64,000 nucleotides of DNA from Hydnum rufescens UP504 (lineage: Eukaryota > Basidiomycota > Agaricomycetes > Cantharellales > Hydnaceae), in the NCBI GenBank assembly GCA_014904985.1, contig MU129032.1, forward strand, positions 36,284-100,283. Reading direction: 5' to 3'. The notes below the pieces were generated by a model that was not told the DNA's origin, ran no database searches, and saw only the letters and a list, made by a program, of their open reading frames with translations. Below, in pieces: positions 1 through 64,000 of the stretch (positions within the stretch are counted from its first letter, which is position 1; each line of letters opens with the position of its first letter). The position numbers and the translations under genes are program-made.

Positions 1-979
1 CGGATTTGGCTTCCACTTTTTGAATGACAGTGTACCACCGCTGGTGTCAGTGGACTTTCGCTTGGCCCCAGCAAGGGAGGCCAGAACGGATTGGGCTTTG
101 AGCGTCATGAACACAGTACCACGAGGAGGGCACACCCTTCACAAACTCATTCTGATTCATGAAATCGAGGGGTAGGCCGACCTGTGGTTTTATTCTTGCA
201 AGGGCTTCCGCAAATAAGGGATGATCCTTATCAGTCGTGGAATTCGTGCTGTCAGAAGGTTCGCACCATATCATAGGGCATTTGACGAGACCTATGGTTG
301 CGGCAGGGGTGAGCAACTTTTCCAAATGAGAGAGGCTTATCTCATACCATTTCTTTGGAGGTCAGCATCACATGAAAGGGAGCAGTGAAATATACGCATG
401 AAGGATGGCCACGAACCACCCAAATCTTCAGCAATGATGTTGGAAAGCCGGTATCACCCAGTCTTTGAGTTTTTCTCTGCCAACTCCACTACATAGATAG
501 AAGACTTAATGAATGTCACTGAATGAGCTGGAACGAGCAAAGCCAGACATAGAACTAACCGTTCGGTGCCACCAAACTGCCCTAACGGGCATCTTAATGA
601 CGCGACAAAATGCTATCAAATGCCGGACACAGTGGCGCCATAAGGCATTGTAGGTTCCACAAGAGACAGCACAGAGACTAATGCCAGGAATTGAGTCAAT
701 GAGGGCATACTGCCTTTTCATTTCCATGTCGGCATCCATCATCGCCAAAGTGTCGGAAGATGCGATTGTCAAAGGTAAACTAAGACACCATGAATTCATG
801 CAAGAAGTTGGCAAATATAAATGATCTAAATGGGCAATATTAGTAGAAGTCATATTTTGAAGGGCATAAATCATCCAGGTGTCGTGCCCTACTCTACACT
901 GCATGTACTGTTTAGGTATGGAAGGGGAAAGTGGAAGCAATGTCGGAAGCCGGCTCGAACCGACTTTGAGGATGAACAA
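1..979 (-). pseudogene. Decayed unknown reading frame running off the left edge
   Basis: On the minus strand one frame can be followed from 979 to about 47 with only a few in-frame stops (near 506, 436, 364 and 358). Two open blocks lie at 506-979 (157 residues) and 47-325 (92 residues), and they are in the same frame. The stretch between them still reads like protein (for example GREKLKDWVIPAF near 450). I do not recognise the family. The downstream block has a Cys pair (KCPMIWCEP) and a PLFAEALARIKPQVGLPLDF stretch. The frame probably continues beyond base 1. It lies outside the foldback element that starts at 1728. It could be a decayed transposon protein or a host gene remnant, and the sequence does not decide which. 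Confidence 0.4.
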
Positions 980-1033
980 CTTGTGACTGCGCTGTCTCCC
1001 AATCCACTGTGCTGTTCCACGTCCCTTTTTTGA

Positions 1034-1400
1034 ACTGTGAAGGCGTGCATTCAGCCTGCCTGTGCTGCGCGTGTTCTCAACGTTCCCGCCACATCCTGGA
1101 CTGTATCCCTCTGTGGGTTCATTTAGTATTTTTTCCCTGTATCGATTGATTTATTTTCTCTTCTGAATTTAGCCTCCATTTTGTGCAAATTGCCGCACCC
1201 TTGCCAGTTTTGGACGAAGTGTGCATCACAAGCTTGCCTTTGATTGTGTGCTGTTGTCCTATTTGCTGCATACTGTTGAACCGTGAAGGCGTACATCCAG
1301 CCTGCCTGTGTTGTGTGTGTTCTTGATGTTCCAGCTGCATCCTGAGTTTGTCCCTTGGTGAGTATATTTAGTATATTTTGTTGTTTCTTGCGATTAATTG
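1034..1400. repeat. Diverged direct repeat, two copies about 243 bp apart
   Basis: The block starting near 1034 (gtgaaggcgtgcattcag) recurs near 1277 (gtgaaggcgtacatccag). In both copies similar text follows: a run matching cctgcctgtg, then a stretch ending in ttTAGTAT. Many differences are C/T or G/A transitions, several at CpG. No convincing gene lies between 980 and 1727. Short open frames at 1522-1761 are low-complexity Ser/Pro-rich and overlap on both strands. Confidence 0.55.
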
Positions 1401-1727
1401 TCTTGTCTCTTATGCCTGACATGTACAGATTATGAGAGCATTTGTGAGGTCGTGCAGCATGACCTCCGCCATATACCCACTGGTTCAATTAGAATATTTG
1501 TCATAAACTACATGTACCTCCGTGAACACTCAATCTTCTCACACTTGGGGCCTATGGAATGAACAACACGACGAAACGTTTACTTCGCCAGGGGCGGCTC
1601 GTGTTCCCACTCCTCTCATCACTTCCTCAGCACCTTCCTCATCGTCCCCAAGCAGTTCTCGTCTTAACCCCTCAATTCGAACAAAAAGATGCAATCGCTC
1701 CAAATTCCCAACTGCCAAAGTTGTCAG

Positions 1728-1843
1728 CACCTTGGTCAGTCATCTAAGCCTACCTAGTTAGGTACCACTTCTGGGGCAGATAATGGTACCTAAGTAGGTC
1801 CCATCACTATTTCGGCCAAAATGGCCATTTTTATGATTTCACC
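1728..1843 (+). repeat. Type I terminus of element A
   Basis: The first 115 bp match the reverse complement of 40944-41058 with only two differences that I can find (T/C near 1766, A/G near 1817). The block begins CACCTTGGTCAG, contains the imperfect palindrome with two GGTACC cores, and continues with GGCCAAAATGGCC-like palindromes. The same terminal word, in the form CCTTGGTCAGCC, occurs at the right end of element C (34867-34878). Confidence 0.7.
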
Positions 1844-2061
1844 TCCTAGCCCAGAATTGGCCGAAATGGCCAAAAATTGGCTGAAACTGGGACTTAGAGA
1901 ATCTCAGACTTGCAGCAGGTCATACGGGCATACCAGGGATAGTTCCATTTATAATTATTTATATTATACATATACCCCCACTCAGTGTTTCCTTCAGTGG
2001 TCAGTCCTGTTATTGACTTGTTTATTTATTGATTTATTTATTTAAAAAATTCAATTAATAT

Positions 2062-2300
2062 ACTACACACCCGCTTGGGCGGGTATGGTACCATCCCTCA
2101 AAATTAAAAAAAATAAATAAGTAGCACCACACCACCCTAGCGGGTGTGGTACTGTCCATACAAATCAAAAGAAAAAAAAGCACTACTTAGTAGCACCACA
2201 CACCCGCTTGGGCGGGTGTGTGGTACCGATCCCTCAAAATTTAAAAAAGAAAAAAACTAAGTAGCACCACACCCGCTTGGGCGGGTGTGGTACTGGGGGC
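2062..2300. repeat. Four hairpin-A copies without introns
   Basis: Four hairpins at about 2062, 2125, 2193 and 2263 share the form CACACCCGC-loop-GCGGGTGTG with GGTAC at the base. A/T-rich spacers of about 65-70 bp separate them. The outermost copies lack the intron hairpin. The corresponding outer block on the opposite strand is at 40545-40705, where hairpins also occur without introns. Confidence 0.6.
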
Positions 2301-2377
2301 TGGGCTTGACAATTCATCGTTGGGCGGGTCGTTTGGACGAGTCATGGGTCGTCATTTCGGGGGCTTCAATTTGGATC

Positions 2378-4600
2378 CTAAAATAATAGCATACATTAGT
2401 AAAAAAAAAAATTCAAAGTGACGCAAAGGAGCAGCCTGGGCTGCTCCTCTTGTCGTCATGGTATATATATAAATTTTTAAAAAAATACCTTGTAGTACCA
2501 CACACCCTGCTTCAGCGGGTGTGTGGTACTCATCTTGTACCGTGGTCGCCGCGTAGTTTGGGCTCGGTTTTCCATTTCGCGGGTCAGCTCAGATCCTAGA
2601 ATAATAGAAGCAATTCGAAGTGAGCAAAAGGAGCAGCGCAAGCTGCTCCTTTTACGTCACCGATACGTGTAGAAAGTTTTAAAAAATACCTATAGTACCA
2701 CACACCCGCTTTGGCGGGTGTGTGGTACTCGTTTTGGCCCGCGGTCGCGCACCCCCCACCGTCGGTTTTTCGTACAGGGCTCAGGGGGGCTGGGGGGTTT
2801 TCGGGCATGTACTCGTTCAGGGAGGAGCAAGATCTAGAATAAAAAAATTTAGATTAGTAGGAAGTTAAAAGTGACGCAAAAAGAGCAGCTGTCGCTGCTC
2901 TTTTTGCGCCACTGTATCTATGGGGAACGGGACTCACCTTAGATGACCACACACTCGCCGCCGCGGGTGTGTGGTCTGGCCCATTTCCCTCAGTTCGCTG
3001 GTCGGGTGTGGCGAGTTGCGTCGCGGTTGCGGTTCGCGGGTATTTTTTCGCGGGGTCGCGGGTCTTTTTCGGCGGGGTCGTGGGTCTTGATTAGAGTGTT
3101 TGGGGGGGGGGGGGTCGTGGGTTTAGATGAGAACCTGGAACCAGATAATACATAATATGTTAGTAAAAAAGAAAAAAAGAAAAAGCTACGCCAAAGGAGC
3201 AGCGTATGCTGCTCCTTCGGCGCCACTATATGTTACGAGAATACTTACCTTAAAATTACCACACACCCGCCGAAGCGGGTGTGTGGTTCCGTCTGGGGTT
3301 TCTGGGTCTTGCGTTGTGCGTTCCCGTTCGCGGGATTCGTCTGGTGGGTGTTCCTTGGTCGGTCGTCGTTCGCGGGTTTCGTTCGGTACTTGTTGTTTTG
3401 GCGGGTTGCGTTTGTGGCTTTCCTTTGGCGGGGGCATTGTCATTTCCGCGGGGGGGAGTTCGTCCAGGGATCTTCGTTTTGCTGTTTGGGGTTCAGGCGA
3501 TACTGTAACCTAAAATAATAAATCATGTGTTAGTTAAAAAGTAAAATCAGCGCGAAAGAGCAGCAGATGCTGCTCTTTTCGCGCCATTGTGGGTATACAA
3601 TATTACTTACCTTATAGAACCACACACCCGCCGTAGCGGATGTGTGGTTCATAGGGGTTTTGGCGTCGTTTTGCTGGCGGGTTATCGTTTCGGGGGGGTT
3701 GTTTCACGGCTCTTCATCTGCAGCGATAACCTAGAATGGATCTATTAGTTCAAAAATTAAAAGCAGTGCAAGAAGAGCAGCATTTGCTGCTCTTCTTGCA
3801 CTATTGGGGATGTATAAGTCTACTTATCTTATATAGAACTACACACCCGCCGCAGCGGGTGTGTGGTTCGCATCATCGCCACCTCTCGCCCCTTCGTTTC
3901 GCGTGGTTTCGTTGGGGTGTGGTTTCGTCTGGCGTGGTTTCGTTGGGCGCGGCTTCGTTTGCCGTGGTTCGGTTGCTGTGGTGGTGTGTGAGCCCTAGCC
4001 CGTCGGGCCCCGTCGTTGGGCACCTGGGACCAGGCCAAAACCTAGAATCATCAAAGTAGTTAGTAAAGGCATTTAAACCAACGCAAAAAGAGCAGCTTTC
4101 GCTGCTCTTTTTGCGCGGTAGGGTATAGAACTTACATAGAACCAGACACCCGCCGTGGCGGGTGTCTGGTTTGAGTCGGTTCTTTGGTGGGGTGTTCGTC
4201 GGGTTTTCACTTGGCGCAGTTTCGGTCGGGGCTCGTAGGGTGTTGGTGCGGCTTGAGACCTAGAATATTAAAATATTATTTAGAAATTCGAAGCAGCGCA
4301 AAAGGAGCAGCTATCGCTGCTCCTTTTGCGCGGCTGTATCTATTGGGGGGGGGAAACTCACCCATTGGGCGGTCCGTCGTTTGTTTGGGTATGGCTCTTG
4401 CCGTTCGGACCCTCGTCGTGCGGCGGGTTTTCGTCTCTGGCCGCAGACCATAATCTAAAATAATAAAAGCTATATTAGTATAAGAATTCAAAGTGGCGCA
4501 AAAAGAGTAGCTTGCGCTACTCTTTTTGCGCCATTGTCTCTACTAAGACAAAAACTTACCTTATGACCACACACCCGCAGCAGCGGGTGTGTGGTCGTGT
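2378..4600 (-). repeat. Left array: nine intron-like cassettes on the minus strand
   Basis: Intron-like segments, read on the minus strand, are at 4455-4559, 4260-4361, 4042-4135, 3731-3827, 3510-3610, about 3139-3248, 2834-2937, 2596-2689 and 2378-2488. Most start GTAAGT, GTGAGT or GTATTT, hold a perfect hairpin of the GCAAAAAGAGCAGC type, then a TACTAAC/TACTAAT branch-like site, and end TTATTCTAG or TTATTTTAG. The copy at 3731-3827 has a donor changed to ATAAGT, and the one ending near 3139 has lost its acceptor AG. Exon-like parts are 93-261 nt and most end with the hairpin ACCACACACCCGC-NNNN-GCGGGTGTGTGGT just upstream of the donor. Their lengths are not consistently multiples of three and their translations are low-complexity, so I do not call them coding. 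Confidence 0.65.
4141..4170. other. Hairpin A with paired substitution
   Basis: ACCAGACACCCGC, loop CGTG, GCGGGTGTCTGGT. Compared with the common ACCACACACC...GGTGTGTGGT stem, the C-to-G change in the left arm is matched by the complementary change in the right arm, so the 13-bp stem stays perfect. Confidence 0.85.
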
Positions 4601-4625
4601 GGTCGTGGTCATGCGGTCGTGGTCG

Positions 4626-4643
4626 TGCGCTGTTGCTGCTGCT

Positions 4644-4674
<31 letters not shown>

Positions 4675-4733
4675 TTGCTGCTGTTGCTGCTGCTGTTGCT
4701 GCTGTTGCTGCTGTTGTTGCTGTTGCTGTTGTG
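4626..4733. repeat. CTG/TTG trinucleotide tract
   Basis: A tract of about 108 bp of CTG with interspersed TTG triplets lies just inside the hairpin at 4565. The mirror position in the right arm (about 5460-5490) has no expansion, and the related element at 22985-23010 has only a few CAA/CAG-type triplets. The expansion therefore arose in this arm only. Open frames across it on both strands are by-products of the triplet repeat. Confidence 0.9.
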
Positions 4734-4779
4734 TCGTGGTCGTGTGGTCGCTTGCCGGGTGTGGCTGCGTAGAGTTGCG

Positions 4780-5430
4780 AAATTCAACGCCGGCAATTGC
4801 CGATACTCAAGAAGCGCCTAAGCGCTGGCGCTGCAAGCACAGTACACAATAGTACCAAGCATGTATATTATAAATAGATACTATATAATAAAAATGTGTC
4901 CAGGAAAACCCGAAGAAGACGATGGTAATGAGTCAGAGCTCAATAAGGCATGAGATCGCTAATTACAGAGTGGATTGGGCCACTTCTACGCATCAGAATT
5001 GGCCCAAATTTAAATATAGTAGTGTTATATATACACTCTACATGGGCGATTAATTATCTCGGACGATTTTCGCATTTTTCAATTTTTCACGCCTTCAATT
5101 CCCTATTTAGGGAATTGAAGGCGTGAAAAATTGAAAAATGCGAAAATCGTCCGAGATAGTCAATTGCCCATGTAGAGTGTATATATAACATTACTATATT
5201 TAAATTTGGGCCAATTCTGATGTGTAGAAGTGGCCCAATCCACTCTGCAATTAGCGATCTCATGCCTTATTGAGCTCTAACTCATTATCATCGTCTTCTT
5301 CGGGTTTTCCTGGACAAATGTTTATTATATAGTATCTATTTCACATATACATGCTTGGTACTATTGTGTACTGTGCTTGCAGCGCCAGCGCTTGGGCGCT
5401 TCTTGAGTATCGGCAATTGCCGGCGTTGAA
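4780..5430. repeat. Central palindrome of element A
   Basis: The arms are centred on CCCTA-TT-TAGGG (loop at 5106-5107). Pairing is essentially perfect over about 50 bp on each side and continues outward with scattered mismatches. Outward it includes AT-rich TATA-like tracts near 4862-4892 and 5325-5345, and the small palindromes CGGCAATTGCCG and AAGCGC..GCGCTGG. Differences between the arms, including the CTG tract and hairpin loop sequences, show that it is a real diverged inverted repeat and not a simple assembly fold-over. Confidence 0.8.
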
Positions 5431-5490
5431 TCTCCATCTTGCTTCCCATCTCCGCAACCACAACAAGGAACCGCCCGAAAAGGCAAACGC

Positions 5491-6830
5491 ACGACCACGC
5501 ACCCGCTGCTGCGGGTGTGTGGTCACAAGGTGAGTATTTTTTCTAGTAGATACAACGGCGCAAAAAGAGCAGCGAAAGCTGCTCTTTTTGCGCTGCTTTG
5601 AACTTTTTTACTAACAACCCTTTATTATTCTAGGTCATAGCCTGGTCCCGGGTGCCAAAGGATGAGGCCCAGCCAGTCAGACCCCATACGGTAATACGCG
5701 AACCGAAAACACGCCAAACGAAACGACACGACCCAACGACGCGACACCACGCGACGCAACACCACGCGACGCGACACCACGCGATGCGAAACCCAACGAG
5801 ACCAAACCCAACAACACGAAACCCAGCGACGCGAAACCCAGCGACACGAAACCCCGCAATGCGAAACCCAGCGACGCAAAACCCAACGAAACAACACCCA
5901 GCCAACCGAGCCCGAACGAAAACACGAGAGGTGGTGATACACCGCCCGAGTGGCCATGCGAACCACACACCCGCTGCGGCGGGTGTGTGGTTCTATATAA
6001 GCTAAGTCCATGTTCCCACCCGGCGCAAAAAGAGCAGCACTTGCTGCTCTTTTTGCGCTGTTTTTAAATTTTTAACTAATGTTTTATTTCCTATTCTAGG
6101 CCAGGATATTCCCCCCACGACCGAAAGCCCCCGCGTCACGCGAATCGGAATGCCCGAACGGGCGAATAAACGAATGAAGGCAGGCACACGACGCCACCAA
6201 GACGAAAGTAGGGAGCCACACACCCGCTGCGGCGGGTGTGTGGCAATATTAGATATGTTTTTTTTTAATAACTGCAAACGCGCAAAAAGAGCAGCAGTCG
6301 CTGCTCTTTTTGCGCGAGTTTTGATATAACTGATGTTTTATTTCTATTCTAGGTCAAGCTGTCCAACCTCAATGCGCGGGCCCCCGAGCCAACGAGTACA
6401 CCACCAACCCAACCCCGCCCATACGAAACCACGAACCAGAAGAGCAGGAGAATAGGGCCACACACCCGCCGCGGCGGGTGTGTGGCCATATAATGTATGT
6501 ATTCTTTTAATTTTAGCTAACACATGAAACTTACACCACCAAGCCCGAATCCGCCGACCCACCAACAAAACCCGGCGCGACCCCAGACAACAACCCGCTG
6601 AACGACACGCCGCGAACGAAAACCAGGAACGAAACCCCGCACGACCGCACGAACGAAAACCGCGAACGCCCGTACGAACGAAAACCGCAAACACTCCCTC
6701 GGGAGTCTGCCCAAATGGAGCCCAGGCCCCCGACTGGGGCATATGAGCCACACCCGCTGCAGCGGGTGTGGTGGATTTAAGGTACTTTTCTTCTACTAAT
6801 GTGTTATTTATTAACCTGGCCCACCACCTG
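5491..6830 (+). repeat. Right array: intron-like cassettes on the plus strand
   Basis: The clearest intron-like segment is 5530-5633 (104 nt). It has donor GTGAGT, a 16-bp hairpin at 5558-5593 with loop GAAA, TTTTTTACTAAC, and acceptor TTATTCTAG. Two more, at about 6002-6099 and 6253-6352, keep the hairpin, branch site and acceptor but have altered donors (CTAAGT and ATATGT). Near 6490 and 6780 the intron is shrunken and has lost its hairpin. Exon-like parts are 368 nt (5634-6001) and 153 nt (6100-6252). The first is a low-complexity run of degenerate CGAAACCCAACGA-like repeats. Frames crossing the splice sites are not conserved in phase. Confidence 0.6.
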
Positions 6831-7036
6831 CAAACCCACGACCTGCATGAACTGCCCCCCTGTGGTGGCAGACCCCAGGGGGGGGGATAATATGTATATA
6901 GTGTAATATGTATATAATTACAGTAGTAATAATAATAATAATAAATAAATAAATAATCTAGCACAGCCATGGATTGGCTGAAATGAATCGGAATGGCCGT
7001 ATTTTGGCCAAATTTCGGCCATACTGTCTGGGGACC

Positions 7037-7104
7037 TATTAGGTACCATTTTCTGCCCCGAAAATGGTACCTAATTAGGTCCCCAATTTGACTGACCAGC
7101 CTGG
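7037..7104 (-). repeat. Type II terminus of element A
   Basis: A palindromic block of the form GGGGACCTATTAGGTACC..GGTACCTAATTAGGTCCCC is followed by AATTTGACTGACCAGCCTGG. The same orientation and wording recur at 10529-10605. The opposite orientation (CCAGGCTGGTCAGCCAC) is at 20523, and a related form (CAGCCTGGGCAGTCA) is at 31041. Confidence 0.65.
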
Positions 7105-7127
7105 TTGTCGGTGCGGGTCCGAGTGGC

Positions 7128-10100
7128 ATGATAATGACTGAGTCGAGCCGGATTGGAGGATATCCTTCTGGTCCCATCGTTCAGTCGACCTTCGTTGAAT
7201 CACGCCCATTGGATATCGACTTCGAGCCCGAGCTTGCACCTGAGGTTCATATACATCTCGACCAGGATAAACGTTCTTGTCATGCCCGATGGAAGCATGC
7301 CCAAGCCCGGCACTGGGGAGATGAGGTGCTACCATCTTTGATTTGACCCTATGAGCTTTCAACGGGGGCGAGATGCGGGGGACAAGGTGGACCCAGCACC
7401 ATCGCTATGCACCTGCAATGAAAAGCATTGTGTACTGAGGGTTGTGTGTGTCCACATGGAGTACCTGGAGCGTGTTCAACTTGTCATCTGCAAATGCAAT
7501 CCTGCCACAGCCCAGCTCGTACGTCGAGGATTGTTCCCCTGCGCACCTTTGTCTCTGACATTGGCTGTCAACATGGACGTCCTAGAGTTTGCATTGGAAC
7601 TCTTTGTTCGCATGGGTCCCAATGAGCGGGCATGGGCGGCCACCATGATGAAGTATCTCAAGGCTCATGGCCATGAATTCGCCACTGCGGACTCACTTCG
7701 TTGGTGATTTGCTAATGCTTTGTTGCACTATCAAGTCCTTGTCCATCTCGTCAACATGGAGATGGCGAAAATCATAGATTCCTTTCATGACCCCTCGCTG
7801 GTGCCCTCAGTGTCATCAACTTCCTTGACATCACTGCCCTCTGGGGCCCCAACATCCCTTGGGTCCTCAGGGCCTTCAGTGCCCTCAATTTCTTCTCTAC
7901 CTTCTGCGGCCCCGACATCAGCAGGACCCCTGACGTACCCAGTGCTAGATGAAATGACACCAATACCTTTTCGAAACTACACTAATGCAGCACAATTCTG
8001 TGGGGCATGTGCAAGATGGGCCAAGCATTTATTTGCAATCCTGGTGTCCCCTTTGTTTTGGGGGAAGTCACACCAGTGGACTAGGTGTCAGCACCATAGC
8101 ATGTATTGATGCCAACTTCCAAATCAAACGCAATCGTGACAAAGATCAGTGGAAGGGCTTCGAAGGCGAAACCGGAGCTAGAGACCCCGAGATCTTTTGC
8201 CAAGAACGGTGGAGCCATCCCAAGTAGAGCTCGATATGATGGAAGCCCGTGTTAATGAGCTCCAACCAACAACGAAAACCCATGTCAACTCGGGGCGAAA
8301 ACGAAAAGCGACTGAGATGACAGAGGATGATCGAGCTGTCCCAGGGAAGATGATGCAGTGGAACCTGGGATGAATGTTCCGAACTCGGTTCTCGATATGT
8401 GTGGTGACTCTTTCATTGCAGCGGATGGTGATCGCATTAAAGCTTCTACCAGCAGTTTGATGATACCAGGCTCATGGCCTTACTGTGTTGCCATGACATT
8501 GCCCTTTACGTTGCCAACATGCGCACAGCTGGCGAGAAACAATTTTATGCATTTGCCCTCGTCGCGGCTCTTTTCAAGGAGTTGCCGGAATGGTGGACTG
8601 TGGGGATATTGTATGACATTGTGTGTCAAATCCATCGAAGTCTCCTAAAATGGAACTTTATGCCTGAATGGCATAGTCGCATCGTCTTTGGTGTCTCAGT
8701 CTTCCATGCGTATGGCCACCAATGGACGTGCCAGCTATGGTATCATCCTTGGAAGTCGGAGATCTGGGGCCTTTCTGATGGTGAAGGCTGTGAGAGGTTT
8801 TGGAGTGAACTCCGAAGACTTATTCCCTCTCTAAGGGTTACAGGCTATCACCAACGACTCTTTATCATTGACCTCCAGGTGGAGCACATTGATGAACTGA
8901 AGCAGCAGGGCCTGGCGAAATGGCTGCATGATCGCACTTTATCTGCTCACAAGCAGGAAGGAGAGGCGATGGCAAGGCTTGGTGGGCAGTCTATCTCGTA
9001 CCTCCTGGATCAGTTCAAGTCACAACGAGCTTTCCAAAGCAAACCGATGCCCCGCCAGTCGAAAACCAAAGGAGCTCGTGCAATTGAGCACATCTTGTCC
9101 ATGACACAGACTGCGCAATCCCTGCGGATCCATCTCAAGGAAACGGTGGATGAGCTGGGAGAGCTTGCAACTGATAGCAGCACTGTGGTGGTAGAGGATG
9201 AGCTACGGGCAAAGATTGAGGCTATGCGGTCAAGTATAAAGCGCATCGAGAGTAACATCAAGAAAAAGACGGAGGAACTGCATCTCTCTGATCGGATGTC
9301 CCATAAAGAGTTGGATCGCCTTAAGACCGATAAATGGGTGAACCTACAGCTCAATATACGCGTTGTTCGAGATCAAATTCTGATAAAACTGCGAGCGCGG
9401 AAGTTTGAACTTGCGGGATTGGATCGTGCAGATACTGGCCGCGAGCTTGACCACCGAAGGAAGGAGCATGTTGAAAAGGCAATGAAGAGCCGGGTCTCTG
9501 GAGTACAAGGGGCTCTAAAGCGATATGAGGAGATCCGAAGGGAGATGATGAAGCTTCGGGGGAAGGGGAGTGTTGCAGCGGATGCTTATATCCCCCCAGA
9601 GATATCCTCGTCTGTCTACAAGCTAGATGTAGATGAAGATATCTGGCAAGTACCTCATCATGAGGATCTTGCAAACTTTCCTGATGGAGAGGTACCTGCG
9701 TGGCTTAGAGATAAGGGGGTACGGGATGGGATACGAGCTGCCCAAGAGATTCTAAATTGCCGCCAGGAGCTGGAGCGTTGCAAGGCTGAATTCTCTAACT
9801 TACATACATGGTTTATGACCCAATGTTCTGCCACATGGCATGCATATACTCTTTCTTGTGGTATGTAATCTACATTTGGCTGTCATGATAGGGGTTGACT
9901 GAATTAGCCTCATTCTGCTAGATGCAGAGGTGAAGTTCTTTGCATTACTAGAGTTGCATCACCTGCATGATTTGGTAGAGGCTTGGCAGAGGCATTCATC
10001 AGCAATGCTTGGGAGTGATGGCCAGATTGGCTGGATGAATCTTCCTGAGCAGCCTCCTCCCCTTTGTTATGGTAGGATTCAGATACTGTGTGGGCCTGTG

Positions 10101-10223
10101 TCCCCTGTGGCAAACTCACTGACAGGTGAGGCTGTGGATGGGGTCTCAGATGCTGCAAGCTCGGATGATGATGAAAATGGGGAATTAGAAGATGCACCTG
10201 TGCGAAAGACATTGCATTCTTAG
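7128..10223 (+). pseudogene. KDZ-family transposase with CxC1-type cysteine cluster, broken
   Basis: DDE-type DNA transposase of the Kyakuja-Dileera-Zisupton superfamily. The N-terminal part (7128-7345) has the WKHAQARHWGDEVLPSLI region. The cysteine cluster is at 7351-7707 (CTCNEKHC, CKCNPATAQL, RRGLFPCAP, then LAVNMDVLEFALELFVRMGPN). The first catalytic-type Asp is in IACIDANFQIKRNRD (8091-8135), followed by GFEGETGARDPEIF. The core at 8474-9868 is open for 464 residues, with CCHDIALYVANM, LYDIVCQIHRSL, VFHAYGHQWTCQLWYHP and LSDGEGCERFWSELRRLIP. A C-terminal coiled region ends in DEDIWQ..VPAWLRDKGVRDGI. An intron at 9861-9921 joins in phase to the last exon, which stops at 10223. Frame changes occur around 7345, 7707, 8108, 8230-8350 and near 8455, so it cannot be read straight through. 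The family assignment is firm and the pseudogene status very likely. Confidence 0.85.
9861..9921 (+). other. Spliceosomal intron in the KDZ gene
   Basis: 61 nt, donor GTATGT, a TTGACTGA-type branch region and acceptor CTAG. Splicing joins TGT-G with AT-GCA and gives ..LSC-DAEVKFFALLEL.., which keeps the frame into the acidic C-terminal exon. Confidence 0.75.
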
Positions 10224-10359
10224 CTGCTCTTGTGCTCTTGAGGAGTTAGTTGGGGATGATGCATGAATTGTTCTATTTGAATGTAATATCTTGTATTTTG
10301 TAACTATGGTTGGTTTAACTTGGAAAAAAAATAGAGATCTGAGTTCCGTGTGTCCTACT

Positions 10360-10528
10360 GTGGATTTGGGACAAGTTCACACATTTGGGCCCCATTGGTG
10401 CAGGCAGTTTGAATGTATCCACTTGGGTCATTTGGGCCCCACTTGGCCCATTTGGGCCCCATTTTGGGCCCCATTGCATTGATACTGCTCTTTAACTTTG
10501 GATTTGGGCCCTAGTGGGGCCAGTATTG
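10360..10528. repeat. GGGCCCC-rich 3' flank of the KDZ gene
   Basis: Several copies of a TTTGGGCCCCA-type word lie between 10383 and 10520. Similar GGGGCCCC-rich words occur at 20513-20660 and next to the ends of element C (31123, 34795). No gene is visible in 10224-10528. Confidence 0.5.
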
Positions 10529-10605
10529 TAGGACCTACTTAGGTACCAATTCATGGCACAGATTTGGTACCTAACATAGGTAGTCAATGTGGTTGACCAG
10601 CCTGG
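10529..10605 (-). repeat. Type II terminus downstream of the KDZ gene
   Basis: Same layout and orientation as 7037-7104: GGACCTACTTAGGTACC, spacer, GGTACCTAACATAGGT, then TTGACCAGCCTGG. The KDZ gene is therefore bracketed by two termini in the same orientation, not by an inverted pair. Confidence 0.6.
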
Positions 10606-10610
10606 GTAAT

Positions 10611-11420
10611 TTTAAGGTAAATACAATACGATCGCTACAAAGGAGGCAGCATATGCTGCTCCTTTGGTCATAGCTTTTCTTTTTGTTTTTTTACTACATA
10701 GTATTCCTTATCCTAGGTTTTGATCTACCCCACCCCCCAAACGAGACCACAAATGACAGAACACGGGAGGCCACAGAAGCCCCGGATGAACCCACACCCG
10801 CTTCAGCAGGTGTGGATAATAATTTTTAATGTAAGTATTTACTGTTTAAGTATGACTGCGCAAAAGGAGCAGCATGTGCTGCTCTTTTGCATGGTTTTTC
10901 TTTTTTTACTAACTTATTACTTATTGTCATAGGTATTCTTCTAAACCCTCAATCAAGACTTGTGACCCACCGAATAAATACGCAACAACGGCAACCCATC
11001 CCCCAAATGAAACCCGCAAATGACAGAACACGATGCGAGGCTACAGAAGCCCAGATGAACCCACAACCTGCTTTGGCGGGTGTGATAATTTTTAAAGTAA
11101 GTATTCGCCCTCTATAAGTACGACCGTGCAAAGGAGCAGTGCAAGCTGCTCCTTTTGCATTACTTTGAATTTTTTTACTAATATACACTATGATTCTAGG
11201 ATCCAAAACAACGACCCACCCAATGGCAACCGCAACCTGCGCCAATGGTGAAATGCCAAGCCACACCCCTGGTACCACACCCCACCAAGCGGGTGTGTGG
11301 TGCTACTAGATAAACTAGTTTTTATTTTAATTTTTTTGTTCTTTTATTTCTATGGACATACCACACACCCGCTAGAGCGGGTGTGTGGTCTAAAAAAAAA
11401 AAATAAGTAGTTTTTTTTTT
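10611..11420 (+). repeat. Third cassette array, plus strand
   Basis: Three intron-like segments lie at 10617-10717 (GTAAAT..TTTACTACA..CCTAG), 10831-10932 (GTAAGT..TTTACTAAC..CATAG) and 11097-11199 (GTAAGT..TTTACTAATA..TCTAG). They are 101-103 nt, each with a central hairpin of the AAAGGAGCAGC-4 nt-GCTGCTCCTTT type (loops ATAT, ATGT and GCAA). The exon-like parts are short and end in degenerate hairpin A copies. Two clean hairpin A copies without introns follow at about 11275 and 11366. Confidence 0.6.
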
Positions 11421-11449
11421 CTTTGGATTTCTACTAAGTACCACAGTAT

Positions 11450-11640
11450 TTAAATAATAATAATAAATAATAAGAATAAAAATGGGACTGGCTGAAACCT
11501 CTACTGACCCGGGTAGGATGTGTATATAATAAGTGATATAAATGAGTAATTATAAATGGAACATACTCTCCCGAGCAACATAAATGGCCAATGCGCTGTC
11601 CTGCAGTCTGAGAGATCTCATAAAGTCAAAACAGAATGTG
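11450..11640 (-). repeat. Subterminal block related to 1890-1990
   Basis: The reverse complement of this block (GTTCCATTTATAATTA and the sequence around it) resembles 1880-1985 and 40735-40890. The terminal palindrome itself is missing, so the element end appears truncated near 11640. Confidence 0.5.
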
Positions 11641-13420
11641 AAAGACATGGATTACTACATATAGTATTGGGAAATCATAAGTCCTAAGTCTAATGTGAGC
11701 AAAGAGGGCCACAGGAGGACCATAGAGAGCTCCATAGGGAGAATGTCAAGCAGGTATCGCCCCCAAACTCCGGAATCAACTCAGATACTATCGGTCAACT
11801 CCAGTCTAACTAACAGGTACTAAATCAAGGTTCGTAAAAAAACCGCCCACTCACAGATCACGGTTCTCACACTTATCTCCCAAGACAACATCGACCAAAG
11901 GATCACATTATGCTATCCAGAGCTGATTCGGATATATGTACTCAGGTACCAACCCTATCTTGGTTTCATTTTCCTTTTCATAATTCACTTATCATTTCCC
12001 ATATAGCTTACCAGGATTCACCACAAACCCTAGGCGAAGTATCCTGTTCTGTTCTGTTCTGTCCCTTGTAACCACCTCCAGTTTAGGCAATCACTCCCCG
12101 TAGTATCAAGTACATCAATGAATAATAAAGTAGTACGCGAGAGAGAAGTAGAGACACCAGACTATAATGGTCATAAAAAAATCAAAGAATCAAATAATTC
12201 CGCTGTTAACTAAAAAACCAGAGATAAAGCAAAGGTCAGCCTTCATCAGTAATATATAGTAAAATAATCGATAATAAATAAAATAAAAATAAAAAAAAAA
12301 AAAAATCAAGGATATAAATCACGCATGATTAAAAATAAACAAAAAAAACGGATAAGGCAAAATCCAGAAGTATATATTCCAGATATGACTAAAAAAAACA
12401 AGAGACAATTAAAAAGGAACAAAAAAAAAGCAATGTGCATCAGTAAAATTCAACCGCCAATCAAGAAATACACACTTCAGAGCTAAGTGGATTGCCTCAA
12501 CAATCAACGATCCCAATCCTAAAAAATTATAAAAACGTCATATAACAATCATATCCTAGCTGAAAGATATCTCTCGATTAAGCGGCATAAAAAATACACC
12601 AGGAACTATAAGCGGAATACAATATCTGTGATTTTAATAATTTGTTATTTCTTGGATGCATACATCGATAAAACGAAAGAAGTAGAATGAAAAGAGACAA
12701 ACCCACATTAAATCCCTATAATAAGCCAGTAGAAAAAACAAATACCAGAAAAAAATGAGAAGACAGGAGGCAACACCCACAAAAAAATATAAACCACATC
12801 TTATAAAGAAATTAAGAATAAAAAGAAAGAAAAAGGGAATACAATAGATAATAAACAAAATAAAATAAAATAATGAGCATTGAATAGGGTTATTAAAAAA
12901 AAAGCTGATGGCATATGGTTAAAAAACAACAATCTAAATCATCATAAATCAAAAACTAGATGGCCAGACATTACCAAACTACTGAGGTATGTAATGATAT
13001 AATAAAAGATTTAAAAGAGACGATTATACAAACAAAAAAAAATATATAATAGATATAATATTGATGCTACACCAATAACTGATCAAAGCACGATTATTTA
13101 GCCTACATTTACATTCAATATACAAAAAAATGCAGGAAATAGAATAGTAAAAAATCTAACACATAATCTGTGGGCCAGTATTATAATAAGACAAAGCCAT
13201 AATCAGTATATAATATCAATCATATAGAGAATAAAACAATCAAGAACAGATAGAGATATAATAACACATCATAAAAATAAAAGATAGTATATAAATAGAA
13301 TATAAAATAATATCCCATATTAGTAAAAACATATAATAGGAATAGGAATTCAACAATGGATCTGATGCAATCCAGCATTTATAGGACAGAATCATACTAC
13401 AAATATCGCTATATTGTCAT
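11640..13420. other. AT-rich low-confidence stretch with a degenerate LTR relic
   Basis: No gene is supported here. Between about 11940 and 12250 fragments in order (GTTCTGTTCTG, CTTGTAACCACC, CAATCACTCCCCGTAGTAT) match the Ty3 LTR at 30360-30620 with many indels. From 12250 to 13400 the sequence is dominated by A-runs and AATAA-like words. The erratic base changes resemble uncorrected long-read sequence or extreme decay. Confidence 0.45.
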
Positions 13421-13422
13421 TA

Positions 13423-14010
13423 CCTATTGGTTAGGCATGTTTTTTCAACTTGCCTTATCTTCGTTATCATAAAACCTGTGGGGTGGTTGCCCTGTGAGTC
13501 CTAGGGTTAGGCAGTCTATCAGTTTATCAACATCCTGCTGCTCAACAGCATCGAACTGGTGTTTCAACACTCATCTCCAACAAGTGTTTTTGCAACCCAT
13601 CCCCATCATCCATATCATAAAATCTGTGGATGGACATTCCACTGGTCTGTGCATTCCAGATTTGGGTGATCCATCTACTTCTGGACATCTTGCTACTCTC
13701 GTCACTTACCTATTGGTTGAGGTGCATTTTTCAGCTTGCCTTATCTTCATTATCATAAACCTGCAGGGTGGTTGCCCTGTGAGTCCTAGGGTTAGTCAGT
13801 CTATCAGTTTCTCAACATCCTGCCGCCCAACAGCATCGAACTGGTGTTTTCACACTCGTCTCCAACAAGTGTTTTTGCAACCCATCCCCTCATCCATATC
13901 ATAAAATCTGTGGACGGACATTCTGCTCAGGTCTGTGCATTTCCAGATTTGGGCAATTTATCGACTTCTGGACTCCTTGCTACTTTACTGGACCAAAACA
14001 GTGTGTCTGC
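13423..14010 (+). repeat. Tandem direct repeat, period about 285-290 bp
   Basis: The block beginning TTACCTATTGGTT at about 13421 recurs at about 13706. Both copies contain GGGTGGTTGCCCTGTGAGTC and the later GTGTTTTTGCAACCCATCC. Related shorter phrases (AAACCTGTGGATGAACATTC) continue to about 14110. The frames across it are repeat-derived. Confidence 0.7.
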
Positions 14011-14438
14011 TCTCACAAGATCCAGGTTTAGGCAATCTCTTGATTTATTCCGCTACCTTCCACCATGTTTGTTGTCGTAAAACCTGTGGATGAACATTCT
14101 ACCCAGTCTGTACACTCCAGGTTTAGGCAGTTCACACATCTGTGGCATTTCGCTTGATCATCTTCTCTGCTTCCATCTCACTGTGAGTATTCATCATTGT
14201 TATCACCCTCTTGTGGTGGGTTATTGAATGCCACTTCTCAGGCTTGCAACTGGCATTATACAAAACTGCACCTGACTGTTGTCTCTATCCATGCCCTTGA
14301 AATCCTCTGATATCCACTCGCCCCATCAAGGGAATAGCTCCCAATGCTCTCGCAAGCGTAAACGACATTTGAGCCCACCGGGAACATCACCCTCCCTATC
14401 ACCATCCACCATGTACTCAAGTACACTTCGACAAAAGC

Positions 14439-15004
14439 ATGAAGATGTTTAAAGCTGTGGACGGATTCTGTTTCAAGTGTAAAGGAAACTGCTTCTGCCC
14501 ACAAGACCCCAAAGGCCCAGGAGAGTACCAGCTGCACTGCCTACCCAAGACTACCATCAATGTCTATGCCCTTGCAAGACACTTGTTCTCAATCCGGCAT
14601 GCAGCACAGAGCATCTGCACTGGGCTCGACTTGGAAGTTGGACAGAAATACTGGTACATTTGTGGCAGTTGTGCCAACAGTGTGAAGTACTGAGACATCC
14701 TGATCAGCACCCCGCACCAGTATCTCTAAGCCCCATTACCACTGAAATAAGCAGCCTTCCGAAGGCCTCTCATAGTGCCCATCCTAGTCCATCTATGTTT
14801 TCTGGGATTATCGAAGAGGGCTTGGGAACAGGTGGCAGCAATGTTGGCTTGTCCCTAGGGGCAACTGAGCAGCCATTTGTCATTCGATATCCGATCCATG
14901 CAGGAGGTTGGAATGAACACTCTGTTGAGAGAAGCTGTCTTGCCATGCGTGTTGGCAGGCTGCTGCGGCACATCATTGGGATCAGGATGTCATACCTGCC
15001 TTGA
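14439..15004 (+). pseudogene. Unrecognised Cys-rich fragment
   Basis: The frame at 14439-14693 encodes 84 residues with a C-x2-C-x3-C-x-C pattern (CFKCKGNCFC) and ends ..GQKYWYICGSCANSVKY. An overlapping frame at 14660-15004 continues for 114 residues. The upstream text contains a SRKRKRHLSPPGTSPS stretch in another frame, so a frameshift or splicing is likely. It precedes the second KDZ remnant and could be part of that transposon's accessory region. I do not recognise the domain. Confidence 0.35.
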
Positions 15005-15009
15005 TTCAT

Positions 15010-17637
15010 CCATACATGGAATACATGCACGAATCACAGTGAGGGCAGGCGCCTTTGGACTCTCCATCAATCCATTGCTCTTGTACTGGTCATACAGTGT
15101 TGAAACAGGTGATTGCCATATATATGGATCATGAGTACATGGTTTATACTTGCTTGGACCAGAAACTGACCACCTTGTGAGCTAGGCGTCGGGAGGGGGA
15201 GGGCTAGCGGAGCAGGGCCGTGTTGAAGAGCGTCTTGTGGGCCAACATTTTGGGCCCGCGTGTTGCCCGCGGCGGCGAAGAACACGTGCGGTCCGCGGCG
15301 TGGCCCCCCTGTTTGCAGCTTGTGGAAAAGAGGCAGGGTCTTAAGATTTTCCCTGGTTCACAGTTCCATCCCAGGCCCTTGCTGTTAAGCCTTTTGGAAT
15401 TTTGCCTGGGGTTTCGTTCTGGAATTTATTTGTGCCATTTGGCTTCCAAAATGAGGGGCACGGCATGGCAGATAGCTGTGAGGTTCTTAGCAGGTTGGCG
15501 CATTATTCAGAGCCAGGGGGAATTTTTCTTTCTCCATTTCAAACAATTTTTTGGTTCTGTCCGGTGGCCTGAAGCCCGCGCAGCGGATTTACCCAGGTGG
15601 TTTCCTAGTGGCGGCCGCATGTGTTGTTTGCGTGTATGGCGCGAGGAGACGAGCAGGGTGTTTGAAAGGAGATTTTCAGTGTTGCTCGCCATGGAGGTCC
15701 TAATTCTTTTCCATTGATCCCTGCTGACTGGGGAAACCAATGGTTGGGCCTCCCAAAGAGAATGTAGTGCTGCCCAATGCTTTGATGGACCCACCAACCT
15801 TAAAAACAGCTCGATTGGTAGCAGTTGGCCATCCTGACTGGCCATTTTCCATTCGGGGCCAACCCAGTTCTACAATGAATTGATCTCATGAAGGAGTGCC
15901 AAAATGAAACCCACCATGTTCCATCCACCTTTACCCTTAGGCTTGCATGTAGGTGGTTTCCGGGGACCCTTGTGTTACTCCATCTGGACTATTCTTTTCA
16001 CTCAACATTGCCCCACTTATGGCTTTTGCGAGCACATAAACAAAAGGCTGGGGACAGCCAAAAAAAACTTCTGAAGTAATCGCCATAATATATTTCTTAT
16101 GGTTGTCTTAGCTGATCATACTTGGGTTATTGGTCTTTTTAGCCAGAGTTCTTCTTGCTGCCTTGATTGCATGCTTCGGCCCAATCCAATGAAACAAGGA
16201 CTATGCAATCATGGTCCAGGCCACAAAAAGCGCAAACCAGGCAGGCCAAAGATCCTGTATTTTTATTTCCACCCAGGAAAACTTCATTTGAACTTACCCC
16301 GGAGCTTTCCTGGAAAAGCAATAAGAAAAAGCGCAAGGGTGGAGGCGCAACGCCCTGTTTCAAGTCACACAAAAACCACATACTATTTGGCATTGTGTTT
16401 GCTTGTGTGTGTTGAAGAGAAGGGATAAAGGTGTACGGAGTGTTCTGCCGAGCGCGGCGGGGGTGCGGAGGGATGACCATGTTGATTCTGGGTTGCATGT
16501 CCCCAAACTTTTGCATACCGGGTTGGATTAAGCGGTTTTGGGCTGGGCGAGTTCTGTTCGCATGGCTGCTGATGGAGGGAAGAGGAAAGACTTCCTGGGC
16601 ACTTTTGCTTCCAGACACGTGGCTGGTGGACTTGGGCAGAGTGTTTTGCTTCATGGAACTGATCATTGCTGGCGGGCAATTTTTATGTTGGAAACACCCA
16701 GGCAAAAAGGCAGGTTCTGGAGTGTGCAGGTGTGGGCGCCCTAATCATGTGGACTGTTGTGTGATGGCGCCAGAGCTGGGCGTGTAGGACGTCTGGTGAC
16801 GTCGTGGCATTTCTTCTCTTCTAATGATGTCGGCTGTCAAAATTCACCTGAAGTGCTTCTCAAAGTGGAACCTGGTACATTGCCTGGATACCCGAAAATG
16901 TTATTTTTGGGATTAGTGTGCATTCCGAGTGGACATATGGGCCCGGATGGCGAGTTGGGTTGACGCTTGGCCAAACTTGTGGCGTAACTTGTTTTCATCC
17001 TCGGAACAAGAGTACGGCTGGGGTTCTCACTGATGGAAGGTTGTTGAAGTGTTTGGCTTTGGCAGTGATTTTCTCCGGCACCCAGGAGAAAAGCGCCTTC
17101 GCGCATGTTGGCTGGTTTTCATCACTTTCGTGATTGTTCGCGTGTCTGGGACATCCAGATTGAAACAACTGGGGACCATTCAAAAAGATGTGTGAGCTTG
17201 GCTGGTCTGGTGGAGAAAACGAGTTAAAAGGGGCAACGGAAGGCATTGGCGCGGTGGGGACTCTTGCGCTGGAAGGGACGGAGGAATAGTGCCGTTAGAT
17301 TCCACTATGTCAAGGGCAACGAGCTATGCCCGGCAGCTGCCCAGGTTCAAAGGAAAACAAATGGGGCTATTCAGAAGCCGAGCCCCTGGGCAGCCGAACA
17401 ACGAGAAAAGGAAAGAAAGGCTCCCGGAAACCACTGGGTGAGAGCGGTGGGGTTGCTTACGCTCCATCAACTGTCTACACGAAAATAAGCTTTTCGGAAT
17501 ACAGATGGCTGTTGTTTGACTCCTGTCTTTCTCAAGAGGGAAGCAAACCACCTGTCGCCTGTGCTAACCAGTTATTGGGGACCCATGTTGCCCAGCAGAT
17601 GAAGTGGAGGATTTAAACATCTTTTGCATTTGTTGAG
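15010..17637. other. Stretch without a recognisable gene
   Basis: I see only overlapping frames on both strands, none with family motifs. Base composition shifts near 15180 to G+T-rich text (gcgtcgggagggggagg) and stays different from the KDZ fragments on either side, which suggests an insertion into the KDZ locus. No terminal repeats or LTRs were found by eye. Confidence 0.4.
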
Positions 17638-18758
17638 CAGGAGAAAGTTGTTGTTCAGCTGTCAAAACAAGATGACGATTTGATGGCGGTCCTCAAGCTG
17701 GGAGACCCCATGTCATATGACAATCTTATGAAAATGAAGGAGCACCCTTGGTTTGAACACCAGCTCAATATGTGTGCTCTGAAGGCATGTATCATTGCCA
17801 AGGCCTGCCAGAAGAATTTCAAGATGGACAATCTCACTGGTGCCTTCAGGAGCAAAGCTGTTGGTGAGCAACCTATACTAGGTAGAAAGCTTATAATATT
17901 TTACTAATTAGCATTGTTATTTTAGACCACAATACAATGGAACATAGCAGCAAGGCCTTGAAACGGCGCTATCGCTCTGTCAAAAGCCTTGTTGTGGATT
18001 ACAATAAACGTCATCAGAGCATGATCAAACTCCGTGGCTGGCAAGGGATTCCTCGGAATGCAGTCATCCCTCCCCCATTGACATCAAGGGCCTTTTCAAC
18101 CTTGATGTGGACAATGACATCTGGCAGGATGTTGGGCTTGCGGATGACGAGTTTGAGGGGAAGGTGCCGCCTTGGCTTGGTGATGAAGATGTCCGAAATG
18201 GCATCGAACTTGTTCAAGAACTCACAAATTGTCATGATGAGCTTTCTCTCTGTGAATGGGAGCTGTACTCATTGCAGCTTCGGTTTGAGGAAGAATCTGT
18301 GGCACTCATGGCAGCTTTGGGGGCTTGTGAAGGTGAGGAATTGATATTTCCATTTGTTGAATAATCTGCTGACAAGGCCTGTCCTATAGGGGACCCTGAT
18401 GTACATTTCCTCATGCTAGAGTGTGTCCAGTGCTTACAGACTTGGGCAGGAGGTGGGAATGCTCAACTAATACTTTGTGCCCAACAGATGTATCGGACAG
18501 ACTGGATGCACCTGATGCACAGAACACCCTCAGCAAACCTCAGTTGGATCACATGACTGTTTTAGCAGAACATGCTGGGATCCAACAACAGACAAGGCAA
18601 CCTCTAGATGTTCTCCACAACCTGGATGCTGAGGAGAGTGTGGACAGCTCTGATGATGGGGAAGACTTTGAGCTGGAACCTGCTCCCATACCCAGGTATT
18701 CTGCCCTCATTGCTGCCATGGACTTGGTTGATAAGAATTGTTCAAGTGATGGAGGGAA
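17638..18758 (+). pseudogene. C-terminal part of a second KDZ transposase
   Basis: The exon at 17641-17863 encodes the typical KDZ tail (EKVVVQLSKQDDDLM, LGDPMSYDNLMKMKEHPWF). It is preceded by a splice-acceptor-like GTTGAGCAG. An intron at 17864-17925 (62 nt, GTGAGC..TTTTACTAAT..TTTTAG) joins in phase to DHNTMEHSSKALKRRYRSV. One base is missing near 18078, within the codons for PPPL-DIKG, which shifts the frame. It then reads DVDNDIWQDVGL and PPWLGDEDVRNGIELVQEL. A second intron lies at 18332-18389 (GTGAGG..TATAG). The acidic tail (SVDSSDDGEDFELE) runs into an LTR at 18759. Against the first KDZ gene the order of motifs is the same. The catalytic core is missing or replaced upstream. Confidence 0.75.
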
Positions 18759-18918
18759 TGTCAGGGCCACACTGCAATGAGAGCACCAAACAAGTATAAA
18801 CACAGATAACCCCAACTAAGTCTGGTGTAAGTCCAGCTAAGTCTGGGAGAATCCGGGCAAGAATGAGATAACGAGGATAGGGGGGGACAGAGAGGCAGTC
18901 CAGCAGCCCAGAAGGGAC
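18759..18918 (-). mobile_element. Partial LTR copy in the first duplicate
   Basis: It starts TGTCAGGGCCACACTG at 18759, like 19752, and breaks off at about 18918. There the sequence jumps back to the KDZ intron end (TTATTTAGAC), forming the tandem duplication. Confidence 0.75.
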
Positions 18919-19751
18919 TAGGTGGAAATGTTATTTAGACACAATACAAGAACATGCAGCAAGCCTTGAAACGGCGCATCGCTCTGTCAAAAGCCTTGTT
19001 GTGGATTACAATAAACGTCATCAGAGCATGATCAAACTCGCTGGCTGGCAGGATTCCTCGGAATGCAGCATCCCCCCCCCATTGACATCAAGGGCCTTTT
19101 CAACCTTGATGTGGACATGACATCTGGCAAGGATGTTGGCTGCGGATGACGAGTTGAGGAAGGTGCCACCTTGGCTTGGTGATGAAGATGTCCGAAATGG
19201 CATCGACTTGTTCAAGAATCACAAATTGTCATGATGAGCTTTCTCTCTGTGAATGGGACTGTACTCATTGCAGCTTCGGTTTGAGGAAGAATCTGTGCAC
19301 TCATGGAGCTTTGGGGCTTGTGAAGGTGAGGAATTGATATTTCCATTTGTTGAATAATCTGCTGACAAGGCCTGTCCTATAGGGGACCCTGATGTACATT
19401 TCCTCATGCTAGAGTGTGTCCAGTGGCTTACAGACTTGGCAGGAGGTGGGAATGCTCAACTAATACTTTGTGCCCAACAGATGTATCGGACAGACTGGAT
19501 GCACCTGATGCAGAGAACACCCTCAGCAACCTCAGTTGGATCACATGACTGTTTTAGCAGAACATGCTGGGATCCAACAACAGACAAGGGCAACCTCTAG
19601 ATGTTCTCCACAACCTGGATGCTGAGGAGAGTGTGGACAGCTCTGATGATGGGGAAGACTTTGAGCTGGAACCTGCTCCCATACCCAGGTATTCTGCCCT
19701 CATTGCTGCCATGGACTTGGTTGATAAGAATTGTTCAAGTGATGGAGGGAA
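18919..19751 (+). repeat. Tandem duplicate of the KDZ tail (about 1 kb unit)
   Basis: From about 18920 the text repeats 17918-18758, including the intron end, the tail exons and the acidic C terminus. It differs mainly by single-base deletions (for example gcgctatcgc becomes gcgcatcgc, and aaggccttg becomes aagccttg). The shared LTR text then continues to about 19921. The pattern fits an assembly or read-error duplicate better than ordinary divergence. Confidence 0.75.
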
Positions 19752-20380
19752 TGTCAGGGCCACACTGCAATGAGAGCACCAAACAAGTATAAACACAGAT
19801 AACCCCAACTAAGTCTGGTGTAAGTCCAGCTAAGTCTGGAAGAATCCGGGCAAGAATGAGATAACGAGGATAGGGGGGGACAGAGAGGCAGTCCAGCAGC
19901 CCAGAAGGACTAGGTGGAAATGAGCACAGTGGTCCTTAAGCTCATGGAGTTAACTGGAAAGTACTCGGACTGTAGTCTGGAGTAGAAGTGGAAGTCCTGA
20001 GATTAACATTAAGGGAATAGGTACAGTGAGGCTAACCTGTAGTCCAGAGTAGAAGCGGAAATCCTGAGAGACCAAAGCTGAGTCTCTGGATGTCACCCTG
20101 GACTACTTATACATAGTTCCTATACTATGGGGGATTGATCACTTAATGAGAGGAGGTTACAGGGGGGCAGGCACAAGAGGGGGAGTGGGCAGGGGACAGG
20201 AAAGTGGAGGGACAGGGACAGGGCCAGGGGTAAGTGTGTGGGCACCAGAAGTAAAGGAAATGAGGAAATGAAGGGGAAATGAAATGGAGATGGGGACAAA
20301 TCAGAAACAGGCCGGAACCAAAACCAGAAACAAACCGGAAACAAATCCAGAATTAACCAGGAAACAGATGAACTCTGACA
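19752..20380 (-). mobile_element. Solo LTR of a Ty3-type element
   Basis: 629 bp, bounded by TGTCAGGG and CTCTGACA, with the 5-bp target duplication GGGAA at 19747-19751 and 20381-20385. It is the reverse-strand relative of the LTR at 30177-30868, sharing the phrases around ACTTAGTTGGGG-type text and the GGTCCACTCC-like tracts. It interrupts the KDZ reading frame. Confidence 0.85.
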
Positions 20381-20431
20381 GGGAATGAGGTAGATAGCAG
20401 TGATGAAGAGGAATCTTCTAATGAGTTATAA
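20381..20431 (+). pseudogene. Last codons of the second KDZ gene after the LTR
   Basis: Downstream of the LTR the frame resumes at the duplicated GGG-AAT as GNEVDSSDEEESSNEL and stops at 20429-20431. Removing the LTR and one GGGAA restores an acidic C terminus like that of the first KDZ gene. This confirms the insertion point. Confidence 0.7.
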
Positions 20432-20522
20432 GTTTTTGTAGTACCTACAGGTTTGTATGTGACCTTGGAAAATAATTATTGGTTTGAAGTTATTTTCCTA
20501 AGTTATTTTCTGGGGCCCCTAG

Positions 20523-20740
20523 CCAGGCTGGTCAGCCACTTTTCCACATCATATTAGATATGATGAGCCTTGCATTTATTGATCTAACAAGATGTTTATA
20601 CCAGGGGCCCCCAGGGGCCCCTGCAATACAATCAAGAGCCCCCCCAGGGGCCCCTGCCAAATCATTATTTATTAATTTATTATTATTATTATTATTGTTA
20701 TTATATTAGTATATATCACATCCATCAGTTCACCCCGTAC
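20523..20740 (+). repeat. Type II terminus with GGGGCCCC tracts
   Basis: CCAGGCTGGTCAGCCACTTT begins at 20523, directly after TGGGGCCCCTAG. Two further CCAGGGGCCCC-rich stretches follow at 20602-20660, then TTATTA repeats. I read it as the left end of the cassette element that extends to about 23151. Confidence 0.5.
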
Positions 20741-20745
20741 CCAAG

Positions 20746-21985
20746 AAGAGCAGCCAGAGGCTGCTCTTCTTTCACAATTATAGCTAAAAGAAAAAAAGAC
20801 TTACCTAAAGGGGATACTTACCTCCACCCCAGTCGGGGTGCCATTCGCCGGTTTCGTTTGTGGTTTTCGTTTGCCAGTTTGATTCACGGGTTTCATCATG
20901 GGTTTCATTCATGGCATGTCATTCAGCGGGTTTGTGGTCGGGGTCTGGGGTTTGTGTGGGTTCTGCTACAAGATCTAGATAAATAAATAATAGATTAATG
21001 CAGTGCAAAAAGAGCAGCTTACGCTGCTCTTTTTGGCCACAAGAATTAAAAATGAAAATAAAAATAACACTTACCTTGTAGTACCCCACACCTGCTGTGG
21101 GGGGTGTGGGGTACTGGGCTGGTTGGTGGGTTGATGGGTTGATTTGGGCGGGGGTGTGTGTTTGCGCATTGGGGTTGGACACCCCAACCTAGAATGGAGA
21201 GCAATATGTTAGTTAAAATCAAAAGTCACGCAAAGAGAGCAGTGACTGCTGCTCTCTTTGTGCATTTGTAGCTATTCAAAAATATACATACCTTATATAG
21301 CCACACACCTGCCACAGCGGGTGCATGGCTCTCTGTTTCCCTGCTCGTCTTCTCATGTGGCTTCCTGTGCATGTCGTCGTTCGTTCATTCATTCATTCGT
21401 TCATTGGCTCATTTGTTTCATCCCTGTACCATATTGTTCGGGTGTCGATGGGCAGGGTTACAGGGGTTCTTCGCATGGGTATTCGTTCATGTGGGAAGTG
21501 ATGACCTAGAATATAAGATTATATATTAGTTAAGAGTTAAACAACATGCAAAAAGAGCAGCTTTCGCTGCTCTTTTTGCATGGCTGTAGGTAGTGGGGGG
21601 AGGAACTCACCTGATATGGAACCACACACCCGCCACAGCAGGTGTGTGATTCCTGGCGCGTCATTTGACATGGTCGCATCCTCGTTTGGCGTGGTGCCGT
21701 ATATCGTGTCGTTGGTGCATTGCTGTGTTGCGTGCCTGTGTCATGTTGCCGTACGTTGCGCTGCCGTGTCACATTCCCATGCATTGCGCTGCCATGTCGC
21801 ATTCCCATGCGTTGCATTCCCATTTGGGCTCTCATCATGTGTTGGGTGAGGCCTCAATCTAAAATAAATAAAGGCACATTAGTAACAAATTCCAAAGCAG
21901 CACAAAAAGAGCAGCTTTCGCTGCTCTTTTTGCGCTGTTGTATCTACTGGAAAAAAAGACTCACCTTGTGACCACACACCCACAG
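20746..21985 (-). repeat. Fourth cassette array, minus strand
   Basis: Four full intron-like segments, read on the minus strand, lie at 20975-21074 (100 nt), 21189-21291 (103), 21506-21610 (105) and 21859-21964 (106). Donors are GTAAGT, GTATGT, GTGAGT and GTGAGT, and acceptors end in CTAG or TTTAG. A hairpin remnant is at 20746. Paired changes are clear in the stems: ATGCAAAA..TTTTGCAT at 21546-21581 in place of GCGC, AAAGAGAGC..GCTCTCTTT at 21227-21255, and hairpin A as GTACCCCACACC..GGTGTGGGGTAC at 21081-21114. Confidence 0.65.
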
Positions 21986-22212
21986 CAGCGGGTGCATGGT
22001 TGTGCACTTGCCTTTTCGGGTGGCTGCTTGTTGTGGTTGCAGAGATAGGAAGCAAGATGCAGATTCAATGCCAGCAATTGCCGATATTCAAGAAGCGCCC
22101 AAGCGCTGGTGCTGCAAGCACAGTACACAATAGTACCAAGCATGTATATTTAAAATAAATAATATATAATAAATATTTGTCCAGGAAAACCTGAAGAAGA
22201 TGATGATAATGA
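21986..22212. repeat. Inner arm homologous to 4785-4930
   Basis: It shares the CAATTGCCGATA, AAGCGC..GCGCTGG and TACTATTGTGTAC-like text with the inner arm of element A. It then stops where an LTR fragment begins. The centre of this palindrome has been lost. Confidence 0.65.
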
Positions 22213-22898
22213 GTCTTTCTCTTATTATTATTGCCCTTGTTCTATCAGGCCTCGGCCAGCGGGCTATGGGCTGGGTAGTCAACCAGTGGCAGCATTGGCG
22301 CCCTTGTCAGCACCTGTCGTTCCCTCGCTCCCCACGTGAGTCCATGGAGTTGCCAATCCAGACTCCCCCTCCTCCTCCTCTACCCCAGTCCCTGAATCCA
22401 CATCACCTGTCCCAATCCGTACTCCATCCACATCATTACGGTCATTTGACACTTTGGACACCTTTGGAGTACCCAAGCGTACACTGCCTTGGAAGTACAT
22501 ATGCTAAGGGGGATACATATGGAAGTTGGGCATAGCCATGTGGAGGTGCGCACAGGATTCATAACACGGCTGCGTCAGCTTAGTGAGGCTTAGTGATGGT
22601 GGCTGTGGAGGCTGACTGATGGGCTGTGGAGCCGGCATTCTAGGAGGATCCGGAAGGTTATGGAAGACGGCAGAAGGCTCTGGAAGGTTGGAGGCTGTGT
22701 GCAGGAAATAGTATTTATAGCCCTTCGCAGTTGGGGATCACCAGTTTTGATCTCTCAGGATTCCCACTGCGATAGGTGCGAGACTTGTGTGTCCCTTGTT
22801 GTGTGGTGTATACTCAGGATTCCCACTGCGATAGCGTGTGGTTAATTAATCTCTTTCCTCTTTCTGTTTGTGGCTTCGACGGCAGTGTCGCCCTGACA
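22213..22898 (+). mobile_element. 5'-truncated LTR in the centre of the cassette element
   Basis: It matches the 821-bp LTR at 54837-55657 from its TCTTATTATTATTGCCC region to the CCCTGACA end. It contains the TATTTATAGCCC promoter-like motif (22708-22720) and the AGGATTCCCACTGCGATAG phrase twice. The LTR start is missing, so the insertion was accompanied or followed by deletion of the palindrome centre. Confidence 0.7.
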
Positions 22899-23151
22899 GT
22901 ACTGTGCTTGCAGCACCAGCGCTTGGGCGCTTCTTGAATATCGGCAATTGCCAGCATTGAATTTTGCAACTACGCAGCCACAAATGCAACTGCACGACCA
23001 TGACACAACAGCAACAGCACACAAGCATGACTGCACAACCACGACCACATGACCACACACCTGCTGATGCAGGTGTGTGGTCATAAGGTAAGTTTTGTCT
23101 TCAGTGGATACAATAGCGCAAAAGAGTAGCACAAGCTACTCTTTTTGCCAG
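22899..23151 (+). repeat. Opposite arm with a truncated cassette
   Basis: Hairpin A at 23051-23082 is GACCACACACCTGC, loop TGAT, GCAGGTGTGTGGTC. This is a perfect 14-bp stem with a C:G to T:A pair swap relative to the common CCCGC..GCGGG form. A donor AAG|GTAAGT follows at 23088. The intron hairpin GAGTAGC-ACAA-GCTACTC is cut off at about 23151, where the next element starts. Confidence 0.65.
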
Positions 23152-23153
23152 CC

Positions 23154-24517
23154 CTGGCTGTAAGATCATATGCTAAAAACCCACAAAGCTCATGTAGAAA
23201 TTGATGCTATGGCCAGGAGCTTCATGGGATAGCATTATCCATGAGCTTCATGGGAGATAGCATCACATTACACATGAGCTTCATGGGATAGCATTACCCA
23301 TGAGCTTCATGGGAGATAGCATAGCATTACACATGAAGACCCACAAGTGTTGCTAATGCCAAATATGGTAATAATGTAGTTAGGGTTAGGGTTGGAATTG
23401 TCTGGAGTCTACCCCAATGCCCAGTGAGGTTAGGGTTAGGGTTTAATAAATTACATAATATTCTATATTTGGCAATATTACTAATCAACTTTCATATTTA
23501 GCAATATTACATAATATTTGATTACCTAATCAACTTTCATATTTGGCAATATTACATAATATTTGATTACCTAATTAATTTCCATATATAGAAATATTAC
23601 ATAACATTTTTATTACCTAATCAATTTCCAGATATGGAAATATTACATAATGATTTTCCATATTTGGAAAGCCTTACCTAAGCTACCATATATGGCTATA
23701 TTACCTAATCTAATTACATAAGCAAAAAAGCGGAAATGGGGGGGGGCCCCAGGGGGATTTGTTGAAAGCCTTGAGCCTTATATGTTCCTCAGAATGTCTG
23801 TGTGCAGGGTTGACCCAGTTGTGGGACGTTTGAGTGTCATTTAAATCCAAATGACACTCAAACGTCCCACAACTGGGTCAACCCTGCACACAGACATTCT
23901 GAGGAACATATAAGGCTCAAGGCTTTCAACAAATCCCCCTGGGGCCCCCCCCCATTTCCGCTTTTTTGCTTATGTAATTAGATTAGGTAATATAGCCATA
24001 TATGGTAGCTTAGGTAAGGCTTTCCAAATATGGAAAATCATTATGTAATATCTCCATATCTGGAAATTGATTAGGTAATAAAAATGTTATGTAATATTTC
24101 TATATATGGAAATTAATTAGGTAATCAAATATTATGTAATATTGCCAAATATGAAAGTTGATTAGGTAATCAAATATTATGTAATATTGCTAAATATGAA
24201 AGTTGATTAGGTAATATTGCCAAATATAGAATATTATGTAATTTATTAAACCCTAACCCTAACCTCACTGGGCATTGGGGTAGACGTTCCCAACCCAACT
24301 CCAGACAATCCCAACCCTAACCACCAACCCTAACCACCAACTCCAACCCCCAACCCCCAACATTATTACTATATTTGGCATAGCATCACTTGTGGGTCTT
24401 CGTGTGTAATGCTATGGTAATGCCATTGCACGAAGCTCATGGGTAATGCTATCCCATGAAGCTCCTGGCCTTAGCATCAATTTCTACATGAACTTCATGG
24501 AGAAATCTTATGGCCAG
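23154..24517. mobile_element. Near-perfect foldback element with telomere-like repeats
   Basis: Terminal text CTGGCTGTAAGAT (left) matches CTGGCCATAAGAT (right, reverse strand). Arms of about 670-690 bp meet at a hairpin with a 6-nt loop (23823-23868). The inner 150 bp or so of each arm are identical by eye, including a 9-base G run. Both arms carry TTAGGGTTAGGG, and the right arm has an additional expanded AACCCTAACCACC tract. Inside each arm a unit of about 45-50 bp (CATATTTGGCAATATTACATAA) repeats. There is no coding capacity. It sits exactly where both the cassette array and the Ty3 element break off. Confidence 0.75.
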
Positions 24518-24604
24518 TGTTGTTGTGAGGGCGTCTGGTTTTCCTCCCAGTCATCCTGGTCGATAGATGATGATGTAGTCGAAGGAGGAGAGGTATTCTG
24601 ACCA

Positions 24605-25114
24605 TCATGCCTGTCGACGAGTGAGGAGTTTCATGGAGGTGAAGTACTCCAAGTTTTTGTGATCCGTGATGTCGGAAACTGTGTGCACGGCTCCTTCGAG
24701 ATATGCTTGCCAGGCGCCAAAGGTGTCGAAGATTGCGAGGAGTTCCTTGTTGTGGATGTCGTAGTTTAGTTCCGCACTTTGCATTGATCGCAAGTGGAAC
24801 ACAACAGGTCGAACTTCATTGTTCTCATCGATTTGTGACAAGATCGTGGTGATGGCATAGTTGGACGCATCAGTTTCTACAATGATGTGTAATTCAGGGT
24901 CGAAGTGGCAGAGGACAGGGGCTGATACGAAGGCATTTTTGATGCTTTCAAAAGCTCGTTGGGTCTCGTCGTTCCATGTGCAAGGTTTCGTCTTTTTTGT
25001 TAGATGGATTAAGGGGTGTGCGAGGTCTGAGTAGGTCATGCGATGAAGCGGTGGTAGAAGTTCGCAAAGCCTAAGAATGACTGGACTTCTTTTACTGAGG
25101 TGGGCGCGGGCCAA
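24605..25114 (-). pseudogene. Ty3 RNase H region
   Basis: Encodes the tail of the RT thumb (WNDETQRAFESIKNAF) followed by the Ty3 RNase H fold. Visible motifs are ETDASNYAI with the catalytic-type Asp, PVVFHLRSM, ELNYDIHNKELLAI with the catalytic-type Glu, and TDHKNLEYF. The frame ends at 24605 against LLTRRQA and can be followed in another frame for about 80 bp toward the truncation. A frame change separates it from the RT domain upstream. In an intact element it would degrade RNA in RNA:DNA hybrids during reverse transcription. Confidence 0.8.
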
Positions 25115-25284
25115 CTTAGGATTGCGTCGAATTTTGTAGGGTCCATCTGGATGCCAGAGGGGGTGATGATGAAGCCGAGGTACTCAATAGTGTCTGTGTG
25201 GAAGGTGCACTTCAAGATCTTGGCACAAAGGTTTCTTTCGTGGAGTCATTGTAGTACATGGCGAACATGTTCACAGTGTTCTTC

Positions 25285-25752
25285 TCATGAATTGGAGAAA
25301 ATGAGGATGTCATCAAGATATATGATGACGAACAGATCCACCATATCCTGGAATGAGTCGTTCATGAAATACTGGAACTGCGCTGGGGAGTTGGCTGCTC
25401 CCATTGGCATTACGAGCCACTCATAGGCACCGTACCATGTACGAAATGATGTGAGCCACTCGTGTCCTTCGGCAACTCTGATGTTGTAGTAGCCATCATG
25501 AAGATCGATTTTTGTATAGATCGTGGTGCTGCGAATGCGATCGAGGAGGTTGTTGATGAGGGGGATGGGGTAGCAACTCTTTTTCGTGATGCGATTGAGT
25601 GCTCGATAATCAACGCAAAGGCGAAGCCTGCCACCTTTCTTTTTCGTGAAGAGGATTGGCACGCCTGTGGGGGAGGTCGAAGGGCATATGAATCCTTTTG
25701 CAAGGAATTCATCGATGAACTCACGTAGTGCTGCGAGTTCGCTTTCCGACAT
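25285..25752 (-). pseudogene. Ty3 reverse transcriptase core
   Basis: 155 residues containing FTKKKGGRLRLCVDYRALN, the TKIDLHDGYYNIRV block with the first catalytic Asp, LVMPMGAANSPAQFQ, and the YLDD box (FVIIYLDDILIF) with the two catalytic aspartates intact. A TGA follows SNS. The surrounding family wording suggests an original CGA codon, so this is a CpG-type change. The conserved text continues after the stop (EEHCEHVR) into [10 protein letters not shown]. The catalytic core is therefore preserved, while the protein as a whole is not. Confidence 0.85.
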
Positions 25753-26280
25753 TGGGTATATGGGGCCTCGCAGTACTTCACGTCCTTCTTCAATATCAAC
25801 TCGAAGGTCGTACTTGCAATGCGGTGGTAGATAGCTGGCCGCTGTACCAGTGAAGATGTCGTGGAATTCAGGGTATTCCAGGGGGAGTCATTGTGCGAGG
25901 TCTTTGCGTTCTTTGATTGGGATTGATTTGGGTAACACAGAGGTGGGGGGAGTGTCACAAACCACTGATGCTGTTCATGTGCGTGGGTTGGATTGGTGAT
26001 GACGCATGCGTAGAGTGTCGTGCCATCATCACTGGCTGCTTGAATGAAGTCTTCGGCTTCGTAGACTTCAATTGTGATGCTGTGAGCTGGAGGGCTCGTG
26101 GTTGTTGGTTCCAGGGTCGAGGCAGTCGTTGCGATGACATCGATGCTTAATGGCATCGTTACAAGTTTTGAGTGGTGCGCCATGTGCTCGATCCGCATTT
26201 CGGCCCATGAGATTTGTGGATTGACTTGTCACAACCAGGGGAGTCCCAGTACGATGGGAGTTGAGGAGTGGAGTTGCGAT

Positions 26281-26931
26281 TCAACGAACTTGATATTTTG
26301 TTGTGCATGAGTTCGTGAAGGTGACTGGGAGTGTAACTATACACTTGAGGTTGTTCGTGATTGATCTGTCGAATAATCGCAGGGGGTGTGGTGTCGCCAG
26401 ACAACGACGATGCGGCGTGGTGTGTGAGTTCTGTACTTGCGATGCGTCAATGAAGTTTTCGGAGGTGCTGCAATCGACGAGTGCCGAGATGGGGCTGTCC
26501 GAGAGGAGGGGAATTGAGACCATCGTGATGAATGATGATGGGGAGAGGGAAGAGATGGTGGCTCTTAGATGAGCGGTTCCATCGGGGGGGGATGATGATG
26601 AGATCTCAGTGATGCGAGGTTCCTCTGTTGTGCTGGGGCCTCCTGAGAAGGTGAATGTAGCGCGAGCTACTGGGGTGTGCAACATTGCTGTCATGGTTGT
26701 GCTGCTGGTACTGGTGGGTGTCGCGGCAGGTGTCATCGTGGTTCGCAGTATGTTGCGATGACTGGGGCAACTCTCTACTGCATGGTTGCTATTCCCACAG
26801 TATGCGCAGAGCTTTTCGCATCTTCGTTGTTCCTTTTCCTCTTCGGTGAGCGCGCTGTTAGACTTGTGAACTTTCGGGTCACACAGGGGGTTTGTTGAGG
26901 ATGAAGGGGATGTCGACGGTGAGGGGTTCAT
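26281..26931 (-). pseudogene. Zinc knuckle and aspartic protease region
   Basis: A CCHC knuckle is visible as CAYCGNSNHAVESC (C-x2-C-x4-H-x4-C), preceded by a charged EEEKEQRRCEKL segment. About 100 residues later comes ALVDCSTSENFID. This aligns with the retropepsin active site, usually D-S/T-G, but here the Gly position is not conserved, so protease activity is doubtful. The region lies between Gag and RT as expected for Ty3. The next frame downstream (25410-26198) carries the linker before RT. Confidence 0.7.
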
Positions 26932-27004
26932 GGTGCTGGGTTGTGTGCCGCGATCTGAGGTCCTCGTGGCTTTGAGTTCCTCTTGGCGTTCCCAATACCG
27001 GCCA

Positions 27005-27799
27005 TCAAATCTTAGCGCTGGCTTGGTACATGCCTTGAAGTTTCACAGGCTTGCCGTCTCGTGAGATGTCATCTTGTAGACGGTTCGGTAAGCCTTGGTA
27101 GAACTGTGAGTGGAGTGGGTTGTTGTTCCACCTGGTGAGGCTCACTACTTCCTTGAACTGGTTGATGTAGCGGAGGATGCGGTGGTTGTTGTTCATCTTG
27201 AGCGCGCATAGTTTTTGCTCTTGAGTTGCGACCTCATCTGGGTCTCCGAAGTACATGTGGAGCTCTTCCTCAAAGAGCATCCAGCTGGAGAGTGTGGGGG
27301 ATTCTTCCGTCTCCATGATGAGGCATTGGAACCATTGCCTTGCTGTATCCATGAGATACGATCCGGCCCAGATGATGTGTGCACTCTCTAGCATGAATCG
27401 TGATGGTTGTGATCGGAACGCCATTTTGCAGTGCACAAGGAATCCGTATAGTTTCAAGGGTCGTGCCCGAGAACATCTCCGGCTCTTTGATTTTGGGTTC
27501 ACAAAGTGCATGTCCCGAGGTTGCGGAGGGTTGGGCGATTGTCGCTGTTTCGCGGTATCGTGGAGTGGTGGGGAGGTGTTTGAGTTTGGTTCCTCGATGG
27601 TCCACGCCTGGAGTTGGGGCCCTGAATGCAGAGCCCAGGTGTGGGGGGGTGGAGTGCGCATCCTCGAACATCGTGCATTGCAGAGTTGGTTGCATGATGT
27701 TGCTAGGTGGTGCATACGTGACTGAATTGCCTCGTGGTGTGTTGTCGAGGTTTTGAGGTGAAAACTCATTGTTTTCCTCGGGGTAGGTTTGGGGCTCAA
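27005..27799 (-). pseudogene. Ty3 Gag-like protein
   Basis: 264 residues. The C-terminal half shows the retrotransposon Gag pattern ARQWFQCLIMETEE, LFEEELHMYFGDPDE, KLCALKMNNNHRILRYINQF and FYQGLPNRLQDDIS. The N-terminal part is Pro/Ser/His-rich. Nothing shows packaging signals directly. Assignment rests on motif order and its place between the LTR and the zinc knuckle. Confidence 0.75.
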
Positions 27800-28327
27800 A
27801 GTGGGGGCTTCAAGTGAGGGTGCGAGGTGCGAATTGCGAGTTGTGCGCTGCGGGCAAGACTACTTGTCTCGGTCACGTATTTGCATCGAGGATGGGTGAC
27901 CGCAAATTGCAGTGCGTGACTTCATTTCACAGCTCTTGGTTTTTGTTCGCGAGTTCTTCGAGGCGAGCGTTCATCTGGGCATTGGTGTGTGCCATTTCCG
28001 CTTGTATCTGCGTGCTGCGTGCTAGGTCTGCCTGCATTTGTTGCAGCATGTGCAGGAGCATTGTCTCAGTGCTCGAAGTTGATGTGGCGCTGGGAGGGTT
28101 TCCCATGTGCGACCTTGCGTCGAGTTGGGTGGTGTTTGTATCATGGGATACGTCGTCCGAGGGGTGATTGGCGCCTTGAGGACAATTGGAGAGGAGAGGG
28201 TGGAAGTGGATTCGACGGTGGCTGTGTCATCGCGATAGTTGTCAGCGACTGGTTGTGGGTGTGGGTTTCGTCGAGTGGAGGGCATATTGAGTCTTTCAAG
28301 GAAGTCGGTTATTTAGATCGAGAATAC

Positions 28328-28783
28328 TGTTAAGGGTTGTACTCGAGGCGAAAGATACGATGATGTAATCGGATCGAATACAAGGAAATGCCCTTAAGGC
28401 AATTGATGAGGGAGTCGTGAAGTGGGGATTATGTAAGTCACAAGAGACAGTACATATGAGGAAGACCGGCTTCTTGAGACTTAATAGGTGAAGGTTTTGA
28501 GATGAGAGTCACGAGCGATAACTGAGATCGCGAGAGTTGAATTCAATCGGTTGACAATATATTCTCGATCTTCTAAAGAGTGAGTGTACATCAGGTAACT
28601 ACTTATACTATTAGAGATCAAAAGGGTTTATGGATAAAGGGTGTTGAATAAAGGAGGGATGTATATAATAGGAATTGCTGAAAGAGGAAGGCACAATGGC
28701 AGCAAGGGGGAAGGTCACATGATGGCGCGATTGGCTTGGTTATTCTGCATATGTAAGTGAGGTTACGAGTATGACTCATAACA
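28328..28783 (-). mobile_element. 5' LTR of the minus-strand Ty3 element
   Basis: 456 bp, bounded by TGTTAAGG and TCATAACA, so the ends are a short TGTTA..TAACA inverted pair. It is related to the solo LTR at 56750-57111, which ends CGTAACA and shares text such as CTACTTATA..AGAGATCAA. Confidence 0.7.
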
Positions 28784-28829
28784 CACCCCAACCACAGGCC
28801 ACCCCAGATGATGGAAGACATACAAACTT

Positions 28830-30086
28830 GTGTCTCACCACTACTGGTGGCCAGGGATGTCACGGTATGTCGCAACCTATGTCTCCACCTGTGACACCTG
28901 CAATCGGACCAAAACCTTCCCATCCAAACCATCCAGAACTCTCCACCCTAATCCGGTTCCGGACCGCCGATGGCAAGTCATATCAGTAGACATGATCACG
29001 GAGCTCCCAGAGTTGCATGGATTTGACAGTGTGATGATCGTTGTCGACCGACTCTCCAAATGGATTCATGTGATGCCCACAACGACCACAGTGGACTCCG
29101 CCAGAGTCACCCACCTTTTCTGAGACAATGCCTGGAGGCACCATGGCCTTCCAGAGACCATCATCAGCAATCGGGGCACCACATTCTCCTCGAAGTTCAT
29201 GAAGGAACTCAACTCACTCCTTGGAGTTAAAACCAACTTCTCCACAGCATTCCACCCCCAGACAGACAGACAGACAGAGCAAGTCAATCAGGAGATCAAG
29301 CAGTACCTCTGGATCTTTGTCAACCACAGACAAAATGATTGGGCAGACTGGCTCCCTATGGCGGAGTTTGCATACAATAACTGGATTCACTCCTCCACCC
29401 AGGAAACCCCATTCCGCCTTGACTCTGGCCAAGATCCTTGCCTCAGTACTGAACCAATCCACCCTGGAGTTGTTGAAGCAGCCACGGACTTTGTCACATG
29501 GATGCAGAAAACCTCTGAGGAAGCCCAGTCCACTCTCCGCCAAGCAGCCGAGGACATGGCTCATCACTATGATGCACACCGGACAGAAGCCCCAGAGTAT
29601 GCAGTCGGAGACTCAGTATGGCTGGATGCTCACAACATTTCCATTGACCGCCCAGCCTGGAAACTCTCGGACAAGTGGTTAGGCCCATACAAAGTGGACA
29701 AGGTGATCTCCCACTCTGCTATCCAGCTCAAACTTCCCCCCTCCATGCAAGTCCACCCAGTGTTCCATGTCTCGAAACTCCACCCTTTCTGGCCTGACCC
29801 AATTACGGATCGTGTTGCACATCCTCTGCCTCCTCCTATCCTCCATGGTGGTGAGGAGGAGTATGAGGTGGAATGGATTGAAAACTCCCACTATTTCCGA
29901 GGCCAACTCCAGTACTTGGTGAAATGGAAAGGCTACCCACCCTTGGAGAACCAATGGCTTCCAGAGACCAATCTAGGTAATGCCCTGGAAGTCATCACGG
30001 AGTTCCACCTTGCTCATCCGGAGCTCCACGGCGGATCAGTGCCATTGACTTCTCCTCCATTGGGTTCCGGACATGTCCACTCCTAA
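28830..30086 (+). pseudogene. Ty3 integrase with chromodomain, frameshifted
   Basis: The first block (28830-29123) has the zinc-finger end CDTCNRTK and WQVISVDMITELP with the first catalytic-type Asp, then a stop at 29121. The second block (29199-30086, 295 residues) carries QTDRQTEQVNQEIKQYL with the catalytic-type Glu, LPMAEFAYNNWIHSS, the KWLGPYKVDKVI region and HPVFHVSKLHPF, and ends in a chromodomain (EEEYEVEWIENS..LVKWKGYPPLENQWLPETNL). Between them the second catalytic position reads SNRGTTF. In Ty3 integrases this is usually S-D-R-G, so the Asp has become Asn. Two independent defects make it inactive. Chromodomain integrases target heterochromatin in related elements, which fits this region. 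Confidence 0.85.
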
Positions 30087-30176
30087 CCGAACCCCCTGCA
30101 GACCTCCCGGACTGGTCGACCCATTGATCCCTGCTCCTCTGGCCAATCAGGATGATTGGCCCTAAGAGGGGGGTGA

Positions 30177-30868
30177 TGTCAGGGTTTGTCCCTTACTCCA
30201 GTCCACTCTGGTCCACTCCGGTCCACTCCAGTCCACTCCGGTCCACTCCGGTCCACTCCGGATCACTCCAGTCCTTGTCCACCCACCTCCAGTCCAGTTC
30301 TCCACTTAGTTCCTTTGCCCAAGTCCACTTTGCTTCTGGCTTGATTCCGGTTTGACTCTGATCCAACCCTATCTTGGTTTCATTTCCCTTTCATTTCCCA
30401 TTGCTTCTGGTTTGCCCCCTGGCCAAGTTCCTGTTCCTGTTCCTGTCCCCCTTGTAACCACCCACAGTTTAGCGATCACTCCCCCGTAGTATAGTCATCA
30501 TGTATAAGTAGTCCGAGAGCGAAGTCCAGAGACCCCAGCTTTGGTCTCTCAGGATTTCTGCTGTTACTCCAGACTACAGGTCAGCCTTCATGTATTCCGT
30601 ATTCATATTACATAATCTCAGGATTTCTGCTGTTACTCCGGACTACAGCTCCGAGTATTATCCAGTCGACTCCATGAGCTTAAGGACTGCTGTGCTCATT
30701 TCTGCCTAGTCCCTTCCGGGCTGCTGGACTGCTCCTCCTGACATCCCTAACCTCCTTATCTCATTCTTGCCCAGATTCTTGCAGACTTAGCTGGACTTAC
30801 ACCAGACTTAGCCGGAATTATTTGTGTTTACATTTGTTTGGTGCCCTTGTCGCAGTGTGGCCCTGACA
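30177..30868 (+). mobile_element. 3' LTR of the chromodomain Ty3 element
   Basis: 692 bp, TGTCAGGG..CCCTGACA. The first 130 bp contain a 10-bp tandem repeat (GGTCCACTCC, about ten degenerate copies). It also holds the CAGGATTTCTGCTGTTACTC phrase twice. Related LTRs are at 19752-20380 (reverse), about 51830-52540 and about 11940-12250 (both degraded). Confidence 0.85.
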
Positions 30869-31040
30869 GTCAACCATTTGATACAGGCAGTAATGTGCCA
30901 GGAAGAGGTGAGGGATCACCTGGAGCCCTGTGGTATCAATTTGGACACACTGTGCTCATGTTGGAAAGACCAAGTAATTGCCCAAGCCAAGCCCCTTCCT
31001 GGTGCATCTCACACATTTCTAGCATCCTGTGTATTAAATT
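30869..31040 (+). other. Short unassigned stretch between LTR and element C
   Basis: A frame at 30824-31069 passes through here (HLIQAVMCQEEVRDHLEPCG, KPLPGASHTFLASC), but it starts inside the LTR. It may be a remnant of the target gene. I do not recognise it. Confidence 0.3.
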
Positions 31041-34000
31041 CAGCCTGGGCAGTCATTTTGAAGACCTAAGAAAGGGCCAAAAATGTGGCACAATATGGGC
31101 CTAGTTAGGGTTACAGAGTGAGGGGCCCCAAAACAATATAAAATTTATATTGTGTACATTGATTTGGGGCCCATTGAAGTGGAACTTAGTGATGGAGACA
31201 TTTGAAAATATGTGAGGGTACTGGGAAGACAAGGCTGTATGAGAAGGCTCAGATATGCCTAACATTGTTGACCCCTTGAGTGTCTCATGGGCCTTGAGGG
31301 GTCATTATATCACAGTTTTTGATATTCAATACATGTATGCACATTGTGAGGAAACTGAAACATTTATTGATGTGGGACTAGAAATAGATGCAGATATGAA
31401 CAGGTAGATGGAGGGTGAAAGAGGTGAGGTGAGAATCTGTGAAAACAGGCATGGTCTTCCTTCCATAGGTAGGTGCAGGGAAAGGGGGGAGAAGATGGGT
31501 GGTAGTGAAGTGAAAAATCATCAGATGGACACACAAATGGGTAAAAAGGAACAAGGGGATTAATATGCATTGAACAAGCCCACAAAAGCCACAAAAGGCC
31601 AGGATTTACCCATACAAGGTGGTGTTGAGTGGGGGAGGAGAGCACTCGTCATAATGGAGCCAAAAGTGCTCCAAATGACTCATGAGTGGATGCGTTGGAA
31701 AGGGGGAGTCTAGACAAAGTGAACAAGCCCAAAAACAGAATGAGTGGACAAGATCTCCCTCCAGGAGGTGCAGGGAGAGGGGGGAGGAGAAGATGGGTGA
31801 TAGTGAAGTGAAAAATAATCAGATAGATGCACAAAGGGATTGACCAGAAAGAGGGGATCAAGGCACATCCAACAAGCATAAAAGTTTCGAAATCTGTCCA
31901 GATTTGAGCCCAGGGGAGTTGATTGATTCAAGCTGTTCTGGAAGGATGACAGCCACCATGAGTAGCCCAAAGCCAACAGGGGGAAAACAAAAGGGATATC
32001 ACTGGGGATTCACCCCAAAGGAAATAAAAGACACTTTTGCAAATTGAAAAGCCACTACACAAGGTGTAGCCCAGCATTCTGCTCAAAGTGTGGATAAGAC
32101 CCCAAAAAGGGAGAGAAAGGAAGAGTGAAACTACAGGGGACCCCATAGAATAAAAGACCCCCACTGAATGGAAAGCCATGACACTAAGTGTAGCCTGACA
32201 TTCAGCTTGAAGCCTTGAAGTGAAGAGGAAGGTGGCCAGCAAATAGAACGAAATCAAGGAGAAGGAAACCAAGAACAAGTGAGGGGTGCCCCAGAAAAGA
32301 CAAAGCCCACTCCTGCTGAATGGAAAGCCATGACACTAGGTGTAGCCCAACATTCAGCTTGAAGTGAGGTGATGTTGAAAAACACTGGCAATTGCTGGGG
32401 GACTCAACACCAGCAATTGCTGGCATTCACTAAGTGCCCAAGTGCTGTGCAAAACCAAGCCACAAACCTTACATACTGCTGTAATATGGTTACATATGCT
32501 TTCATCCTCTGTCCCCCTATCTATTTGGTATGGGTAATGTGCCAAAAGTGGCCTAATTCATTTCCTTTGAGGTATTGAATTACAAGTACTGCTAAAAAAT
32601 AACATCTTGGTAGGTGACTCTGAAACTTAGGATGTAACTAGGGATTATTTAGGTGAAACCATATCAAAATTTCAGCCAAATCTGTCCAGTAGTTATTGAG
32701 ATACAAAGTACACATGTTTTGACATTGAAAATGGATTTACTGCCCTTACAGATCAGGTAAAGACTTGAGAATTTGCATGTGACAGGGCACCATGGTGAAT
32801 AAATCACATCCTGAATATCAGCCTATTCTGTTCACTTTTATGCATTCAACTGCCTTGGCAAGCAACAAGGGAACAACAACCTACCATGAATGTGAACCAC
32901 TCCATATCAGACCTAAACTAGGTGGAATAGGCTTAAATTATTGCAACAATGACTATATCCAAAAATGGAATGAATTGGATGTGTGGAAGTGGCTGAACTT
33001 GAGGGAGAGGGAGAGGAAGATCAAAAGTGAATTACATAGATGTAATTCACTTTTGATCTTCCTCTCCCTCTCCCTCAAGTTCAGCCACTTCCACACATCC
33101 AATTCATTCCATTTTTGGATATAGTCATTGTTGCAATAATTTAAGCCTATTCCACCTAGTTTAGGTCTGATATGGAGTGGTTCACATTCATGGTAGGTTG
33201 TTGTTCCCTTGTTGCTTGCCAAGGCAGTTGAATGCATAAAAGTGAACAGAATAGGCTGATATTCAGGATGTGATTTATTCACCATGGTGCCCTGTCACAT
33301 GCAAATTCTCAAGTCTTTACCTGATCTGTAAGGGCAGTAAATCCATTTTCAATGTCAAAACATGTGTACTTTGTATCTCAATAACTACTGGACAGATTTG
33401 GCTGAAATTTTGATATGGTTTCACCTAAATAATCCCTAGTTACATCCTAAGTTTCAGAGTCACCTACCAAGATGTTATTTTTTTGCAGTACTTGTAATTC
33501 AATACCTCAAAGGAAATGAATTAGGCCACTTTTGGCACATTACCCATACCAAATAGATAGGGGGACAGAGGATGAAAGCATATGTAACCATATTACAGCA
33601 GTATGTAAGGTTTGTGGCTTGGTTTTGCACAGCACTTGGGCACTTAGTGAATGCCAGCAATTGCTGGTGTTGAGTCCCCCAGCAATTGCCAGTGTTTTTC
33701 AACATCACCTCACTTCAAGCTGAATGTTGGGCTACACCTAGTGTCATGGCTTTCCATTCAGCAGGAGTGGGCTTTGTCTTTTCTGGGGCACCCTCACTTG
33801 TTCTTGGTTTCCTTCTCCTTGATTTCGTTCTATTTGCTGGCCACCTTCCTCTTCACTTCAAGGCTTCAAGCTGAATGTCAGGCTACACTTAGTGTCATGG
33901 CTTTCCATTCAGTGGGGGTCTTTTATTCTATGGGGTCCCCTGTAGTTTCACTCTTCCTTTCTCTCCCTTTTTGGGGTCTTATCCACACTTTGAGCAGAAT

Positions 34001-34878
34001 GCTGGGCTACACCTTGTGTAGTGGCTTTTCAATTTGCAAAAGTGTCTTTTATTTCCTTTGGGGTGAATCCCCAGTGATATCCCTTTTGTTTTCCCCCTGT
34101 TGGCTTTGGGCTACTCATGGTGGCTGTCATCCTTCCAGAACAGCTTGAATCAATCAACTCCCCTGGGCTCAAATCTGGACAGATTTCAAAACTTTTATGC
34201 TTGTTGGATGTGCCTTGATCCCCTCTTTCTGGTCAATCCCTTTGTGCATCTATCTGATTATTTTTCACTTCACTATCACCCATCTTCTCCTCCCCCCTCT
34301 CCCTGCACCTCCTGGAGGGAGATCTTGTCCACTCATTCTGTTTTTGGGCTTGTTCACTTTGTCTAGACTCCCCCTTTCCAACGCATCCACTCATGAGTCA
34401 TTTGGAGCACTTTTGGCTCCATTATGATGAGTGCTCTCCTCCCCCACTCAACACCACCTTGTGTGAGTAAATCCTGTTCATTTGGACCTTTTTTTTTTTT
34501 GGCCTTATGCAATTCATCTCAATTTCCTCTTTCTGTCCACCCCATTTGCATTTCTATTCCACCATTTTCCCTTCACTGTCCTTCTTCTGCCTTGCTACTT
34601 GCTTATTTTCCACTTTGTATTCATTTACCAATATTGAAGTCCCCCATTGGGGCCCCTTTGGATGTAGCCCTAATTAGGTTCAATGCCATAATGGATTTAA
34701 TAGTTGATGTGGAACAGTGGTGTTAAGCCCATATATAGTATTATGTCCATGCAGGTGCAGAACAGCTAAGGTCACTGAAAACACCCCTTGGGGCCCCTGA
34801 GGTCTGAGGCCTAGTTAGGCCCAAAAAGTGCCTCATTTTTGGGCCTAGTTAGGGCTGATTTTGTGGCTGACCAAGGTG
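31041..34878. mobile_element. Large foldback element C (3.8 kb)
   Basis: The left end CAGCCTGGGCAGTCATTTT is of type II and the right end, on the reverse strand, CACCTTGGTCAGCCAC is of type I. Each has an adjacent GGCCTAGTTAGG block. Arms from about 31600 to 34480 meet at 33038 (GTGAATTACATAGATGTAATTCAC) and are nearly identical (single-base differences, for example near 32592 versus 33484). The outer 250-500 bp are diverged. The inner arms contain AGCAATTGCTGG and AAGTGCCCAAGTGCTG, which correspond to CGGCAATTGCCG and AAGCGCCTAAGCGCTG in element A. It has no cassette introns and no coding function. Frames on the two strands mirror each other. Confidence 0.75.
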
Positions 34879-34879
34879 G

Positions 34880-36220
34880 AATAATGAGTCTAAATGATTC
34901 ATACTGGACTCTGTTCTCAAGTGTGTCCCAATCATCAACGCCAGCTGCAGTGAGGAGTCCCTCCAATTCTTTCATTGCTGCATCATTCACACTGGCATTA
35001 TCTGAGGTGATATGGCCAAGCTAGGAAGTATCAAACACTTGTTAGTATCTGCTAAGAGGCAACTCCATTCTCATACCTTTGCTGCCATCATCATATCTTT
35101 TGTTAAGTCAAAGATGTGTGCCACCATATTAGCACCTGAGTGGGATCCAGGGAGTTCAGTAAAGGAAATGAGTTCTGACTGGAGCTCCCAGTCTGCTGTA
35201 ATGAAATGGACAGTAACAGCAATATATGCCTTCATGATGGACGAAGTCCACCCATTGAATGTAAGGGATACCTTCCCTGGAGCAGACTAGACAGGGATTA
35301 GAGTTATTGTGGAAGCAAGAGCAAGGAGTCCATACCTTAATCTGTTCCTTGAGAGACTCCTGGATCTCTCCTGCATGAGCCATAATCAACAACATGATTT
35401 TTGTTCATTTCAGGACATCCTTCTCACTTGCTTTCATGGCACTTTGTTTGGTCTGGTACATCATCATTTCACAGAAAGAGGGTGAGTCCATGATGTGTAG
35501 AGCCTGGAACACCAAGGTTACTGATGGTGTTCAGTATTGTTCAACTGGATCAAGACTCACCTGATCTGTTTCAAGAATAAAATTCTTGATGAGTTGACAT
35601 AGTGTATCTGCATTCCACTAATCCTGTTGCCACATTGGGACACTGAACTGGGTGATCTGAGAGTGTGTTGCACTGCAGATATGTTAGTAAGCTAATCAAA
35701 GTGGAGTAGTGGAAACAACCAACTCATCCACTATGTCTCCACAGGAATCTTTGATGCTGCTCAGAACAGCTTGGTTGTTCATCAGGATTTTGAGTCTCTC
35801 ACAGTGCAGCCTATACACTTCCCAGTGCCATCCCCCATGTATGGCAATATGGTTTCTCAATGTTGACACCCCAGTTTTCACAGCAAAATAGGATTTAAGC
35901 CTTGTGCTTTTCAAGCCCTCCTTCTTCAACTCACTAGTATTGTGAGTACTTGATCAAATGATGCATATCTACTACTCACATACACACAGGGCATGCCCAC
36001 ATTAGCTCATCTACTTGTTTGTCCAGGTTTTTGTGTACCTCAGGTTTTCCAAATACACCATTGAGATCATGGGTGGCATCACTTTTCTTTGGATGGCTTT
36101 CCACCATTAACATGGCTGAGGCCTTGTCCACAGTAGCAAACTCTGCTGCTTCATTATCTTGGGTACACTGTGGAAGATAAAAACATCCAGTATCAGAAAA
36201 CATGAAATCACACCACTCCC
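34880..36220 (-). pseudogene. hAT-superfamily transposase fragments
   Basis: DDE-type transposase remains, read from high to low coordinates. A WACPVC pair and HIAIHGGWHWEVYRLHCERL (35720-35990) suit a BED-type zinc finger. Further on come TKQSAMKASEKDVLK and IQESLKEQIK. Next, in shifted frames near 35120-35290, is a PYIQWVDFVHHEG / TVHFI region matching the hAT core where the first catalytic Asp normally sits (family wording DGWTS), and TELPGSHSGANMVAHIF. Many frame changes are present. The left end abuts element C, whose insertion probably removed the C-terminal half with the dimerisation domain. The family call rests on the core wording. The BED finger is less sure. Confidence 0.65.
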
Positions 36221-36229
36221 AGCCTTTGG

Positions 36230-36700
36230 ATGATCACATGACCAATTATGAAATTAATTATGGCTATGCACAGAAATCAAATTCATTCTATAACTCCATC
36301 AGTTTTGATCAGAGAGGTACGCCCATATAACGCTTAGAAATCTACAATTCACACCTTTCGAATGGTACCAAACACAAGTTGAACAGACCAAAGCTGCACT
36401 CTCCAAGCCAATTTTACTATCAAAATCCAGGATTTCCAGTAAAAAACAAATTTCTCTGTCAGTTCACATTCAATCCTCTCAGAACAACTGTGCCTAGAAA
36501 GATATAACAAATCTGCATCCAAGGGTACCAAGCATGCAAAGAAAAGATCAAAACTGAACTCTACAGAATGATATTACTATCAGAATCAACACCCATCAGT
36601 AAAAAATGAATTTCTGTTAGTTTACATCGGATCTGCTTGGAACCACCATGCCCAGAACACTGTTAAAAATCCACATCGAATGATACCAAGAGCATCTATT
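36230..36700 (-). repeat. Family X-related module block
   Basis: It contains CTCCATCAGTTTTGATC, AATGGTACCAAAC and two further degenerate copies of the same approximately 140-nt module, in reverse orientation to most family X copies. It splits the hAT remains from the frames at 37640-38568. Confidence 0.55.
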
Positions 36701-37630
36701 ACAGATGCAAACTGCTGTTTCTGCATCAAATCCCATCCCATGCACTTGTCCCCATTATCAACCAGCAACAAAACACCTTAACCATTGGACTATGCTCAAA
36801 TTAATCTCCAAAACCTGGAGATATCCTTTCATTTCACCTCCAGAATGCTCCACATGGTCAGTGACCTCATGCTGCAAGCATTCCACATGCTCAGCAAATT
36901 GGTGACATCACCCCCCCTCATGATTCCTTTGTTCTCTTTATGAATGACATCACTATGACATCACCTCCTCATGATTCCTTTTGTTCTCCTTATGCATGAC
37001 TCAGCTATGACCACATTATGACATCATCTTGTTATTTTTCTTTTGTTCTCACGTATGACTCACATATGACTCACCCATGAGGGAGTCATATTTCTTAAAC
37101 ACAGCCACCTTCAGAAAGGTATAGAAGCTGGTAGATTTCCTGTATCCCCCCACAATCATCTCCTCTCTGGAAATCATCACTGTCAACCACTGTCAACTTT
37201 TCTGCTTGCCTCTAAAGAACAGTCTATCTATAAGTCATCTGGAGCTAAGTCATCTTCAAGGTTGTTGAGACAAAGCCACTGGTAGCCCTCTATGCGAATC
37301 ACTAAAGCCAAGGATAGTTGCAGGACCTAAGGTTAGAGTTGCTGGACATCCAAGGAAAAGTAAGCATGATGAAATATGAATCAGGTTTTGAAGAAAGAAG
37401 GAAGAAAGACACTAACAAAACTAACCAAGCACTGACCAGTCTGTAGCCCACAGATATCCGCATTTTGACCAGGAGAACATAAACAAGAATACACAAATAT
37501 CAGTAAATGAACCAACACAACATGAACAACATATAAGCCTTTCCACAAGCATCCCAGATGTATAAGCCTTTCCATAAGCATCCTACATGATGTATAAGCC
37601 TTTCTACAAGTATCCCAAACGATATATCAT
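36700..37630. other. No gene seen; short tandem repeats
   Basis: Between 36908 and 37095 a unit with TCATGATTCCTTTTGTTCTC and TATGACATCA recurs about three times in degenerate form. The rest shows nothing I can assign. Near 37497-37620 the phrase TATAAGCCTTTCCACAAGC(A/G)TCC recurs three times. Confidence 0.5.
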
Positions 37631-37639
37631 TGACTACAG

Positions 37640-38930
37640 CTAGTCCATATCCCTTCCTATTCTCCACTGAACACCATACACATCTTGCAGAGTGTGATCA
37701 ACCATTGAAGTGAACCAACCCAATGAATAACAACAGAAATACAGTCTCCCATCTACACACTGGCTGAACCAGATTTTGATTTGAGAGTCATCGGAGCTCC
37801 CAACCCTTCTTCTATAATGCAAACCTTCATCAGTGTCCAAATTAATATTGTTGACACACTGTTTCTTGGTGGCTTGTTGATCACTGCAGGATTTGTCTGA
37901 TGGGCTCTTGTCATCACTATTGGAAAGAATCATGGCCTTCCTCTTTGCCAATTGCCGAGCTTGAGACATTTCCCCACCCCCTTAGCAGCCATGAGGATTT
38001 TCCCATTGTTTGACCTGTTTAAGGTACTGACTTTTGCATGGGCTCTTTGAGCTGACACCTTTTTCTTCACATTATGACTACTATGGGGACAAATGGGCTC
38101 CCCAGCCCCAAGAGTCTTTAAATTGTTTGAATTGATGCCAAATGCCGCAAAGGCAGCATGGACCCCAGCAGACTTTTTTGTGGTGGAGCATAGCTTCAAT
38201 TCTTGACCTGTCCTTTTTTGGGACAGAACATCCTTGTGTGTGACCTTTTTGATTAGGTGCTTACACCAGTCACCTATGGAGGTACATGAGACTTCATCAG
38301 AGTCCTGTTTATCTGAATTGTATGAGAGTGTTGTGCACTTTGATTTGTAGCCCAGATTATGAGGAAACTTCTCAGCTGCAAGATGAGCCTTAGCTGCCAG
38401 GGTGTCAGGGCTGACATCCAACTCTAAGAGGGAGGGGTCGTTGAGATTACCATGACGGTCCAGAGCAGGTTGGTCAGGGTCTGTGTGAGGGCTTTCATTA
38501 TCAGACATTTTGGGTAGGTGAGAAATTTTGAAGTCAGAGATTTCAAATAATTCCCAGAGCCTCTGCACAATACAGGAACAGATTTTGAATCACATTCTCA
38601 TTGATTGGACCCAGCACATTTTTGTGTGTGGTCAACCAATTATCTTCTCCATCACTACCATTGACCACACCAATGGTACTAGGGAACTCTGTCATTGTTA
38701 TCTTCCACATTACAGTCACACACAAAGGGTCGATAACCCCTATGTTCTTATGGCCTTCAACATTTGTCACTCCTTGGACAAATGAGCCACATTCTATAGA
38801 CTGGTATGTCTGGACCCATTCTTGTTGCTTGTATTCTCTTACTCAGTTCACACAGATTGTCCTTGTCACTGATCCAACAACACATGCCTCAAAGGCCTTG
38901 TGTGGCCCAACATGAGCAACAATATTCACC
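37640..38930 (-). pseudogene. Unrecognised protein remnant upstream of the hAT fragments
   Basis: Two overlapping frames at 37930-38568 (212 residues, with acidic DNESPHTDPDQPALD and basic SHNVKKKVSAQRAHAKV parts) and 37640-37969 (with RQLAKRKAMILSNSDDKS) are joined by a frame change. Upstream, 38543-38770 gives a further segment (GVVNGSDGEDNWLTTHKNVL), and the text up to 38930 (GPHKAFEACVVGSV) fits the same strand. The low-complexity charged regions could be the N-terminal extension of the hAT gene or a separate gene. I cannot name a domain. Confidence 0.4.
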
Positions 38931-39029
38931 CATCTTCGAATGATCCTCTTAGTGCCTGTGATTTCAGTGTAGGGAAACTACTTTTGACCCTTGAAGGCCT
39001 GTTTTTAAGGTTTTCAAACATACCCTTGA

Positions 39030-40215
39030 AGGGTTTCCTCATAGCAGGCCAGTACCTACTATGGTAGGTCATATCACTTGCTACTACTCCTAGAGCACTT
39101 GCTATGATGAATCAAACACTTGCTATGACCTATCAAACACTTGCTACAACCTATCAAACACTTGCTATGATGAATCAAACACTTGCTATGAACACTTGCT
39201 ATGACCCATAGAACACTTGCTATGATGTATCAAACACTTGCTATGACCTATCAACCACTTGCTATGACCCATAGAACACTTGCTATGACCTATAGAACAC
39301 TTGCTACCACCAGTAGAACACTTGCTATGACCCATAGAACACTTGCTATGACCTATAGAACACTTGCTACCACCAGTAGAACACTTGCTATGACCCATAG
39401 AACACTTGCTATGACCTATGGAACACTTGCTACCACCAGTAGAACACTTGTTATGACCTATCAAACACTTGCTATGACCCAAAGAACACTTGCTATGACC
39501 TATAAACACTTGCTGTGACCCAAAGAACACTTGCTATGACCTATAGACACTTACTATGATGAATCAAACACTTGCTACCACCAGTAGAACACTTGCTATG
39601 ACCTATAAGACACTTGCTACCACCAGTAGAGAACTTGCTATGACCCATAGAACACCATGACTATGAACACTTGCTATGATGTAAACACTTGCTATGACCT
39701 ATCAAACACTTGCTACAACCTATCAAACACTTGCTATGATGAATCAAACACTTGCTATGAACACTTGCTATGACCCATAGAACACTGCTATGATGTATCA
39801 AAACTTGCTATGACCTATCAACCACTTGCTATGACCCATAGAACACTTGCTATGACCTATAGAACACTTGCTACCACCAGTAGAACACTTGCTATGACCC
39901 ATTAGAACACTTGCTATGACCTATAGAACACTTGCTACCACCAGTAGAACACTTGCTATGACCCATAGAACACTTGCTATGACCTATGGAACACTTGCTA
40001 CCACCAGTAGAACACTGTTTATGACCTATCAAACACTTGCTATTGACCCATAGAACACTTGCTATGACCTATAAACACTTGCTGTGACCCAAAGAACACT
40101 TGCTATGACCTATAGAAACTTACTATTGATGAATCAAACACTTGCTACCACCAGTAGAACACTTGCTATGACCTATAAGACACTTGCTACCACCAGTAGA
40201 GAACTTGCTATGACC
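39030..40215. repeat. 21-bp minisatellite with 63-bp higher-order unit
   Basis: The basic unit GAACACTTGCTATGACC plus a variable 4-nt tail is 21 bp. Three variants follow each other (tails CATA and TATA, and the CTACCACCAGTA form), making a 63-bp repeat. Because 21 is divisible by three and stops are absent, long frames exist on both strands (7-residue periods TLAMTYR and GHSKCSM). From about 39640 the text repeats 39130-39640 with many single-base indels. This resembles the duplication at 18919. Confidence 0.9.
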
Positions 40216-40329
40216 ATAGACCCCGCGACCCCACGAAAGACAGCCGTGAGAAAGGACACCCCGTGAACCCCCCAAAATGATCCCGCTGGTACAAAACAGT
40301 ACCATTCATACCCCACTTCAGGTGGGTGT

Positions 40330-40720
40330 TTGGTATACAAAAGTTTTTTTTTCAAATTTCTATATGTGCAACGATGCAAACAGGAGCAGGCACAAGCTGC
40401 TCCCCTTTTGCAATCATTCAATTTTTGTTTACTAACATACAGTATGCAGTTCTAGGATCCAAATTGAACACCCCCAAAATGCGACCTACCCCAATGGGCA
40501 ACCCGCACCCCCACGGTGAAGTGCCAAGCCGCACCCCGACCACACCCGCCCAAGCGGGTGTGGTACTACTACATAGTTTTTTGTTTATAAGTTTCTACGG
40601 ATGGTACCACACCCGCCTAAGTGGGTGTGGTGCCACTAGATAGTTTTTTTTATATTTTATTTTAAATTTCTACAGATGGTACCACACCTCAGTGAGTGTG
40701 GTGACTTTTTAAATAAATAA
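40330..40720 (+). repeat. Fifth cassette array, near the right type I end
   Basis: One intron-like unit (about 40340-40456) has a degenerate donor, the hairpin GGAGCAGG-CACAA-GCTGCTCC, TTTACTAAC and TTCTAG. Three hairpin A copies without introns follow at about 40545, 40606 and 40680. The layout mirrors the outer left part of element A. Confidence 0.6.
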
Positions 40721-40734
40721 ATAAATAAAAAATA

Positions 40735-41058
40735 AACAACTCAGTAAGAATAAAACAGAACTGCCGAATTAAACCCCACTGACTGGGGGTAGCAGTGATA
40801 ATAAATAAATAAATAATTATAAATGGAACATGTTATCCCCGATAAGCCTGTATGGCCTGCTGCAAGTCTGAGATTCTCTAAGTCCCAGTTTCGGCCAATT
40901 TTCAGCCAATTTTCAGCCATTTCAGCCAATTCTGGGCAAGGATGTGAAATCATAAAAATGGCCATTTCGGCCGAAATAGTGATGGGACCTACTTAGGTAC
41001 CATTATCTGCCCCGGAAGTGGTACCTAACTAGGTAGGCTTAGATGACTGACCAAGGTG
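40735..41058 (-). repeat. Type I terminus and subterminal block
   Basis: The reverse complement matches 1728-1990. Identity is very high in the outer 115 bp and about 90 percent further in. It ends CTGACCAAGGTG at 41047-41058, immediately before the IS3EU-like gene text. Confidence 0.7.
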
Positions 41059-42793
41059 GAAGCATCAATCATTCGGACCAACATTGCCCTGCTACAGAGT
41101 GAGGTTCAACTTGGGCACTGGTTTGCGTTAGATGCCTCCCACCATGGTGTCCAGGATCCTGTGTCTTACGTCCATGATGGTGGGCCTGGGCGTCCCCGGG
41201 TTGTCATTGATCCAGATTGGTTGCACTGGGCATTTGGGCACCGCTCGACCTCTGGTATTGCAAGGTTCCTAGGGATCTCGAGACCAATTGTTAGGGAGGC
41301 ACTGCTGGAGTTGGGTCTTGTGGAGCCTGGAGAGAACCCTTTTTTGTGCCTTCCTGCTGCATCTAATCTTGGAACCGCTTTCCTGGGGCTTCGTGGATTG
41401 CATCCAAGTCCAGCTGCCTCTGCAGGTTGGTTCTATTTGATTGTTAAGTACTCTGTCGGATTAAGGCTCAAGTTTTTTTCTCTTTCAGGCCTGAACAATG
41501 CTCATAGTGACAACATCTCCACTCTTGAACCTGTGCACAGACTGAATGGTAATGTCCACATCCAGCTTCACTTGTACACATCCCCAGTCTCCCAATGGGG
41601 TGATGATGATCTGGACCATGCCATACGACACCTCTGAGTCCATTTTCCTAATGCCGGCATTTCCTTGATCCATGGACACCTTCTTGATCAAGGGCAATGA
41701 GTTCCATGAGATTGAATTACGGAATCTCTGCAACAGATAGATCCAATACAGCATGCATTTGAGAGGCAAATCATTCGTCATAGAGTCTATAGTGTCCCTG
41801 GGCCAAACTTCCTGTGGCATCATGATGGGCAGCATGGTATGATGCCTTCAGATCATGATAGAGTCTATTTAATGGTTCAAACCCTTCAGGCCTAATAAGG
41901 TGGAACATCATCTTTCATGGCTTTATTGATAGCTATTCTCATTTGATTACAGGTTTGCATGCCAGCAACAACAACCGTGCTTCCACTGTCTTTGATGTCT
42001 TCCTTACTGCTGCGGCTGTATATGGCTGCCCCTCGAGAATACGAGGTGACCATGGGACTGAGAATATGAGGGTTGCAGAGTATATGGAACTCACAAATGG
42101 TATTGGTAGAGGGTCATATATTTGGGGGAGGTGAGACCAACCCCCTTCTTGTACCCAGTCTCTTATCACCTGAATATTGGTAGGAGTGTGCACAATGTCC
42201 GAATTGAGCGGCTGTGGGTCGATCTAACCACATCTTTTGGTGCCAAATGGCATGAATTCTTCACTCTCCTGGAATTTTCCCATGGGCTCGATGTCAACAG
42301 CTGCAATCACATTTGGCTTCTACACTATCTGTTCCTTCCGGAGATAAACCAGGAGGTGGATGGATTTGTTCATCTCTGGAACTCTCACAAACTTCACATA
42401 CGCCATGGGACAAATCGTTCACCCATTGATATGTTTGGATTTGACATGCTTGTTCATGGATTGCATGGTGATGTCCTGTCACCTGAAGAATTGGAGGTCT
42501 ATGGTGTTGATTGGGAGGGTCTGAGGGACACATCTCTCCATGACCACCAGATCAGGAACAACCATGCCAATGAAGGTGCATCATCTTGGGTTGGTCGGGT
42601 AGGTCCTCCCCCAGATCTCAGTGAAGTGATAGTTGATCCTCCAGATGCCCCCCTCAACCATGAGCATATCATTCTCCTTTACAACTTTTTGACACCATAT
42701 TTAGGACACTTTGACCAAGAACACCTAGTTCAGTGTTGGGTTCAGTGTCTTGCTTATGTTCATACACTTCAGCCACTGTTTTCTCATAGCTAG
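41059..42793 (+). pseudogene. IS3EU-like integrase-type DDE transposase
   Basis: The N-terminal part (GRPRVVIDPDWLHWAFGHRS, GIARFLGISRPIVREALLEL) resembles an HTH-type DNA-binding region. An IRHL region follows with several stops where the family would have Arg (near 41637, 41698, 41713 and 41719), each explained by CGA to TGA. The catalytic part uses spliced exons. WHHDGQHG supplies the first Asp, and an intron at 41837-41889 joins in phase to LIRWNIIFHGFIDSYS. GCPSRIRGDHGTEN supplies the second Asp. An intron at 42131-42183 joins to SVHNVRIERLWVDL with the Glu. The last exon, 42184-42793, is open for about 200 residues and ends LQPLFSHS. The catalytic triad is intact but the middle is broken. 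The gene start is lost at the terminus ending at 41058. The IS3EU name is from family resemblance and less certain than the rve-type fold. Confidence 0.7.
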
Positions 42794-42828
42794 GAGTGTA
42801 ATATACTATAGTGTTATGAGTTGTGCAT

Positions 42829-44480
42829 TGTAAGCAGGAGAAAAAGGGGGAATCTCTGCTACAGTCTGAGATGTGGAATTGAGAACAAAGAGTGGGGGCC
42901 ACCAAATTAATTCAAATATTCAGATCTGAGTGTGGGAAGGTCTTTTGGATGGAAGATAATCTGCTGTAAGCAGTAGTTGCCCAAGCAGATGAATAAAAAG
43001 GGGACAATGTGTCACCAATACCACACTCCAAGGTCCTAGTCTTTAGGCCTTAGACAAAGTGCTGTAGGAACAGAATCCTCAAGTGGAATTCACCTGGAAA
43101 TCCAGCAGCAATACTTCAGTACTTCAAACTGGGGAGGGGGAAGACAATGGAAATTCACACTTCCTGCACTTAATATACAACTAGGCTATGAGATGAAATA
43201 TCCAACGAAAGCAGGGGGATAGGGGAAATGTGTAGAAAAAGTAATGAAGTCAAAAGCTTCAAAACTGACAGAGATATTCAATTTACAAGTCTGAGGAGAG
43301 AATAAAACATAAAATGACTATTTCTCCTTCCCTTATGGACAGATTCCCTTGAGGAATGGTGGAATAAGTTTCCCTGGATGTCCTCTCCTTTGTATATAGG
43401 ACTGCTGGATGATATTTGATATTTGAAAATTGGAAGGGGGGCTGATGTTCTCCTGAGACATGGGGGAGATTCATGTGTAGAATGCCAAGTTCTTCTTCAT
43501 TTGTGACACCCTTTGTACTGCTGGATATAAAATTTTAATATCTCTCCAGGAATGGTCATTGTGTCTGAATCCAATCAAAACTGATGGAGAAATTCAAAAA
43601 ATACAGCATCTGATTGTGAACCAGCAGATAGAATTGTTCCAGAAGCTTCAATTTTGATCTGATAAACACATAATCAGTATCATCCAGTAGGTATTGATCA
43701 CATCTTTCAGGGTGCTATATTTGTGAGCAAGACAGATAAGAATTGATGTTAAAAACTAGGAAATACTCCTTGAGAGTATGAGTTTCATAGTAAGGTCATT
43801 CCAGAGAGTGCAGTTTTAATTAGATCACCTTGTACTTAGTATTGTTAGATAGGTGTAAATTGTATCTTTCTGGGAGCCACTTTTATGAGCCATTTTGATC
43901 AAAACTGACAGATAAATTTGATGAATACTCCTTGAGACTGCCGCATTTGCCCCTATTTGATTATGTAACCAATCCACAGGTAGGAATAAAGGCCCAGGTG
44001 TGTAATCCTTCATATTACATAATCAAGCTTCATTAAGCCCACCCTTGAGGCAGCTGGATATGTATGAGGGGATTGAAGGAGAATTCAAGATGATATACAG
44101 GGGGCAAGTTGAATTGCCAGATGTACCACAATTTAGCTTATAGTAGGGCATAAATGAATCATGTCCCCATGGCCTGTTGAAGACCTAGCAAGTTTGGATC
44201 ATGTACAGGGTGGCAGAGCATTCCATTTACATGGCTTCAGGCATATGGAATTTGTGCTCATTTTGGAATGGACAAAGGACTTGTTATTTGTGTTGAGATG
44301 GATATACACTTGATTACATAATGTGCATACTTAGTGGTTCTCTTCTACATGTACAATAAGCTTCCCCTGAGCACTGTCACTCATTAATTTGGACAACATA
44401 TTGTTACATTTTTAACTCATTCATTGGAAAATTTGACATTGAAAGGGGACTCTATGTGGCAGGGATTTTTCCCTCCAACA
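42829..44480 (+). mobile_element. Family X repeat, copy 1 (1652 bp)
   Basis: Starts TGTAAGCAGGAG and ends TCCCTCCAACA, like all copies. It has no coding capacity. Internally it holds several degenerate modules with TTTTGATC.., AAAACTGATGGAGA and TACTCCTTGAGA. It lies 36 bp downstream of the IS3EU-like stop. TG..CA ends suggest an LTR-like or TRIM unit, but I could not find a consistent target duplication. Confidence 0.65.
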
Positions 44481-45079
44481 GTGTACAGTTGTGGACAAGC
44501 AAAGTCTGATAACTTGTCTGGAGCCTGATCCATTAGCTTCCAGGCCTTGAAAATATGAAATTCAGAATCTCCTCACTCCCAGGATCTCAAAAATGTCCAA
44601 GATGAGGTCATGTGACCACTTTTTGGATTGGCCAATTTTTGAGGCCAAAATTTCACAACTTTATATGCTCTCCTGGCTGAGGCAGAGACCTTGGGAGGGT
44701 CCTATGTGGTTGTATGTACAGTCTAGCCATGTGTGCTATGCATATATACACATAAACCAGTTGAAAAGGTTAACTAGTTATTCACAATAGATTCAATAGC
44801 AAGCATAGCTTGCTGGGAGACTGCATGATGTGCTTTTTGTTTTTTAACTGCCCATTCAGCTGCCTTCCCAGTTAATCCCTTGCAATATGCTGACATGAAC
44901 CACCATGACTGGTTTATAAAACAGTGGATGGTATCAAGTGGACATGAGTTGAGGCTTGTAAGGGTGGCCTCTTTTGCTTGTGCAAATGTACCCTTGAAGA
45001 CTTCATGGTATTGATATTTTCCATAACCCCAGTACTAAATATTCCAAGCAAATAGTTAGTAGTCAAGGTTTTAAGCTGT

Positions 45080-46451
45080 TGTAAGCAGGAATCTCCTAAG
45101 AGACTATGCCACAGTCCAAGATTATTGAATCAAGGACAAAAGGAGAGGGCCATGGAGTCAATCTGCAGATTAAGGTCCGATTGAATGAAAGGCCTTGAGG
45201 TTGAGAAATTGTCTTGCTAGGGTGGCTTGCTCTAACAATGAATGAATGGAGGATTTAATTCAGAAATCACACTGATGGCTCTCCACTTGAGAGCCTATCC
45301 AAAATGTGAACAATACTAGGTGTATATCTGGAAGTCACCCTGATACCAACAGCTGTCCTTCAAGACTTCAGAGACTGAGGGGGAGGGGGAAATCAATCAA
45401 AATTCGCATCCCCTGAAATTAATATACATCCTTTAATAATGAAATGGTAACTGGCAGAAAGGTGGGGTTAAGACAAAAATGATGAAAAAGAGATCAAGTC
45501 AAAAGCTTCAAAACTGAAAGAGATATTCAAGAATTAAGTCAGAATTAGGGAATATGGCTTAACCAAGTTATTCCTCCTGTCCTACTGAACAGAATCCCTT
45601 GGGGAATGGTGATACTGGTCGTCCTAGATGTACCCTCCATTGGAAATAGAGTTCTGGAATAATAAATGTCCTTAGTAATCAGAAAAGTGGAGATAAAGAT
45701 GAAGTGAGACATGGGGAGACTAAATCATAGAGGACCTAATTCTAATCTGCTCGTTTTGCCCTTAGTACCATTTGATGCAGATCTTTAGCATGTTTCCAGG
45801 GGTAGTTGTTGCTAACGAATCAGATCAAAACTGACAGAGAAATTCATGAAATACTGAAGGGCAATATAACATATAAACTTGTAATAAAATTGACTTGAAG
45901 GATGCAGTTTGTGTCCGATAGACATGAATTTAATATCGTTAGAAAGAGCTGAATCGTGACTTTCTGGGCGCTATTTTGCCAAGTCAATCCAATGAAAACT
46001 GAGCAAGATATTTCACTTTTACTCCTTGAGAGTGTTGTAATAGCCCCTATTTAACATGTGACCAGTCCACAAGTTGGATGCAATGGCTTAGGTGATCTTG
46101 TTTACATAATACAGACTCATATATTGCTGCTGAGGCAATGAGCAATGCATAATGGATTGAGTGCCAAACAAACAAGGCAAGTTGAATTGCCTGAGCCACA
46201 GATGGCTGGGCTTGAAGTAACTACAATTTGAGGTAGTCTGTTGAAGACTCAGAGATGGACAATAAATGTCTCATGTACAAGGTGGAGGAAAGAGATATAA
46301 AATGTGTCTTGGAAAATTGAAATCCACATCATATGGCAATCAAAGGAATGATAGGTAATTGAAGGATTGGAATTGAGTAAATTGGATTCATTTGAGGAGG
46401 TAGTTGGGTCCTGAAGTGGAATCTATGTGGTAGGGTTTTATCCCTCCAACA
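45080..46451 (+). mobile_element. Family X repeat, copy 2, in a transposase intron
   Basis: 1372 bp, TGTAAGCAGGAATC..CCCTCCAACA. It lies in the intron of the IS630-like gene between the branch-site side (45035) and the donor side (46479). CTGT flanks both ends, so the duplication may be ACTGT-like with one mismatch. Confidence 0.7.
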
Positions 46452-46548
46452 CTGTCACCAGTGAGAATACCAGATTTACCATTTCAATTGGATTGAGCTC
46501 ACAGTGGAACTTGGGTAGGAAGAGGCAGTGGTGTCCAGCCCTAGAGAT

Positions 46549-48760
46549 TGTCAGGATCAAATTGACATTTGCTTCTGCTTAAGGACTTACCCATCAGAGT
46601 ATCATTCTTCATCGACTCTATCATATGGTGCCTACTTCTTCAAATGCTCTCATCTCCTCTCTCCCTCCATTCACTAAGGGGGTTATTGTCATCCTTGCCA
46701 TTATTGGCATTTCTCTTATTATTATTGCCCTCATTCTATTGGGCCTCAGCCAGTGGGCTATGGGCTGGGTAGTCAACCAGTGGCAGCAATGGTGCCCTTT
46801 GTCAGTACCTGTTGTTCCCTCGCTCCCCACTGTAAGCAGGAAACGAAGAGAGGAATCCAGCCACAGTCCACAATATGGAATCGAGAATGAAAAGAGGGGA
46901 CCACAGGATCAATCCGAATGTTAAGGCTCAAAGGAATGAAGGTCTTTGGTGATAGAAATATAATGCTGTAAGCAACACCTGCCCAAGCAATAGAATAAAG
47001 AATGAATATGGGTCACAAAACCACACCCTAAGGCTCTCCTCTTGAAGCCCTAGACAAAGTGTAGTAGTCTTGATAGAATTCACCCAAGAAACCAGTGGCA
47101 ATACATCAGTGCCTCAAAACTGGGGAGGGGGAAAACTATAGAAATTCACATCTCCTGCACTTAATATACATCACAGAAAAATGCTATGGTAACCGGAAGA
47201 AAGGTGGGGTTAAGGCGAAAATGATGAAAAAGAAATCAAGTCAAAAGCTTCAAAACTGAAGGAGATATTCCAAAATCAAGTCAGAATAGGGGAATATGGC
47301 TTAACCAAGCTATTCCTCCTCTCCTACTGAACAGAATCCCTTGGGGAATGGTGGAACTGGTCATCCTAGACGTACCCTTCGTCGGATATAAGAGGGGCAG
47401 AGAATAATTGCCATTAATAATCAAAAAAAAAGCAGAGGTAAAAGTGAAATGAGCCATGGGGAGACTAAATTACAGAACGCCGAGTTCTAATCCACTTGTT
47501 TTTCCCTTGGTACCATTCGATGCGGATTTTCAGCTTCTTTCCAGGGGTGGTCGTTTCTAACGAATTGGATCAAAACTGATGGAGATATTCACAAAATACT
47601 GAAGAATAATGTGGAGCATGAGGTAAAATCGATCTGGAGGATGCAGTTCGCATCCAATAAACGCGTGTGTGGTATCGTTAGATAGGTATTGACCGTAGCT
47701 TTCTGGGCGCTGTTTTTCCGAGTCGATCCGATCAAAATTGGTGGAGATATTCGCGAAATACTCCTTGAGAGTATTGGAATAGCCCCTATTTAACATGTGA
47801 CAGGTCTGCGAGTCGGAATCAAGGCCCAGGTGTGTAATCCGTCGCGTTACATAATCACAATTCATTAGAGTCACCCTTGAGGCAACAGGAAGCATGTATC
47901 AGAAGTGGAGGCTGATTGAAGATCAGACAAAGCAAGCAAGTTGAATTGCTATTGCCACATTGAGACATGGCATAAAAAGGTGGAATTTAGGATGGCCTGT
48001 TGAAGTGCTGCAGATGAACAATAAATTGGCTTGTGGATAGGTAAAGGAATGATGCAGATTCGTGGATTCTAGACATATGGGATTCAGGCTTGTTCTCAAA
48101 TGAATGATGGCATGGGAATTGACATCCGGATTGACATGAGAAATGGTTCATTTGTTTGAAAGATCATCCTTGGGTAGGGTTTGTACGTAGTAGGGATTTG
48201 TCCCTCCAACACCGCATGAGTCCATGGAGTTGCCAATCCAGACTCCCCCTCCTCCTCCTCCACCCCCAGTCCCTGAATCGACCCCACCTGTCCCAATCCC
48301 TACTCCATCAGCATCATTATGATCCTTTGACACCTTGGACACCTTTGGAGTACCCAGGTGTACACTGCCTTGGAAGGATATATGCTAAGGGGGATACATA
48401 TGGAAGTTGGGGCATGGCCATGTGGAGGTGCGCACAGGATTTGTAACACAGCTGCATCAGCTTAGTGAGGCTTAGTGATGGTGGCTGTGGAGGCTGCACT
48501 CTAGGAGAATCTGGAAGGTTATGGAAGTTGGTGGAAGACTCTGGAAGGCTGGTGGCTGTGTGCAGGAAATAGTATTTATAGCCCTTCACAGTTGGGGGAT
48601 CACCAGTTTCAATCTCTCAGGATTCCCACTGCGATAGGTGCAAGACTTGTGTGTCCCTTGTTGTGCGGCATATACTCAGGATTCCCACTGCAATAGTGTG
48701 TGGTTAATTAATCTCTTTCCTCTTTCTGTTTGTGGCTTCAATGGCAGTGTCACCCTGACA
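46549..48760 (+). mobile_element. Solo LTR in the transposase exon, split by family X
   Basis: It starts TGTCAGGATC and ends CACCCTGACA, with the 5-bp duplication GAGAT on both sides. The LTR parts are 46549-46830 and 48212-48760, and 46831-48211 is a family X copy. Without the insert it corresponds to the 821-bp LTR at 54837-55657. Confidence 0.85.
46831..48211 (+). mobile_element. Family X repeat, copy 3, inside the LTR
   Basis: 1381 bp from TGTAAGCAGGAAAC to CCCTCCAACA. It interrupts the LTR between CGCTCCCCAC and CGCATGAGTCC. The other LTR copies are continuous here, so this is the youngest event in the nest. Confidence 0.8.
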
Positions 48761-49631
48761 GAGATAAGCTCCTCCACCATTGAGACCTGATTACCAAAGT
48801 CCTTCTGTTTACTGAGAATGCAAGCAATGCAGCAAGTCTCATTCTCAATGGACAAATAGGGGCACATTTGGCATGGATACCATGTGTATTGAAGCCATGC
48901 TCTCACAATACTTGATCCAGACCCTTTGCATCTCCACTCTCAGTTGTCATTTTCTGGGCCTTGCCTCACATGGAAACATTACGCACATCACTGGGGATAA
49001 TCATGTCCTTCTGTTTTCTTTGCTGGCCACCATTGGCTTTGTTCATATCAAAGGCATGAAGAGCATCAGGCCCGAGGGATGTGTGTGCAGAGGATTGGTT
49101 GAAAATAAATAAAGCCTTGCAGTCAGGATGCACTGCTTCAAAGATGGGTATTGCCTGCTCAATCTGGCCAAGGAGCTGCTTTGTATCCCACCAGGGATCA
49201 CCAGCAGCACCAGGGTAGATAATGACTTGTGCATCACTAATAACATCACCTTGGATATTCTGATGAATGAGTTGGCCATCTTCTTCATTAATAAAATCTG
49301 ACACATGAATGAGCCATCCTCTACTCTTGTTTCTGTAGCATGGTGGTTCCAGTTTCAAGCCTAGCCATAGCCATTAAGTACCTAATACACAGGAGAGCAC
49401 CAAGAATAAATTGGACAGACCATGCTGACTTCTTAAACTCATTGCAATGAAAACAACTTTCATCATGAAATTGGGGGATTATGCACTTTTCACCTGGCTG
49501 GAGATTTGGTTCCTTTCAATCAAGGTTCTCCCCATTGTATTGAGCCATATGCCATTCATAATTTTCCATTGCAGGAAGGAAGATCTTGTCACAGTACTCA
49601 ACAACATCTGGGTGCTCATGACCATCCCATG

Positions 49632-49656
49632 NNNNNNNNNNNNNNNNNNNNNNNNN
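49632..49656. other. Assembly gap (25 N)
   Basis: A run of N inside the 5' part of the copy 1 transposase. The text before it (ACCATCCCATG) matches 56520. The text after it matches no neighbouring transposase exon. Confidence 1.
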
Positions 49657-52600
49657 CTCTGGCACTCTAAAACCATGGCATATTACGCTATCTGCACTTT
49701 ACAATTCATATCTCTGACCACCCACTATAGTTACTGTAAACGGAACACCTTGAACCAATGAACACCTTAAGTTCAGAGCTGTGGCGTTGAGTTCTGGATC
49801 GATCTGTGTCCTTACAATACTGGAGGTGGTTAACAAGGGAAAGAGAACGCCGTTAGACTGTAACTATGTACTCGAAAAAAGGATGTAGGAAAAAATGAAG
49901 AACCTCTTAGTACGGCGCACAGCGGGGTTAGAAGCGAGGTAATAAACAATCAGGGGAGGAAGGGAGAGACTGAAAAAATGTCTGCTAACAAGACCAAGAT
50001 ATGAGAATTTAGGAAAAATACAAAACCTTGAGAGAATCAAAAATTAATAGGTCAAAAGTGTATGCAGACAAGTAGTGGCGACGAAGATTGACAGATAATC
50101 GCCCGGTAGCATAGCAATTACATAGAGCTAGGGCGGGAAGAATATGAATAAAAGGGACACGTCTGATGCACCAATACAACCACTCCCCAACCCGCTGAAG
50201 GTCTTTTTAGGTCTTTAGACCAACGTGCTGTAGACAGAATCTCAAGGAAGGGGAATTCACATGCGGCGAAGAAGTCAGAGCGAGCATGACTCTAAGTACT
50301 TAAATGGGGGAGGGTGGAGGGGGAAGGACAATGGACAGGGTCAACAGACTATCCCGCCACTATAATTAGGAAGTCATATCTAGGCCATATAGGAGAATAG
50401 AAATAACCACCCAAAGCAGGGGGATAAAGGGTAAGTATGATTGGGTGAGGGGCCAAGTAGACGTGAAGCCTCCAACAATCTTTGCACAACACTGAAGAGA
50501 TATTAACATTTTACCATCTAGAGGAAGAATCACCCAACATAATCAAATTGATAACTATTTCTCTACCCTTATGGACAGCATTCCCCTGAGGAAGTGCTGG
50601 GAATAAGTTGCCACTGCGGACTGTCATCCCCCGTCCTTTGATTAATAGATAGGTACTGCTGGATGATAGGTTGTGACGGTAAGTGTATGAAACAATTGGG
50701 CAAAGGGGGGGGATGTGACTGAATCGATTCATCAAACTGAGAGGAATCAGTGGCGAGAAGTTCTCGTGTACAATGCCCTACCGGTATCGTATCCTTAGAG
50801 TTGTGACATTCCTGCCATTAGGGTGTGATATCTTGCTGGCGATATGATTAAATTTAGAATATCGTCTCCAGGAGAATTCAGGTCGCATGTGTGATTGATC
50901 CAATCAAAACTGATGAAAATTCAAAAAAATACAGCATCCTTGATCTTGTGAACCAGCAGAATACCCAAATAAATGCTGTCCAGAGAAGTAAAGAGTATAT
51001 TTTCGAAATAGACTCTGATACAAGATCACATCACCGATCGAGAATGCAGGAGCTTATCCGGTGATCGGCGCCCAATGATGCGGTGAATATAGTATCACCC
51101 GTTTATCCGCACGTTGCTAATATTCCTGCTGAGGCAGAGGACACCTAGATATAGAAAATTACCGAGGTGATTAAAAACTAGTGAACATAACTCCTTGAGA
51201 TATAGAGTTTCATAGTAAGGTCATTCCAGAGAGTGCAGTTTTAATTAGATCGCCTTGTACTTTATATTGTTAGATAGGATTAATTGTACCTATTATCTGA
51301 GAGCAACCAATAGGAAATATGGACTACTTCTTTTTCCATGCCCCAGTGATTTGATCCAAAACCTTAGTACTAGGATACAATTTATTGATTGACAATAATC
51401 TCAATACACATAGTGAGGACGTGCCGTCATTGGTGCCCGATTGAATTATTGTACACCCAGACCACATTGCCCAACCGGTTACATATAGACAATAATAAAA
51501 AACACAACACATATACATAGCCCATATCAAACAGATAAAAAGCCAGAGACAACACAATACAAGAAGAATAATCAAGAATAGAATAATAAGAGGGTAGAAC
51601 ATACACAACATATATACAATAATAGGACATAAAATATATACAGAGAAACCACATATAATTCTGGAAAATAAATAGAACAAACAATGATCAGAAAGAACAT
51701 AATAGTAACAAATAATTATGGAGGACAACAGGACACTTGATTATCTTGCGTTGAGCACATCGATATACACTTGATTAATTAATGTGCAATAATATAGAGC
51801 CTTCATCCGATCAGAGTTCATTTCCATTTACCTGGTACATTCCGGAATTTGCTTCACGGTTTGTTCCAGATTATTAGGTATCCAACCGTTCTCCGATTTG
51901 TACCCCATCATCCGTTTCATTTCCCCTTCATTTCACATTTCTTTACTTCCAGTCATATCCACACACTTAACCCCCTCTGAGCCTTGTTCCCTGATCACCC
52001 TCCACTTTCCCATACCCTGCCCACTCCCCTCTTGTGCCTGCCCCCATGTACCACCTCATCATTAAGCGAATCAGTCCCCAATAAGATAATACCAGGACCC
52101 TATATCCTAAAGTAAGATCCGCGGGTGAAATCCAGAACATACAGCATTAATGGTATCAATAAACGATTAACTCCCCTCATACTAACCAAGAACTCACAGC
52201 CTATACAGCCCTCAAATGTACCATACTATCCCTTAATGTTACATAACATCAGGAAATTTCCGCTTATACATCAAGACATACCAGATCCACGTACCCACTC
52301 CACTCGAACATCCATGAAGTTAAGACACCCACCATGTACTTACGTAATATCTAGCATAGCTCCGATTCCCGGGCTGCCCGGAATGCTCACACCACTCATA
52401 TCGTATAATACACATTCTTGCCCGATTCTCCCGGACTTCAGCCAGACTCTACACCCGACTAGATTGGAGTTATCTGCTGTTCATATTGTTTGGTGCTCTG
52501 CTCGCGCGTGGCCCTGAAACATTCACTCATACTCTCTCCCCATCCACACTATCCCTGAAGAACTGTCCACCATCATACTCAATTCTTGGCCAACCAACTC

Positions 52601-53700
52601 ATTGCCTACACTCCACTCTCCTCGCCACCCACCTTCCTCACCTTTGAACGGGACTCCTATGGTGGCAACGGCCGATTTCTCTCCTCACACAGCCGTACAA
52701 TCTGGCAACGCAATGCCTCTGAATCACCTTGTCCTGCAAGCCTGAATCCACATTACCTCCTCTAGGCCATTCGCAATATCGAAAATTCAGCAACCCCCCA
52801 CCCTCCAGCGCACATCCTCACATGTCAAGTCAGGCTCATGTGACCCATTTTTGACTCTGCGCCTTTTGAGCGCACACCTCTTCACCCCGCCGAACTTTCA
52901 CTCTCCCTTCTGGCTCGCGGCCACGAGGACTTGGGAGGCGCTCTTATGTGGTTGTAATGCATACAGTCTAGCCATGTGTGCTAATGCATGATATACACAT
53001 AACAGTTGAAAAGATGTAACTAGTATAATTCACAATAGATTTCACTAGCCAACGCATAGCTTCGCCTGGCACCGCATGATGTCCTTTCTGCTCTTTTTAA
53101 CTGCCCCATCCCTCAGCTGCTTCAGTTCCACCTATGCGATACCTGCGACATGACCACCCCACTCCGACCCCTCGGCCTCTTACTACAAACACAGTGGATG
53201 TCATCAAGTGGACATGAGTTGAGAGTTGTAAAGGGCCTGGCTCCTTCTGCCTCTGTTGCAAGGACCACTTGAACACTCTCATGCTACTCTCGACTATCTC
53301 CATCCATACACCCACGCTCCACAACCTACTTCAAGCAACCAATACGCTCACGTAGCTCAAGGTTTCTAAGCTGCTTCGTACAGCAGGAATCACTAACAAA
53401 CTATGCGAGTCCACAGACTCATTGACCAACGGACCACAGGAGAGGGCCTGACGTCACATCTCAAGGTAGGTCCGGATTGATGAAAGCGCCTTGAGGTCTA
53501 GAACAAACTCGTTCTGGCTACGGCGCCGGCTTGCTCTAACAAGAATTGAATGGATTTAACAAATTCAGAATCCAACACTGATGGCTCCCAACTTGAGAGC
53601 CTAAATCCTAATGTGAACAATACTAAGGTGGTATATCTGAATCACCTGATACCGAACACTGTCTTCAAGACTTCGCAGACTGAAGGAGGAGGGGGAAATC
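49657..53700. other. Error-rich duplicate of clean sequence, no intact gene
   Basis: About 50190-51350 follows 43010-43860 (family X) with frequent substitutions and indels. About 51830-52560 follows the Ty3 LTR at 30177-30868. About 52930-53400 follows 44690-45110, the 3' exon of the transposase, in broken form (AGTCTAGCCATGTGTGCTAA is still recognisable). The odd composition suggests uncorrected reads or gap filling. Frames here should not be trusted. Confidence 0.65.
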
Positions 53701-54739
53701 AATAAAAATTCGCATCCCCTGAACTTAATGTACATCCTGTAAGTCAACGCAAGTTGTAACAATGAATAAAGGTGGGGTTAAGGCAAAAATGATGAAAAAG
53801 AGATCAAGTCAAAGCTTCAAAACTGAAAGAGATATTCAAGAATTAAGTCAGAATTAGGGAATATGGCTTAACCAAGTTATTCCTCCTGTCCTACTGAACA
53901 GAATCCCTTGGGGAATGGTGATACTGGTCGTCCTAGACATACCCTCCATCGGAAATAGAGTTCCGGAATAATAAATGTCCTTAGTAATCAGAAAAGTGGA
54001 GATAAAGATGAAGTGAGACATGGGGAGACTAAATCATAGAGGACCTAATTCTAATCTGCTTGTTTTGCCCTTAGTACCATTTGATGCAGATTTTTAGCAT
54101 GTTTCCAGGGGTGGTCGTTGCTAACAAATCAGATCAAAACTGATGGAGAATTTATGAAATACTGAAGGGCAATATAAAACTTGTAATAAAATTGACTTGA
54201 AGGATGCAGTTCATGTCCAATAGACATGAATTTGGTATCGTTAGAAAGAGCTGAATCGTGGCTTTCTGGGCACTATTTTTCTGAGTCAATCTGATGGACA
54301 ATGAGCAAGATATTTCACTTTTACTCCTTGAGAGTGTTGTAATAGCCCTATTTAACATGTGACCAGTCCACGAGTTGGATGCAATGGCTTAGGTGATCTT
54401 GTTTAGATAATACAGACTCATATATTGCTGCCGAGGCAATGAGCAATGCATAATGGATTGAGTGCAAACAAACAAGGCAAGTTGAATTGCCTGAGCCACA
54501 GATGGCTGGGCTTGAAGTAACTACAATTTGAGGTAGTCTGTTGAAGACTTGGAGATGGACAATAAATGTCTCATGGAAAGAGATATAAAATGTGTCTTGG
54601 AAAATTGAAATCCACATCATATGGCAATCAAAGGAATGATAGGTAATTGAAGGATTGGAATTGAGTAAATTGGATTCATTTGAGGAGGTAGTTGGGTCCT
54701 GAAGTGGAATCTATGTGGTAGGGTTTTATCCCTCCAACA
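53375..54739 (+). mobile_element. Family X repeat, copy 4 (5' end noisy)
   Basis: Equivalent to copy 2 and in the same intron of the second transposase copy. Its right end CCCTCCAACA is followed by CTGTCACCAG exactly as at 46451. The first 350 bp are corrupted, and from about 53700 on it is clean. Confidence 0.7.
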
Positions 54740-54836
54740 CTGTCACCAGTGAGAATACCAGATTTACCATTTCAATTGGATTGAGCTCACAGTGGAACTT
54801 GGGTAGGAAGAGGCAGTGGTGTCCAGCCCTAGAGAT

Positions 54837-55657
54837 TGTCAGGATCAAATTGACATTTGCTTCTGCTTAAGGACTTACCATCAGAGTATCATTCTTCATC
54901 AACTCTATCATATGGCGCCTACTTCTTCAAATGCTCTCATCTCCTCTCTCCCTCCATTCACTAAGGGGGTTATTGTCATCCTTGCCATTACTGGCATTTC
55001 TCTTATTATTATTGCCCTCATTCTTTTGGGCCTCAGCCAGCGGGCTATGGGCTGGGTAGTCAACCAGTGACAGCAATGGCGCCCTTTGTCAGTACCTGTT
55101 GTTCCCTTGCTCCTTGCATGAGTCCATGGAGTTGCCAATCCAGACTCCCCCTCCTCCTCCACCCCCAGTCCCTGAATTGACCCCACCTGTCCCAATCCCT
55201 ACTCCATCAGCATCATTACGATCCTTTGACACCTTGGACACCTTTGGAGTACCCAGGTGTACACTGCCTTGGAAGGATATATGCTAAGGGGGATACATAT
55301 GGAAGTTGGGGCATAGCCATGTGGAGGTGCGCACAGGATTTGTAACACAGCTGCATCAGCTTAGTGAGCTTAGTGATGGTGGCTGTGGAGGCTGCACTCT
55401 AGGAGAATCTGGAAGGTTACGGAAGTTGGTGGAAGACTCTGGAAGGCTGGTGGCTGTGTGCAGAAATAGTATTTATAGCCCTTCACAGTTGGGGGATCAC
55501 CAGTTTCAATCTCTCAGGATTCCCACTGTGATAGGTGCAAGACTTGTGTGTCCCTTGTTGTGTGGTGTATACTCAGGATTTCCACTGCGATAGTGTGTGG
55601 TTAATTAATCTCTTTCCTCTTTCTGTTTGTGGCTTCAATGGCAGTGTTGCCCTGACA
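54837..55657 (+). mobile_element. Solo LTR, 821 bp, uninterrupted
   Basis: TGTCAGGATC..TTGCCCTGACA, with target duplication GAGAT at 54832-54836 and 55658-55662. Same insertion site as 46549-48760, which shows that the two transposase copies derive from one already-interrupted ancestor. TATTTATAGCCC near 55470 is a likely TATA element, and AGGATT(C/T)CCACTG(C/T)GATAG is repeated downstream. Confidence 0.9.
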
Positions 55658-56749
55658 GAGATAAGCTCCTCCACCATTGAGACCTAATTACCAAAGTCCT
55701 TCTGTTTACTGAGAATGCAAGCAAGGCAGCAAGTCTCATTCTTGAATGGACAAATAGGGGCACATTTGGCATGGATACCATGTGTATTGAAGCCATGCTC
55801 TCACAATACTTGATCCAGACCCTTTGCATCTCCACTCTCAGTTGTCATTTTCTGGGCCTTGCCTCACATGGAAACATTAGGCACATCACTGGGGATAATC
55901 ATGTCCTTCTGTTTTCTTTGCTGGCCACCATTGGCTTTGTTCATATCAAAGGCATGAAGAGCATCAGGCCTGAGGGATGTGTGTGCAGAGGATTGGTTGA
56001 AAATAAATAAAGCCTTGCAGTCAGGATGCACTGCTTCAAAGATGGGTATTGCCTGCTCAATCTGGCCAGGGAGCTGCTTTGTATCCCACCAGGGATCACC
56101 AGCAGCACCAGGGTAGATAATGACTTGTGCATCACTAATAACATCACCTTGGATATTCCAATGAATGAGTTGGCCATCTTCTTCATTAATAAAATCTGAC
56201 ACATGAATGAGCCATCCTCTACTCTTGTTCTGTAGCATGGTGGTTCCAGTTTCAAGCCTAGCCATAGCCATTAAGTACCTAATACACAGGAGAGCACCAA
56301 GAATAAATTGGACAGACCATGCTGACTTCTTAAACTCATTTGCATGAAAACAACTTTCATCATGAAATTGGGGGATTATGCACTTTTCACCTGGCTGGAG
56401 ATTTGGTTCCTTTCAATCAAGGTTCTCCCCATTGTATTGAGCCATATGCCATTCATAATTTTCCATTGCAGGAAGGAAGATCTTGTCACAGTACTCAACA
56501 ACATCTGGGTGCTCATGACCATCCATGTACACACCCTTGCAAAGTCTTGTGAGTTGGAAACCAAGCTTGTACATCCACCATCAGGCAGTATGATTGCTGA
56601 GGGGATTCCTTAAAGCAATCCCAAGGTCAGGAAGGATTGTGCTATTAAGCACTCTGCAGAAGTGAGCTGAAGTCACCAACCCAGCCTTCTGTGATTGAAC
56701 CCAGGTGAGTGCCACCCTTTGCATGTCCTTGTTGTCTAGATAGGAAGAG

Positions 56750-57111
56750 TGTTAAGAGTCATTCCTAGTATGGGGGAATGTTTATGTAATCAAGCTGAGT
56801 AGGAACAGGAGGCCCTTAATATATCTGACAAGTGGATTCATGAAGCAAATGATTACATAATGTCATGGAAGACAAGAACACTGAGAGCAGAGCAAAAGAA
56901 CTGAATTCCCAAGAGGCTTGAGACAAGAGAGAATGGATGAAGAGAGAGTCAGGTACAGACATATATTCTTGATCTTTCTAAGGAGCTAGAGTACTGGAGA
57001 TAGCTACTTATATAGAGATCAAGGACAACAAGGGAGGAAATACAATAAGGTGAGGGGGATGAGGTCACTGTGATGGGGTTATGTAAGAGGTTGCAAGTAC
57101 GACTCGTAACA
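56750..57111 (+). mobile_element. Solo LTR, 362 bp, related to the minus-strand Ty3 LTR
   Basis: TGTTAAGAGT..CTCGTAACA with target duplication AAGAG at 56745-56749 and 57112-57116. It resembles the LTR at 28328-28783, read in the same orientation on the plus strand, and interrupts the transposase N-terminal exon. Confidence 0.9.
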
Positions 57112-57140
57112 AAGAGCCCTTGTGCAGACCACCTCACTGT

Positions 57141-58503
57141 TGTAAGCAGGAATCTCCAAAGAGACTATGCCACAGTCCAAGATATTGAATTGAGGACAAA
57201 AGGAGAGGGCCATGGAGTCAATCCATAGGTAAGGTCCGATTGAATGAAAGGTCTTGAGGTTGAGGAATTGTCTTGCTAGGGTGGGCTTGCTCTAACAATG
57301 AATGAATGGAGGATTTAATTCAGAAATCACACTGATGGCTCTCCTCTTGAGGGCCTATCCAAAGCATGAACAATACTAGGTGTATTCTGGAAGTCACTCT
57401 GTTGCCAACAGCTGTCCTTCAAGACTTCAGAGACTGAGGGGGAGGGGAAATCAATCAAAATTCGCATCCCCTGCACTTAATATACATCCTGGAATAATAC
57501 TATGGTAGCTGGAAGAAAGGTGGGGTTAAGGCGAAAATGATGAAAAAGAAATCAAGTCAAAAGCTTCAAAACTGAAAGAGATATTCAAGAATTAAGTCAG
57601 AATTAGGGAATATGGCTTAACCAAGCTATTCCTCCTCTCCTACTGAACAGAATCCTGTGGGGAATGGTGATACTGGTTGTCCTAGACATACCCTCCATCT
57701 GAAATAGAATTCCGGAATAATAAATGTCCTTAGTAATCAGAAAAGCGGAGATAAAAATGAAGTGAGACATGGGGAGACTAAATCACAGAAGACCTAGTTC
57801 TAATCCGCTCGTTTTTCCCTTGGTACATTCGATGCAGATTTTCAGCGTCTTTCCAGGGGTGGTCGTCGCTAATGAATCGGATCAAAACTGACAGAGAAAT
57901 TCATGAAACACTGAAGGGAAATATGAAACTTGTAGTAAAATTGACTTGGAGAATGCAGTTTGTGTTCGATAGACATGAATTTAGTATCGTTCGAAAGAGC
58001 TGAATCGTGGCGTTCTGGGAGCTATTTTCCCAAGTTGATCCAATAAAAACTGAGTGAGATATTCCACTTTTACTCCTTGATAGTGTTGTAATAGCCCCTA
58101 TTTAACATGTGACCAGTCCACAAGTTGGATGCAATGGCTTAGGTGATCTTGTTTACATAATCCAGACTCATATATCACTGCCAAGGCAATGAGCAGTGCA
58201 TAATGGATTGAGTACCAAACAAACAGGGCAAGTTGAATTGCCTGAGCCACAGTTGGCTGGACTTGAAGTAACTACAATTTGAGGTAGTCTGTTGAAGACT
58301 CAGAGATGGACAAATAAATGTCTTGTGTACAAGGTGGAGGAAAGAGAGATAAAACAGGTCTTGGAAAATTGAAATCCATGTCATATGGAAATCAAAGGAA
58401 TGATAGGTATTTGAAGGATTGGAATTGAATTAATTGGATTCATTTGAGGAGGTAGTTGGGTCCTGAAGCAGAATATATGTAGTAGGGTTTTATCCCTCCA
58501 ACA
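57141..58503 (+). mobile_element. Family X repeat, copy 5
   Basis: 1363 bp, TGTAAGCAGGAATC..CCCTCCAACA, in the N-terminal exon of the transposase. ACTGT precedes it (57136-57140) and ACTGT overlaps its last base (58503-58507), so a 5-bp duplication is possible if the element ends CCAAC. Confidence 0.75.
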
Positions 58504-58974
58504 CTGTTCAATTGGGAGCTGTTCAAATTTCTGGTAGTGTTGGGCAAGAGTTTGAATATGTGATGCAAAATAAACACCATCCCCATCATTATGCCATTTG
58601 GCAATGTGGATGCTGGCAGAGATTCGTTTCATCCCCTTGATGCAAAGGGTTGTGAACTGCTGGAGAAATTGATACTGATTAATCTGATAGAAACTGTTAG
58701 TATATGGAAATACAGGTGTTCCAAAGAATAGTGCACTTGGCAAAGGGGGAGGGTGCATTTATTCTTCTGTTTGTCAAGAATTTTATCAATTCCATCCTGA
58801 AGACTCAACCAGTCACTAACTTCAGATCCTGCCTTGGAATTTGAAGAGATGTCCTGGAAGAGCTCATCCAGTTCATCTTCCTCATCATCATCACTTTGAT
58901 CATCATCCTCCACAGTCAGAGGGGTTGTGTGTCCTTGGATAAGGTCAGGCAACAAAGGCAAGTCATCCTACTGC

Positions 58975-59860
58975 CTTAAGGGCAACAGATTGTGATTATG
59001 TAATTACATGGACTGGGCCATTCTCATTCTGGACTTGTGGATCTGTCACATGATCCAGAAAGGGGCTACACTACTCTAAAGGAGTATTTTTCAAACTTCT
59101 CCATCAGTTTTGATTGGATCAACTTGAAATGACAGTGCCCAGCCCAGAAAGATACGAATTGTACCTATCAAATGGTACCAAACACACAATGAATGGATCT
59201 AAAATGCAGTCCCTGTACCATTATCTTTCCAAGATTCATACTCTGAAGGAGTATTTCTCAATTTTCAAAGCCAATTCTTATCTGATTTGTTCGCGAGTAC
59301 CACACCCTGAAAGCTGTTAAAAATGCGCATCAAACGGTACCAAGGGAAAAACTAGTGGATGTGAACTCCATTTTTCACAAGACAACTCCCTCCCCATGAC
59401 TCCCCCTTTGCTCCACCATCCAAAATAGTGAATTACTTCCAGCCCTCTTATGTCTGATGGAGAAGGCCCTCAGGGAGACCTATTCCACTTTTACTTAAGG
59501 GAACTTGTCCAGAATTGAAGGAGGAATACCATGTAATGTGTCAATCTCCCCTTTTTTCTTGAGATTGGAATATCTCCATCAGTTTTGAATATTTTAACAT
59601 CATTTCTTTTTCTCTATATAACCCTTAAGTCCTACTTTTTCACTTTCTATTGAGTTGAAGTCTGGATTGTATATTAGGTGCAGCTAGCACACAAATTCAG
59701 TAGTTCTCCCCCTCCCTCCAGTTTGAAGCTCCTTGAACAGCTGCTGGTCCCTGGGTGATTTCTCACTTCAAAAGCAAATTCTAACTACACTTTTACTAAG
59801 GTCTCAAGAAGAGATTCTTAGGGTGTGGTAATTTGACAGAGACACATATTCTCACTTGAT
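58975..59860 (-). repeat. Reverse-oriented family X-related sequence
   Basis: It carries CTCCATCAGTTTTGATTGG, AAATGGTACCAAAC, AACGGTACCAAGGGAAAA and a GGAGTATTT phrase twice, all reverse-complement versions of the family X modules. Clean ends are not visible. No gene is seen here. The 59114-59320 frame is repeat-derived. Confidence 0.6.
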
Positions 59861-59987
59861 TGCTTGGGCATTGTTGGCTCACTGCAATTCCCCCTTGTTC
59901 AAAAGACCTTCCCTCAACCAGACCTGAACATCCAGATTAATTCTGTGATTCCCTCCTTTGTCCCTGGCTCAACATCATGGACTGTAG

Positions 59988-60694
59988 TTGGATTGGTTCA
60001 CAATCAACCAGCTTACAGTGCTCAACCAACACACCCCCACCTATTGTCTATCACACTTTGCAGTCACTCTCCACTCTGGACTGGAGTACAGCACTTCTAC
60101 CCCACATGCCTCAGCTTGTTGCAATGACCTCAAAGAAGAGAATCATCAGCTTTGGGAATTGCTTTGCCAGGCTTGAGCACACACCAAGGCACTGGAGGAT
60201 ATCATCACCATTGCAAATGTGCAACTCACTATTGGCTCACAATATGTGAATCAGACTCAGCAACAGCCTGCCAACAAGGAGAAGAAGAAAAAACAGAATA
60301 ACCACCACCTCATGGGAGATGGTCTGCCCCATATTCTCACCAATTCTGCATTTTGTGACCTTGTTGCCAAGAATCAGGCCAATCAGGCAGCAGCACTTGC
60401 AGAAAATGAGGGCAGGGCTCAGATTCACAAGACAAAGACAGCTCAAAAGGAAGCAGAGGAGAGGGAATGGAAAAGGGCAAAGGAACTCCATGTGAAGGCA
60501 ATCCTAGAATGGAATGATGCTAAGGTAAAAGCAAAAGCAAGGGGAAAAAGGGCCCAATCAAGCCAAAAATGTTCCTTAAGGCTGCTGTCATAGCTGAACT
60601 AGGACCTCCAGAGGTCAAATGGGATGAAGGTGAAGGGGAGAACATCAATATAGGACTTAGTGATGAAGAGTCATCAAGTGATGAGGGAGACCAG
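59988..60694 (+). pseudogene. C-terminal part of a CENP-B/pogo-like transposase
   Basis: The readable text is LKEENHQLWELLCQA, a TGA (in the family wording an Arg, so CGA to TGA), then AHTKALEDIITIANVQLTIG, KEKKKKQNNHHLMGDGLP, an Ala/Glu-rich coiled segment (QANQAAALAENEGRAQIHKT) and KEAEEREWKRAKELH. It ends in an acidic tail (DEGEGENINIGLSDEESSSDEG) after a frame change near 60560. This matches the tail that follows the DDE domain in agaricomycete CENP-B-box transposases. The DDE domain itself is not in the window. A family X copy at 60695 cuts the acidic tail. Confidence 0.6.
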
Positions 60695-62240
60695 TGTAAG
60701 CAAGAGAAAAAGGGGGGATCTCTGCTACAGTCCATGATATGGAATCAAGAACAAAGAATGGGGCCACCAAAATAATTTGAATATTCAGATCCAGGTGTAG
60801 GAAGGTCTTTGGGATAGAAGATAATCTGCTGTAAGCAGTAGTTGCCCAAGCAGATGAATAAAGGGGAAAATGTGCCACAAATACCACACTCTAAGGTCCT
60901 AGTCTTGTGGCCTTAGATAAAGTGCAGTAGGAAAAGTGTCCTCAGGTGGAATTGACCCAGAAATCCAGCAGCAATACTTCAGTGCTTCAGACTGGGGAGG
61001 GGGAAGACAATGGAATTTTCAACACAGTTCACTTAATATACAACCCAGCTATGAGATAAAATATCCAATGGAAGCAAGGGAATAGGGGAAATATGTAGAA
61101 AAAGGAATGAAGTCAAAAGCTTCAAAACTGACAGAGATATTCAATTTACAAGGCAGGGGATAGAATAAAGCATAAAATGACTATTTCTCCTTCCCTTGTG
61201 GACATATTCCCTTGAGGAATGGTGGAATAAGTCATCCTGGACATCCTATCCTTCAGATATGAGGCTACCAGACAATATTCAATATTTGGAAATTGGAAGG
61301 GGGAATGATGTTCCCCTGAGACATGGGGGAAATTCATATGTAGAACACTAAGTTCTTTTTTTTTGCAATGCCCTTCATACCATTGGATATGAATGTTAAA
61401 TACCTTTCTAGGTGTGGTCCTTTCATGTGAATCTGATCAAAACTGATGGAGAAATTTGAAAATACATCTTCTGATTGTGAATGAGCAGGTGGAATTGTTC
61501 CAGAAGCTTCAGTTTTGATCTGATAAACACATAATTGGTGTCATTCGATAGGTATTTATTACAGCTTTTAGGGCGCTATATTTTCAAGTTGATCAGATAC
61601 AAATTGACTTCAAAAAGCAAACAATACTCCTTAAGAGCATGGATTACATAGTAAAATCATTCTATAACATGCAGTTTTAATCAGATTGACTTGTACTTGG
61701 TATCCTTGGATAAGTGTAGATTATATCATTCTGGGTGCTACCTTTTCTAGTTGATCCAATCAAAACTGATGGAGAAATTCAACAAATACTCCTTAAGAGT
61801 GCCGCATTTGCCCTATTTGATTGTATAATGCATCTGCAAGTAGGAATAAAGGCCCAGGTGTGTAATCCATCATATTACATAATCCCAATTCATTATGGTC
61901 ACCCTTAAGGCAGCAAGATTCATTTGAGGGGATTGAAGGGGAATTCAAGATGATATACAGAAGGGCAAGTTGAATTGCCTGGTCCTCCATATTATGGCTT
62001 ATGGTAGGGCATAGACAAATACAGTCCCTGTGGCCTGTTGAAGACCTTGCAAGATTGACTCATGTACAGGGGGAAAGAGCATTCCATTTACATGGTTTCA
62101 AGCATATGGAATTCATGCTCATTCTTGAACAGATGAAAGAATTGTTATTCAGACAACACATTGTTACATTTTTAATTCATTCATTGGAAAATTTGACATC
62201 AAACAGGGACTCTATGTGGCAGGGATTTTTCCCTCCAACA
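60695..62240 (+). mobile_element. Family X repeat, copy 6 (1546 bp)
   Basis: TGTAAGCAAGAG..TCCCTCCAACA. Closest to copy 1: both have GAGAAAAAGGGGG near the start and the CCTGTTGAAGACCT.GCAAG phrase near the end. The flanks ACCAG and CTGGA are not a clean target duplication. Confidence 0.7.
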
Positions 62241-64000
62241 CTGGAGCTAGCCAAGGAACTGTGCATGTGACTGATTATGCCCCAAATTGCACCCTTTCAT
62301 ACTCTCATGTGTATATTTTGAAAATTGTGCTCAAATCACTTGAAAGCTGACATATATCTTGAAAAGATATCTATCTACATTAATTATGGAGTTAAAAGTG
62401 TGCTGGGATCCTCTCATGGATATACAAAGCAGATTCCCAATTTTGTGCATTTGACCTATGAATGACTGTAAAAGATCTCAAAATGAATGCAAGATAACTT
62501 CTGAGAATTCAAAGTCCTCTTGAAATATTTTGGGGGGTTCATTTCTGCAGGCAAAAGATGCTCCTCAAGATCTATCTTTTGACTATCTTTTTCCAAGTCT
62601 TTTCAATCTTTTGACCCATCTTTTTCTATTGTGAAACCCCCTATTGCAGGCCCAGTGGCCATACCTCCAGATGGCTTCCTCCTGATGTCAATTTGGCCCC
62701 ATCTCCCTCAATTCTTTATGGATTTCAATGATTTCAATTTTCATGGCTACATTGGATTGAAATATTTAGTAATTCATCCTCATGTCAGAACCTTGTGCTG
62801 CTGTTATAAAGTTTCGGGGTGATCTTGTTTACCTCACCCTTCTTTTGACCCCCCTTACCAATTTCACCATATCTCTGTCAATTCAAGTCCAATATACATT
62901 ATCTAAATTTTAATGGACTCATAAACTCCCTGTTGTTTAATCCCTGACTTGGTGAGTTTTTTTGCATAGTCATTAAAGAGAAGTGTGGTGCTCTTCCTCC
63001 ACCCTACCTTCAATGAGGTCCCCCACCAATTTGTTCATATCTCCTTCAATTCTGGTCCTATTTACACAATTTAAATTTTAATAGGGACATGTGCTTCATT
63101 CCTTCACATATCCTGATAAGTGAAAGCTTTGGAGCAGCTGTTGGAAAATATTAAATGTTCTTTCCACAACCCCTCCTTCCTTTGCCTCAAATACTATTCC
63201 CCTTCTATCCCTACCAAGATGTAATGGACTTCTCTCATTCCAGAAGCAAAAGATAGTCTTCCACTTCCTCATTTTTATCCCACCATTTGTTGTCCCCAAT
63301 TCTTGGACTATCAAGCCAGTGCTTGGGTCCATGAATTTCAAAACCCCTCCCCTAGACCTCTTCTCCTGTGTCTACCCACCCCTATTCCAAATCATTCTCA
63401 AATGGCCCTATGTGATGCCTCAAAATCCCCTCTCCCCATGAAGCCCCCTCCAATCATATTTCCCCAACCTGCTCATCCACCAGCCCTTATCCCAGCTCTA
63501 TGGATATTTACCTCAGAAAGATTTCTTTTGGTGTGGAAAATCAGTGGGGGGGTACCTACTAGTGTGAGGGACTGAGTGAAAGAAATGAATTGGCCTATAG
63601 ACCTCTAGGATGGGAATATGACTATGGACCTCTAGCTGACTTAGGCCAGAGGGGATATCCTGCAATAGGGAAACTCCCTAGGAAGGAAGCTATCTCCCAG
63701 GCATTGGCCTCTTCAGGACATGTGGCCTTGGCCTCCCCAGGGGCCTCTCTTGTGGTCACAGCACTAGCCCCTCCCAGATTCCCACCCCACCTGTGGCTGC
63801 TGCCTCTGTATCACTGTGGCTCTTGCAGCCCATTATTATGTCAGGCACAGTGGCCTTAGTGCAAGCCAGCTTCTTGCTGCCACAGCCAGCCCCCAGACTA
63901 TGGACTACAGCTTAATTCTCCTTATGTAGTCCAGCCCCTATGGCATCCTGGCCTTGCTTCATGGCCTTGCATTGTGGGTCAACCTTCCCCTGCAGTCCTG
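62241..64000. other. No recognisable gene; one diverged direct repeat
   Basis: A degenerate direct repeat with a spacing of about 170-190 bp covers roughly 62840-63090, with CATATCTC.TTCAATTC and ATTTAAATTTTAAT(A/G)G in both copies. The short frames at 63303-63575 and 63590-63859 are Pro/Ala/Leu-rich and have no motif I know. Nothing else can be supported up to the window end. Confidence 0.4.

Follow-up and report, generated by a model that had tools for sequence, protein, structure and literature searches.

The window, a stretch of 64,000 nucleotides from Hydnum rufescens UP504 (contig MU129032.1), carries arrays of short intron-like units built around a hairpin, and it raises the question of what these units belong to and whether their folding is kept as RNA or as DNA. 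The initial annotation proposed a repeat family with many copies that are shaped like introns and have kept their ability to fold. The units that it named at 5530-5633, 10831-10932 and 21506-21610 all exist, and the maintained folding is supported by aggregate covariation and strand asymmetry. The family is real, but the mobile unit is a whole transposon of 4.5-6 kb with two divergent arrays and not an intron cassette.

Element A, 5,376 bp in length, occupies window positions 1728-7103; its ends are CA...TG, and it is flanked by a target duplication of 8 bp. The interval 2378..6352 originally marked out contains real units and is only a part of it. The element interrupts a KDZ (Kyakuja-Dileera-Zisupton) transposon, and the empty site is present in another copy of that transposon: an uninterrupted copy in locus L045 has the 8-bp target GTTGTCGG once. 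Genome-wide searches of UP504, the genome to which all family counts refer, found 354 matches to the left end (up to three mismatches) and 320 exact matches to the right end. In 20 end pairs examined, the target duplication was perfect in nine (four of 7 bp and five of 8 bp), 8 bp long with one mismatch in one, and not recognisable in ten; where a target duplication was recognised, the copy measures 4.5-6 kb. The empty site, the target duplications and the multi-copy ends show that the element family is mobile.

The element is an inverted duplication in which arrays of intron-shaped units, lying between non-coding exons, face outward from a central palindrome. Of the 17 fetched loci, 9 have a paired centre, the window has two, and the units point away from the centre. 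Units at 2378-4560 and 20743-21964 are on the minus strand; the plus strand carries the units at 5530-6352 and 10831-11199 (the orientation script left the unit at 2629, which has no clear branch site, unoriented and labelled the unit at 6287 wrongly). Each unit contains an intronic hairpin (B); an exonic hairpin (A) lies mostly 6-13 nt upstream of the donor, at the exon end. The features are listed in Table 1.

Table 1. Features of element A and of other elements in the window (splice positions at /).
Feature	Position	Strand	Remark
Target duplication, left copy, 8 bp, GTTGTCAG	1720..1727	.	Target present once in the L045 KDZ copy, which lacks the element
Whole mobile element A, 5376 bp, 5'-CACCTTGGTCAGTC...GACTGACCAGCCTG-3'	1728..7103	.	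Other copies have the same ends
Left terminal hairpin region, TTAGGTACC type	1749..1802	.	
Four extra subterminal A-type hairpins	2063..2292	.	Without recognised intron
Outermost intron-like unit, left arm	2378..2489	-	Donor coordinate by eye (script chose another donor)
Intron-like unit, 104 nt, AAG/GTGAGT...CTAAT...TAG	2834..2937	-	
Intron-like unit, 114 nt	3135..3248	-	
Intron-like unit, 101 nt	3510..3610	-	
Intronic hairpin B, paired change GCAAGAAGAG/CTCTTCTTGC	3765..3802	-	Donor of the unit damaged (ATAAGT at 3827), by eye
Intron-like unit, 94 nt	4042..4135	-	
Exonic hairpin A, paired change CCAGACACC/GGTGTCTGG	4140..4171	-	
Intron-like unit, 102 nt	4260..4361	-	
First intron-like unit of left arm, 105 nt	4455..4559	-	Hairpin B GAGTAGC/GCTACTC
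Central palindrome, 327-nt arms, 95% complementary	4779..5434	.	Presumed divergent promoter and first exons
Exonic hairpin A of first right-arm unit	5493..5524	+	
First intron-like unit of right arm, 104 nt, AAG/GTGAGT...TACTAAC...TAG	5530..5633	+	GAAA loop
Second right-arm intron-like unit	6002..6099	+	Donor damaged to CTAAGT in element A; coordinate by eye
Third right-arm intron-like unit	6253..6352	+	Donor damaged to ATATGT in element A; coordinate by eye
Right terminal hairpin ATTAGGTACCATTTTC...GAAAATGGTACCTAAT	7038..7075	.	
Target duplication, right copy, GTTGTCGG	7104..7111	.	
KDZ transposase ORF (PF18758)	8474..9868	+	Of the transposon interrupted by element A
KDZ transposon right terminus, TTAGGTACC-type hairpin and GACCAGCCTG end	10525..10604	+	As in array elements
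Part of second array element	10605..11391	+	Intron-like units 10831-10932 and 11097-11199
Third element, fragment	20743..23145	.	Minus left-arm units 20975-21074, 21189-21291, 21506-21610, 21859-21964; plus right-arm donor 23088
Fourth element, terminal part	40300..41058	.	Left end at 41058

The core of the intronic hairpin, AAAAAGAGCAGCNNNNGCTGCTCTTTTT, occurs with up to three mismatches at 6,408 places in the genome (the core is its own reverse complement, so that 6,408 matches per strand are 6,408 places), and the reversed-pattern control gave none. An exact pattern of GTAAGT, hairpin and CTAAY gave 328 + 370 matches against none for the control, with some places matched twice through overlapping ends. 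Motif enrichment was measured in the window and 17 loci (18 sequences together), with 20,000 random places drawn from the same loci and a strict hairpin set of 193, of which 185 were oriented and 8 dropped. GTRAGT lies 5' of 115 of the 185 oriented hairpins (3.4% of random places) and CTAAY lies 3' of 144 (7.2%), an excess of approximately 18-fold and 11-fold, respectively, which may be inflated up to about twofold as the orientation was set partly by these same motifs. All three U2-type motifs (GTRAGT, CTRAY and YAG) at fungal spacing were found at 88 of the 185 compared with 1.4% of random places; in the other oriented hairpins the motifs are variant or damaged. Two gene models place introns near units, some with donors inside hairpin A, and these are models rather than RNA evidence. 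From these motifs we infer that the units are spliced by the host spliceosome. Exact cores were also matched in 4 viral and 106 prokaryote stretches; among the 84 such stretches listed, each has one core place except L116 with two, and these are presumably bacterial terminators.

The four paired stem changes claimed at the outset were all found, GAGTAGC/GCTACTC in hairpin 4492-4535, ATGC/GCAT in 21545-21582, and the other two in hairpins 3765-3802 and 4140-4171. Across copies, 13 of the 18 stem pairs change on both sides in a sample of 66 of the 185 intronic hairpins; the shuffle control gave 0 of 500 on all five measures, and slid controls reached at most 8 pairs. Canonical-to-canonical double changes numbered 45 against 5.2 ± 2.2 under a tree-based null, and slid controls gave no more than 10. 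The tree tests, like the G.U counts of hairpin A and the linker and donor-pairing measurements below, use a looser set of 320 candidates (194 oriented and 126 not), which includes chance hairpins and at least one mis-oriented window unit (6287). In our own imitation of an R-scape-type check, the aggregate signal was significant and no single pair was: strict per-pair covariation gave 0 pairs at E<0.05 for both hairpins, which had been picked by likeness to the core motif, limiting the divergence visible. In aggregate, stem changes are coupled across copies.

The two strands of the intronic hairpin differ in ways expected of RNA. On the sense strand of the 185 oriented hairpins, G.U pairs outnumber A.C pairs 236 to 104, with the excess in 38 of the 47 arms that are not tied (p 2.5e-5). 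The weakly pairing outer pairs 17-18 hold 125 of these 340 cells (100 vs 25), while pairs 1-13 contribute 45 vs 22 and pairs 14-16 contribute 91 vs 57. GNRA loops are present in 49 of the 185 hairpins and the reverse complement in 1; genome-wide, GNRA loops on exact stems gave 91 matches compared with 6, 15 of the 91 being the second match of one place. Since G.U exceeds A.C and GNRA exceeds its reverse complement, the intronic hairpin is under RNA selection and not only DNA selection, and we say that its fold is maintained at least partly as RNA. In exonic hairpin A, UNCG loops number 107 vs 30 for the reverse complement and there is no overall G.U bias (77 vs 77; 134 oriented and 47 not). 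The earlier wording, folding as RNA or DNA, can thus be narrowed for the intronic hairpin, whereas the exonic signals are weaker and mixed.

That the hairpins serve as DNA, as subterminal palindrome arrays bound by transposase with incidental splice-like motifs, appears unlikely. Terminal hairpins are common to KDZ and array elements, additional A hairpins that lack an intron are found close to the left end and the wobble pairs of hairpin A are strand-even overall, as this reading would have it; but a DNA-only palindrome should be symmetric, and the G.U and GNRA asymmetries of the intronic hairpin, the UNCG bias of hairpin A and the excess of donor and branch motifs (with the orientation caveat) all speak against it. 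The same loop and wobble asymmetries bear on a mutational origin of the paired changes, in which template switching in quasi-palindromes rewrites one arm from its partner and folding is not selected: template switching gives no reason for G.U above A.C or for one-strand GNRA and UNCG loops, and we consider it quite unlikely as the whole account. It could explain part of the paired changes. Halves within an element are 0.86-0.96 identical compared with a mean of about 0.81 between elements (11 centres; related pairs reach 0.96), so homogenisation between inverted copies seems to act over longer stretches too.

The many short perfect hairpins would also suit small-RNA precursors, with spliced introns or exon hairpins diced into silencing RNAs. 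Dicer products are 21-24 nt long, and the stems, at about 18 bp and with loops mostly of 4 nt, are short for Dicer; moreover, a comparison with Rfam found no family at gathering score in the window. Although fungi are reported to produce hairpin small RNAs (PMC9757828), such a role is very unlikely here. A decayed multi-exon protein-coding gene family is hardly credible: the annotated proteins BS47DRAFT_1365174 and BS47DRAFT_1369242 run through such exons, but exon lengths are spread evenly modulo 3 (23/22/25 of 70), no frame is free of stops and the sense frames are less open than the antisense ones, which rules out protein-coding exons.

The placement of the hairpin agrees roughly with that of zipper stems in Saccharomyces, which form in the stretch from donor to branch site and bring the two closer; the published limits are 42-85 nt for the total linker, at least 10 nt from the donor and at least 20 nt from the branch site (PMC12350175). 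Here the hairpin would fold out about 40 nt and leave a donor-branch linker of about 45 nt, and therefore it is predicted to work as a zipper stem. The median linker in 128 measured introns is 45 nt, and 92 of the 128 fall inside 42-85 nt; 38 lie within all the limits together. At least 10 bp are retained in 122 of the 128 once outer pairs are trimmed. Donors are predicted to be only in part unpaired (median 0.41, or 0.27 with 45 nt of exon). Zipper-stem introns of Saccharomyces share the shortened donor-branch distance but sit in host genes, whereas in the present transposon family a single stem design is found again and again, in hundreds of introns or more.

The right ends link the array elements to KDZ transposons. 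Kyakuja is described with a 7-bp target duplication and CA..TG ends and Zisupton with 8 bp (PMC12730594), and Cryptococcus KDZ1-3 have 4-8 bp (PMC12810828); the array elements share the CA...TG ends and their 7-8-bp duplications fall within this range. They differ in having no transposase, in carrying two divergent arrays of structured introns and in their short imperfect inverted repeats with hairpins; Kyakuja is said to lack inverted repeats. No counterpart of the intron arrays was found in the KDZ literature passages. In all five KDZ copies compared (the window and four others) the GACCAGCCTG right end follows a like terminal hairpin and the flanks are different; for the C6 KDZ copy, 4.9 kb of sequence upstream of position 215000 contained no array-type left end. 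The KDZ transposon of the window appears to have inserted into the second array element, as judged from one side. To go by the common right end, KDZ transposase from other elements of the same genome most likely mobilises the array family.

Introners are likewise multi-copy and of spliceosomal type, they spread through DNA transposition, and some of them have inverted repeats and target duplications; their similarity extends to near the splice sites and the introner becomes a gene intron (PMC9860276). Introner boundaries are intron boundaries, whereas here the introns are internal, several per arm, and the element ends are not splice sites. An introner in the usual sense is ruled out by element ends that lie outside the intron arrays. 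Galileo-type foldback or palindromic transposons have long inverted arms, as here, but the arms of the present elements carry outward units of donor, hairpin, branch site and acceptor. Searches of open-licence literature found no comparable element, and a non-coding mobile element with arrayed hairpin introns may be undescribed.

We lean towards the reading that the array elements are a non-autonomous, KDZ-mobilised transposon family making structured, spliced non-coding RNAs. Complete copies are inverted duplications, and their central palindrome presumably works as a promoter in both directions. From it a non-coding transcript would extend into each arm, with several exons separated by introns of about 105 nt, and each intron would consist of donor, 18-bp hairpin, branch site and acceptor, the hairpin acting as a zipper stem that may help the spliceosome by shortening the donor-branch distance. 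Poor splicing can expose transposon transcripts, surveillance of badly spliced transposon RNA is known in Cryptococcus, and transposons become introns one at a time. Our tentative guess is that many strong introns might let the element RNA mimic host RNA, evade surveillance and stay transcribable. It is rather doubtful, though conceivable, that the transposon evolved structured, strongly spliced intron arrays as its main cargo, using the spliceosome of the host to hide from the silencing that strikes badly spliced transposon RNA. Here parasite DNA may have evolved for splicing by its host. The family supplies many naturally occurring variants of a single intron design that differ by paired stem changes; if our reading is true, nature has set up an experiment on the influence of intron structure on splicing and on splicing as a shield against RNA-based defence.

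Comparison of ends and of an uninterrupted copy of its host transposon identified element A, which carries two outward arrays of intron-like units, as one insertion in a Kyakuja-Dileera-Zisupton (KDZ) transposon. It is flanked by an 8-bp target duplication (GTTGTCAG/GTTGTCGG), and GTTGTCGG is present once at the empty site. Each unit has a donor, an intronic hairpin, a branch site and an acceptor; an exonic hairpin (hairpin A) lies before the donor. Twenty left/right end pairs, 4.4–7.1 kb apart, were picked by eye among the matches listed and are not all possible pairs. Nine show a perfect target duplication (four of 7 bp, five of 8 bp), one an 8-bp duplication with one mismatch, and ten none, perhaps through mispairing of ends or recombination. 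The ten copies with a duplication (including the one-mismatch case) are 4,468–6,054 bp long.

Features of the window and their positions
Window position	Feature	Remarks
1728–7103	Element A	5,376 bp
2378–6352	Hairpin-bearing intron cassettes	Initial annotation
4626–4735	CTG/TTG triplet repeat	Close to start of element A left arm
23407–24285	Palindrome, arms ~437 nt	Flanked by telomere-like TTAGGG repeats (by eye)
24605–30086	Open frames resembling retrotransposon reverse transcriptase and integrase pieces	By eye
31584–34492	Near-perfect palindrome, arms ~1.45 kb, 2 nt between	Inner arms 754 nt, 100%; outer arms 702 nt, 99%; could be a further inverted element or an artefact of assembly

Of 17 fetched loci, 9 have paired centre halves (CEN-minus and CEN-plus), and the window has two such centres; units on both sides are oriented outward. 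Nested or truncated copies are present at many loci. The centre of element A is a palindrome with 327-nt arms (95%). Halves within one element are 0.86–0.96 identical (11 centres); between elements the mean is ~0.81, and some closely related elements reach at least 0.9. The spacer TCATAAG or TCACAAG precedes the donor of the first recognised unit in 16 of 22 arms (manual count), and later units have different spacers. The element at locus L029, a close relative of that at L028 with its arms in reverse order, shows many CG to TG/CA changes, which suggests methylation-driven decay.

The initial annotation had described a multi-copy family of such units with four paired stem changes. Its units and all four changes are present in the sequence where it placed them, and the family is very large. 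A pattern search of the genome (63 Mb, 539 contigs) located the intronic hairpin core at 6,408 places with up to 3 mismatches (reversed-pattern control, 0). The exact GTAAGT-hairpin-CTAAY layout gave 328+370 matches (control, 0), some places being counted twice through overlapping ends. Among 106 prokaryote stretches, each of the 80 listed carries the same 28-nt hairpin core once (L116 twice); these matches are perhaps transcription terminators.

The full pattern fits 93 units (a few counted doubly, as loci L030 and L031 overlap), with introns of 88–129 nt and, in 91 of them, hairpin A 6–13 nt upstream of the donor (peaks at 7, 9 and 11). Of 171 oriented intronic hairpins with 4-nt loops, 128 could be measured for geometry; the rest had <12 bp or lacked a recognised motif (donor, branch site or acceptor). 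Medians are 27 nt from donor to stem, 18 bp for the stem, 18 nt from stem to branch site, 106 nt for the intron and 45 nt for the total linker (quartiles 41–52). At least 10 bp remained after outer-pair trimming in 122 of the 128 stems, and predicted donor accessibility is only moderate. Yeast zipper stems require a linker of 42–85 nt, as given in excerpts of PMC12350175; by these limits 92 of the 128 introns have such a linker, and 38 agree with all limits together. The 70 exon stretches between recognised introns (83–678 nt, some longer ones including an intron overlooked by the script) are unlikely to be coding: their lengths are 0, 1 and 2 mod 3 in 23, 22 and 25 cases, and antisense frames (21, 17, 28) are more often open than sense frames (15, 10, 18).

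The annotation had also proposed that the fold is maintained. Hairpins were chosen by core-motif likeness on both arms, not by complementarity. Among 66 intronic hairpins sampled from 185 oriented ones (at most four per locus), 13 of 18 pairs show change on both sides; none of 500 shuffles matched any of five covariation measures, and slid controls gave at most 8 pairs. On a tree of 170 intronic hairpins there are 45 canonical-to-canonical double changes at pairs 1–18 (5.2 ± 2.2 under independence; slid, at most 10), and on a tree of 122 hairpins A there are 16 at pairs 1–13 (null 2.3 ± 1.5; slid, up to 9). Double changes in aggregate exceed the null. A stricter per-pair test, using a null of this type, gave no pair at E<0.05, although its top three intronic pairs by score are stem pairs.

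A palindrome acting as DNA would be expected to show no difference between strands. Read in the splice-motif sense, the intronic hairpins have 236 G.U against 104 A.C (45/22 at pairs 1–13, 91/57 at pairs 14–16 and 100/25 at the loosely paired 17–18), and G.U is in excess in 38 of 47 non-tied arms (p 2.5e-5). GNRA loops number 49 in sense and 1 in reverse complement; for exact stems genome-wide there are 91 matches (~76 places, manual count) against 6. Predicted RNA stability is higher in sense for 88 of 132 (lower 40, equal 4). For hairpin A, UNCG loops number 107 genome-wide against 30 in reverse complement, and predicted stability is higher in sense for 72 of 134 (lower 52, equal 10). Hairpin A has no wobble-pair strand bias overall (77 G.U, 77 A.C; arms 17 vs 15), with 35 and 43 at the CpG-holding pairs 2–3 and 35 and 20 at pairs 4–13. 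The evenness at its CpG suggests that these elements have no general mutational strand bias. Non-independence of related copies makes every one of these counts softer than face value.

The host transposon of element A encodes a KDZ transposase (PF18758, E 4.3e-41), whose top three protein hits are from Hydnum rufescens UP504. A 3.5-kb query from it had at least 48 genome matches. Apart from the window, 12 of these span the entire query at 93–97% and one does so at 81%. All five KDZ copies inspected end in GACCAGCCTG after a terminal hairpin of the array-element kind; their left end did not turn up in the 4.9 kb examined of the copy on contig C6. Given this common right end and the 4–8 bp target duplications of KDZ elements in excerpts of PMC12730594 and PMC12810828, the array elements were likely mobilised by KDZ.

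From motifs, spacing and RNA-specific conservation we infer that the units would be spliced. Two annotated Hydnum rufescens proteins cross exons of such elements. One gene model has a donor resembling the one at 5530, while some further junctions lie within hairpin A (GTGTGT; both by eye). The junctions of both models come from gene prediction and are no proof of splicing; a donor within hairpin A may be used in some units. In Cryptococcus, spliceosomes stalled on transposon transcripts recruit RNAi (excerpts of PMC6232588), and on that basis strong structured introns could protect the transposon from RNAi. Should transcription run outward in both arms, their RNAs would have identically oriented units and would not form a duplex with each other, which would be consistent with such protection.
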